The notes below the pieces were generated by a model. That model was not told the DNA's origin. It was given only the letters and a program-made list of their open reading frames with translations, and did not search any database. The position numbers were made by a program, and so were the translations under genes. Source: Elusimicrobia bacterium RIFOXYA2_FULL_47_53 (GTDB lineage Bacteria > Elusimicrobiota > Endomicrobiia > Endomicrobiales > XYA2-FULL-47-53). From it: a DNA stretch of 45,742 nucleotides. Positions 1 to 45,742 of this stretch are shown here, piece after piece. How positions within the stretch are numbered: the first letter of the stretch is position 1; every line of letters starts with the position of its first letter. The DNA lies in assembly GCA_001800315.1 (NCBI GenBank), contig MGVE01000017.1, positions 68,942 to 114,683 of the forward strand. Reading direction: 5' to 3'.

Positions 1-3000
1 TTGGAGAAGATAGTACTGTTAAACGGCTTTTGCAAAACAATATGTCGCAAAGTGTTTCTGCCATGATAGAGGCTTCAGCTCAGGCAGCTATAAGTGTACT
101 CAATGATATGGTCGCAAATGATGTGCCGGCAGTTAAACTTGCTGCTGCTGTGGCATTAGGCAGGCTAAGCCCGCAGCAGGGTGTCAGTGCGCTTTCCGGC
201 TACCTGGTTTCAACTGACGGCACTGATATAAATGTTAGTGAAAATATGCCCCTTTTAATCGGGAGTGTTGCTGATGGTATAAAAAACATATGGGATGATA
301 TGCTCAAGCCTGACAATAACGAAGGGATCTCTTCAATAAACTCTAAAATTGTGGCAATGGATGAGCTTGCCTCTTATGTGGGGCCGTCGGAAGAGGTAAG
401 AGATGCTATCAGACCGCTTCTTTTTTCTGATAATATCAATATTAAATTGGTTGCGCTAGATGCCCTTTCTAGACTTGGCGATAAACAATCTCTGGATATC
501 GTGAAGACGATCCTTGTGAATAATGCTTATTCTAAGGAAGTTAGAATGGCAGCAGCCGCATTCATAGGGAGATTAGGCTCAATAGAAGATCTAGATCTTA
601 TGGTTTCAGCGTATAAAGTTTCAATATATCCAGCACTAAAAATAGCTATTTTAAACGCGATTGGTTCTATCGGAAAACAGGAAGTTGCGCATTCTGTGTC
701 ATTGAGTGTATTGAGAGATATTATAAATAATGAGAAAGGAATTACCCCAAGGAAACAGGCGGTATCGGTTTATGTTTCTTTGTTTAGTTCGGTTGATAAA
801 ATTGATCTCATAAACAGATTGCTTGAAAAAGAGGAAATGACCGATGTTAGGATATTGCTCGCGCAGGTTTTAAAAGATGAAATAGCAAAAATCAATGAAG
901 CTAAGAAAAAGACTAAGGCATTTGAGGCATTGAAAATTAAGGGGAATAACAGCTTGTTGGGAAGCATAGAAAAACTTCTTGCCTCAAAAAATAAGTTTGA
1001 AGCTGTCAAAGGCGCTCCGATGCCGAATGACAGTGAATTATTTAAGATGCCGCGGGCCGAGAGCATGGAACTTGTCAATGCCTTTAAGGATGCCGGAGTG
1101 CCATTAAGCGGCGGTTCCATAGGCGCGCTGATCACAAAGGCTTATGACTCAATAGCCGCCGGACTTAAGGCGCAGGGCAAGGACAAGGAGTTAGCAACCC
1201 TTAACGGCAAAAATGAAATAAAAATCGTTCTTATTGAAAAAGATCAGTCACAACACCTCTTTGAAAACCATCTCAACGATGGATTCATCGGAATAAACAG
1301 AACTTTCCTGGAAATCATAGCACAAAATCCCAAAATTGCGCAGGCCCTTTTCATTGCTGGAATCGCCCACGAGCTGCGCCACGAAGCCGGAATTCCCGAT
1401 GAAGATCTAACGGTTGACGCGAATCTTATGGCGTCTCTAATGCCGTTGTATAATGTGACTTCAGAAGAACTGGAGAATAGTTATCTCGCGGATATCCTTG
1501 AGTCGCCTGAGTTTGTCCTTGAGACACTGAGGGCCGTTCTTGAAATACATGAAAGCGCTATATCCCGTATCACAAAGGCTTTCGGTAAACTGCTTGGCAA
1601 AGGCAGGGAGAAGACAAGAAAATCTGATATTGTAAATAACTCCCTTCTGGCTGAAAAGGCTATAGCCGTTCTTTCAGAGCACGCAAAAGAGCTGATGGGT
1701 AAAACTGAAGCTGAGCTGGCAGCGCTGCTGAAAAATCCGGAGCGGTTTGAGAACGGCGAACTATCCAGGGTTGTCTCCGAAATAAAAGATTATTCCGGTT
1801 CAATTGACCGCAAACCGTTAAATTTGAATATTACTGTTAATGCCCTTGATGTCGGAGCTGAAGTTAACGGTAAAAAAATAGAAATCAATAACAGTATTAA
1901 AAAGATGATGCTGCTTATTCCTGTCATCGCATCTCTCGGTGGGCAGGTGTATATAAACGGCATTTTCGGAACCAGCGAATTATCAAAGCGTTTTCATTCC
2001 AGGAGCGGCGACGGTTCATCTATTACGCGGGTCGGAAACGCCGTCGTGCGCGGCGGATATCAGGTTAAGGAGGAACGGCTTCAGGACGGAACGGTTCTTA
2101 AAGACGAATTTGGCAATGTCTTTTCGCCCGCGAAAGATGTTGAAACCTGGGACGAAAATTACAAACACCTCTTTGAGGTGGCTAATAAATTCGGTGTTGA
2201 TGTTACGGTTGATATGTTCGGCTGGCTCTCTCCCGATGCTGTAACAGCTGAAAATTACAAAAGGCTAATTTACAGGGAAGTGCCTGAGGATTTGATAAAG
2301 AGCATGAAGCTGGGTGTCTCGGACAGGGATATGGAAAGGCTTCAAAATGTAGGATGGGTGATAAATGATAACTATGGAGTAGTAAGGATAAAAGAAAATG
2401 GCGCTGAGCGATTGATACTCTGTAAGCATCTCGGAGTTGGACGCGACCAGTTTGCGTTAAATATTCTTTCAAACGAAGGAAGAAGCTACCTGTCCCGCGC
2501 GATGAAGAAACTGGTTTATGCCGGCGTCAAAGGTTTCCGATTTGATCTTCCTCACGAGGCTTCGCTTGATTATATGGGTGGTTATCTCGCAGATCCAAGC
2601 CTTTTCAACGCTGAAGAAAGGGAATACTTTCAGCAGTGCCGCAAAACCAACCGCGAACCGTGGCAGGATGTATTAGACGAGGTAAACAGCGACAGGAAGG
2701 TACAGGCTGTTTTATCTGGCGGCAAAATTGATTTGGTCGGCGAAACTTATCCGTTCTTCGGCGAAATCCAGAATAAGTTAAGGGTTGCGGGCATGGATTA
2801 CCTTTACGACAAGGGCCTCTATGATGTGTTTAAGTTATACGCGAATAACCCGGGCATGGTTCTGGAAAAATTAAGGCCCGAAGTGGAAAACGCTCTGACT
2901 AAGCTGTCTAAAGGCGAAAAACTCTATATTTCGGCTTCAAATTTTGACGAACAGTCGTTAAAAAATATCTCAGGGCCCGTTGAACAGTTTGTTTCGCTCT

Positions 3001-6000
3001 GCCTGTTCCTTTCAATGCGCAAAGACGCCAGGGTACACCTTGGTATGAGAGAAGTGGCTTACCAGTGCGGAGATGTGTGTTCCATCCCTGGCGGGTCTAA
3101 TAAACAGCTTCAGCATGGCGGCGCGTTTGAGCATCCGGTGATTCCTTTTGAGGAATTGCTCAGCAGGGATAATTTCACTGAATACCTCAACAATGTGCTT
3201 GCCAATTCACCGATAGTTAAAATAGTGTCCAGGTTTGCGGAACTTAAGGAAAAAGCAAAGGGTCCGGCGGTTGAGGTCAGCAATTCTTTCTACAACAGAT
3301 ATTTTACTTTTGTTTCCGAGCAGACTGACGGTTCTTACGCTGTTGCGGTTATTGACTTTATGCCGCAGGATCTTTCAAAAGGCATACTTGAGATTGATAT
3401 GCCGCATCAGTTAGACGAAGTTATCAGAGGCAAAATTGCGAATCGCGCAGGCATAGACATCAATCAGTTAAGAGACGATTTAATAAAAGACAATCTCGTT
3501 GAGGACGCGCTTAAGGATGTGGCGAATGAATATGTGGTGAACGGAGGGCAGGAAAACCTAGATTTAGGGTTTACTCGCGACCGTGGTTCAAGAAAACTTT
3601 ATTTTCATGTCAAGGTGGGCTTAGACGAAATATCCAAAGAGCGGCGCCTGGGTGTTCCGGAGATTCTGACTATTTCAAAAAGAACCTGGAAAGAACAGGT
3701 GGCCGACGCCATATATCAGAATAATCCGGATTATATATTGAATGAACTTTTGAAATGCAAGGATCAGAGGGGAAGTTTTGATAGGGAAAAAGTCATTAAT
3801 CTCATCGGCGCCTGCAGCGGCCCCGTTGAAGAGTTGTACGAAAAGTATACTTCTCAGGCAACCTGGCGGGTAACCAAGGCGCAGAGACAGCTTTCAGCGC
3901 GGGATCAGAAGGCTTTGCTTGATATCCTTGATGAACATTATGGCGGACAGGATAAGGCTGTTCCCAAGCTAATCCTGTCAATGTTTCTGCTGGATGCCGC
4001 CGATGCCGAAGAAGCGGCTGAGGATAAAGCCGGAGCCTCCGGTAAAGGAACAAAAAATATTGATTTAAACCTTTTCGCGAAATACAGGATATTTAAAGAT
4101 ATGGCAAAGCAGGTATGGGCGCTTCGCGGCAGGGCAAGCTATATAGTTTCTGCGGAGATTTCGTACTGGGGCGGTGGGCTGGGTGCGGTTATGGTATTTT
4201 TGTTGAAGGGCGAGACCAGGCTGATAAAATACCTAAATGTTAAGGATGCCTCAGCTGCTTCAATTGAACTGTTTTACAAGAATAACACCAAGGGTGAACC
4301 GCTGGATTACGCGAAGGAATGCGGCGTGGACCTTGAAATAGACAAGTTGACAGGCACTCCAAAGGTGATTGATTATTATATTGCGCTCGGGAACTCCTCA
4401 AGAAGAGCCAGAGCCTATGTCGGAAAAGATAAATACGGATGCACAAGGTACCTGATAGAGGATGTGGACGGCAATGACGGCAGAGGATATCAGAGCTCAT
4501 CCAATGTTCTGTACAGCTACAGGGAAGGCGACAAAAACCCTCAGAACGCGACTAAATATGAGAGCATGGCTTTTCTGAGCGTGGCTTCCGCGGAGTTGAT
4601 ACGCATATTGGAGGCCCAGCGCAAAGACAGGCTCGGAGCAAATTGGAAACCGGCTTTTGTGCACGCCAACGACGGACAGTGCGGATTCCTTGCGGCAGTA
4701 ATAAAGAGTAAATACAGAAATGACCCGGTGATGAATAAGATGCTCCACTATTTTACAACTCACACTTACGCGAACCGGGGGTACTGGTGGAATGGCGGTA
4801 AAGACAGCGTCGCTGTGGGTTCCGAACAAATGAATCTGGAGCGATATATGCAGTATCTGGGTATATCTCCAAAGTACTGGACGGCTGCATTCCGCATGGA
4901 AGACGGCCAGTGGGTTGGTGATGACTCTTCTCTTGGTGTGCGCCTGAGCGACGGTTCCAACGCGGTTGCGGCAGATCACAGGGATGACCAGAGCGCGATT
5001 GACAGGTTATGGACCAGGCTTGTTGGAACACCCAACGGCGCCGACCCGAATCTGCTTGGCCAGTACCTTAAGGAATCATATGCTGAGGCTTATAAGCAGT
5101 TGTCCAATGACCCTGATAACGAAGAGCAGCTGGACTTAAGGCATCCCGGCCCCAAACTTTTCTGGGCCGCGAAAGCAAAGGCGCGCGAGAAATTAAATCG
5201 TTCGGGAATAATAACATCCACCGGAAGAAGGATTGTACTTAATGTTCCGGAGGAACAATATGGAAAACCCGGGAGCTCTGCCTGGCTTTCACAACTACAG
5301 CAGGTTATTACCAATGTTGGGCGCGCTGTGCCTGAGAAAGTCGGCCGCGGGCTTGTTTCATACGACTCCGTTGATCCTGAAGGCCGTGGCGGCCCGGCAA
5401 GCAATGAAAACATAATAGCCGCAGTAAAAGCGGGCAGACAGGTGGTTTTAGTGGGTGTTGAACAGGGGTACGACCTGAGCAAGCAGATAGTCGCCCGTTT
5501 CAGGGATTTGGAGCAGTTAATCGCTGACCGCAAAGCCGGTAAGCGACTGGCGCCCGGTGAAACTAAAGAGCAGTATTCGGGAGATTTCTTCTTTGTCAAT
5601 AAGGTCACGGCGGACGAAAAGATGCTTGTTTTTGCCGCCAGTAATATGCACATACACTGGCCGTATGGCCCATATACTCACAGGAAAGAGCGGTTGTATC
5701 CATCAAAACCGTTGTCGGCATTGCTGAGCTCTCTTTCAAGGGCGGGCGGTTCACTTGCCATGGCGATAGGCAGAACCAAAAAGGGAACCGGTGCGAACGA
5801 GTATACCGAATCGCCGGCGCTTGACGCAATAGTTGCAGGGCCCTGGTCGGAGGAAGGCGGGGTAGGCGGTATCATTGACCAGGGTACGGAGATATCCGAA
5901 AACGGCAACGGCAATACCTACAGATTTGAATATTCGGAACAGGGTTTCCGTGACCTGCTGACGACCGCGGGACATCTCTGGGACACAGATAAAGAAATGT

Positions 6001-9000
6001 ATGCCAGGCATTCGCTTAACACAAGGCCGCTGAACAGCGTAATGCACTACCTGAATTCCGGCTTCCTTGGTTATCTCCTGCCAATGTGCAGAATTGCCGA
6101 TGAAAAAGCCAGGCAGGAAACCGTTGACGCGGAGCTGATAAAATCCGTGCGTGCCAGCATTAACGGCATCAAAGACAATAAAATGAAAATAGAAAAGATT
6201 TCAAATATGCTTTTCGGCGCTCATGCGGACGGTACACGCTTAAGCGAGCAGGAAGCGGTCATGTATAATTTTGTTTTTAAACCTGAGATATCACAGATGA
6301 ATTTTGGTTTCCGCTCGGGCAGTTACGCCTCGGGCCTGGATGAATTTCTCAACATGAAACTTAGATTTGATGAAAATGACAAGGCCATTCTTATTGACCT
6401 TAAACATCTTCAGAGCGGGCATTATACCGGACTCATGTCAAAAATATTTAATGACCTTGATTGCCTTGACGAAGTAAATAACTGGAGCAAAAACTTTATG
6501 TCGGGGTTGGACAACGATAACGCTGAGATTATGAAGAAAGACCGCCGTATTACCGTGCTGTTTGAGAATCTCGCGGCTATGATGTATTCGGAACTTCTGG
6601 CGGCAAGGCTTGATTCCTCTGATTCCAAAGTCGTCTCAATCAGAAAAAAACTGGACAGGGTCATCCAACACATAAACGGCGACAAGGAAGTCATCAGGAA
6701 AATATTGACTGATCCGGTTAATCCTTACGGCCTCTCATCTGGAAATAGAGTCTACGGGCTTAAGGGGCTTGCTGAAAGCATGAATGAAATTGATGTGGTT
6801 AATTTTAAGAAATATGTCGCTTTTCTTTTTGAAGGCCTTAAGTGCCAGGGTGATATAGTTGAATTATTCGCTACTGTGCATACCGCCGATGATTTTAAGG
6901 CAACGCTTCAGAGCCTGATCGTAGCGCTCCAAAGCACCCCTAATGCTGAGCATAACCTTATGAATGGTGTGATTGAGCAAGAGAATGCCGTGTCTGCCGC
7001 GACGAACCTGCTTGCGAAAATTACTTTTGTCAGTGATTTAGAACAGGTGTTCGCGCAGAATCCGTTTATAGCGGCTCCGCAATACGGCTACGAAACTACG
7101 GTTCCTTCTAAAACTCAGGAAGTTGCTTCGGCCGAGGCTCCGGTCGCGGCGCCGCAGCTCCCCGAGACACAGAAAACCTCTCCAGCCGTTATCGCCGCGG
7201 AGGAGGTAAAACCAGTTGCCGCGGCTCCCGTTGCCCCTTCCAGTAAGAAGAGGCAGCGCGTTAGAGCAAAAGAGTCAAAGAAAAACACGGGAATACCCGT
7301 TGGAAATATTGTGGCTAATGTGCGTGAATCATCTCCGAGGACTATGGCCGAGAAAACAGCTCTCGCGCTTGTCCAGCCGTGGCTTGCGATTGAGGGTATG
7401 AACGATTTAGTCGGGAGAACCATGTATTTTATCGGCGAGGTAAATGCGACTCTCCTTATAAATGTGATGAAGCTTGGCATGAAACCGGTTCAGGTAACAC
7501 TGTTAAACGACACTCTGCTGAACAATGAGCTGTTAACCGAGATAAATGCCGCGAATGTTATCATTGGTAACGATAAGGTTGTTCAATTAACTTTCTTTAA
7601 GCCCGTCAGCGGAAAAGGCAATGCTTCGCCGGTTATTATTGCTCTTTCGGTTCCGGGCATAACCGATAACCTTCGGAATGTAGAAGAGCTTAACGGCGAA
7701 CAGAAGCAGCTGCTTTCTGCAGGTTCCGCCCAGGTAATGAGAGCTATCGCCGAAACTCCCGTATTGAGAAGGCAGATAGCCGAGGCCTACAATATTGATT
7801 TTGACAATGCCGTTATGCCGGATATTGTTCAAATATCAGACGGCCAGGCAGTAAGCCTCGCCGAGGAAATAAACAGTAATAGTGAATTTTTCGGCAACAC
7901 GCTTCTTGAGGTTGTGCTGAGAGATTCTTCTGCTGAAGGGCTTGTGAGGCTTGCCAAAGAGCCCGAGGTTCTTGTTAAGGCGGCGGATGGCGTCAAAGAA
8001 ATATATCCCTGGGCGGAAAATAAAATAGTCCGCTCAATAGCGCCTGCGGACGATCTTGAGGCTTTGAAAGCCGATATGCGGATTTATGAGCCTGCTATAA
8101 AAGTCAGGCAGAGCGGCCAGTCGCCGGTTGCTTCAGGCATTATCTTTAAGTACACCATAGGACAGCTTCGCAATCCAAGGATAGATTATGGAATAGGAAA
8201 GATTGACAATTACCTTGCGGAAACCGTTGTCAGCAATAAAGACTACTATTCCGACACCGCCCTGTTAGCGGATATCCTGAACGCGAAAGGGCATATAAAT
8301 GTCGGCCTTGTTGATCTGCCCGGGTTAGAGGCCAATCGGCAGGACGGCGGTAACGCGGTTGATGATAATGCCGAGAAGAGTGTGCTCGCGGCGGCGAGAA
8401 ACCGCTCTCTTGGGGATACCTCTTATAATGAGTTTAGAAATGACATAAATAATAAGAAATATTTTGAAGGTGAAGCCGATGAATATGTTTATGCTCAGTA
8501 TGCTGCCGAGCAGGCCCTTAAAAAGCATATTTTCAACAACCCCGGCCTTGCCGACACAAAATTCATGTTTAAAATTGATGCTTCGCGTATGTCTCCGGAA
8601 AAGCTTGAGGCGTCCGTTAACCGCTTGTTCGCGCTCGGTTTTGCCGGAGCCAATATTGACTTTGACGATATCTCTAATGATCAGGTGGAGGCTTTTACCG
8701 CGGTGCTCAATAAACTGCAGTCAAAGGCTCAGGACTCAGGCGCTATCCTGATGGCTTCCGGAAAAGTAAAGGCCAGAGGTGTCATGGTTGCCAAAAAGGC
8801 CGATCCGGCCAATGGCGCCGCCGAGATTGATATGCTTACCAGCGCCGGCAAGGATATTTACATAGAAATGAAAGAAGGTAAAATATTTAAGAAAAAAGAT
8901 GAGGCCAAAATTGTTGAGTTCCTTGACGCCTGGAATCAGTCGGGAGCCGGATTTATCATTGACAACTCGCTGAAGCAAGGTGTTTTAGACAGAAAATTCA

Positions 9001-10055
9001 GGTTGAATGGGGATGTTTCGGGGTTTGATATAACCGATGTGCTCAATAGAATAGCCCTCGGCAATATTTCCCGGCCGGCCTCAAGGCAGGAATTGTTAGC
9101 CAAGGCAAGGCTTCAGGGCCAGAACCTTAGCGGCAAGGCTGCCGTTAACTACACTTCCTGGGAAGAAAATCCGGCTAAAAAACAGCTGCACGGACTGCTT
9201 GAAGCCTTCGCGTCCGCAAAGTCCGACGCAAACGCGGAGCTCATGAAAGGGTTTGAAGGTAAAATTGTTTCAGCTCTTGATAGCGCGGGACTGAGTTCTC
9301 CTGCGGTGTCAGTTGCTTTATCAGGCCTGGTAAAGCAGATAGAGGCCTCTAAGGACAGCCCGGAGGCGCAGGCGGTGCACTACGAGCGCCTCGCGGCTTT
9401 TGCCAGAGGGGCCATGGAAGGCGCCCTTGAAAATATATATTACAAAGAGCTTGGCTATACTGAAGAGCCGTTTGTGAATGATTCGGACAGGTCAAAATTC
9501 CTTGCCCTGTTGTTTGCGGCGGACGCGAATCCCGACGGCCTCGCTGTAGTAGTATCAGTTAAAAAGAATATGAAGAATGTCAGTACAATTGACGAGGAAA
9601 GCGCCCGCAAAGCTATGGCATATATCAATGCCAACTTGACTGAGCTCGGTTCTGCGGCAGGAATACTAAATAAGAGCGTGGACTTCCTTCAAGGTTCGGC
9701 CGGCGCTTTCAGCGTTGTGCAGCTGCGCTCCTCTGTTTCTCAGCTCGCGACCCACGAGGGGCTTGTCAGCCTGTGGCCTCAGATCCTTCTTGTTATGTCA
9801 ACAATAGCCGAGTCTCAGAACTCATTGTCAGCTGCCGAAATGAACGCGAGGATTCTGGCTGATATCACGCCATTTGTCGGTAGAATAAATAACACGGGAA
9901 TGCTGCCGAGCGCCGATAAGTCCGGCGTGCGGCCTGTTGCCATCACACTCGTCATATTTGATGTTGTTTCTCAGCGCAGGCAGAAAGAGATCGTTAAGAA
10001 GACATCCGAATCAATCAATATAGCCGCGCTGAACCTGTTCCAGGCAGCTCAATAA
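1..10055 (+). CDS. Giant multidomain protein (5' partial): HEAT-like repeats, GH13-like amylase domain, GT5 glycogen-synthase-like domain
   Basis: The frame is open back to the window edge (first complete codon at 3), so this is probably the 3' part of a longer gene; the TTG at 30 has no ribosome site and is unlikely to be the start. At least 3,350 residues are visible. Bases about 60-960 encode HEAT-like alpha repeats. HELRHE (1368-1385) is an HExxH zinc-protease-type motif. Bases about 1900-3400 look like a GH13 barrel: GFRFDLPH (2532-2555, nucleophile Asp), GETYPFF (from 2739, acid/base Glu) and SNFDEQ (about 2937-2954, third Asp; the usual NHD reads NFD). Bases about 4080-6090 resemble GT5 glycogen synthase: AEISYWGGGLG near 4150, VHANDGQCGF near 4660 and GGVGGIID near 5860; the usual Lys of KTGGL is absent. 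An Ala/Pro-rich linker (about 7080-7300) precedes roughly 900 residues I cannot assign. A role in alpha-glucan metabolism is inference. A receiver protein follows 14 bases downstream. Confidence 0.85.
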   Translation, partial: GEDSTVKRLLQNNMSQSVSAMIEASAQAAISVLNDMVANDVPAVKLAAAVALGRLSPQQGVSALSGYLVSTDGTDINVSENMPLLIGSVADGIKNIWDDMLKPDNNEGISSINSKIVAMDELASYVGPSEEVRDAIRPLLFSDNINIKLVALDALSRLGDKQSLDIVKTILVNNAYSKEVRMAAAAFIGRLGSIEDLDLMVSAYKVSIYPALKIAILNAIGSIGKQEVAHSVSLSVLRDIINNEKGITPRKQAVSVYVSLFSSVDKIDLINRLLEKEEMTDVRILLAQVLKDEIAKINEAKKKTKAFEALKIKGNNSLLGSIEKLLASKNKFEAVKGAPMPNDSELFKMPRAESMELVNAFKDAGVPLSGGSIGALITKAYDSIAAGLKAQGKDKELATLNGKNEIKIVLIEKDQSQHLFENHLNDGFIGINRTFLEIIAQNPKIAQALFIAGIAHELRHEAGIPDEDLTVDANLMASLMPLYNVTSEELENSYLADILESPEFVLETLRAVLEIHESAISRITKAFGKLLGKGREKTRKSDIVNNSLLAEKAIAVLSEHAKELMGKTEAELAALLKNPERFENGELSRVVSEIKDYSGSIDRKPLNLNITVNALDVGAEVNGKKIEINNSIKKMMLLIPVIASLGGQVYINGIFGTSELSKRFHSRSGDGSSITRVGNAVVRGGYQVKEERLQDGTVLKDEFGNVFSPAKDVETWDENYKHLFEVANKFGVDVTVDMFGWLSPDAVTAENYKRLIYREVPEDLIKSMKLGVSDRDMERLQNVGWVINDNYGVVRIKENGAERLILCKHLGVGRDQFALNILSNEGRSYLSRAMKKLVYAGVKGFRFDLPHEASLDYMGGYLADPSLFNAEEREYFQQCRKTNREPWQDVLDEVNSDRKVQAVLSGGKIDLVGETYPFFGEIQNKLRVAGMDYLYDKGLYDVFKLYANNPGMVLEKLRPEVENALTKLSKGEKLYISASNFDEQSLKNISGPVEQFVSLCLFLSMRKDARVHLGMREVAYQCGDVCSIPGGSNKQLQHGGAFEHPVIPFEELLSRDNFTEYLNNVLANSPIVKIVSRFAELKEKAKGPAVEVSNSFYNRYFTFVSEQTDGSYAVAVIDFMPQDLSKGILEIDMPHQLDEVIRGKIANRAGIDINQLRDDLIKDNLVEDALKDVANEYVVNGGQENLDLGFTRDRGSRKLYFHVKVGLDEISKERRLGVPEILTISKRTWKEQVADAIYQNNPDYILNELLKCKDQRGSFDREKVINLIGACSGPVEELYEKYTSQATWRVTKAQRQLSARDQKALLDILDEHYGGQDKAVPKLILSMFLLDAADAEEAAEDKAGASGKGTKNIDLNLFAKYRIFKDMAKQVWALRGRASYIVSAEISYWGGGLGAVMVFLLKGETRLIKYLNVKDASAASIELFYKNNTKGEPLDYAKECGVDLEIDKLTGTPKVIDYYIALGNSSRRARAYVGKDKYGCTRYLIEDVDGNDGRGYQSSSNVLYSYREGDKNPQNATKYESMAFLSVASAELIRILEAQRKDRLGANWKPAFVHANDGQCGFLAAVIKSKYRNDPVMNKMLHYFTTHTYANRGYWWNGGKDSVAVGSEQMNLERYMQYLGISPKYWTAAFRMEDGQWVGDDSSLGVRLSDGSNAVAADHRDDQSAIDRLWTRLVGTPNGADPNLLGQYLKESYAEAYKQLSNDPDNEEQLDLRHPGPKLFWAAKAKAREKLNRSGIITSTGRRIVLNVPEEQYGKPGSSAWLSQLQQVITNVGRAVPEKVGRGLVSYDSVDPEGRGGPASNENIIAAVKAGRQVVLVGVEQGYDLSKQIVARFRDLEQLIADRKAGKRLAPGETKEQYSGDFFFVNKVTADEKMLVFAASNMHIHWPYGPYTHRKERLYPSKPLSALLSSLSRAGGSLAMAIGRTKKGTGANEYTESPALDAIVAGPWSEEGGVGGIIDQGTEISENGNGNTYRFEYSEQGFRDLLTTAGHLWDTDKEMYARHSLNTRPLNSVMHYLNSGFLGYLLPMCRIADEKARQETVDAELIKSVRASINGIKDNKMKIEKISNMLFGAHADGTRLSEQEAVMYNFVFKPEISQMNFGFRSGSYASGLDEFLNMKLRFDENDKAILIDLKHLQSGHYTGLMSKIFNDLDCLDEVNNWSKNFMSGLDNDNAEIMKKDRRITVLFENLAAMMYSELLAARLDSSDSKVVSIRKKLDRVIQHINGDKEVIRKILTDPVNPYGLSSGNRVYGLKGLAESMNEIDVVNFKKYVAFLFEGLKCQGDIVELFATVHTADDFKATLQSLIVALQSTPNAEHNLMNGVIEQENAVSAATNLLAKITFVSDLEQVFAQNPFIAAPQYGYETTVPSKTQEVASAEAPVAAPQLPETQKTSPAVIAAEEVKPVAAAPVAPSSKKRQRVRAKESKKNTGIPVGNIVANVRESSPRTMAEKTALALVQPWLAIEGMNDLVGRTMYFIGEVNATLLINVMKLGMKPVQVTLLNDTLLNNELLTEINAANVIIGNDKVVQLTFFKPVSGKGNASPVIIALSVPGITDNLRNVEELNGEQKQLLSAGSAQVMRAIAETPVLRRQIAEAYNIDFDNAVMPDIVQISDGQAVSLAEEINSNSEFFGNTLLEVVLRDSSAEGLVRLAKEPEVLVKAADGVKEIYPWAENKIVRSIAPADDLEALKADMRIYEPAIKVRQSGQSPVASGIIFKYTIGQLRNPRIDYGIGKIDNYLAETVVSNKDYYSDTALLADILNAKGHINVGLVDLPGLEANRQDGGNAVDDNAEKSVLAAARNRSLGDTSYNEFRNDINNKKYFEGEADEYVYAQYAAEQALKKHIFNNPGLADTKFMFKIDASRMSPEKLEASVNRLFALGFAGANIDFDDISNDQVEAFTAVLNKLQSKAQDSGAILMASGKVKARGVMVAKKADPANGAAEIDMLTSAGKDIYIEMKEGKIFKKKDEAKIVEFLDAWNQSGAGFIIDNSLKQGVLDRKFRLNGDVSGFDITDVLNRIALGNISRPASRQELLAKARLQGQNLSGKAAVNYTSWEENPAKKQLHGLLEAFASAKSDANAELMKGFEGKIVSALDSAGLSSPAVSVALSGLVKQIEASKDSPEAQAVHYERLAAFARGAMEGALENIYYKELGYTEEPFVNDSDRSKFLALLFAADANPDGLAVVVSVKKNMKNVSTIDEESARKAMAYINANLTELGSAAGILNKSVDFLQGSAGAFSVVQLRSSVSQLATHEGLVSLWPQILLVMSTIAESQNSLSAAEMNARILADITPFVGRINNTGMLPSADKSGVRPVAITLVIFDVVSQRRQKEIVKKTSESINIAALNLFQAAQ

Positions 10056-10069
10056 AAAGGTGGTATAAA

Positions 10070-10480
10070 ATGGTTTTAAAAGAAATTGAAGCTAAGAAAA
10101 AAGTCCTTGTCCTGGATGACGACAAAACAATGGTGGACCTTATTTCCGACATCCTTCTTGAGATGACGGTGATAGGAGATGTTCACGGGGTTTCCGATAT
10201 AGATCACGCCCTGTCGCTTTTGAAAAGCGAGGACTACAACGCCATATTAAGCGATATTCACCTCAATTCCTTTGACGGCGCGAGCGGTATTGATTTTATT
10301 AAAAAGGTGATTTCTCTGTACGGAAACAAGTACAATAAAAGAATAATTGTATTGACCGGCGACAGGGAAAAAGTGGATGAGGCGCTGAGAAACGGCGCGT
10401 TCATCGCCATGGTTAAGCCGTTTGATGTTGAAGAGCTAAAGGAAAAAATAAACAATGTTGTCGTGAAAGAAACTAAATAA
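10070..10480 (+). CDS. Receiver-only response regulator (CheY-like)
   Basis: A 136-residue stand-alone receiver domain with no output domain. The acidic pocket is Asp16-Asp18 in VLDDDK, the likely phospho-acceptor is Asp62 in LSDIHL, the switch Thr is Thr96 in VLTGD, and the conserved Lys is Lys116 in MVKPFD. All active-site residues are present, so phosphorylation is expected. It starts at ATG 10070, 14 bases after the giant gene's stop, with AGGTGG just upstream, so the two are probably co-transcribed. No kinase is adjacent; the nearest is at 22982. It may act by protein-protein contact, as CheY and Spo0F do, but the target is unknown. Confidence 0.9.
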   Translation: MVLKEIEAKKKVLVLDDDKTMVDLISDILLEMTVIGDVHGVSDIDHALSLLKSEDYNAILSDIHLNSFDGASGIDFIKKVISLYGNKYNKRIIVLTGDREKVDEALRNGAFIAMVKPFDVEELKEKINNVVVKETK

Positions 10481-10860
10481 TATTGTACAATGAGCCTCAA
10501 GGGGCAGTCATAAGTTATAAGTCTATGCACAAAGGCTGTCATAGACCGGTCATTCCAGTTGCAGAGCTTGCTCTGCGGCTAAGGTAGCTGCGCAGCTTGC
10601 TGCGCGTTCCGTAAAGTTTGTCATTCCTGCGAAAGCAGGAATCCAGAAAACCACTGGATACCAGCTTCCGCTGGTATGACTTCTCAGAAAAAAGTCCGTC
10701 TTATATAGCGTCTCCGAAGGGAAACACCTGCACGCCAAGGGTTCAGTGGCGGGGCAATCCCGTGGTCGTTGCTTTAAGCGGGATTGCTTAAATTTTTGTA
10801 ACAGTTTTTGATGCCGAACGCGCCGAGTTTTTAAAATCTGACAAAGGGATCTTATAATAA
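10481..10860 (+). repeat. Palindrome-rich intergenic repeat island
   Basis: This gene-free 380-base stretch holds consecutive perfect hairpins: GCAGAGC-TT-GCTCTGC at 10561-10576, GCGCAGC-TT-GCTGCGC at 10590-10605, ATTCCTGC-GAAA-GCAGGAAT at 10623-10642, ATACCAGC-TTCC-GCTGGTAT at 10658-10677, and GCAATCCCG paired with CGGGATTGC at 10754-10787. The block 10584-10616 recurs at 40383-40415 with 32 of 33 bases identical. The CATTCCTGCGAAAGCAGGAAT type resembles REP/MITE-like dispersed repeats seen in many bacterial genomes. No open frame here looks like a gene. Confidence 0.8.
10754..10798 (+). terminator. Hairpin with weak T-run, possible terminator
   Basis: GCAATCCCG (10754-10762) pairs perfectly with CGGGATTGC (10779-10787) across a 16-base loop and is followed by TTAAATTTTT. 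It could end the giant gene/receiver transcript, but the loop is large, the T-run is interrupted, and the GCAATCCC arm also looks like part of the repeat family. Modest confidence. Confidence 0.35.
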
Positions 10861-12507
10861 ATGAGAAAATTAAAAATATTCTTTATTAACAACTGGATAA
10901 CTATTGTAATCGTGCTTGTCAGTATTGCACTCATTGTTCTTACTATAGTGGGCCTCGGCACTCTTGAATCTTTCTACCGCAACATGACCCTGGCCACAAT
11001 TCCACTGCAGCTTCTGCTTACCGGCCTGAACGCTTTTATTTTTGTTTACTTTTACATGACGCTGTTTCGCGGCGGTTTTTCCGGCATGAAAAAGAAGGCT
11101 ATTAAGTCGGAAGACATTAAGGTCCGCTTTAAACAAGTTGTGGGTCTTGAATCCGCGAAAAAAGAGGCTATGGAAGTCGTTCAGCTTTTAAAAGACAGAA
11201 CTAAAGTTAAGAAAATCGGCGGGCGAATAATTAAAGGAATTCTGTTTGTCGGGCCTCCGGGCTGCGGAAAAACCATGCTCGCCAAGGCTATAGCCACTGA
11301 GGCTAATATCCCTTTTCTTGCCACATCCGGAAGCGAGTTTGTTGAAATTTTCGTAGGTGTCGGCGCGAGCCGGGTAAGAAAACTCTTTTCAAAAGCCAGG
11401 CAGCTTGCCTACGCCCAGGGTTCCTGCATAGTGTTTATTGACGAATTGGAAGTTATCGGCAGAGGCAGGACCTTCTCGTTTATGGGTGCGGGAGAGGAAA
11501 CTAATTCAACTCAGAACCAACTGCTTGTGGAGATGGACGGCTTGGAGAGCAGCAAGGAGAATGTGGTCGTTATAGCCGCCACGAACGCCTCTGAGGATGT
11601 GCTGGATAAAGCCCTGCTCAGGCCGGGCAGGTTTGACAGGAAAATTTACATAGCCAAACCGAATTTAAAGGAAAGAAAAGAACTTTTTGAATATTACCTT
11701 ACCAAAGTAAAGCGTTCCGCTACTATAGACTTAGAAAGGCTTGCAAAAAAGACCGTGACCAAATCTCCTGCCGATATTGAGAATATTATCAGGGAAGCTG
11801 CGCTTATCGCTACGCGCAACTCTAAAGAAGAAATAGATTATTCCGATATTTCCGCCGCCATGGACAGAATAGAGCTCGGCATGGCCTACAGGCTGGATGT
11901 AACGCCTCAGGAAAAAGAGCAGACTGCCTATCATGAGGCCGGACACACGGCTGTGCTTTATTTTCTTCATCCGAGCGACGATGTTTTTAAGGCCACAATA
12001 ATTCCGCGGCGCGATTCCCTGGGTATGGTGAGCCATCATCCGAGAGAGGAGCTTTACACCGCTAACCGCGAAAAGCTTGTCGCCGATATTAAGGTCCTGC
12101 TGGCCGGTTACGCCGCTGAGAAAATAAAATACAATACGACTTCCACCGGCGTGGTTTCGGATTTTCAGAAGGCCACCCAGATAGCGCACGCCATGGTCTG
12201 GCGCATGGGTATGGGCGGGCAGTTTGTCGGAGATTTTACCAATATCCCGGAGAACGAGATATCCAACGAGCTTAAAGAAAGCCTTAATCAGGAAAGCATA
12301 AAGATTATCAACGATTCGCTCGCCAGGGTTATGGAGTTCTTGAAATCCAACTGGAATATCGTTGAATCCTTCGCTCAGGAGCTGTTAAGAAAAGAAGAGA
12401 TGGATTATGATGAGATTGATACTATGTTTAAAGCTCTTAAGGCCGAGGGCGCGCCTACCGTGGTTCCGACATCGCTGAATCCGTCCGAAAACAAACCTCA
12501 AGAGTGA
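10861..12507 (+). CDS. ftsH: FtsH-like membrane AAA+ zinc metalloprotease with minimal periplasmic loop
   Basis: A 548-residue FtsH-family ATP-dependent protease. Two N-terminal membrane helices (about 12-36 and 48-70) are followed by the AAA+ module: Walker A GPPGCGKT (131-138), pore motif FVGVGAS (about 164-170), Walker B VFIDE (191-195) and second region of homology LLRPGRFDR (252-260). The protease domain has HEAGH (358-362), and Asp434 in TGVVSDF is the expected third zinc ligand, so both active sites look intact. FtsH is usually about 600-650 residues with a periplasmic domain of roughly 70-90 residues between the helices; here only about a dozen residues separate them. This may be a specialised paralogue rather than the housekeeping protease. 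The start ATG has only a distant AAAGGG upstream. A lipoprotein gene follows after 4 bases. Confidence 0.9.
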
Positions 12508-12511
12508 TTCC

Positions 12512-13321
12512 ATGCTGATAAAGTCAACTGTAAATCTCACTAAATTAATTGTTTTCTCCGGCTTGTTTTTTTTTAGCGCCTGCTCCAAAACGACTTATCC
12601 AAGAGAGACTATTGAAAACGATGTGGTGCGGATCGTTGAAAGGGAAACCGGCCTTTCAAGTTCTGCCTCCCTGGTCGGCAGCACATTTTATTTAAAAGTT
12701 GCCCTGCCTGATCTTATAAATACGCAGGCGGATATCCAGAAAGAGGTAATGAAAAATCTTCAAAAGGTTAATCTTGCGATAATACGCGTATCGCTTAGCA
12801 CCAACGCTAAAATAGATTACCTCGTTATGATAGTTGACCTCCCCGGATGGAAAACAAATTTTTCAATTACTCAGAGGCTTGAAGACCTCAAAGGGTTCCT
12901 TTACCACCGTATATCCAAGGCGGATTACGAGGAGCGAGTTATCTATGACCTCAAGGATCCCAAGGGGTACGATACCGAGCCGTTTAAGGATATCAGCAGG
13001 AATGAATTTATCGTAAAGCTCATTCTTTCCAAGGTAAACTGGATTAAGATGTCAAACCCTTTTGTTAATGCCGCGCTTGGGCTCAAACTTGACCTGGTAA
13101 ATTACACTGACAGCAGTATTGTTTTAAAGACATCGGTTATGAGAGAAGGTAATGAGTTGGCTTCCGGTTATATTGAAAAAACTCTTTCCGAGTGGGCCAA
13201 TAAGGTTGTCGCAAAATACAAAGCCTATAATTTTAAGGAACTCAAGGTAGTTGACGAGAAGGGGAAACCTATTATTGATATTAAGATAAGCAGTTCTGCC
13301 GCGAACTCAAAAAACCGTTAA
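12512..13321 (+). CDS. Predicted lipoprotein of unknown function
   Basis: A 269-residue protein with a lipoprotein signal peptide: a charged start, a hydrophobic stretch at about 11-22 and the lipobox FSAC with lipidated Cys24. The mature part is mixed alpha/beta with several DLP and LKDPK-like segments; I do not recognise a family. It begins 4 bases after the FtsH-like gene and ends before a strong terminator, so it is the last gene of that transcript. The pairing suggests an envelope quality-control role, with the lipoprotein possibly serving as partner or substrate of a protease that lacks its own periplasmic domain. That is inference from position only. No obvious membrane helix follows the signal peptide. 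Confidence 0.8.
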   Translation: MLIKSTVNLTKLIVFSGLFFFSACSKTTYPRETIENDVVRIVERETGLSSSASLVGSTFYLKVALPDLINTQADIQKEVMKNLQKVNLAIIRVSLSTNAKIDYLVMIVDLPGWKTNFSITQRLEDLKGFLYHRISKADYEERVIYDLKDPKGYDTEPFKDISRNEFIVKLILSKVNWIKMSNPFVNAALGLKLDLVNYTDSSIVLKTSVMREGNELASGYIEKTLSEWANKVVAKYKAYNFKELKVVDEKGKPIIDIKISSSAANSKNR

Positions 13322-13359
13322 AACTGTCCTGTCGGATACTTTCGGCCATCTATGCATTG

Positions 13360-13388
13360 AAAAAACCGCGCATTTCGCGGTTTTTTTT
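13360..13388 (+). terminator. Rho-independent terminator after the protease/lipoprotein pair
   Basis: The sequence AAAACCGCG-CATTT-CGCGGTTTT forms a GC-centred stem with flanking A/T pairs and runs into eight Ts (13381-13388). It lies 39 bases after the lipoprotein stop and separates that unit from the efflux genes. Confidence 0.9.
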
Positions 13389-13440
13389 ATTTTCACATAT
13401 ATTTTTTTAAAAAACTATTTATTTTTCATATAAAGTGATG

Positions 13441-13446
13441 TATAAT
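13441..13446 (+). promoter_or_regulatory. Possible -10 element placing the transcript start at or near the TolC start codon
   Basis: A perfect TATAAT lies 9 bases before the ATG of the TolC-like gene. The -35 position (about 13418-13423) reads TTTATT, a weak match. If used, transcription would begin around 13453, only about 3 bases before the start codon, and no Shine-Dalgarno sequence is visible, so the mRNA would be nearly leaderless. The region is very AT-rich, so chance occurrence is possible. Confidence 0.4.
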
Positions 13447-13455
13447 TAACTTGAA

Positions 13456-14865
13456 ATGCAAAAAATATTATTTAAAAATGCAGCAAAAACCTTGTTTTTT
13501 GCCGTATCGGCGCTTCTACTGCTAAACACCGATGGTTTTTGCATTACAGATAATTTTTTGAAGGCTTGTCTTGATTTTGCCCAGGCGCACGATAAAAGGC
13601 TTGCTATTGCAAAAGAACAGCTCTCCCTTTCAAACCTCAGGGTAAACCGTTCCGGAAGATCCTTTTTCCCCGGCATTTATCTCCAGAAAAGATCGTCCCG
13701 CGGCACGACGATTACCGATGAATACGAGTCCGAGGAGCTGGGCATAAGGGCGTCTCAGCCTATTTATGACGGCGGCAGGCTGGTATCTTCCTACAAATAT
13801 GACAAGTTTTTTCTGGAAAGCGCAAAACTGAATGTCACTAAAACAAGGGAAGATCTCTTTTACAGAGTTAAAACCACATACTATGAGATGCTCAATGCCC
13901 GGGCAGAACTACAGAGGATAAAAAACACATTTAACGAGATTAATAAACTTTACGAGAAGACGAAGCTTGAATACCAGGCAAAGGCCATATCGGAGTTGGA
14001 TCTTTTTGAGTCAAAGAATTTCAGGGATAAAGTTGAGAACATGTATCGTTCTTCCGAAATGAACGCGGCCTTCGCGGAGAAAAAACTTTTAGCCGTCCTG
14101 GATATCAAGTCCCTTGATCACATAGTCGCGACCATGGAAGACCCTCTGCTCGTATTCCCTGACAATATAGCTTTCACGCTTGACGAATGCCGGCGCTTCG
14201 TTCTTTCTAATAATATTGATTCCAGGATCGCGAAGCTCTATATAGACATGAGCAACCTGAAAAAAAAGATCATCAGGGCCAGGGTTATCCCGAAAATTTA
14301 TGCCGAGGGTTTTTACGGCCAGAGCGGCGAGGCGTTTGTCACCGAGCCATTAAAGCTGGCCACGGTGTGGAATGTTTCTGGTAAGTTGTCCTGGGGCCTT
14401 TGGGGCAACACGCTGGAAGCCAGCCAGACCCAGGAAAAAGCTATTCCCAGAGAAGTTATGGATGTTTCCACGCGCCTTGACAGCACAAGCACTGATATAA
14501 GGCTTTCTCTGTTTGACGATATGGGCTATTTCGTTGAGTCAAAAGAGGGTGATATAGGCGTGTTGCAGTCCGCGGTGGATTACAAAGACGCGATAAATAA
14601 GGCTCTGCTTGAACTTGAAAAGTTCTATAATGATTATCAGCAGTCGTTGTGGAGCGTTTTGTCGTCTAAAGACGACATGGAGCTGAAACAGCGAAAGCTC
14701 GGAGTGCTTCGCAAAAGAAACGAAGTTTACGAGGCTTCAACGATAGAAGTTATGGACGGGGTGTATAAATACGCAGATTCCGTAATAGTTTATACGCGGG
14801 TGCTCTCGGCAAATTATATCGCGGTTTGCGAGCTTGAGAGGCTTACGCTTATGCCGTTAAGATGA
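13456..14865 (+). CDS. TolC-family outer-membrane efflux channel
   Basis: A 469-residue exported protein with an N-terminal signal peptide (hydrophobic core about 12-24), followed by long heptad-rich helices typical of the OEP/TolC fold: segments around 105-180 and 375-450 are charged amphipathic helices, with short beta-type stretches between. TolC proteins form the outer-membrane and periplasmic tunnel of tripartite pumps. The next genes encode the membrane-fusion protein and two RND pumps, so this is almost certainly their exit channel. No other in-frame Met lies within the signal peptide, which supports ATG 13456 despite the missing ribosome-binding site. The specific substrate cannot be read from sequence. 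Confidence 0.85.
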   Translation: MQKILFKNAAKTLFFAVSALLLLNTDGFCITDNFLKACLDFAQAHDKRLAIAKEQLSLSNLRVNRSGRSFFPGIYLQKRSSRGTTITDEYESEELGIRASQPIYDGGRLVSSYKYDKFFLESAKLNVTKTREDLFYRVKTTYYEMLNARAELQRIKNTFNEINKLYEKTKLEYQAKAISELDLFESKNFRDKVENMYRSSEMNAAFAEKKLLAVLDIKSLDHIVATMEDPLLVFPDNIAFTLDECRRFVLSNNIDSRIAKLYIDMSNLKKKIIRARVIPKIYAEGFYGQSGEAFVTEPLKLATVWNVSGKLSWGLWGNTLEASQTQEKAIPREVMDVSTRLDSTSTDIRLSLFDDMGYFVESKEGDIGVLQSAVDYKDAINKALLELEKFYNDYQQSLWSVLSSKDDMELKQRKLGVLRKRNEVYEASTIEVMDGVYKYADSVIVYTRVLSANYIAVCELERLTLMPLR

Positions 14866-14878
14866 TCCGGAGGGTAAA

Positions 14879-16114
14879 TTGAAAATTGTTTCCGCCGCAA
14901 CAGGCTTTTTAATGAGGATATTTGATTCGGTTATAAATGTTTATTTGAGATTAGAGGAAAAAGTTCCCGAAAACATTCCGATAAGAAAAATAACCATAAT
15001 CGGCGGGTCGGTTATACTTCTGACCATTGGTTTTTTTGTTGCACGGGGAATCTTTGGAAAGGACGCTAAAGAAAGCAAAGAAGCTCCCGTAGCCCAGGTG
15101 AAAGTTAAAAAAGCCAAAAAAGAGATGCTTTCGGATAAGTATTCCGTTCTCGGAACCATCAGGGGAACGATTGAAAACGACCTGAAATTTGAAATTGAGG
15201 GGACGATAGCCAGATATAATTTTGCCGAGGGCGCGAGGGTAAGAAAAGGCGAGATCATCTGCTCTCTTGACCCCAAGGACGCCATTTCGCGTTCAGCCTA
15301 CGCCAGAAGCAAATTTAACGCCGAGCGGTCTTCCTATTATTCATCGGCGCAGAGAATGAAAGTTTACGGCGACCTCTATAAGATGAAGGCAATCTCTGAG
15401 ACAAAATATAACGAGGCGCGCTACGAGACCGACGCGGCAAAGGAAAGAATGGACGCGGCTTCCTCGGAACTTGAACTGGCCCAGTCTAATATGGAGAAAA
15501 CCAATCTTTCGGCTCCGGGTACCGGCGTGCTCGCGGAAAGAATTATTCAGTCCGGCGAGTTTGTGACCCCTCATGATGTTGTCGCGAAATTTATAAGCGG
15601 CGGCGACATTAATTTTGAAGTGGATGTCCCCGAAAAAGATGTTGAAAAAATTAAGGTGGGAATGAAAGTTAAGGTGCTTTGCGATGCCTATAAGGATGTT
15701 GAATTCTCAGGGAAGGTCAAAGAAGTCGCTCCGACCGTAAAGGAGAAGACCAGAACTACCGTCGTAAAAATTGAGATCCCTAATGATGAGGGTAAACTGC
15801 GCTCGGGCATGTTTGCCAGAGGCGATATAATATTTACCGAGATTGAAGACGCCATTGCCGTGCCTCAGGATACTGTAATTGCTCTCGGCGCCGAGACAAA
15901 GCTTGTCCCTCTGTTAAAGCCTGATCCTACTTCGCCAAATCACGGCATAATAGAATTGAGGCAGGTTACGGTTGGCCCTACGATTGGCAAGCAGGTTGTT
16001 GTTTTAGACGGTATCAATCCCGACGAAATGATTGTGGTTGAGACTCAGGCTCAGTTGTCCGACGGCCTTCAGGTGCAGTTTCAGGAGGTTTTAGACGACA
16101 TGCCTAAAATGTAA
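14879..16114 (+). CDS. RND efflux membrane-fusion protein (HlyD/AcrA family)
   Basis: A 411-residue periplasmic adaptor linking the RND pump to TolC. It starts at TTG 14879, supported by GGAGGG at 14869-14874, five bases upstream and just after the tolC-like stop. It is anchored by one N-terminal membrane helix (about 37-57) rather than a lipid. Then come a biotinyl-lipoyl-like half (FEIEGTIARYNFAEGARVRKG), a helical hairpin (about 138-205), the second lipoyl half (LSAPGTGVLAERI), a beta-barrel domain (about 240-315) and a membrane-proximal domain. Length and domain order are normal for the family. The roughly 37 residues before the helix are a longer cytoplasmic leader than usual. Confidence 0.9.
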   Translation: MKIVSAATGFLMRIFDSVINVYLRLEEKVPENIPIRKITIIGGSVILLTIGFFVARGIFGKDAKESKEAPVAQVKVKKAKKEMLSDKYSVLGTIRGTIENDLKFEIEGTIARYNFAEGARVRKGEIICSLDPKDAISRSAYARSKFNAERSSYYSSAQRMKVYGDLYKMKAISETKYNEARYETDAAKERMDAASSELELAQSNMEKTNLSAPGTGVLAERIIQSGEFVTPHDVVAKFISGGDINFEVDVPEKDVEKIKVGMKVKVLCDAYKDVEFSGKVKEVAPTVKEKTRTTVVKIEIPNDEGKLRSGMFARGDIIFTEIEDAIAVPQDTVIALGAETKLVPLLKPDPTSPNHGIIELRQVTVGPTIGKQVVVLDGINPDEMIVVETQAQLSDGLQVQFQEVLDDMPKM

Positions 16115-16159
16115 TAATCCGCACAGCGCCGTAACAACTCCTCACCCTCAGGCAAAATA

Positions 16160-19100
16160 ATGATAAAGCTTGGCATTAGAAAACCCGTCACTACATTGAT
16201 GCTTATCATAGCCATCATTATTTTCGCCGTAGTAAGCTTTCCCAGAGTCCCCGTAGAACTTTATCCAAACTTTTCATTCGGAGAGATCAGCGTTATCACC
16301 CGCCTCAGGGGCGGTATTCCGGCCACGGAAGTGGAAAAGGCCGTTACCAGGCCCATGGAAGAGGTTTTTTCCGAGGTAAACGGTTTAAAGCAGGTGACCT
16401 CCGCCTCCCGTGAGTCTGAATCGGTCATAGTCCTGTCTTTTCATCCCGCGGTAAACCTCAATTTTGCCGTATTAGACATCAGGGAAAAACTTGCCACAAT
16501 TAAGCACCGCCTCCCGCGTGAAGTGGAAAAACCGGTAATTGCCAAGTTTCAGCAGTTTGATGTTCCTGTGCTTATCATGGCGCTGAGTTCCGAGACTTTA
16601 AGCCCGGAACAGCTGCGCGCTATTTCCGAAGACAAGATCAAGGAAAGAATAATGCGCGTCGGCGGGGTGGCCAATATTGAGGTTGGCGGCGGGCAGGAAC
16701 GCAAGATTCTTATAGATATTGACAACGGCAGGCTCTTATCCTACAACCTCCCGATTACCAGCGTCGTTCAGCTTATCAATACAACTAATATTTCTGTTTC
16801 GGCCGGCAGTGTTGAAAAAATGGGCGACCGCTATATTGTAAGAGCCACCGGGGAATATTCCAGTGTTAAGGAGATAGAGAATACCGGTATAGGCATAACC
16901 CCTCAGGGTTCAATCATAAGGCTCAAGGATATCGCCAAGGTCAGGGATTCATTCTATGAACCTTCTTCTTTCGCGAGGCTCAATGTCCGCCCCGTGGTAT
17001 CTCTGTATATCCAGAAAGAATCCGCTGCCAACACGATAACGGTGGGCAAGAAAGTTTTGGAACAGGTGGAACTGCTCAGAAAAGAGTTTGCCAGGGACAT
17101 GACTATAACCGTTGTAAAAAATGACGCCGAGTTCATTCAAAACGCCATATCTTCCCTTGAGGTTTCCGTCATAGAGGGCGGTTTGCTTGTCATGGCTATC
17201 CTTTTCATATTTTTAAGAAATCCCAGAACCATAGGAATAATAGTAACGACGCTTCCCATAAGCCTTTTGCTTTCCGTTGTCCTGATGTATTTTGGCGGGT
17301 TGTCCTTTAATATCATGACAATGTCGGGGCTTGCCATGGGGCTGGGCAACCTTATGGATAACGCCATAGTGATTCTTGAAAATCTGGGTTACCATCACAG
17401 AAAGAAAACATTTAAAGACCACGAGACCATGGTCATTGAAGGAACCAGCGAGCTGGTGATGCCCATAACGGCCTCAACTATTTCAACGGTAATAGTCTTT
17501 CTCCCGCTGGTGTTTTTAGACCCGGAGATAAGGCGGCTTTATGTGCCGTTTGGCATGGCGATTGGGTTGTCTCTTTTCGCCGCTCTTGTCGGAACCCTGA
17601 TTTTTGTGCCTCCTCTGTGCGTAAAGATAAAGGGAGCTTTTACCTTTTCAGAGCCTGCCTGGTACAAACCCGTCGTAAAAAAATATATCAAGATTTTGAA
17701 GTTTGTGCTAAGGCAGAAGCTGCTGGTTTTTGCGGCTGTGATCGCGCTTTTTGCCGGCGGGGTAATGATATTTATGACAAGAAGCTCCGAGTTCATGGAG
17801 CCGGGCGAGGCTAACACTTTCAGGCTCGGAATTCAATTTCCGCCCGGAACCAGGATAGAGCGCTCTAATGAAATGGTCAGGCAGATAGAGAAAGCCCTGC
17901 TTCTGGTCCCTAATGTGGAACGCGTGTCGTCCAGGATAGAGAAACTTCACACCTTCGTGGAGGTAAAGGTTAAACTTGATAAGTCCAGAGTTATGGAAGA
18001 ATTCAGAAAAAAATTCAAGGATTACGCCCCGGCGTTTTTGTATTATCAGGAATCGGCGGAAAGCTCGTCGCGGGAAGTTTTTGTTGAATTTTACGGATAT
18101 GACTACGGCGTGCTCAAGCAGATAGCCTATGCCGTTTCAGGGAAACTTCAGCAGGTTAAAGGGATAACTGACATTAAGATAAGGATGAGGGAAGATGAGC
18201 CCGAGATAAATATAGTTGCCGACCAGAACAGGCTCGCGCATTTTTCCATTTCCACCTATTACCTTTCTAACAGCCTGCACAACATGCTGCGTGGCCTCGT
18301 GGCTACTTATTACAGAAGCGAGGGTAAGGAAGTGGAAACGATAGCCAGACTTGAGCCGGGAACGGTCAGGAATTCGGAAGATCTTCCGTATTTAAGGCTG
18401 GTCACTCCCCGCGGAGAGATAGCCGCCGTTAACCAGCTTTCTGATATACGCCAGGTCACGACTACTCAGGAAATATGGCACAAAAACAAAAAAAGGTTTA
18501 TTCAGATCAGCGTCAACAGAAATAAAATGGGCCTTACGGAATGCGTGGAAAAAATGACAAAGGTTCTGGGCGGGTTGAAGTTTCCGAAAGATTACACATT
18601 CAGTTTTTCCGGCGATTACGAAAAAACAGTTAAGAGCAGGAAGGACTTCGCTTTGGCGCTTACATTGACCGTTATTCTTATCTATATGACGCTCGCTTCG
18701 CTGTATGAATCTTATTCTCAGCCGTTTTTGATTATGCTGTCCCTTCCGCTTTCCGTAATGGGGGTTGCGTACATTTTGAAAATATTCGGGATGTCCATAA
18801 GCCTCGGCGTCTGGATAGGCATGATGATCCTGGGCGGTATCGTTGTAAATTCTGCTATTCTGATAGTGGAAAAGATAAACCTTGTCCGCGATACGGGCAG
18901 AGGTATTAATTACGCCGTGCTGGAAGCCAGCAGGGAAAGATTTAAATCCGTTTTAATGACCTCTCTTAACAACATCATAGGACTTCTGCCGCTGGTGTTA
19001 AACCGCGATGAGGCGGCTTCCATGTGGCGTTCACTCGGGATGACTGTTATAGGCGGAATGTTTTCCGGCACACTTCTGACTCTTTTTGTAATCCCCGCGG

Positions 19101-19249
19101 CCTACATGCTTCTTCATCAGATCAGCGAGGGCTCCGGTGACATCTTGCCGTATATTAAAAAACTGGCGTCCGGACAATATAATAAATTAAAAAATCGGAT
19201 AGACTCCGCGAGAACGCTCAGAAACCAGGCCCAGAATAAACCAACCTGA
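16160..19249 (+). CDS. RND efflux pump subunit, first of a pair (HAE1/AcrB-MdtB type)
   Basis: A full-length 1,029-residue RND inner-membrane transporter with the usual twelve-helix plan: TM1 at about 12-27, a large porter loop, a TM2-6 cluster from about 336, a second loop, and TM7-12 in the C-terminal half. The TM4 proton-relay motif reads LMDNAIVILEN with Asp400; the second Asp of AcrB is Asn, as in many HAE1 pumps. In TM10 the segment GIVVNSAILIVE lacks the AcrB Lys. It follows the fusion protein by 45 bases with only a weak ribosome site, and a second RND gene follows 21 bases downstream. It should drive proton-dependent export through TolC; the substrate is unknown. Confidence 0.92.
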   Translation: MIKLGIRKPVTTLMLIIAIIIFAVVSFPRVPVELYPNFSFGEISVITRLRGGIPATEVEKAVTRPMEEVFSEVNGLKQVTSASRESESVIVLSFHPAVNLNFAVLDIREKLATIKHRLPREVEKPVIAKFQQFDVPVLIMALSSETLSPEQLRAISEDKIKERIMRVGGVANIEVGGGQERKILIDIDNGRLLSYNLPITSVVQLINTTNISVSAGSVEKMGDRYIVRATGEYSSVKEIENTGIGITPQGSIIRLKDIAKVRDSFYEPSSFARLNVRPVVSLYIQKESAANTITVGKKVLEQVELLRKEFARDMTITVVKNDAEFIQNAISSLEVSVIEGGLLVMAILFIFLRNPRTIGIIVTTLPISLLLSVVLMYFGGLSFNIMTMSGLAMGLGNLMDNAIVILENLGYHHRKKTFKDHETMVIEGTSELVMPITASTISTVIVFLPLVFLDPEIRRLYVPFGMAIGLSLFAALVGTLIFVPPLCVKIKGAFTFSEPAWYKPVVKKYIKILKFVLRQKLLVFAAVIALFAGGVMIFMTRSSEFMEPGEANTFRLGIQFPPGTRIERSNEMVRQIEKALLLVPNVERVSSRIEKLHTFVEVKVKLDKSRVMEEFRKKFKDYAPAFLYYQESAESSSREVFVEFYGYDYGVLKQIAYAVSGKLQQVKGITDIKIRMREDEPEINIVADQNRLAHFSISTYYLSNSLHNMLRGLVATYYRSEGKEVETIARLEPGTVRNSEDLPYLRLVTPRGEIAAVNQLSDIRQVTTTQEIWHKNKKRFIQISVNRNKMGLTECVEKMTKVLGGLKFPKDYTFSFSGDYEKTVKSRKDFALALTLTVILIYMTLASLYESYSQPFLIMLSLPLSVMGVAYILKIFGMSISLGVWIGMMILGGIVVNSAILIVEKINLVRDTGRGINYAVLEASRERFKSVLMTSLNNIIGLLPLVLNRDEAASMWRSLGMTVIGGMFSGTLLTLFVIPAAYMLLHQISEGSGDILPYIKKLASGQYNKLKNRIDSARTLRNQAQNKPT

Positions 19250-19270
19250 GCCTTATAGGATGATATTATT

Positions 19271-22200
19271 ATGTCAATGATCAATTTCCCCGTAGAAAAA
19301 CCTGTTACGACTACGATGATTTTCCTGGCGGTATTCCTGCTGGGAATGATATCCTGGTCCAGGCTTCCCCAGGAGCTTTTCCCGTCGCTTGAGTTTCCTC
19401 AGATTTCCATTGTAACCAGATACGAGGGCGCCGGCCCTGAGGAGGCGGAAAAACTCATCAGCAAGATGATTGAGGAATCCGTCGGCACCGTCAGAAATGT
19501 AAAAAGAGTGAGTTCTATTTCAAAAGAAGGAATGTCCCTGGTTATTATAGAGTTCCGCTGGGGCACGGATATGAATTTTGCCGCCCTTGAAGTCCGCGAG
19601 AAAGTTGACCTTGTAAAAGAGCGGCTTCCCAGGGATTCTCAGGAACCCGTTGTTTTGAAATTCAATCCCTTTAAATCTGAGGCTATGGTTTTGTCCGCGA
19701 GTTATAACCGCGATGAGGACGACCCCTGGAAGCTTGTTGAGCTGAGGCAGTTCTGCAAGAAAAATATCAAAGACGAGCTTGAGAGGATAGAGGGAGTCGC
19801 TAAAGTTGAATTAAGGGGCGGAGAGCAGAAAGAAATACTTGTTGAAGTTGATAAGGGCAGGATTCTTGCCAATCAGCTGTCTTTGCTGGATATCATAAAA
19901 ACTCTGAGGGAAACAAATATCACCTATCCCGCCGGCATGGTTAAAGAGGAAAATTATGAATATATGGTCAAAACAGTCGGCGAATTTAAGAATATTTCAG
20001 AAATAGGCGATGTGTTGTTGATAAAAGAAGAGACCCAGGCTGACCAGCAGCGTTCCGAGCGGCAGCGGCGTAACGCGAGGCAGGGTAGTGTAATTTACTT
20101 AAGGGATGTGGCGAGCATTTCCGAGGCCATCAAGGATCCAACCGGCTATTCAAGGTTCAATCAGAGGGGAAATGTCTCGCTTTCCATATTTCCGCAGTCG
20201 GGTTCAAATCTGCTTAATGTGTCAAAACTTGTCAGAAAAAAAATAAAAGAACTGGAGTTAAAGATTCCAAAAGATGTGAATGTTGAGATAATCTACGACC
20301 AATCCGACTTTATTAAGGCGTCACTGCAGAATATTTATAATGACGCCATGGCCGGAGGCATAATTTCTTTTATCATCATTCTGATATTTCTTAAAGACAT
20401 TGTGGCCTCAGCCATTATTCTTGTGGCGCTTCCGATTTCTATCCTGTTTGCCCTTTCCTTTATGTATTTCGCCGATATTTCCATTAATACCATGTCGCTC
20501 GGCGGGCTTGCCCTGGGTGTCGGCATGGTTATTGACAACTCCAATATTGTGCTGGAAAGCATAATGGCGTATCTAAAACAGCATCCCGATATGCCGAAGA
20601 AAGAGCTCATTAAGGAGGCTGCAAAACGAGAAGTCGGCGCGGTGGTAGGGGGCACATTTACTACGGTCGCGATATTTCTTCCGTTTATTTTTGTCTCCGG
20701 TGTGGCCGGACAGTTGTTCAAGCAGATGGCTCTGACAATCACATTTTCCATGATAGCTTCCGCCATGGTGGCTCTTTTTCTTGTTCCAAGGCTGGCGCTG
20801 TTTATGAGGTTTGAAAAATATAAAAAAATGGATTTCAGCATGAGGATACTTGATTATATTCCTCCAAAATTGGAGAAATTTCTCAGTCTTCCCAGGAAAG
20901 TCACCTGGAGGTATCTGTTTATCTACCTGTTTGTGGGGCTCGTGATGCTGTATTTCATTCCCAAGGAGTTTATGCCAAAGCTGGATGAAAGGCGTTTTAC
21001 GCTGAACCTTACGCTTCCGCCTCAGACAACGCTGAGCGTCACGAATAACCTGGTACGGAGAATAGAGACTTATCTTTTTTCTGTCCCCGAGGTTGAAAGC
21101 GTGGTTTCAAATGTTGGCTCGTCCGGAGAAGGCGTGGGGGACGCTATTGAGTCTTTGGGCGTCAACCAGGCGAGGATAATCGCGAAATTGGCAAAACGCG
21201 GCAGGCCTTCAACCGCGGTGGTGGTTGAACTTAACGATGAAATAAAAAAATGGCAGGTGGAGGGGCTTGAAGCCGAATTTGTGACCCAGCAGGGAATGTT
21301 CGGGTCCGCCATGGGTTCTTCTTCGGGATTAATGATAGAGCTTAAAGGCATGAACCTTGCGGCTCTCAAGAAAAAATCAGATGAAATAAAAGCCGATCTG
21401 GCCAAAATGCCTCAACTATACGGTTTAAAAACGATCCCTGCCGATCTGGTTCCCGAGCTTAAGCTGAACATTGACAGGGAAAAGGCCTCAATATTCGGAT
21501 TGAATGTCCAGGACATTAGCGCCACGCTGCTTGCCGCCATAAAAGGCTACGAGGCCACAAAGTTCAAGTTAAAAGACGAGGAATATCCTATAAGAGTCCG
21601 CCTTCGGCCCGAGGACAGAAGCGACCTTTCCCGCATAGGAGAGTTGACTGTCTATTCTCCTTTCGGAAGGAATATCCAGCTTTTACAGATCAGCGAACTT
21701 GTTTTTGTAAAAACCATGCCCGAGATACGGAGGATTGAAGGGCAGAGAACTTATCTTATGATGGCGAATGTAAGAGGCAGTTTTGATTCCGCCGTAAAAG
21801 ATATTCGCGAATTGCTTGATGATGTCATCGCGCCCTCTGACGATATGGCCTACAATATAGCCGGCGAGACGCTGGCGCTGCAGGAGTCAATGAGTTCTGC
21901 GGTATTTGCCGTTGTCCTGGCTATTGTTATTATATACATGATCCTCGCTTCTCAGTTTGAGTCGCTGCTGCAGCCGCTCATTATTATGGTGACCATACCG
22001 ATGGGTTTAACCGGCGCTGTTTACGCGCTATTCCTGAGTTTTAAAACGCTGAATTCCGTTTCAATGCAGGGCATGATAATACTGATAGGGCTTGTGGTAA
22101 ACGGCGCTATCGTGCTGGTTGAAACTTATAATCAAATGAGAAAGGCCGAACCGCACAGGGATTTAAGAGAGCTTGTATTTGAAGGTACGGTTGATCGGGT

Positions 22201-22402
22201 CAGGCCCATCTTGATGACAACTCTGACAACGATACTTGGCATATTCCCGCTTGTTTTCGGAGGCAGTACGAACGCGACCTCTTCTATGGCTGTGGCTATA
22301 TGCGGAGGGGAAACGCTCAGGATGGCGCTGACCATCCTTTTTGTGCCGTCCGCTTATCTGTTCGTGGAGGAATGGCTTGAAAGCAGAAGAAGGGCAAAAT
22401 AA
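19271..22402 (+). CDS. RND efflux pump subunit, second of a pair (HAE1/AcrB-MdtC type)
   Basis: A full-length 1,043-residue RND transporter, clearly different in sequence from the one just upstream. It has TM1 at about 12-29, a TM4 motif VIDNSNIVLES with Asp422, and VVNGAIVLVETYNQ in TM10. A charged insertion at about 254-272 (rich in Gln, Arg and Glu) sits in the first porter loop. It starts at ATG 19271 with TAGGAT upstream. Tandem non-identical RND genes served by one adaptor and one TolC recall MdtABC, where two subunits form mixed trimers. Alternatively each could form its own homotrimer and share the adaptor. It is the last gene of the efflux operon. Confidence 0.92.
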   Translation: MSMINFPVEKPVTTTMIFLAVFLLGMISWSRLPQELFPSLEFPQISIVTRYEGAGPEEAEKLISKMIEESVGTVRNVKRVSSISKEGMSLVIIEFRWGTDMNFAALEVREKVDLVKERLPRDSQEPVVLKFNPFKSEAMVLSASYNRDEDDPWKLVELRQFCKKNIKDELERIEGVAKVELRGGEQKEILVEVDKGRILANQLSLLDIIKTLRETNITYPAGMVKEENYEYMVKTVGEFKNISEIGDVLLIKEETQADQQRSERQRRNARQGSVIYLRDVASISEAIKDPTGYSRFNQRGNVSLSIFPQSGSNLLNVSKLVRKKIKELELKIPKDVNVEIIYDQSDFIKASLQNIYNDAMAGGIISFIIILIFLKDIVASAIILVALPISILFALSFMYFADISINTMSLGGLALGVGMVIDNSNIVLESIMAYLKQHPDMPKKELIKEAAKREVGAVVGGTFTTVAIFLPFIFVSGVAGQLFKQMALTITFSMIASAMVALFLVPRLALFMRFEKYKKMDFSMRILDYIPPKLEKFLSLPRKVTWRYLFIYLFVGLVMLYFIPKEFMPKLDERRFTLNLTLPPQTTLSVTNNLVRRIETYLFSVPEVESVVSNVGSSGEGVGDAIESLGVNQARIIAKLAKRGRPSTAVVVELNDEIKKWQVEGLEAEFVTQQGMFGSAMGSSSGLMIELKGMNLAALKKKSDEIKADLAKMPQLYGLKTIPADLVPELKLNIDREKASIFGLNVQDISATLLAAIKGYEATKFKLKDEEYPIRVRLRPEDRSDLSRIGELTVYSPFGRNIQLLQISELVFVKTMPEIRRIEGQRTYLMMANVRGSFDSAVKDIRELLDDVIAPSDDMAYNIAGETLALQESMSSAVFAVVLAIVIIYMILASQFESLLQPLIIMVTIPMGLTGAVYALFLSFKTLNSVSMQGMIILIGLVVNGAIVLVETYNQMRKAEPHRDLRELVFEGTVDRVRPILMTTLTTILGIFPLVFGGSTNATSSMAVAICGGETLRMALTILFVPSAYLFVEEWLESRRRAK

Positions 22403-22428
22403 GCCGGAATATATTTTATAAAAAGCAC

Positions 22429-22457
22429 TTGAAATAAATTGTATTTTTAGTTATCAT
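22429..22457 (+). promoter_or_regulatory. Sigma-70-type promoter for the small membrane protein
   Basis: TTGAAA (22429-22434) and TATCAT (22452-22457) are separated by exactly 17 bases, each one mismatch from consensus. The predicted start near 22464 leaves a leader of about 105 bases before the gene at 22571. The leader contains GGAGG and GGGAGG purine tracts that do not introduce a convincing upstream reading frame. Confidence 0.65.
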
Positions 22458-22570
22458 TACATTGCGGTATAGTTAATTTGCGGAGGTTTCAGCTCAAATT
22501 GTCCGGGAGGTGAGATTTTTCAGCGTTGTATCTAAAGTGTTTGTCACTACAATAAATAAAGGAGGAAGCA

Positions 22571-22858
22571 ATGGCTGTTTATCAGTTGAAAAAAGTAGTG
22601 CTCGGTTCGTTGGTTAAGAGTTTGCCGGTGGTTTTTGTGGTAGTAGGTGCCTTGATCGGTCTTTTTACTTTCTTTATTTTTCCGACTGAGGTCGCAAGAA
22701 ACCTTACAATCGGAGCCAGGTTCCTCTCATGGCTTATTTTCGTCGTTCTTTATGCCATTCTTATGGTTGCCGGAGTATTCGTGATTTCCTTCCTTTACAA
22801 CTGGATAGCCGGAGTAATGGGCGGAGTCAAGGCTGAAATTGAAGAGGTGCAGGAATAA
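22571..22858 (+). CDS. Small two-helix membrane protein of unknown function
   Basis: A 95-residue protein with two strong hydrophobic helices (about 19-37 and 51-76), the second followed by an aromatic segment FLYNWIAGVMGG and an acidic tail. It has the best ribosome-binding site in the window, AAAGGAGGAAGC ending just before ATG 22571, plus its own promoter and a strong terminator, so it is probably a monocistronic and well-expressed gene. The layout (short cytoplasmic start, two helices, glycine-rich end) resembles DUF3566-like membrane proteins, but that is a weak impression only. It sits between a drug-efflux operon and a sensor kinase operon and clearly belongs to neither transcript. Confidence 0.8.
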   Translation: MAVYQLKKVVLGSLVKSLPVVFVVVGALIGLFTFFIFPTEVARNLTIGARFLSWLIFVVLYAILMVAGVFVISFLYNWIAGVMGGVKAEIEEVQE

Positions 22859-22875
22859 TATTTTTTAAATTTAAA

Positions 22876-22934
22876 CCGAAGCCCTGCGCCCGGACGCTCT
22901 GTGTCCCGGAACGGGGCTTCGGCTGATTTTTTTT
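22876..22934 (+). terminator. Strong rho-independent terminator
   Basis: CCGAAGCCC (22876-22884) pairs perfectly with GGGCTTCGG (22914-22922), an inner stem GGAC/GTCC extends it, and eight Ts follow at 22927-22934. It ends the small-membrane-protein transcript and overlaps the first GTG of the downstream kinase frame, which argues that the kinase starts later, at 22982. Confidence 0.88.
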
Positions 22935-22981
22935 CGGCAAGCCCGTTACCGTGCCCCACATCCTCGTTTTATCGGCTTTCT

Positions 22982-24400
22982 ATGTCTCTTAGAATTAAAT
23001 TTACTCTTCTTATCACCTTCCTTCTGGCAATTATTATCGCCGGTATTTCCGTGAGCCTTTTTTTTACTTACAAACAGCTGTACCGGGCTCAGCTGGAGCA
23101 GAACCGGCAGAAAATATTTAAGGATTTTAATTATACCTGCACGGAGGCCGTTACCGTCAGGGACGAAATACTTATAGTAAACACAATTCGTTCTCTCATT
23201 GAAACCCATCGGCCCTCTATCGTTTACGCCGGCTATGTTTCTCCCACCGGTATAATCCTTTCTTCCATACGCGATAACCTCAGGCAGGATTCGTTTAATT
23301 ACAGGATTTTTAAACTATCCAGGCCGGCCGACGATAATTTTATGTCCGAAAGAAGCGAAGAGATTTTTGAAATGGGCCTGCCGATAATGGTCAAAGGCGA
23401 GTACGGCGGAACCGTAAAAGTGGGTTTTTCTCAGGATTATCTCAATAAACAGATTGAAGATACGGTGGTTTTGTTAGCAAAAAAAATAGGCATTGTTTCG
23501 GCGGCCGCTCTTTTGGTCGGAATACTATTCGCGTTTATTCTCTCGGCTCATCTCAATAAGCCGATTAAGATACTCAGTCAGGCCGCCGTAAAGCTTGGCG
23601 AAGGCGACCTGACTGTTCAGGTCGCGGTGGATAGAAATGACGAGTTGGGCAAGCTTTCAAACACCTTTAACGAAATGGCAAGAAGAGTCAAGGAGATTGA
23701 TGAATTAAAAGACAGTTTTGTCTCCAGTGTTTCTCATGAGCTCCGTTCTCCGCTTGCCGCCATTGACGGCTACTGCGACTTTTTGCTTGACGGCCTGGAT
23801 AAAAACATGACGCCGGACAAGCAGAAAAAAGCCCTGGAGATAATCAGGGATTCAACCGTCAGGCTCACGAATTTTATAAACAATATACTTGATCTTGCCA
23901 AAATTAAGGCCGGCCGCCTGGAAATTAAACCAATACCTACGGACATGAAGGATATAGCCGAGGAAATAATGCAGCTGTTTGTACCGCTTGCCGCCAGAGA
24001 ATCAAAAAAGCTTGTCGTGGACATAGCTCCTGACCTGCCCAGAATTTATGTTGACCCGGAAAGAGTGAAGCAGGTGATAACAAACCTGCTGGGCAATTCA
24101 CTGAAATTTACTCCCAGTGAAGCGGTAATTACGATTAGCGCGGTACAGGTCAATGATCGGATTATTGAAATATCGCTTTCTGACACAGGGGTCGGGATTC
24201 CTCAGGCCGACCTGCCAAAGGTCTTTGAAAAATTCTATCAGGTCAAAGAAGGAGCCAATAAAAAGCCCAAGGGCACGGGACTTGGCCTTGCCATTGTGGC
24301 TGAGATCGTTAAGCTGCATGGCGGCAATATCACGGTGGAAAGCACGGTTGGCAAGGGTACGACATTCCGTTTTACAATGCCGGTATGGAGACAGGTATAA
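22982..24400 (+). CDS. Membrane sensor histidine kinase
   Basis: A 472-residue kinase from ATG 22982. The frame extends to a GTG at 22901, but those 27 codons lie in a terminator hairpin, and the residues after 22982 form a clean first membrane helix (about 7-29). An extracytoplasmic sensor region of about 140 residues follows, then TM2 (about 169-190), a HAMP linker (about 190-240), HisKA with phospho-acceptor His252 in SVSHELRSP, and a complete HATPase domain: N-box NLLGNSLKF (Asn372), DTGVGIP and GTGLGLAIV. All catalytic motifs are intact. Its stop overlaps the start of the next gene (TAATG), so it is translationally coupled to the receiver-GGDEF-like gene, its likely phosphotransfer partner. 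Confidence 0.92.
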   Translation: MSLRIKFTLLITFLLAIIIAGISVSLFFTYKQLYRAQLEQNRQKIFKDFNYTCTEAVTVRDEILIVNTIRSLIETHRPSIVYAGYVSPTGIILSSIRDNLRQDSFNYRIFKLSRPADDNFMSERSEEIFEMGLPIMVKGEYGGTVKVGFSQDYLNKQIEDTVVLLAKKIGIVSAAALLVGILFAFILSAHLNKPIKILSQAAVKLGEGDLTVQVAVDRNDELGKLSNTFNEMARRVKEIDELKDSFVSSVSHELRSPLAAIDGYCDFLLDGLDKNMTPDKQKKALEIIRDSTVRLTNFINNILDLAKIKAGRLEIKPIPTDMKDIAEEIMQLFVPLAARESKKLVVDIAPDLPRIYVDPERVKQVITNLLGNSLKFTPSEAVITISAVQVNDRIIEISLSDTGVGIPQADLPKVFEKFYQVKEGANKKPKGTGLGLAIVAEIVKLHGGNITVESTVGKGTTFRFTMPVWRQV

Positions 24401-25350
24401 TGCAAGGCGATTATCTTGTTGAGGGAAAGAAAATATTAATAGTTGACGACGAGAAAAATCTTCAGGAGATGGTAAGCGATATTCTTACCGCCGCCAACTT
24501 CCAGACGATTACCGCCGACGACGGCCTGGAGGGGCTCCAGAAGATCTATTCCGAGTCGCCGGATCTTATTTTGCTTGACTGCGAGATGCCCCGCCTTGAC
24601 GGCTATGAGCTGCTTGCTAAAATGAGGGCCGATCCTCTTATGGTAAACAAGCCCGTAATAATGCTTACCGTGCGAAACTCGGAAAACGACGAGATTAAAG
24701 GCTTAAGGCTCGGAATTGACGATTATATTACAAAACCCTTTAAGCCGAGCGTGCTTCTGGCAAGAATTAAAACCGTGCTTGAGAGAAAGGCCATGAGCCT
24801 CGGGGCCAATCCCCTGACGATGCTCGCCGGCAATGTGACCATAACCGTTGAGATAGAAAAGCGCATAGCCGCGAAGGACGATTTTGCCGTTCTCTATGTG
24901 GATATTAATAATTTTAAAAGCTTTAACGATAAATACGGTTTCCCGCGGGGCGACAAGATAATTAAACATGTGGCAAGCGTCCTGACCAGGGCCGTGAGAG
25001 AAACCGGAAACTCAAGCGATTTCGTCGGGCATATAGGCGGAGACGATTTTATAGTTATAGTCGGCAATGATAAATACATAAAAATTGCCGAGAGGATTAT
25101 TCAGCTGTTTGACGAAACCATCGGGGATTTTTACGATATTGAAGACAAGGTAAAAGGTTTTATCGTTACCGAGGACAGGCAGCACAACATAAGGGAGTTC
25201 CCGATAATGGGGGTATCCATAGCCATTGTTACCACTCTGCATACGAAACTAACGCACTACGCGCAGCTTGGCGAAATAACGGCCGGCTTAAAGAAACTGG
25301 CCAAGCAGTATACCAGAAGCGCATATGTCGTGGAAAGGCGGAAAGAATGA
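24400..25350 (+). CDS. Response regulator with receiver and degenerate GGDEF-like (GGDDF) domain
   Basis: A 316-residue protein. ATG 24400 overlaps the kinase stop and has GGAG nine bases upstream; an in-frame ATG at 24385 is the alternative. The receiver domain (about 10-125) has Asp16/Asp17, phospho-acceptor Asp60 in LLDCEMP, Thr90 and Lys112. The second domain (about 137-310) has GGDEF-fold landmarks: NPLTMLAGNVTI, YVDINNFKSFNDKYG and RGDKIIKHVA. The signature reads HIGGDDF (211-217), with Asp replacing the usual Glu, and the His normally after FNDKYG is Phe. It may make c-di-GMP weakly, or serve as a nucleotide sensor; sequence cannot decide. No EAL domain follows. It overlaps the next gene by ATGA. 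Confidence 0.88.
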   Translation: MQGDYLVEGKKILIVDDEKNLQEMVSDILTAANFQTITADDGLEGLQKIYSESPDLILLDCEMPRLDGYELLAKMRADPLMVNKPVIMLTVRNSENDEIKGLRLGIDDYITKPFKPSVLLARIKTVLERKAMSLGANPLTMLAGNVTITVEIEKRIAAKDDFAVLYVDINNFKSFNDKYGFPRGDKIIKHVASVLTRAVRETGNSSDFVGHIGGDDFIVIVGNDKYIKIAERIIQLFDETIGDFYDIEDKVKGFIVTEDRQHNIREFPIMGVSIAIVTTLHTKLTHYAQLGEITAGLKKLAKQYTRSAYVVERRKE

Positions 25351-26030
25351 TATCAAAAAAAATCCTGATAATTGACGACGAGGATAATATCCGGTCTCTT
25401 GTAACCGATGTTCTGGAACGGGAGAATTACATGGTGATTTCAAGCCCGGATACCGACGACGGTTATGCCAGGGTGCTTAAGTCCAAGCCCGACCTGCTGA
25501 TTTTGGATGTCAAAGTCCCAAGGATAGGCGGCATAGAACTTTGCAGGCTGCTTCGGGAGAATCAGGATACGAAACACATACCAATTATTATGCTCACGGT
25601 TGAATCAACTGAAACCGATAAGGTTATCGGACTGGAAGCGGGAGCCGATGATTATGTGACAAAACCTTTCAGTAATAAAGAGCTGCTGGCGAGGGTCGCC
25701 TCTCTTTTGCGTCGGGTAAAACGCTCCGGAGAAGGGGATGATGTAATTAAATCCGCGAATATTGAGGTAAATATCAAATCTCATTCGGTGACGCTTGACG
25801 GAAGGGATTTAAAGCTCAGGCCCAAGGAATTTGACCTGCTTGTGCTTTTTCTGCGCAATCCCAATGTGGTTTTTGACAGAACCTATATTCTGGAAAATGT
25901 TTTTGGCTATAAGATACCGGTCAGCACCAGGACCATTGATACTCACATAAAGAACCTCAGGCACAGCCTGGGGAGTTTCGGAGAAAAGATTCAGACGATT
26001 TTCGGCAGGGGTTTTAAGTTCGTTCCGTAA
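25347..26030 (+). CDS. OmpR/PhoB-family response regulator
   Basis: A 227-residue two-domain regulator. The receiver (about 5-120) has Asp10-Asp11 in IIDDED, phospho-acceptor Asp54 in LILDVKVP, Thr84 in MLTVES and Lys106 in YVTKPF. The C-terminal winged helix-turn-helix (about 135-227) includes LRPKEFDLLVLFLRNP, STRTIDTHIKNLRHSL (recognition helix) and the terminal hairpin FGRGFKF. It is a DNA-binding transcription factor, presumably phosphorylated by the kinase two genes upstream. Its ATG overlaps the previous TGA (ATGA), so translation is coupled. Its target promoters cannot be inferred from the window. Confidence 0.94.
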   Translation: MISKKILIIDDEDNIRSLVTDVLERENYMVISSPDTDDGYARVLKSKPDLLILDVKVPRIGGIELCRLLRENQDTKHIPIIMLTVESTETDKVIGLEAGADDYVTKPFSNKELLARVASLLRRVKRSGEGDDVIKSANIEVNIKSHSVTLDGRDLKLRPKEFDLLVLFLRNPNVVFDRTYILENVFGYKIPVSTRTIDTHIKNLRHSLGSFGEKIQTIFGRGFKFVP

Positions 26031-26035
26031 TTATT

Positions 26036-26854
26036 ATGAATAATAAAAGGCCCTATATTCAAATTAAGCCTATGCAGGCTGTCAGACTCTCAAAGGAAGA
26101 AGAGGCGGAGCTTGTCGCCCGCTGCCGCGCCGGTGAAGAGGACGCCAAGGACAGGCTCCTTAAAGTATATTTTCCTTTTGTGGCCAGCCTCGCCAAAAAA
26201 TATAAAAACTATTTTCCGCGGATAGAGTTTGAGGAGCTGCTTGAAGAGGGAAACCTTGGGCTTTTGGAAGCTCTGGAGCATTATGATTCATCCAGGCAAG
26301 TTAAATTTTCAAGCTACGCCTGGTTCTGGATAGTGCGTTCCATTCAGGATTACATTACCGAGACGCTTGCTTTCATGAAAATTCCAGCCGGTGTCGCGTC
26401 AAATTTGAAGAAAATAACTAAAATGATTGAGTCCGGCCTGGCTGAAAACAGGGATATTACGATAGAGGATATCACAAGCGGTATGGATTTAGAGCTTGAG
26501 AAAGTCAAGGAGCTGCTTGTAAATCAGGCCAGTATGTCGGCCCCCGTCTCTCTTGACAGTTATATTGACGGCGACGATCAGAAAAATACGCTCAAGGATG
26601 TTGTTGACTCCGGCGAGAAAAACTCCGAAGATACCCTGGAGGGGATAGAAAAAGACGAGAAGCTGGAAAAATATCTGTCTTGTCTCGGTGAGCATGAGGC
26701 TGAAGTGATAAAGTGGCGTTTTGGTTTCAATGATTATAAATACCATACTCTGAAAGATATAGCGGAAAAACTCGGCATAGCGCCGCAAAAAGTGCGCGAT
26801 ATAGAAACTATAGCGATTGCTAAATTAAAGATAATGATGAAGGAGGGGGCTTGA
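26036..26854 (+). CDS. Sigma-70-family RNA polymerase sigma factor (alternative type)
   Basis: A 272-residue sigma factor lacking region 1.1. A partial region 1.2 (LSKEEEAELVARCRAG) leads into region 2 with VASLAKKY, EEGNLGLLEALEHYD and FSSYAWFWIVRSIQDYI, covering core binding and -10 recognition. Region 3 spans about 115-170, and region 4.2 is the helix-turn-helix LKDIAEKLGIAPQKVRDIE near the end. Housekeeping sigma factors have longer N-termini and usually end region 4 with an RIRQIE-like motif; here it is KVRDIE, so this is probably a group 2 or 3 alternative factor. It starts 5 bases after the regulator stop, as last gene of the signalling operon. No anti-sigma gene is present. No good ribosome-binding site is visible. 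Confidence 0.9.
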   Translation: MNNKRPYIQIKPMQAVRLSKEEEAELVARCRAGEEDAKDRLLKVYFPFVASLAKKYKNYFPRIEFEELLEEGNLGLLEALEHYDSSRQVKFSSYAWFWIVRSIQDYITETLAFMKIPAGVASNLKKITKMIESGLAENRDITIEDITSGMDLELEKVKELLVNQASMSAPVSLDSYIDGDDQKNTLKDVVDSGEKNSEDTLEGIEKDEKLEKYLSCLGEHEAEVIKWRFGFNDYKYHTLKDIAEKLGIAPQKVRDIETIAIAKLKIMMKEGA

Positions 26855-26879
26855 CAGGAATTTTTTTTTATAATATAAT
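26851..26879 (+). promoter_or_regulatory. Consensus sigma-70 promoter of the sulfur operon
   Basis: TTGACA (26851-26856) and TATAAT (26874-26879) are both perfect matches with an exact 17-base spacer, which contains a run of nine Ts. The -35 element overlaps the stop codon of the sigma-factor gene. The predicted start is near 26886, inside the operator-like repeats. Confidence 0.85.
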
Positions 26880-26881
26880 CA

Positions 26882-26906
26882 CTACTAAACAAGTAGACTA
26901 AGTAGT
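26882..26906 (+). promoter_or_regulatory. Operator-like inverted repeats, likely Rrf2 autoregulatory site
   Basis: CTACT-AAACA-AGTAG (26882-26896) is a perfect inverted repeat, immediately followed by ACTA-AG-TAGT (26897-26906), also a perfect palindrome; AAGTAG occurs twice in direct orientation. Both overlap the predicted start of transcription just downstream of a perfect promoter and 15 bases before the Rrf2-family regulator gene. Repression by that regulator is inferred from position. Confidence 0.65.
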
Positions 26907-26920
26907 AAATAGGTGGTTTT

Positions 26921-27352
26921 ATGAGAATATCAACAAAAACAAGGTACGGCGTGAGGTTAATGCTTAATTTGGCGCTTGCTTACGGCAAAGGCCCCAAATT
27001 TTTAAATGAGATAGCAAAGAAAGAGGCCATCTCAGAAAAGTACCTCGGCCACATTGTGGCTGTCTTGAAATCAGCAGGCCTTATTACATCTTTTCGTGGC
27101 GCAAAGGGCGGTTACGCGCTGTCAAGAAACCCCGCGAAAATATCTTTAAGGGAAATCGTAGAGCCTTTGGAGGGCGATATGTCAATAATTGAGCGTCATG
27201 GAACCGGCGATGGCAAAATTTCGCAGAGAGTTTCAAACACGGTTTGGGCCGAACTCTCTAATGTGATACAAAAGACCCTTGAGAGCCATAATCTGGAGGA
27301 TTTGACGCGAATGTGTAGTGAAGAATATAATTTAATAATGTATAATATATAA
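26921..27352 (+). CDS. cymR: Rrf2-family transcriptional repressor, CymR-like
   Basis: A 143-residue regulator beginning MRISTKTRYGVRLML, the Rrf2 signature, with a winged helix-turn-helix (about 26-68: ISEKYLGHIVAVLKSAGLI then RGAKGGYALS) and a dimerisation helix (about 102-130). IscR and NsrR coordinate Fe-S clusters through three cysteines; here only Cys132 is present, so no cluster is expected, matching CymR of Firmicutes in length and ending (LEDLT, then an aromatic tail). CymR represses cysteine-metabolism genes and senses cysteine through a complex with CysK. The downstream genes are metY and cysK, fitting that role. AGGTGG lies upstream of ATG 26921, and operator-like repeats cover its promoter. 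Assignment as CymR rather than another cluster-free Rrf2 protein rests on context. Confidence 0.85.
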   Translation: MRISTKTRYGVRLMLNLALAYGKGPKFLNEIAKKEAISEKYLGHIVAVLKSAGLITSFRGAKGGYALSRNPAKISLREIVEPLEGDMSIIERHGTGDGKISQRVSNTVWAELSNVIQKTLESHNLEDLTRMCSEEYNLIMYNI

Positions 27353-27389
27353 AATTTGCTTTTTAATATGAAATCCGGAGGAAACTAAT

Positions 27390-28682
27390 ATGACAAAAAT
27401 TGATTCAAAGTTAAGGCCTGAAACACTGGCGCTCCATGGCGGACAGGAAGCCGACCCCGTAACGGGTTCGCGCGCCGTGCCCATTTACCAGACGACATCA
27501 TACAAGTTCAAAAGCTCGGAGCACGCGGCCGCGCTTTTCGGGTTAAAAGAGTTCGGGAATATCTATACGCGGCTTATGAACCCGACTACCGATGTGCTTG
27601 AAAAAAGAATTGCTCTTTTGGATGGGGGCATAGGAGCTCTCGCTGTGGCCAGCGGCCAGTCCGCTATTTCACTGGCATTGCTCAATATCGCGCAGGCCGG
27701 CGACGAGATAGTCTCCGCGGACAATCTTTACGGAGGCACCTATACCCTGTTTCACAACACCTTTAAAAGGTTCGGCATCACCGTGAAATTCGTTAAATCC
27801 GGAGACCTGGACGCGTTAAAGAAAGCCATAACTCCGAAAACAAAGGCGGTTTACGCCGAGTCGGTTGGCAACCCCAAGCTTGATGTGGCGGATCTGGAAG
27901 CTATTTCAAAAATTGCCCATGACAACGGCCTTCCTTTCGTGCTTGATAATACGGTTTCGCCGTACCTGTTAAGGCCTTTTGAATATGGTGTGGATATTAT
28001 TGTATATTCAGCCACCAAATTTTTGGGCGGCCACGGCACTTCGCTCGGCGGAATTATAGTTGACTCCGGCAAATTTGACTGGACCAACGGCAAGTTCCCG
28101 TTAATAACCGATCCTGATCCGGGTTATCACGGCCTTAAATTTGTTGAGGCCCTGAAGCCTTTTGGTAATATAGCCTATATCACGAAGGCAAGGCTGAGCC
28201 TGCTGAGGGACCTGGGGCCGGCGATCTCTCCTTTTAACGCCTTTCTGCTTCTTCAGGGAGTTGAGACACTGCACCTAAGGCTTCCGAGACATTCAGAGAA
28301 CGCGCTCGCTGTGGCCAGGCATCTTCAAAATCATCCCAAGGTGGCCTGGGTTAACTATCCGGGACTTGATTCAAGCCCGGAGAAAAAGAAAGCCGACAAG
28401 TATCTTTCAAAAGGCGCCGGCGCTATAATCGGATTTGGCATTAAAGGCGGGGCCGCGGCAGGCAAGAAGTTCATAGATTCTCTTGAGCTTGTTTCTCACC
28501 TGGCTAATATCGGCGATGCCAAGACCCTGGCGATTCATCCTGCCACTACGACCCACCAGCAGCTTTCCGCAGAGGAACAGCTGGCCACCGGCGTAACCGC
28601 GGATTTTATCAGGCTTTCTATCGGGCTTGAGCATATTGACGATATCATCGCCGATTTTGACCAGGCTCTCGCGAAAGCCTAA
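27390..28682 (+). CDS. metY: O-acetylhomoserine sulfhydrylase (PLP enzyme)
   Basis: A 430-residue Cys/Met-metabolism PLP enzyme. It should convert O-acetylhomoserine plus sulfide to homocysteine. The PLP Lys is Lys210 in [11 protein letters not shown]; other landmarks are [16 protein letters not shown] (about 60-75), VASGQSAIS (phosphate binding, about 87-94), LDNTVSPYL and the C-terminal [14 protein letters not shown]. The length fits the MetY group (about 425-435) better than MetB/MetC (about 380-400). CGGAGGAAAC precedes ATG 27390. The metX gene making its substrate is two genes downstream, giving a complete direct-sulfhydrylation route. It directly follows the CymR-like regulator by 37 bases. 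Confidence 0.94.
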
Positions 28683-28692
28683 GGGGATTTCC

Positions 28693-29631
28693 ATGACCAA
28701 AATATATGATGATATAACAAAAACTGTCGGCAATACCCCGATAGTCAGGCTTAACAGGATAACGAGCGGCCTCAACGCCGACATACTGGTAAAGGTTGAA
28801 TCGTTTAATCCTATGTCAAGCGTAAAAGACAGGATAGGCATCGCGATGATAGAAGACGCGGAAAGTAAAGGCCTGCTTGAAAAGGGATCGGTTGTTGTAG
28901 AACCCACCAGCGGCAATACAGGTATAGCACTGGCTTTTGTCTGCGCGGCAAAAGGCTATAAATTAATACTTACCATGCCAGACACCATGTCCATTGAACG
29001 CAGGCAGCTGCTGAAGATTTTCGGCGCGGAGCTGGTGCTGACTCCCGGCGCCATGGGGATGAAAGGCGCCATTGAAAAGGCCGAAGAAATAACCAGGTCA
29101 ACTCCAAAGAGTTTCATGCCACAGCAGTTCAATAATCCGGCTAACCCCGAGATTCACAGGAAAACAACAGCCGTTGAAATATGGAACGATACCGGCGGCA
29201 ATATTGACTGTTTTGTGGCGGGGATCGGAACCGGCGGAACCATAACGGGGATCGGCGAAGTATTGAAGGAAAAGAAGCCGTCTATCAGAATAGTAGGAGT
29301 TGAGCCAAAGGATTCGCCGGTTCTCTCGGGCGGCAAGCCCGGGTCGCACAAAATACAGGGCATAGGCGCGGGATTTGTCCCCAAAGTTCTAAATACCGCG
29401 ATTCTTGACGAGATAGTGCCGGTATCAAGCGAGGATGCAGGTGTTACCGCCAGGCGGCTTTCCCTTGAAGACGGGATATTCGCCGGTATTTCTTCAGGGG
29501 CTGCTGTTTGGGCCGCCATTGAAATAGCAAAAAGGCCCGATATGAAGGGCAAAGTGATACTGGCGCTTCTTCCCGATTCGGGCGAAAGGTACCTGACGAC
29601 CTGGCTTTTTTCGGGAATAACATTCTTTTAA
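28693..29631 (+). CDS. cysK: Cysteine synthase (O-acetylserine sulfhydrylase)
   Basis: A 312-residue PLP enzyme making cysteine from O-acetylserine and sulfide. ATG 28693 is preferred, with AAGGGG six bases upstream; an earlier in-frame ATG at 28627 would overlap metY by 56 bases and add residues unlike the family. Landmarks: GNTPIVRL (13-20), PLP Lys45 in MSSVKDR, substrate loop TSGNTGIAL (about 71-79), phosphate-binding GTGGTITG and terminal [13 protein letters not shown]. Length and motifs are standard for CysK. It may double as a regulatory partner of the upstream CymR-like repressor, as known in Bacillus; this is inference. CysE is not in the window. Confidence 0.94.
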
Positions 29632-29640
29632 GGAGTTGAA

Positions 29641-30774
29641 ATGCTACAGTCAAACAAAGAAAGCCTCGGCATAGTTAAACCTGAATATTTCACATTCGCG
29701 CAGAGCCCCGACGAGCTTATTCTTGAATCGGGCCTTAAACTCGGCCCCATTACGCTGGCCTACGAAACCTACGGAGTTTTAAACGAGGAAAAAACAAACG
29801 CGATTCTGGCCCTACACGCGTTTTCGGGCGACGCTCATGCCGCCGGCTATCATCAGGACGAGGAAAAGCCTGGCTGGTGGAATGATATGATAGGCCCCGG
29901 AAAAGCTTTTGACACCGACAAATATTTTGTTATCTGCTCTAATGTTCTTGGCGGCTGCAAGGGAAGCACTGGCCCCTCTTCATTAAACCCCGCGACCGGA
30001 AGGCCCTACGGCCTGGATTTTCCGATTATTACTATATCGGATATGGTCCGCGCGCAGAAAAAGCTTATTGATCATCTCGGAATCAAAAAACTTTTGTGCG
30101 TCGCCGGCGGCTCCATGGGGGGCATGCAGGTGCTCCAGTGGGTTGCCAACTACCCCGAGATGGTAAAAAGCGCCATACCAATAGCCACTACAATGAAACA
30201 TTCGCCCCAGCAGATAGCTTTTGACGAGGTGGGGCGCCAGGCTGTCATGGCCGATCCTGCCTGGAACGGCGGAGATTATTACGGGAAAGCGCAGCCTGAA
30301 AGGGGCCTGGCTGTGGCCCGCATGATTGGGCATATAACATATATGTCCGATCGTTCAATGGAAGACAAGTTTTCCAGAAAACTAAAAGAAGATAACTATT
30401 CTTTCACCTTTAAGACCGATTTTGAGGTGGAAGGCTACCTGCGCTACCGCGGCGATACTTTCGTGAAGAGGTTTGACGCCAATACTTATCTCTATATCAC
30501 TAAGGCCATGGATTATTTTGATGTTTCGGGCGACAAAATCATTCCTTCCGGAAAAAAAATAGATACCAGGTTTCTTGTGATCTCGTTTAAATCGGACTGG
30601 CTCTACCCGTCGTACCAGTCCAACGAGCTGGTAAGGATCCTCAGGATGAGGCGCGCCGATGTGACATACTGCGATATTAACTCAACTTACGGACACGACG
30701 CGTTTCTGCTTGAGGTTGAGGACGAAAGCAGGCTGATAAAGCATTTCCTTGAAAAAGTATCTTCGGTAAAATAG
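29641..30774 (+). CDS. metX: Homoserine O-acetyltransferase
   Basis: A 377-residue alpha/beta-hydrolase-fold acyltransferase that activates homoserine for sulfhydrylation by MetY. The catalytic triad is visible: Ser158 in GGSMGGMQ, Asp319 in KSDWLYP and His352 in YGHDAF. Other MetX markers are [14 protein letters not shown] near the start and [13 protein letters not shown] at 100-112. Length is normal. AAGGAG lies just upstream of ATG 29641, and the gap to cysK is 9 bases. Acetyl- versus succinyl-CoA use cannot be settled from motifs alone, but the neighbouring MetY favours acetyl. metW follows directly, the usual pairing. Confidence 0.94.
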
Positions 30775-30787
30775 GAGCAGATAAAAA

Positions 30788-31381
30788 ATGAAAGAATCGG
30801 TACAGCTTGACTACAGGGTAATAGCATCAATCATTGAGCCTGATTCCAGGGTTTTAGACCTTGGCTGCGGAAACGGAGAGCTGCTGAGCTATCTTGTCAA
30901 AGAAAAGAACGCGGATGCCCAGGGGATTGAGTTAGACGAAAACGCCATTTATCAGTGCGTGGAAAAGGGTTTGAGTGTTTTTCATTCTGACATAGATTCC
31001 GGGCTTTCCGGCTACCCGGACAAATCCTTTGATTATGTCATTTTAAACCAGAGCCTTCAGGAAATAAAAAAGATTGATTATGTAATCAACGAGGCCCTGA
31101 GAGCCGGAAAAAAAGTAATAATTGGATTCCCTAATTTCGCGCATATTGGAGCGCGGTTTATGCTTTTTTTCAGGGGTATGGCTCCAATAACGAATTCCCT
31201 GCCGTACCGCTGGAACGATACTCCAAACCTCAGGTTTTTAAGCGTTAAGGATTTTGAGTGGTACTGTTCCAAAAAGGGAATTAAGATACTGGAGTCGCAT
31301 TATCTCGGCGCGAGAAATAAAATTAACTTGCTTCCGAATTTGTTCGCTTTAAATGTAATTTTTGTGATTACTAAAAACTAA
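30788..31381 (+). CDS. metW: MetW-family methyltransferase-like protein
   Basis: A 197-residue class I SAM-binding fold protein. Motif I is LDLGCGNGEL (23-32), followed by GIELDEN, then SFDYVILNQSLQEI, and the family-typical stretches IGFPNFAHIGAR and PYRWNDTPN. MetW is found beside metX in many bacteria and is needed for, or boosts, homoserine acetylation; its own methylation substrate is unclear. It starts 13 bases after metX with GGAG in the gap. The arrangement metX-metW confirms the assignment more than motifs alone do. Confidence 0.92.
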   Translation: MKESVQLDYRVIASIIEPDSRVLDLGCGNGELLSYLVKEKNADAQGIELDENAIYQCVEKGLSVFHSDIDSGLSGYPDKSFDYVILNQSLQEIKKIDYVINEALRAGKKVIIGFPNFAHIGARFMLFFRGMAPITNSLPYRWNDTPNLRFLSVKDFEWYCSKKGIKILESHYLGARNKINLLPNLFALNVIFVITKN

Positions 31382-31398
31382 GGAAAGGATAATTGATT

Positions 31399-32196
31399 AT
31401 GACAGGCACTGAGATTTACTCTATTTTACAGAAGGTCAGGTCACAAAAGCCGGTAGTTCACCATCTTACCAACTGGGTGACGATTTATGATTGCGCCAAT
31501 GTCGTTAAAGTCTTTGGCGCCTCTCCGGTGATGGCGCATGCTCCTCAGGAAGCGGCTGAAATGGCTTCTATCGCCTCGGCGCTGGTGCTCAATATAGGCA
31601 CTCTCACGGTGGATTTTATTGAATCAATGAAAATAGCCGCTAAAAGCGCCAACAAAAAGGGCATACCGGTGGTTTTGGATGTCTGCGGAGCAGGAGCCAC
31701 AAAGCTCCGGGACGATAAATGTTTTGAGCTGTTAAACGAGACGCGCGTAGATATTATAAAAGGCAATGCCTCGGAGGTCGCCAGGATAGCCGGTGAGTCC
31801 GTTAATACCAAAGGCGTTGATTCCACCGAGATATCCAAAGACCCCGCTGAGGTGGCAAAATTCCTGGCTATGGAAAGAAAGTGCGTCGTTGTTATTACCG
31901 GTAAAGAGGATGTTGTTTCCGACGGTTCCCGGGTTTTAAGAGTGCGCAACGGCAATGAAATGATGTCGCATGTCGTTGGAACGGGCTGTATGGCTACTTC
32001 GGTAATAGGCACTTTCGCCGCAGTTGAAAAAGACCTTGTAAAGGCCGCCGCGGCCGGGCTTTGCTGTTATGAGATAGCCGCCGAGATCGCCGTAACGAGC
32101 GCGGGAGGCCCCGGAACATTTAAAGATAAAATGTTTGACGCTATTTTTACTCTCGGCGCGGATTCAGTAGAGAAAATGCGTAAGGTTGAGGGCTGA
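31399..32196 (+). CDS. thiM: Hydroxyethylthiazole kinase
   Basis: A 265-residue ribokinase-like enzyme phosphorylating hydroxyethylthiazole for thiamine salvage. Landmarks are HHLTNWVTIYDCAN (typical ThiM N-terminus), APQEAAEM, LDVCGAGAT (about 93-101), IIKGNASE and GTGCMAT with Cys197 in the active-site loop. ATG 31399 is preferred, with AGGAAAGG about ten bases upstream; an in-frame TTG at 31393 sits too close to that site. Only the salvage kinase and thiE are present, with no thiD, thiC or thiG. No TPP riboswitch fits in the 17-base gap after metW, so it is likely read through from the sulfur operon. Confidence 0.93.
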   Translation: MTGTEIYSILQKVRSQKPVVHHLTNWVTIYDCANVVKVFGASPVMAHAPQEAAEMASIASALVLNIGTLTVDFIESMKIAAKSANKKGIPVVLDVCGAGATKLRDDKCFELLNETRVDIIKGNASEVARIAGESVNTKGVDSTEISKDPAEVAKFLAMERKCVVVITGKEDVVSDGSRVLRVRNGNEMMSHVVGTGCMATSVIGTFAAVEKDLVKAAAAGLCCYEIAAEIAVTSAGGPGTFKDKMFDAIFTLGADSVEKMRKVEG

Positions 32197-32798
32197 TGAA
32201 GGGGTATTATTTTATCACTGATTCTGGCCTTTCAAAAGCCGGAATATTAAAAGACGCTGCTGTGGCAGCGGAATGCGGAGCCGCGGCCGTGCAATACAGA
32301 AACAAAAGCGCCGATACCGGGAGCCTGTATACGGAAGCTCTGGAGCTCAGAAAGCTCTGCGGGAATATACCTTTAATTATTAATGACAGGATAGATATAG
32401 CTTTGGCGGTTAAGGCCGACGGAGTTCATATAGGGCAGAGCGATATGCCCTTTGAAAAAGCCAGGGAAATTCTCGGCAAAGGCAGGATTATCGGCCTTAC
32501 CGTTCACAGCGAAGCTGAAGCGGTTCTGGCTGAAAAGCTTGGAGCTGACTATATCGGGCTTTCTCCGATATTTTCAACCGCGACAAAACCTGATGCCGGA
32601 AAACCTGCCGGAGCCGAGCTTATCAGAAAAGTCAAAAATTTAGTTAAGGTTCCGGTCGTGGCTATCGGCGGCATAAACCTCACAAACGCGCGGGAAGTCG
32701 TTGAGGCCGGGGCCGACGCTTTGTGCGCGATATCGGCTGTAGTCGCGGCGGACGATCCTGCCGCTGAAATAAGAAAGTTCCAGAAGTTGTTTGTCTAA
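32196..32798 (+). CDS. thiE: Thiamine-phosphate synthase
   Basis: A 200-residue TIM-barrel enzyme joining the pyrimidine and thiazole phosphates to give thiamine phosphate. Landmarks: YFITDSG, AAVQYRNKS (substrate and phosphate site), INDRIDIALAVKADGVHIG, LSPIFSTATKPDAG and VAIGGINLTN, the last giving the phosphate-binding turn. The length is typical. ATG 32196 overlaps the thiM stop (TGATG), so translation is coupled and the ThiM product passes straight to ThiE. It is the last gene of the operon beginning at the CymR-like regulator; the 27 bases to the next gene hold no terminator, so read-through into the metal-efflux genes is possible. Confidence 0.94.
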   Translation: MKGYYFITDSGLSKAGILKDAAVAAECGAAAVQYRNKSADTGSLYTEALELRKLCGNIPLIINDRIDIALAVKADGVHIGQSDMPFEKAREILGKGRIIGLTVHSEAEAVLAEKLGADYIGLSPIFSTATKPDAGKPAGAELIRKVKNLVKVPVVAIGGINLTNAREVVEAGADALCAISAVVAADDPAAEIRKFQKLFV

Positions 32799-32825
32799 AC
32801 GCCCTTTTGCTGAAACGGGGAGAAC

Positions 32826-34016
32826 ATGAAAAAAACTTTTCTCATTGCCGTGGCTCTGGCAGCCTTTCCTTTTGCGGTTTGCTCGCAGGAAACCGTGACC
32901 CTTCAAACCATCATTATCTCCGCAAGACAATCAAATCCTGAAATTAAAATGGCGCAAAAGGCCTATCTCGCCGCGAATTACGCCGTCAATGCCGAGACCG
33001 CCTGGGCCGCTCCGCTGTTTGGTTATGATTACATGAAGGATAACGGCAGGATATACATAGCCCAGGAACTTTCTTTCCCGGGAAAGCTTTCTTTTAAAAG
33101 AAGCGCGGTTTCCAGTATGGCGCGGGCCTTAAACAGCCGATACAGACACAAACAGCTGGAATTGGATACAAATATTAAGAAAACTTTCTGGGGTTATTGG
33201 CTCGCGCACAGAAAAATTGAGATATTTAACGAAAATATTGCCCTGGTAAGCAGGTTCCTCGGCATAGCTAAATCAAAATACATGGTTGGCAAGGTGACGG
33301 AGGCTGATGTGCTTTCCGCCTCTGCCGAACTGGGCAGGATGCAGGCGATGCTTACGGAAGCTCAGTACGAGGCCGATATCGCGCGCTCCGAGCTTAACAC
33401 ATATATGTCTAAAAATCCCACTGAACCGCTGGGGCCTCCCGAAAGCATTGAGCCGCCGGCCGTTGAGATAGAATACGCGCGGCTTGAGAATAAGGTTTTA
33501 AGCGGAAATTATTCCGTTGACGCCAGCAGGCAAATGCTTCGCGGAAGCCTCGCTGACACAAAGCTTTCCAAAATGGAGTGGCTGCCGGACATAATGGCCG
33601 AAGCAAGGATAAGCGATGTTTCCGACAATAATTCGTATATGGCCTCAATGCGCCTGCCGCTTTATTTTTGGAGCAGGATTTCGGAAGTAAAATCCACAGC
33701 GGCGCGCTCGGAGTATTCCGAGGCGGAACTGCGCGCCGAGATAAATTCTGTCAGGTTATCCTTAAATAAAATGTATTTAAAATACAAAACGGATTTGAAG
33801 CTGCAGGGGATTTACCGCGCTGAAATATTGCCTTCAACGAAGCAAGCGGTTGAAATCTCCGAGTCGGGTTACCGCGCCGGCAAGGTGGATTTTCAGTATC
33901 TGCTGGATATTCAGAAAAAATATCTGGACGCCAGCGCGGAATTCTACAGGCTTTCCGCCGAGAGCCGCATGTATTACGCCGAGCTTGAGCTCATAGCCGG
34001 AGGGGATATTAAATGA
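32826..34016 (+). CDS. TolC-like outer-membrane channel of a heavy-metal efflux system (CusC/CzcC type)
   Basis: A 396-residue OEP-family protein with a Sec signal peptide (hydrophobic core about 4-18, ending near AVCSQ; the position before Cys is Val, so not a convincing lipobox). The rest is mostly long amphipathic helices typical of the periplasmic tunnel, with the two-fold internal repeat of the family. GGGGAG precedes ATG 32826. Its stop overlaps the start of the adaptor gene (ATGA), and the RND pump follows, so it is the outer-membrane exit of a tripartite metal pump. It is shorter than the other TolC-like protein at 13456 and clearly not its close copy. Confidence 0.88.
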   Translation: MKKTFLIAVALAAFPFAVCSQETVTLQTIIISARQSNPEIKMAQKAYLAANYAVNAETAWAAPLFGYDYMKDNGRIYIAQELSFPGKLSFKRSAVSSMARALNSRYRHKQLELDTNIKKTFWGYWLAHRKIEIFNENIALVSRFLGIAKSKYMVGKVTEADVLSASAELGRMQAMLTEAQYEADIARSELNTYMSKNPTEPLGPPESIEPPAVEIEYARLENKVLSGNYSVDASRQMLRGSLADTKLSKMEWLPDIMAEARISDVSDNNSYMASMRLPLYFWSRISEVKSTAARSEYSEAELRAEINSVRLSLNKMYLKYKTDLKLQGIYRAEILPSTKQAVEISESGYRAGKVDFQYLLDIQKKYLDASAEFYRLSAESRMYYAELELIAGGDIK

Positions 34017-35251
34017 AACGATTATTGCTTGTTTCGCTCCTGTTTTCTGCCGCCGCTGTCTTAAGTTCCTGTTCAAGCCATTCAGGTTATGAATTACGCC
34101 CCGCCAGGTCGTCTGAAATAGGCCTTCAGGCCATATGCCCGGTTACGAACAATGTTTTTAATGTAAGCGCTGAAACGAAAGCCGTGGATTACAAGGGCAA
34201 AACATATTTCCTTTGCTGTCCGGACTGTTCCGCGGAGTTTGAAAAAAAACTGGGGGTTGTCTCAGCCCATGACGCTCACGGGGAAGCTCATGATATGAAG
34301 AGCGCGGACGAGCCCGCGGCCGGAGCTGATGGCAGACAGATAGCGTACTGGACCTGTCCCATGCATCCCCAGATTAAAGAAAAGGGCCCGGGCCAATGCC
34401 CGATATGCAATATGGACCTTGTAGCCGTATATAAAAAAGAGGGTAACAGAATAGCCGTTGAGCCGAGTACCGGCAGGCTTCTGGGCCTTAAAAGCGAGAC
34501 GGCGCGGGTTATGAAGGTTTCAAAGACGGTACGGCTGCCGGCGCGGGTGGCCTACGACAACGAACTGTATCTCTCCCAGCAGGAGTATATTCTCAGCAGA
34601 AAAAACTTTCCAGCCGTACCGGAGGGCGGGAGCGGGCAAAGCGGTATTCTTGAAGCGTCAAAGTTCAGGCTCTCTCTGTTTGGGTACACCGATAATGACA
34701 TTAAAGAGCTTAAAAAACAGAATACGCCCGACAAGGCTCTGCTCTATCCCTCTAAAAACGCGTGGCTTTTCGCGGATGTCTACGAGAACGACCTGCAGGC
34801 TGTTAAGCCGGGTATTGATGTCACCGCGGTTACCGATACTTTCCCTTCCGTGAAGTTCAAAGGAAAAGTGATGTTTATTGAACCGTCGCTTAACCCCGAG
34901 ACGCGTTCTGCCAGGGCAAGGATACTGATTAATAACGCCTCCGGTATGCTCAAGCTTGAGATGTTTGTTAATATTGAGGTAAAAACCTCCGGAGGAGAAC
35001 AGCTTGCGGTGCCTAAGTCAGCGGTTATAGATACGGGGCTGCGTAAGGTCGTATATATAGACTTCGGAAACGGAGAGTACGAGCCGCGCGATGTTCAAAC
35101 CGGCTTTTCCGGAGACGAATATATAGAGATTAAATCAGGCTTAAAAGACGGTGATCTGGTTGTGACAAACGGAAACTTTATGCTTGATTCCGAAAGCCAG
35201 CTCAGGGGATCTTCGGGAGAGGGCGGCGGCGCGTCTGAGCATAAACATTAG
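34013..35251 (+). CDS. cusB: Metal-efflux adaptor lipoprotein (CusB type) with YHS and heavy-metal-binding domains
   Basis: A 412-residue periplasmic adaptor. Domains in order: lipoprotein signal with lipobox LSSC (Cys20); a YHS-like segment (about 38-78) with CPVT (Cys42) and CCPDC (Cys68, 69, 72); a His-rich stretch (His86, 89, 93); a heavy-metal-binding domain WTCPMHP to CPICNMDL (113-136, Cys115, 129, 132); then the membrane-fusion core (about 145-395), ending EHKH. These domains bind soft metals and are found on CusB-like proteins and Cu ATPases. The helical hairpin appears very short, as expected for this class. Overlap with the upstream gene is 4 bases. The pump gene is displaced 245 bases by a repeat island. 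Copper or silver is the likely cargo. Confidence 0.9.
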   Translation: MKRLLLVSLLFSAAAVLSSCSSHSGYELRPARSSEIGLQAICPVTNNVFNVSAETKAVDYKGKTYFLCCPDCSAEFEKKLGVVSAHDAHGEAHDMKSADEPAAGADGRQIAYWTCPMHPQIKEKGPGQCPICNMDLVAVYKKEGNRIAVEPSTGRLLGLKSETARVMKVSKTVRLPARVAYDNELYLSQQEYILSRKNFPAVPEGGSGQSGILEASKFRLSLFGYTDNDIKELKKQNTPDKALLYPSKNAWLFADVYENDLQAVKPGIDVTAVTDTFPSVKFKGKVMFIEPSLNPETRSARARILINNASGMLKLEMFVNIEVKTSGGEQLAVPKSAVIDTGLRKVVYIDFGNGEYEPRDVQTGFSGDEYIEIKSGLKDGDLVVTNGNFMLDSESQLRGSSGEGGGASEHKH

Positions 35252-35496
35252 GCTAACCCCGGATTTTGCGATAGAGTTCAGTCATGGAACCAGCAAGCTG
35301 TCATCCCAGAAATGTTCTGTCTGGGAGGACAGAAAAGTGCCGTCATCCTGATCTCCCGAAGGGAGAGAAGGATCTCTTTTGCTGGGAAGGGGTATGACGA
35401 CATAAAGAAGTCTGTCATTCACGGTATTGCAGGCGGGAATCCGGTCCCAGACGAAGCAATTTCTGTAAAGTCAAATCGCTTAAAGGGCAAAATTGT
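35252..35496 (+). repeat. Repeat island between the adaptor and pump genes
   Basis: The 245-base gap holds palindromes: TCCCAG/CTGGGA at 35304-35326, and a nested hairpin with TCTCCC-GAA-GGGAGA at 35352-35366 inside ATCCT (35345-35349)/AGGAT (35369-35373). The gatctcccg...gagagaa layout recurs at 40288-40310. Three copies of a GTCATYC-like start occur. A 62-codon open frame here (35312-35500) is translated repeat and is not a gene. Confidence 0.7.
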
Positions 35497-38400
35497 ATGA
35501 TAGAAAAAATTGTTGACTGGTCGGCTAAGAACAAAATATTTGTGTTTTTCGGCGTTGCTTTTATGACGGTCTGGGCCCTCTGGTCAATCAAAAATATTCC
35601 TTTAGACGCCATACCCGACCTTTCCGATACCCAGGTTATTGTCTACGCGAAATGGGACAGGCCCCCTCAGGTTATTGAAGACCAGGTAACTTACCCGATA
35701 GTATCCGCCTTGCTCGGAGCTCCTAAAGTCAAGGATATCCGGGCTTTTTCGGATTACGGCTTTTCCTACATATATCTGATTTTTGAAGACGGCACCGATA
35801 TTTACTGGGCGCGTTCACGGGTTATGGAATACCTTTCAAAAGTCACTCAGCAGCTGCCCAAAGAGGCGAATATTGAGCTCGGGCCTGATGCCACGGGAGT
35901 GGGCTGGGTCTATCAGTACGCGCTCGTGGATGAGTCCGGGAAACTTTCTCTGGAGGAGTTAAGAGGTTTTCAGGACTGGCATCTTAAATACGCCCTCCAG
36001 TCGGTGAAAGGCGTCTCCGAGGTGGCCTCCATCGGCGGTTTCGTAAAACAATACCAGGTTGTCGTTGATCCTAACGCTTTGCAGCAGTATAAAATTCCGC
36101 TTTCGTCGGTTGTCAACGCCGTCAGGGGGGCAAACCTTGAGACCGGCGCGAGGGTTTTAGAGCTTTCCGGCACCGAGTATATGCTTACTGTTAAAGGCTA
36201 CGCCGCGAAAATATCCGATATTGAGCAGGCTGTCCTTAGGGTTTCTAACGGAGTTCCCGTAACGATAAAGAATGTCGCGAAAGTTGAGACGGGGCCCGAA
36301 ATAAGAAGAGGCCTTGCCGAACTAAACGGCGACGGCGAGGCTGTCGGCGGAATTGTCGTGATGCGCCACGGCGAGAACGCTCTAAATACCATAAAAGCGG
36401 TAAAAGAAAAGATTTCCAGCGTCCAACTGCCGGAAGGCGTAAAACTTGTAGCGGTTTATGACCGCTCGGAACTTATCAACAGGGCCGTTGAAACGCTCAA
36501 AAAGAAGCTTATTGAAGAAATGCTTGTGGTTTCTCTGGTGATTTTGATTTTTCTTCTGCATTTTCCTTCCGCTGTTATACCCATCATTACGCTTCCAATC
36601 GCCGTGCTTTTCGCTTTTATACCGATGCACTATATGAAACTGACCTCAAATGTCATGTCCCTTGGCGGCATAGCGATTGCCGTGGGGGCTATGGTGGATG
36701 CCGCCATAGTCGTGGTTGAAAACGCTCATAAAGAGCTGGCGCGCTGGCAGGACGAAGGAAAAAAAGGCGATTATCATACGGTGCTTCTCAATGCCATAAA
36801 GGAAGTGGCCAGGCCGTCGTTCTTTTCTCTTATTGTTATAGCCGTGGCTTTTATTCCTATTTTCTCTCTTGAGGGAATGGAAGGCAGGCTTTTTAAACCG
36901 CTGGCTTTCACAAAAAATTTCGCCATGTTTTTCGCGGCGATTCTCGCGATAACCCTTGATCCGGCTGTCAGGATGCTTTTTACCCGTCTGGATAACTACA
37001 ATTTTAAACCGCGGTGGCTTGCCGGTATCGCCAATACTTTTCTTGTCGGCAAAATTCATTCCGAGGAAAAACATCCTATATCAAAGTTTCTTTTTAAAAT
37101 ATACGGCCCGGTGGTTGACGCCGTGCTCAAACGGCCCTATAAAGTAATCGCGGGGGCGGTAATAGCGTTTGCTCTTACAATACCTGCCTTTTATATTTTA
37201 GGCAGGGAGTTTATGCCGCCTCTCAACGAGGGTTCTATTCTTTACATGCCGACCACTCTGCCGGGCATTTCCATTGCTCAGGCCGGGGATATCCTTACGG
37301 TGCAGGATAAACTGTTGAAGTCTTTTCCCGAGGTGGTAAGCGTTTTTGGGAAAGCCGGCAGGGCCGAGACTTCCACCGACCCCGCCCCTCTTTCCATGAT
37401 GGAGACAACAGTTCTTCTTAAGCCGCAGAATCAGTGGCGCCATAAAGACAGGTGGCACAGCTTCCTGCCCGGCTTTATAAAAGCGCCTCTTAACTTTCTC
37501 TGGCCCGAGAGGATAACCTGGGACGAACTGGTCTCCGAGATGGACTTGAAACTTAAACTGCCCGGTGTTGTAAACGCCTGGACTATGCCTATTAAAGGCA
37601 GGATAGACATGCTTACAACCGGCGTCAGAACCCCTATCGGGATTAAAATATACGGCGACAAACTTTCGGTGATAGAAAGCATTGGCAAAGACATTGAATC
37701 CCTGCTCGTAAAGGTTGAAGGCACCAGAAGCGCTTTCGCGGAGCGTACCAGCGGCGGTTATTTTATTAATTTCAACCTCAAGAGGGAAAATATTTCCCGC
37801 TACGGGCTTTCCGTTGAAGAGGTCGGCATGAACATTATGGCGGCTATCGGCGGGGAGAATATTACCCAGACGGTAGAGGGCAGGGAGAGGTATCCGGTAA
37901 ATGTTCGCTATCCAAGAGAACTTAGAAACGATGTAGGGAAAATTGAACGGATGTATATTCCTACCCCCGCGGGCGCTCAGATACCGCTTTCCCAGCTGGC
38001 GGAGCTAAAAATTGAATCCGGCCCCGGCATGATAAGGGACGAAAACGGAAAGCTCACGGGTTATGTCTATGTGGATGTCGCCGGGCGCGACCTCGGGCGT
38101 TATGTGGACGACGCAAAAGAGGCGATAGGAAAGAATATTAAACTGCCCGCGGGATATTTTATTGAGTTCAGCGGCCAGTTTGAGTTTATGGAGCGGGTAA
38201 AGCAGCGGATGAAAATAGTGGTGCCTTTTACACTGGTCATAATATTTATTCTGCTTTATCTAAGCACAAAATCTTATGTTAAGACATTTATTATACTCTC
38301 GGCTGTGCCTTTTTCTCTTATAGGCGCTGTCTGGATACTGGTTTTGCTGGATTATAATCTATCCATAGGAGTCTGGTCCGGCATTATCGCCCTTTTGGGC

Positions 38401-38739
38401 GTTGACGCCGAGACCGGAATATTTATGCTGCTCTATCTGGATCTCTCGTACGACGATATGAAGAAAAAAGGCAGGTTAAACAGCGTTGAAGACCTCAAGG
38501 CAGCTATTCACCACGGGGCGGTAAAAAGAATCAGGCCGAAGCTGATGACGGCCGCAGTCTTGTTCGCGGGCCTTCTTCCCATCATGTGGGCCCAGACTCA
38601 TGAGATAGGAGCCGATGTAATGAAAAGAATAGCGGCTCCGCTGATAGGCGGCATATTCACCTCATTTTTAATGGAACTGGTAGTATATCCCGCCATATAT
38701 TTTGTCTGGAAACGCAAAACAATACCCAACAAACAGTGA
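35497..38739 (+). CDS. cusA: Heavy-metal RND efflux pump, CusA type (Cu/Ag)
   Basis: A full-length 1,080-residue RND transporter of the heavy-metal class. The TM4 motif GAMVDAAIVVVENAHK (397-412, proton-relay Asp401) is the CusA form rather than the CzcA form (DGAVVIVEN). Three methionines matching the CusA metal-binding cluster are kept: Met584 in LYMPTTLPG, Met634/635 in APLSMMET and Met705 in RIDMLTTG, supporting monovalent Cu or Ag. A segment at about 648-680 (HKDRWHSFLPGFIKAPLNF) extends the region after QNQW. ATG 35497 follows AAAGGG at about ten bases. Upstream are its TolC-like and CusB-like partners, separated by a repeat island that may lower co-expression. Confidence 0.94.
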   Translation: MIEKIVDWSAKNKIFVFFGVAFMTVWALWSIKNIPLDAIPDLSDTQVIVYAKWDRPPQVIEDQVTYPIVSALLGAPKVKDIRAFSDYGFSYIYLIFEDGTDIYWARSRVMEYLSKVTQQLPKEANIELGPDATGVGWVYQYALVDESGKLSLEELRGFQDWHLKYALQSVKGVSEVASIGGFVKQYQVVVDPNALQQYKIPLSSVVNAVRGANLETGARVLELSGTEYMLTVKGYAAKISDIEQAVLRVSNGVPVTIKNVAKVETGPEIRRGLAELNGDGEAVGGIVVMRHGENALNTIKAVKEKISSVQLPEGVKLVAVYDRSELINRAVETLKKKLIEEMLVVSLVILIFLLHFPSAVIPIITLPIAVLFAFIPMHYMKLTSNVMSLGGIAIAVGAMVDAAIVVVENAHKELARWQDEGKKGDYHTVLLNAIKEVARPSFFSLIVIAVAFIPIFSLEGMEGRLFKPLAFTKNFAMFFAAILAITLDPAVRMLFTRLDNYNFKPRWLAGIANTFLVGKIHSEEKHPISKFLFKIYGPVVDAVLKRPYKVIAGAVIAFALTIPAFYILGREFMPPLNEGSILYMPTTLPGISIAQAGDILTVQDKLLKSFPEVVSVFGKAGRAETSTDPAPLSMMETTVLLKPQNQWRHKDRWHSFLPGFIKAPLNFLWPERITWDELVSEMDLKLKLPGVVNAWTMPIKGRIDMLTTGVRTPIGIKIYGDKLSVIESIGKDIESLLVKVEGTRSAFAERTSGGYFINFNLKRENISRYGLSVEEVGMNIMAAIGGENITQTVEGRERYPVNVRYPRELRNDVGKIERMYIPTPAGAQIPLSQLAELKIESGPGMIRDENGKLTGYVYVDVAGRDLGRYVDDAKEAIGKNIKLPAGYFIEFSGQFEFMERVKQRMKIVVPFTLVIIFILLYLSTKSYVKTFIILSAVPFSLIGAVWILVLLDYNLSIGVWSGIIALLGVDAETGIFMLLYLDLSYDDMKKKGRLNSVEDLKAAIHHGAVKRIRPKLMTAAVLFAGLLPIMWAQTHEIGADVMKRIAAPLIGGIFTSFLMELVVYPAIYFVWKRKTIPNKQ

Positions 38740-38855
38740 TTTCCGCTGTCTCTCATTGTTTCCTTAGTTATTTAGAATCCCCTTTTCAGGCTATTTTTTT
38801 TCCAGCCCCAACTTAAAACTTATTACTTATAGCTTAAAACTGTTGACTGTTTTCC

Positions 38856-38884
38856 TTGACAAAGACAGGCCAATAAAATAGAAT
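38856..38884 (+). promoter_or_regulatory. Sigma-70-type promoter for the secreted-protein locus
   Basis: TTGACA (38856-38861, perfect) and TAGAAT (38879-38884, one mismatch) lie 17 bases apart. Predicted transcription start is near 38891, which is downstream of an in-frame GTG at 38885 and so argues that the gene begins at ATG 38939. The preceding 100 bases contain degenerate CTTAAAACTT repeats but no terminator stem I can draw. Confidence 0.8.
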
Positions 38885-38938
38885 GTGGGCATATTCATGG
38901 AGCAGGGGGATACTATCCACTCATCAAAATTGCAGCCT

Positions 38939-40219
38939 ATGATAAAACGCCTTTTGACGGCCTTTTTTCTCTTGTTACCTGCCGCTGTTTTTTCCGCTTC
39001 CCTGACACTTGACGATTTTAATAACCGCACCTGGTTCGGCCCTACCTGGGGCAACCGGCCTATGCTTGTTTCCTGGGCCAGCCAGGACAGCCGCAATGTG
39101 GTTAAAGCCACCTCCGTCGGAACCGTAGAAAATTACATGATAATCAGGTCCAAATCTTTTCCCGTGGAGGATTGGCAGAATGTCGTTCGCGTGAGAGCCG
39201 ATATAAAGGCTGATTTCGTGGACGCAACATCGTCTCTTAAATTTGAGATGAAAAACAATACCGGCGGCCTTATTCAGGCTGTCACATACAGCAATGTGCC
39301 CAACGGCACATGGACCGATATTGTATGGGATGTAAGCCCGGGAGCCACGCCCGTAGCGTTGCTGGATTTTGTGATGGACGGCCTCGGCGCGAACGAATGC
39401 ACCTATTATTTTGACAACCTGCGCCTTGTCATGCAGAACGGAACGACTCAATACTGGGATTATTTTGAATCCCAGCCCATGGGCTGGAGCGGCAACGGGG
39501 ATGTTGTTTCTTTCAATGCAGACAGCCCCGAATTTCTCTCTCACAATAAATCCACCGACTCGGCAAACTCCGGAGCCGGATATTTTCAGTGGCAGTTCTC
39601 GGCAGGCTACGCGGAGCTTCAAATCACCGGAAAAAACTATTCCTGGTCAAACTACAATACTCTAAAAGCTGATGTAATGACTTCCGATGTGCTCGTTCCT
39701 ATGCGCTTTACGCTGTGGTACGGCGCGAAATCGGAGGGGGAAAGCGTTGACAGGTACGCTGTTTCCACTAATACCTGGACAACAATGTACTGGCCTCTGC
39801 CGCAGGGAACTACCGCGTGGAATGTCACAGAGTTTAAAGCCGGCATAGTGCCGACCGCGCTTCATTCCAACGGAACCTACTATGTGGATAATATCATTAT
39901 AGGAAAGGTCAATGTAACCGTAGTTAAGAGCACAAGCGCCGCGATAGCGATGCCCGGCAGCGATGTGACGGTGACTCTAAATTATGCCAATAGCGGCGAT
40001 ATGGAAGCGACAAATACATATCTTACCGATGCTATCCCTTTCAACTGCTATGTACCTGAAGCCGCCGCCAATGGTTCTGCCGACAGCGTTGAATATTTCG
40101 TGGGTTCCGCCTGGCAGGGCGGACATAGTGAGGCAGCTACGAAAATACGGTTTAAAGACAGCTTTATCGCAGCAGGTGCCTCCGGCTTGAGTGTTTCTTA
40201 CAAGATACGAATAAGGTAG
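38939..40219 (+). CDS. Secreted mosaic protein 1: two carbohydrate-binding-like domains plus DUF11-like repeat
   Basis: A 426-residue exported protein. ATG 38939 gives a clean signal peptide (MIKRLLTAFFLLLPAAVFSAS); an upstream GTG at 38885 lies before the predicted transcript start. Two beta-sandwich-like segments (about 21-163 and 172-322) each end with a YYxDNxxI-type strand, as in galactose-binding or CBM-like folds, though no binding residues can be named. The last 100 residues (about 326-426) form a DUF11-like domain (TVTLNYANSGDMEATN), closely matching the C-terminus of the next protein: both contain SADSVEY, VGSAWQG and AATKIR. It lacks the C-terminal sorting-type domain of protein 3. 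Likely surface-located; function unknown. Confidence 0.82.
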   Translation: MIKRLLTAFFLLLPAAVFSASLTLDDFNNRTWFGPTWGNRPMLVSWASQDSRNVVKATSVGTVENYMIIRSKSFPVEDWQNVVRVRADIKADFVDATSSLKFEMKNNTGGLIQAVTYSNVPNGTWTDIVWDVSPGATPVALLDFVMDGLGANECTYYFDNLRLVMQNGTTQYWDYFESQPMGWSGNGDVVSFNADSPEFLSHNKSTDSANSGAGYFQWQFSAGYAELQITGKNYSWSNYNTLKADVMTSDVLVPMRFTLWYGAKSEGESVDRYAVSTNTWTTMYWPLPQGTTAWNVTEFKAGIVPTALHSNGTYYVDNIIIGKVNVTVVKSTSAAIAMPGSDVTVTLNYANSGDMEATNTYLTDAIPFNCYVPEAAANGSADSVEYFVGSAWQGGHSEAATKIRFKDSFIAAGASGLSVSYKIRIR

Positions 40220-40636
40220 TTTTAAGTTGTAAGTTGTAAGTGATAAGTTGAGTCAATTGAAAAAACCTTAAAAAGGCCCTGTTCTTGCGATCTCCCGCAG
40301 TGAGAGAAGCAATCTTGTAGTTTCGTTGCCGTCGTTGCGAGCGACTGAAAGGAGCGCGGCAATCCCACAGTAAAGTGGTTTTGTAGCTGCGCAGCTTGCT
40401 GCGCGTTTCGTAAAGCCGTCATTCCGAATTTGAGTGAAACGAAAATAAGTCCGCAAAAGGCGGACGCGACAAAATAAGGTGTCAACCGCTTAGGAAGGGG
40501 TGACAGCCCGCCTTGCGCGGGCGCCAGAAGGGGAAACCTTAGGTTTCCCATATGGGGAGTGTTCAAGCGTCAACAGCTTGAACAACTCAAAGAGTAAGCC
40601 CGAGTTTTACGAGGGCACGACAAAAGGGAGGGTAGC
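40220..40636 (+). repeat. Palindrome-rich intergenic repeat island
   Basis: This 417-base gap has no gene. It starts with short AAGTTGTAAGT-type repeats (40225-40250), then TTGC/TCTC paired with GAGA/GCAA (40285-40312), the 33-base block shared with 10584 (40383-40415, containing GCGCAGC-TT-GCTGCGC), GTCCGC/GCGGAC (40449-40465), GCCCGC/GCGGGC (40506-40522), GGGAAACC/GGTTTCCC (40531-40549) and GTTCAAGC/GCTTGAAC (40561-40583). At least six consecutive hairpins could fold in the RNA. AAAGGGAGGGTAGC at the right end is the ribosome site of the next gene. Confidence 0.8.
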
Positions 40637-42052
40637 ATGAAGTACGCAAAAATTGCTTTGGTTTTACTGCTGGGGGTATTTATACTCGCAGGCAGACTGC
40701 AGGCGGTAGAAACGCTTGTAAATGATTTCAACGGAGCAGGGGTGGGAGGGTCATCCTGGGCCATTGACGGCCAGACGGATTCTACTACAAAGCATTCTCC
40801 GGGTTCTGACAGTTCGTTCAGGATTCAGTGGAGCATTGGCGCCGGACAGTGGTCGGGCGGAGGTATCGCTAATGTGGATGTGGATGTGACAAGTTATCAC
40901 TCTATGTCATTTTTCATTTATTCCGCGAACCCAAACTGCGATATACAGGTTCAACTCAAAGACAGCACGAGCGTGCAGGCGACTCTCAACCTTCAGGATT
41001 ACCTTTTAACCGGAACTTCGGCATGGCAGTGCGTTACGGTTCCTTTTGAGGCTTTTAAAAGGGCGAATTCAACGCTTGACCTTACCCATATCATCGGGTT
41101 CAACTGGATAGCAGATTATGACAACGGAAGCGACGCCAGCGGAGTTATTTATCTTGACGATATAAGCGTTTCAGCGGCAAAAAACGCGCCGTCTAATTCA
41201 AGAGTTTACTCTGGAGCTGATAAAGGCGTTGCGGATACCGCTGATATTGCGGGCGACACGATACTCTGGTTTGACCAGGCGACATCCAGCATGACATCAA
41301 ATGAGGTAAATGTAAAAATATCCACTGGTTTTGCGTCCGCTTTCGCGGCGGTGCCCTCCGACCAGAGCACGGCAAACGGCTCGGATATTTATCTTGCCTA
41401 CCAGATAAGAAATGACGGAAACTCAGCCGATAAAATTGTATTTACTACATCTTCAATTAACGGTAACCAGAACTGGCCCACCACAATTTTCTGGGATAAG
41501 GATAAGAGCGGAACATTTACGGGCGGAGATGTGGATCACTGGGATTCCATCGGCCTTCTGCCGGACAGCACGCACTATTTCCTTGTTAAGGTAAGCGTTC
41601 CGTCGGGCGCTGTAGCGGGATCAAGCACAACCGTTAGAATAACTGCCCGCGACAACGGCGGTTCCGGAGCCAATGACTCATGGCCTACCGTTGCCGACGA
41701 CGATACTCTCACGGATGATTTCTCCGTGACGGCCTCGGTCGTTCAGATGACACTGGTGAAAAGTTCCAGCACCGCGATAGCGAAACCCGGCGATACCGTG
41801 ACAGTCACGCTTACTTACGGAAATGCCGGAAACACTGCCGCGACGAATGTTTACATAACCGAGGTTCTGCCGTTTAATACTTACTTAAACGCTGATCCCG
41901 GCGTAGACAGCGCGGACAGCGTTGAATACTATGTCGGAAGCGCGTGGCAGGGCGCATATAGCGCCGCAGCCACAAAGATCCGCTGGAAAGATGACTCAAT
42001 TGCCGCCTCAACCTCCGGGCTGACGGTTAACTATGTCTTAAAAGTTAAATAA
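40637..42052 (+). CDS. Secreted mosaic protein 2: CBM-like domain, EF-hand-like Ig repeat, DUF11-like repeat
   Basis: A 471-residue exported protein with signal peptide (about 1-23) and strong ribosome site GGGAGGG before ATG 40637. A CBM-like beta domain (about 25-178) ends in IYLDDISV. The middle module (about 190-368) carries DKDKSGTFTGGD (287-298), which fits the EF-hand loop pattern (acid at 1, 3 and 12, Gly at 6, hydrophobic at 8), then GSGANDSWPTVADDDT. The C-terminal DUF11-like domain (about 370-471) copies that of protein 1. The N-terminal and middle modules copy those of protein 3. The protein is thus a hybrid of its two neighbours, pointing to duplication and module exchange. Probable calcium-stabilised surface protein; function unknown. 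Confidence 0.82.
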   Translation: MKYAKIALVLLLGVFILAGRLQAVETLVNDFNGAGVGGSSWAIDGQTDSTTKHSPGSDSSFRIQWSIGAGQWSGGGIANVDVDVTSYHSMSFFIYSANPNCDIQVQLKDSTSVQATLNLQDYLLTGTSAWQCVTVPFEAFKRANSTLDLTHIIGFNWIADYDNGSDASGVIYLDDISVSAAKNAPSNSRVYSGADKGVADTADIAGDTILWFDQATSSMTSNEVNVKISTGFASAFAAVPSDQSTANGSDIYLAYQIRNDGNSADKIVFTTSSINGNQNWPTTIFWDKDKSGTFTGGDVDHWDSIGLLPDSTHYFLVKVSVPSGAVAGSSTTVRITARDNGGSGANDSWPTVADDDTLTDDFSVTASVVQMTLVKSSSTAIAKPGDTVTVTLTYGNAGNTAATNVYITEVLPFNTYLNADPGVDSADSVEYYVGSAWQGAYSAAATKIRWKDDSIAASTSGLTVNYVLKVK

Positions 42053-42072
42053 GGATACATAAATATTGTTTA

Positions 42073-44613
42073 ATGAAGCTATTTAGGATTCTAATTACCA
42101 TCGCTTTGCTTTCACTTAGCGCCTCCCGGGTTTGTGCCGTGGAAGAGACGGCTGCCGATTTTGACAGCGCCTCCAACCCCACAAACTGGGGGGGCGTTAC
42201 TTGGGGCGGTGATACTTTAGGATCCGGCAGCTACGACAGCACGCTTTACTACGGCCCCGCTTCCGGCAGTTCGTTAAGGATTGACTGGTGGGGAGTTAAC
42301 TCCTCGGGCTTATGGGGCGGCGGCGGAGTAGCTGGGATGAATGTGGATGTATCTACATACAATGCCGTTTCTTTCCATATGTATTCAGCCAATCCGGGCT
42401 GCAATGTCATGGTTCAACTGCAGGACACATCCGCGAATATCGCGAAAGTACGGTTGACGGACTATTTAACCACAGGCACTTCCGTATGGCAGAGCGTAAT
42501 TATTCCAATAGACGCGTTTAAAAGGCAGAACAGATTATTTGACGCGAGTCACTTTAAGGAGTTAAACCTTATCTCTGAGTTTGACTCCGGCAACGACTCA
42601 AGCGGCACTATTCATATAGACGATGTAAAATTTTCCTATGGGCTTCACGCTCCGGCGAGATCCTGGATCTATTCAGGCGGAGACAACGGCGTGGCAAATA
42701 CGGCCGATGTTTTCGGCGACACTTTGATGTGCTATGACCAGTCCGCGGCATCTATGACAACAAACGCGGTCACCGTCTTTGTTTCCACAACCTACGCCGC
42801 GGCCTGGGTTTCCGAGCCCCAGAACATAGCCGCGACCGAGGCCATTACTTATTATGTTCCTTTCAGTTTAAAAAACAGCGGTAACTCCGCCGACAGCATA
42901 GTTGTTTCAACCGATATCACTTCCGGGTCAATTCTTGCCACAAAGCTTTACTGGGATAAAGATAAGAGCGGCACTTACACCATTGATGATGTCCTTTGTT
43001 CTGATACCTCGGGGCTTCTGCCCGAGAGCACCTTTTATTTCCTTGCGGCGGTAACCCTGACTTCCAGTATCCAGGGCGGGACATCAACCGTTATTCGCCT
43101 CACGGCAAAAGACAATAACGGAAGCGGCGCGAACGATTCCTGGCCCACGGCCGTTGACGACGACACTATTACAAGCGATTTTGTGGTGAGTATAACCTCC
43201 GGTTATGCCATAGGCTTGGGCTCTCTCCCGGCCGATAAAACTATAGCTCCGGGAACCACGGCGTATTACGCCTATACAATCTATAATGCCGGCAAAGCCG
43301 CCGACAGTTTTACTCTTTCTGTCAGCACCATTTCTGGAATCGGATGGAATTCATGGATCGTCAGCGATGCCAATGCCAATGGGGCTCATGATTCAAATGA
43401 AAATACGGCTGTTTCCAATAGCGGCACTTTAAACTCCGGAACTTCGTATTATTTCTTTGTAGCGGTGGGCGTTCCCTGGGGGCAGGAGGGGACTACCGGT
43501 GTAACGCTCACGGTGAAAGACCAAAACGGCTCCGGAGCCGAGGACCACTATCCTGTTGACGGCAATGATATTAGAACTCACAGCACCGTCACAACGGCTA
43601 CTATGGATAAAACGCCGCCCGTAATAACGGTTCAGGTAGAGCCTCCCGCGAAGATCGGCATGATAGGCAACAGGCTTCTTTGCGAGGCTAAAATAGAGGA
43701 CGCAGAAAGCAGCGTGCTTTCCGTTAAATTTATCTATTCAAAGAATTCCGGCGCCGCGCAGATAATTGAACTGCCTATTTTGAGCTCGGCTGTATATTCT
43801 TACGATCTAAACGCCGCGGCGGCCGAAAACTGCGCTATTGAATATTCGTGGCTCGCGGAAAACTTCTACGGTTATACCACAGCCTCTTCCACAAAGACAA
43901 TAGTTGTGAACAGAACCACGACATCAAACAATTTCGCCTCGGGAACGCTTTTTGTTGACGACGGCAATCCGGATGACGGACAGACAAGCATTACGGTGCC
44001 GGCCGGCGCGCTTTCAAAGCCGGTTGACTTAACCGTAACCCAGGCTGTCCGCGAGGATTCCGAAAAGGGGAACTATCCGGCCACCACACTGCTTCCTTCA
44101 ACCGCGTATGATTTCGGGCCCGAGGGAACGGTGTTCAATAAGCCCGTCACGATGACGCTTTTGTACACCGACCTTGACCGCGACGGCTCCGAAGATTCCT
44201 CCGGCAAAGAAGAAAAGATGATGCGCGCCTACTGGTGGGACGGTTTTGAATGGAGGCTCCTCGGCGGCAAGGTGGATACGGACAAAAAAACCGTGACTGT
44301 TTCAGTCATGCATCTTTCCCGTTACGCGGTATTCCCGACCAAAGTACTGTCTCCTTCTGATTACCGGCCCAAAGAACGCATAATTACGCCCTGCGGTTCT
44401 ATAGGCAAAAATGATTTCGTTCAGTTTGGCACCAGCGAGTATCCTGTCAATATTTTTGACATTACCGGAGCTAAGGTGCGCACCTTAACCGACAGCATAT
44501 CTATATGGAAGGGCGAGGATGAAAACGGGAATATAGTTGAGAGCGGAATATATATTTACCAGATAAAAACTACCGGCGAGGTGGTAAGCGGAACAATTCT
44601 GGTGGTTAAATAA
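42073..44613 (+). CDS. Secreted mosaic protein 3: CBM-like domain, Ig repeats, ZU5-like domain, FlgD/T9SS-like C-terminal domain
   Basis: An 846-residue exported protein: signal peptide (about 1-22); CBM-like domain (about 28-188) paralogous to protein 2; two repeat modules (about 195-372 and 375-510) with EF-hand-like loops DKDKSGTYTIDD (295-306) and DANANGAHDSNE (432-443); an Ig-like segment from about 513; a ZU5-like domain (about 622-755, TSITVPAGALSKP) with a DLDRDG turn; and a terminal domain (about 785-846). That last domain (VNIFDITGAKVRTL, DENGNIVESGIYIYQI, TILVVK) has the pattern of FlgD-Ig and T9SS type A sorting domains. The PorV-like gene begins one base after the stop, suggesting a joint role in export or surface attachment. 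The substrate is unknown. No ribosome site is obvious. Confidence 0.84.
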   Translation: MKLFRILITIALLSLSASRVCAVEETAADFDSASNPTNWGGVTWGGDTLGSGSYDSTLYYGPASGSSLRIDWWGVNSSGLWGGGGVAGMNVDVSTYNAVSFHMYSANPGCNVMVQLQDTSANIAKVRLTDYLTTGTSVWQSVIIPIDAFKRQNRLFDASHFKELNLISEFDSGNDSSGTIHIDDVKFSYGLHAPARSWIYSGGDNGVANTADVFGDTLMCYDQSAASMTTNAVTVFVSTTYAAAWVSEPQNIAATEAITYYVPFSLKNSGNSADSIVVSTDITSGSILATKLYWDKDKSGTYTIDDVLCSDTSGLLPESTFYFLAAVTLTSSIQGGTSTVIRLTAKDNNGSGANDSWPTAVDDDTITSDFVVSITSGYAIGLGSLPADKTIAPGTTAYYAYTIYNAGKAADSFTLSVSTISGIGWNSWIVSDANANGAHDSNENTAVSNSGTLNSGTSYYFFVAVGVPWGQEGTTGVTLTVKDQNGSGAEDHYPVDGNDIRTHSTVTTATMDKTPPVITVQVEPPAKIGMIGNRLLCEAKIEDAESSVLSVKFIYSKNSGAAQIIELPILSSAVYSYDLNAAAAENCAIEYSWLAENFYGYTTASSTKTIVVNRTTTSNNFASGTLFVDDGNPDDGQTSITVPAGALSKPVDLTVTQAVREDSEKGNYPATTLLPSTAYDFGPEGTVFNKPVTMTLLYTDLDRDGSEDSSGKEEKMMRAYWWDGFEWRLLGGKVDTDKKTVTVSVMHLSRYAVFPTKVLSPSDYRPKERIITPCGSIGKNDFVQFGTSEYPVNIFDITGAKVRTLTDSISIWKGEDENGNIVESGIYIYQIKTTGEVVSGTILVVK

Positions 44614-44614
44614 T

Positions 44615-45571
44615 ATGAATATCATTAAATACATCAACTCAATTAATGCCGGCTCCAGGCGCGTTAAGTTCGCTTTTGGCGCCTGTTTGTTCATGGTTCT
44701 GACTGCTATGGCGTTAAATCCCCTCAGGCTGGAAGCGGCTTTTAAAGACCCGGGTTATCTCGCGAGGCCCGCCGGCATGGGCGGCGCGTTTACTTCGGTG
44801 AGCGGCGATATTTCAAGCGCCTGGTATAATCCTGCGGCAGTAACCGATATTGAACAGGCGGCGGCCATATTTACCTATTCAAAACCTTATCTTAGCCTGA
44901 GCGAAGTTGATATCAGCATGTCCTACGCCTCATATCTGCTGCCTCTTTCAAAATACGGGATAGCCGGCCTGGGCTACGCGCGGTTTGATACCGCCGGCCT
45001 TTATCAGGAAAGCACTCTTTTCCTGACCTACGCGTACGATTTTAAATATTTTTCTTCGGGGTTTAACCTTAAATACCTCGGCCGCGCCGTTACTACCGAT
45101 ATACGCACGGTAGACGACAGCGTCTTTGCAAACGGGACCTCAAGATCCGCGGTGACTATGGACCTGGGTTTTTACAGAGACATGGGCCAGGGGTTTGGCG
45201 CGGGACTTTGCGCCAAAAATCTGACTCAGCCGGATGTGGGATATTATATAAACGACCCGGTGCCCATGGAATTAAGGGGAGGGGTTTCTTATTTCTTCGG
45301 GCCTGAGGATATAGATTTCCTCGTTTCCATGGACATAGCTTCGCGCAACAACGAATACAACGCCTATCTGGGCGGTGAGGCGTTTTTCAACAAACGAACT
45401 CTGGGCGCCAGGCTTGGCGGCAATAAAAACGAGGTTTCACTTGGCGGCTCCTATATTTACAGGATAGAAAAAAGCAAATTTGACATATCCGCGGACTATT
45501 CCTTCTCCTGGCCCTTCTTCGTTGAAGCAACCTCCGGCTCCCATCGTTTAAGCCTCGGCCTGAAATTCTAA
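44615..45571 (+). CDS. PorV/PorQ-like outer-membrane beta-barrel protein
   Basis: A 318-residue protein with a long signal sequence (hydrophobic core about 18-34). The mature N-terminus carries the family signature ARPAGMGGAFTSVSGDISSAWYNPAA (residues about 50-75), followed by alternating beta strands to the end, closing with SLGLKF, a terminal Phe typical of outer-membrane barrels. The family includes PorV, PorQ and UPF0164 proteins; PorV is the T9SS shuttle that binds C-terminal sorting domains. The gene starts one base after the CTD-bearing secreted protein 3, so co-translation is likely. No T9SS core gene (PorK/L/M/N, SprA) is in the window, so a full T9SS is not shown; a FadL-like transport role is the alternative. 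Confidence 0.85.
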   Translation: MNIIKYINSINAGSRRVKFAFGACLFMVLTAMALNPLRLEAAFKDPGYLARPAGMGGAFTSVSGDISSAWYNPAAVTDIEQAAAIFTYSKPYLSLSEVDISMSYASYLLPLSKYGIAGLGYARFDTAGLYQESTLFLTYAYDFKYFSSGFNLKYLGRAVTTDIRTVDDSVFANGTSRSAVTMDLGFYRDMGQGFGAGLCAKNLTQPDVGYYINDPVPMELRGGVSYFFGPEDIDFLVSMDIASRNNEYNAYLGGEAFFNKRTLGARLGGNKNEVSLGGSYIYRIEKSKFDISADYSFSWPFFVEATSGSHRLSLGLKF

Positions 45572-45639
45572 TGTTGTTTTGTGTTTTTGAGCAGAAATTG
45601 ATATGCTGATGATGCTGTAAATAAAGAGCGATAGATGGG

Positions 45640-45705
45640 GGATAAAAGCGTGGGGTGCAAGGCGTTGGCAAGTTCCCTTAAGAAACTCAAAGCAATGGTT
45701 TATCC
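45640..45705 (+). other. Possible folded RNA element in the non-coding tail
   Basis: GGATAAA (45640-45646) pairs perfectly with TTTATCC (45699-45705), enclosing about 52 bases with further short pairings (AGTT/AACT). The closing arm shares two bases with the terminator stem starting at 45704, so the two structures would compete slightly. I could not match it to a known riboswitch class. It may be the leader of a gene beyond the window. Confidence 0.35.
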
Positions 45706-45741
45706 TGTAAAGCGCGCGAAAAAGCTTTACGGGTTTTTTTT
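45704..45741 (+). terminator. Rho-independent terminator
   Basis: CCTGTAAAGC (45704-45713) pairs with GCTTTACGGG (45724-45733, one G-T pair) over a 10-base loop and runs into eight Ts. It lies 132 bases after the PorV-like gene and either closes that operon or attenuates the next one. Confidence 0.85.
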
Positions 45742-45742
45742 A

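Follow-up and report, generated by a model that had tools for sequence, protein, structure and literature searches.

Divergent GH13-like and GT5-like modules in a giant, putatively membrane-anchored open reading frame of an uncultured Endomicrobiales bacterium

Most giant bacterial open reading frames (ORFs) lack annotation, and what they do is still an open question. The window (the whole 45,742-nucleotide stretch of DNA analysed here; G000:C17:68942-114683, where G000 is the window genome) opens with such an ORF, for which a preliminary description had proposed that an amylase-like (GH13-like) and a glycogen-synthase-like (GT5-like) segment place glucan breakdown or transfer and glucan synthesis on one scaffold. 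The question raised by this locus is whether that proposal holds. We interpret the window ORF as the C-terminal 38% of a membrane-anchored alpha-glucan-processing giant of an uncultured Endomicrobiales bacterium, and we assign this reading a probability of roughly 0.6.

Within the window, the ORF (3..10055, + strand; 3,350 aa) is in a single frame and open at the left edge. The upstream contig places its start 16,342 bases upstream of the window, at an ATG at C17:52600 with GAGAGGGTAAA and an in-frame TGA ahead of it. The full gene (C17:52600-78996) encodes 8,798 aa, 2.6 times the length seen before, of which the window holds residues 5449-8798 (full-protein numbering is used below; numbers in the window part, P0001, are full-protein numbers minus 5448). 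No internal stop or frameshift interrupts the 26.4 kb, and GC content by codon position follows a coding pattern along all of it. The preliminary description of a one-frame gene of more than 3,350 residues, with HEAT-like repeats and a true start beyond the left edge, is borne out, and the N-terminus, where it had left room for a signal peptide, is signal-anchor-like (hydrophobic segment at residues 39-57). The coordinates of the modules and of the neighbouring genes are given in Table 1.

Table 1. Features of the giant ORF and of the genes downstream of it, in window coordinates
Feature	Position	Strand	Residues, evidence or conservation
Giant ORF, C-terminal part	1..10055	+	Residues 5449-8798 of the 8,798-aa ORF
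HEAT-like repeats	114..692	+	P0001 38-230, full protein ~5480-5680; PF13646, E 8e-10; alphaRep chains, E 4e-5
HExxH module, putative zinc peptidase-like	939..1541	+	Residues 5761-5961; HELRHEAG at 1368-1391; motif only
Divergent GH13 module	1848..3380	+	Residues 6064-6574; hhalign against GH13 of giants
Helical segment	3444..4058	+	Likewise conserved in G001 and G005, where it precedes the GT5-like module
GT5-related GT-B module, full-length	4113..6095	+	Residues 6819-7479; PF08323, hhalign, Foldseek
Pro/Ala-rich, then basic linker	7107..7292	+	Sequence
C-terminal module, ~915 aa	7308..10055	+	Residues 7884-8798; common to the giant of RIFOXYA2_FULL_50_26 (G001)
Receiver-domain protein, 136 aa	10070..10480	+	Conserved next to giants in G001
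Short FtsH-like AAA+ membrane protease, 548 aa	10861..12507	+	Adjoins giants in G000, G001, G091, G005 and G004
Lipoprotein-like gene	12512..13321	+	Syntenic in G001, G091 and G093
TolC, membrane-fusion protein, two RND transporters	13456..22402	+	Order identical in G001 and G093

A chimeric assembly, or a chance in-frame reading of a broken gene, would also bring the two segments together, and the source is indeed a MAG-like assembly in 20 contigs. In addition, the GH13 module is an insertion: in G001 and G005, the HExxH and GT5-like modules adjoin, with no GH13 module between them. However, 26.4 kb of stop-free sequence with a coding base pattern throughout, the recurrence of the module order elsewhere (in G001 for the HExxH, GT5-like and C-terminal modules, in G005 for the first two) and the presence of a GH13 module of the same branch in other giants largely refute this explanation, and we give it next to no credence. 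The check for a frameshift or chimera, which the preliminary description had named as a possible refutation, found no frameshift in the ORF and, for its right part, no chimera.

A hydropathy scan, on which alone the segments below rest, indicates ~12 further possible transmembrane (TM) segments between residues 1156 and 5201 and one weak candidate at 6085, within the GH13 module; it detected no clear TM segment between the GH13 and GT5-like modules, so these two modules are inferred to lie on the same side of the membrane. The overall topology, and which side that is, are likewise inferred. A LysM domain lies at residues 1514-1569 (PF01476, E 6e-5). The HExxH module is common to two other giants, three in all. 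Another HExxH motif, HELAH, occurs in the giant of G005 on contig C28 (G005:C28).

The GH13-like segment had been described as having the Asp/Glu/Asp residues of the family and lacking the flanking His residues of regions I and IV, and the GT5-like segment as lacking the Lys of KTGGL. As a single sequence, the GH13 module has no match to PF00128 in Pfam, even at E<=10, and when one or two sequences were searched directly against Pfam and the PDB, no GH13 match was significant (best PDB matches, alpha-amylases at E 1.5). Support comes mainly from profile-profile comparison. Related modules of the same branch are present in giants of G007 and G219, and with hhalign a profile of this branch matched the GH13 domains of the giants of G222 and G005:C28 with probability 96 and E 3.8e-9, over 308 columns that include regions I-IV. 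The latter two domains match PF00128 at 1e-23 and 2e-9, and match other GH13 proteins at E 1e-16. A joint GH13 profile retrieved 248 PDB sequences at E<=0.1, and the 60 matches listed were all of GH13 type, a result that owes part of its strength to the two clear members. The candidate nucleophile D6296 (window 2544-2546), the candidate acid/base E6362 (window 2742-2744) and the third Asp, D6430 (window 2946-2948), are aligned with those of the clear GH13 domains of G222 and G005:C28. Region I reads DMFGW and region IV NFD, both without the usual His, which is missing in all three members of the branch (window, G007 and G219). A GlgE-like reading of region II (DLPHE against DNPH) was set aside. 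The AlphaFold model of the module is poor (pLDDT 40) and unusable alone; many of the best matches in a fold search with it were TIM barrels, none at E<=0.001. The predicted TIM barrel of the GH13 module is supported mainly by profile-profile comparison.

In contrast to the GH13 module, the HEAT-like repeats and the GT5-like module were detected directly in Pfam, the latter with a PF08323 match of 34.3 bits against a cut-off of 22.7. An alignment of the window module with five relatives (26-32% identity) matched canonical GlgA over its full length with probability 99.6 and E 3e-24, and matched GlgP at E 2.5e-12 (hhalign), with GlgB as the negative control. With the AlphaFold model of the module (pLDDT 62, pTM 0.52), Foldseek retrieved glycogen phosphorylases and a starch synthase from the PDB (probability 1.0, E values of 8e-14 to 9e-12). 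The TM-scores of these matches are low (~0.2-0.3), which a mis-orientation of the two Rossmann domains would produce. The model thus supports a GT-B fold and no detailed structure. We conclude that the GT-B fold is well supported. At window 4170 the module reads GGGLG (YWGGGLG), without the Lys of KTGGL; the other members have W/S/V/E/I-type residues, and no Lys, at this position. The catalytic His of HNxxY (window 4761-4763, TTHTYAN) and the Arg/Lys pair of SRLxxQK (Arg at 5322-5324, Lys at 5337-5339, GRAVPEK) are kept, and so are GGL and the Asp of HxHDW. The region of the EPCGL Glu aligns poorly, and the equivalence of an invariant E in TGANEYTE is uncertain. The module does not have the PLP Lys that phosphorylases (GT35) carry in EASGTxxMK (window TGANEYTESP); G093 (EASATGYMK) and G222 (EASATSMMK) have it. 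A first scan of genome contigs with the GT5-like module yielded 13 pattern matches and no relative.

Both segments of the preliminary description are thus upheld, together with the Asp/Glu/Asp triad, the absent His residues and the absent Lys. The profile search and structure prediction that it had proposed succeeded in part: Pfam recovered HEAT and GT5 but not GH13, and Foldseek recovered GT-B, whereas the TIM barrel did not reach significance. Because the GH13 His residues are missing also in two other, distant copies in which the triad is kept, and because the catalytic His and the Arg/Lys pair of the GT5-like module are invariant in all six sequences, the alignments suggest that the activity of both modules has been altered but retained and has not decayed, activity itself being inferred.

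The window giant is a member of a family of paralogous giants headed by a common N-terminal module of ~515 aa (IQDLHCH ... VTGGFHT). This module was found in 55 of 251 genomes of the phylum at E<=1e-6, often in at least six copies, and heads ORFs of up to 11,814 aa. The window genome itself encodes at least five giants with the module (4,652-9,302 aa) (L002:2712-4253, C6:258632, C14:7983, C20:61273 and C6:162749). In the window giant the module sits after the signal-anchor, matches profile A3, which includes the window copy, at E 6e-229, and is 30-42% identical to those of five other giants. The 80 named matches listed are all from Elusimicrobiota, class Endomicrobia; G001 (RIFOXYA2_FULL_50_26; G001:C88 is MGVF01000088.1) belongs to the same family as the window genome. 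Omnitrophota was rejected as the home of the giant family, since the named relatives among the matches listed are all Elusimicrobiota. PF04187 (Tiki/ChaN) as the identity of the N-terminal module has only weak backing: the distant G219 copy alone matched it, at E 5.6e-5 and below the cut-off, and six closer members did not.

Recurring co-occurrence of glucan enzymes is observed in related giants. In G093 and G091, the N-terminal module, a GT35-like domain, GH77 and GDE_C stand in one chain; in G219, the N-terminal module is combined with a GH13-like domain and GDE_C; in G005:C28, with CBM48, Maf, Dus and GH13; in G010 and G011, with a GlgX-like GH13; and in G007:C63, with a GT-B domain. The giant of G220 contains GH77 (2e-97) and a GT5-like domain, that of G222 a GT35-like domain, GH13 and cytidylate kinase, and those of G097, G001, G003 and G005 a GT5-like domain; the contigs of G220, G222, G097 and G001 end within the ORF, and the N-terminal module is therefore not seen there. 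GH13-like and GT5-like modules occur together only in the window genome, and the other giants combine other glucan families. Local profiles detected a glucan module in only one of ~11 giants that had been chosen irrespective of such modules. Both points weigh against the glucan-processing reading. The unmistakable GT35, GH77, GH13 and GDE_C domains of the relatives strengthen the proposal of glucan breakdown or transfer and synthesis on one scaffold, with catalysis inferred. The window genome also encodes separate canonical GlgA, GlgP and GlgB, so the giant would be an additional, localised system.

In L054 and L055, GT35-like, GH77 and GDE_C domains form a complete-looking glycogen-breakdown set in a single ORF. 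In L241 (G222, distant family), GT35-like and GH13 domains adjoin within residues 80-1530, in reversed order relative to the window. Housekeeping or signalling domains (Dus, Maf, cytidylate kinase, nucleotidyltransferase, protein kinase, GGDEF and methyltransferase) occur in the sister giants L242, L241, L093 and L094.

The main rival to the glucan-processing reading, and a live one, is that the giants are scaffolds that grow by engulfing fragments of the genome's own enzyme genes, the GH13-like and GT5-like parts being non-catalytic building blocks or binding domains (lectin-like, adhesive). Many housekeeping domains in sister giants (Dus at 7.5e-27, Maf at 1e-22, cytidylate kinase at 6e-20, and nucleotidyltransferase, protein kinase and GGDEF) fit it, and with such unrelated domains in the family the glucan modules may have come in through the same general uptake of enzyme domains. 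It is also in keeping with the strong divergence of the two modules and with their missing KTGGL Lys and GH13 His residues; together with the failed AlphaFold model of the very divergent GH13 module, these losses count against glucan processing. However, three observations speak against passive capture: relatives of 21-32% identity retain both the catalytic Asp/Glu/Asp triad and the residues of the GT-B pocket, glucan enzymes co-occur in several independent combinations, and the copies of GH77 and GDE_C found at this locus look intact. We regard it as possible, though rather unlikely.

A shared neighbourhood is also observed. In G001 the giants are followed, as in the window, by the series receiver, FtsH-like protease, lipoprotein, TolC, membrane-fusion protein, RND and RND; in G093, the GT35-GH77-GDE_C giant is followed by the lipoprotein, TolC, membrane-fusion protein, RND and RND; and in G091, the corresponding giant is followed by the FtsH-like and lipoprotein genes. 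That giants with different glucan enzymes occupy the same locus is an argument for a role in common. A partnership specific to giants was rejected for the FtsH-like gene, because 115 of 199 phylum genomes conserve it and it occurs also where the N-terminal module was not found. Farther downstream, as read from the translations, the window contains an apparent cluster for sulfur amino acids (Rrf2 regulator, sulfhydrylase, cysteine synthase, homoserine acetyltransferase and MetW) and thiamine (ThiM and ThiE) at 26921-32798, a CusCBA-like metal efflux set at 32826-38739, and, at 38885-45571, a PorV-like outer-membrane protein together with secreted proteins whose ends are DUF11-like.

That the chain remains intact is inferred, and the locus allows for a polyprotein, exported or inserted as a long chain and cut into separate enzymes by its own HExxH modules or by the neighbouring FtsH-like protease. 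Conservation of the HExxH module in three giants, adjacency of the FtsH-like gene to giants in at least five genomes and the Pro/Ala-rich linker between modules would suit such processing. However, there is no evidence of cleavage sites, HExxH is a short motif, and the FtsH-like gene is phylum-wide, including genomes without a detected N-terminal module; we consider a polyprotein very doubtful.

Giant ORFs in Elusimicrobiota, and GH13-GT5 fusions elsewhere, are already known. Fungal alpha-1,3-glucan synthase Ags1/Mok1 has GH13 and GT5 in one chain (PMC5753165) and, like the window giant, has a signal peptide, an amylase-like part ahead of a glycogen/starch-synthase-like part, and multiple TM segments. 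It differs in being about a quarter of the size, in having (Ags1) a TM segment between the catalytic parts, where none is seen in the window giant, and in lacking HEAT, LysM, HExxH and the shared N-terminal module; the likeness is one of domain order and carries no claim of common descent. The GlgA-GlgB fusion of Criblamydiaceae and Waddliaceae (Chlamydiae; PMC11046441) likewise joins GT5 and GH13 in one bacterial polypeptide, but it consists of canonical GlgA and GlgB in another domain order, its branching part is reported inactive, and it is not giant. Eukaryotic glycogen debranching enzyme combines GH13 with amylo-1,6-glucosidase (PMC4837477), resembles the giants of G219, G091 and G093 in pairing a GH13/GH77 clan member with GDE_C, and also has a divergent GH13 that is recognisable mainly by the four conserved regions; the window protein lacks GDE_C and carries the GT5-like module instead. 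The window genome's own GlgA (GT5) and GlgP (GT35) show full-length GT-B homology to the module but are separate genes elsewhere, and the module has lost the KTGGL Lys and has no Lys at the phosphorylase PLP position.

Very long, TM-rich ORFs, several per genome, are a feature that the window giant shares with giants reported from Omnitrophota, such as the 39,678-aa ORF of 'Ca. Velamenicoccus archaeovorus' (PMC10066038), and from Elusimicrobiota, a phylum listed as having many huge proteins, with no function or COG assigned to them (PMC11573180); carbohydrate-degrading interpretations of giant ORFs are cited in PMC12057145. Neither the shared N-terminal module nor glucan pathway content was found in PMC10066038 or PMC11573180, and the combination in the window giant was not found in the literature searched, which did not cover bioRxiv preprints, so that an earlier mention is not excluded. 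Giant ORFs of related phyla have been interpreted as predatory or host-interaction surface proteins (PMC10066038, PMC12057145), which in the present case would attack or bind other cells and turn their glucan modules on foreign storage or capsule glucans. LysM, the many TM segments and the exported-type N-terminus are compatible with this, but no module points to a foreign target, and a set of phosphorylase, 4-alpha-glucanotransferase and debranching enzyme is that of own-cell glycogen turnover. We judge this interpretation unlikely.

According to the glucan-processing reading, the GH13 module would cleave or transfer alpha-glucan chains by a retaining two-step mechanism, with Asp 6296 as nucleophile and Glu 6362 as acid/base, and with subsites changed, since the region I and IV His residues are gone. 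The GT5-related GT-B module would add glucosyl units to, or remove them from, the same glucan, and this common substrate, tethered at the membrane, would be within reach of both modules. Substrate and donor are inferred, and a sugar-nucleotide donor would be lacking if the C-terminal half were periplasmic. A broader possibility, which we put forward only tentatively and as more speculation than expectation, is that Elusimicrobiota have envelope-anchored alpha-glucan megaenzymes, in which phosphorylase/synthase, glucanotransferase and debranching sets are carried on single chains under a common export module and are swapped between lineages at a conserved locus, the tethered glucan being handed from module to module.

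The common N-terminal module at the head of one phylum's giants provides a handle to collect such proteins, and recognisable glycogen enzymes within them provide a catalytic function that lends itself to direct tests. Should the modules prove active, an entire bacterial storage-polysaccharide pathway would reside on a single membrane-bound chain; if they are inactive, giant genes would be shown to grow by enzyme-domain capture. The clearer glycogen-breakdown enzymes of relatives, at the same chromosomal place, suggest that a single giant bacterial protein can accommodate whole sugar-polymer pathways.
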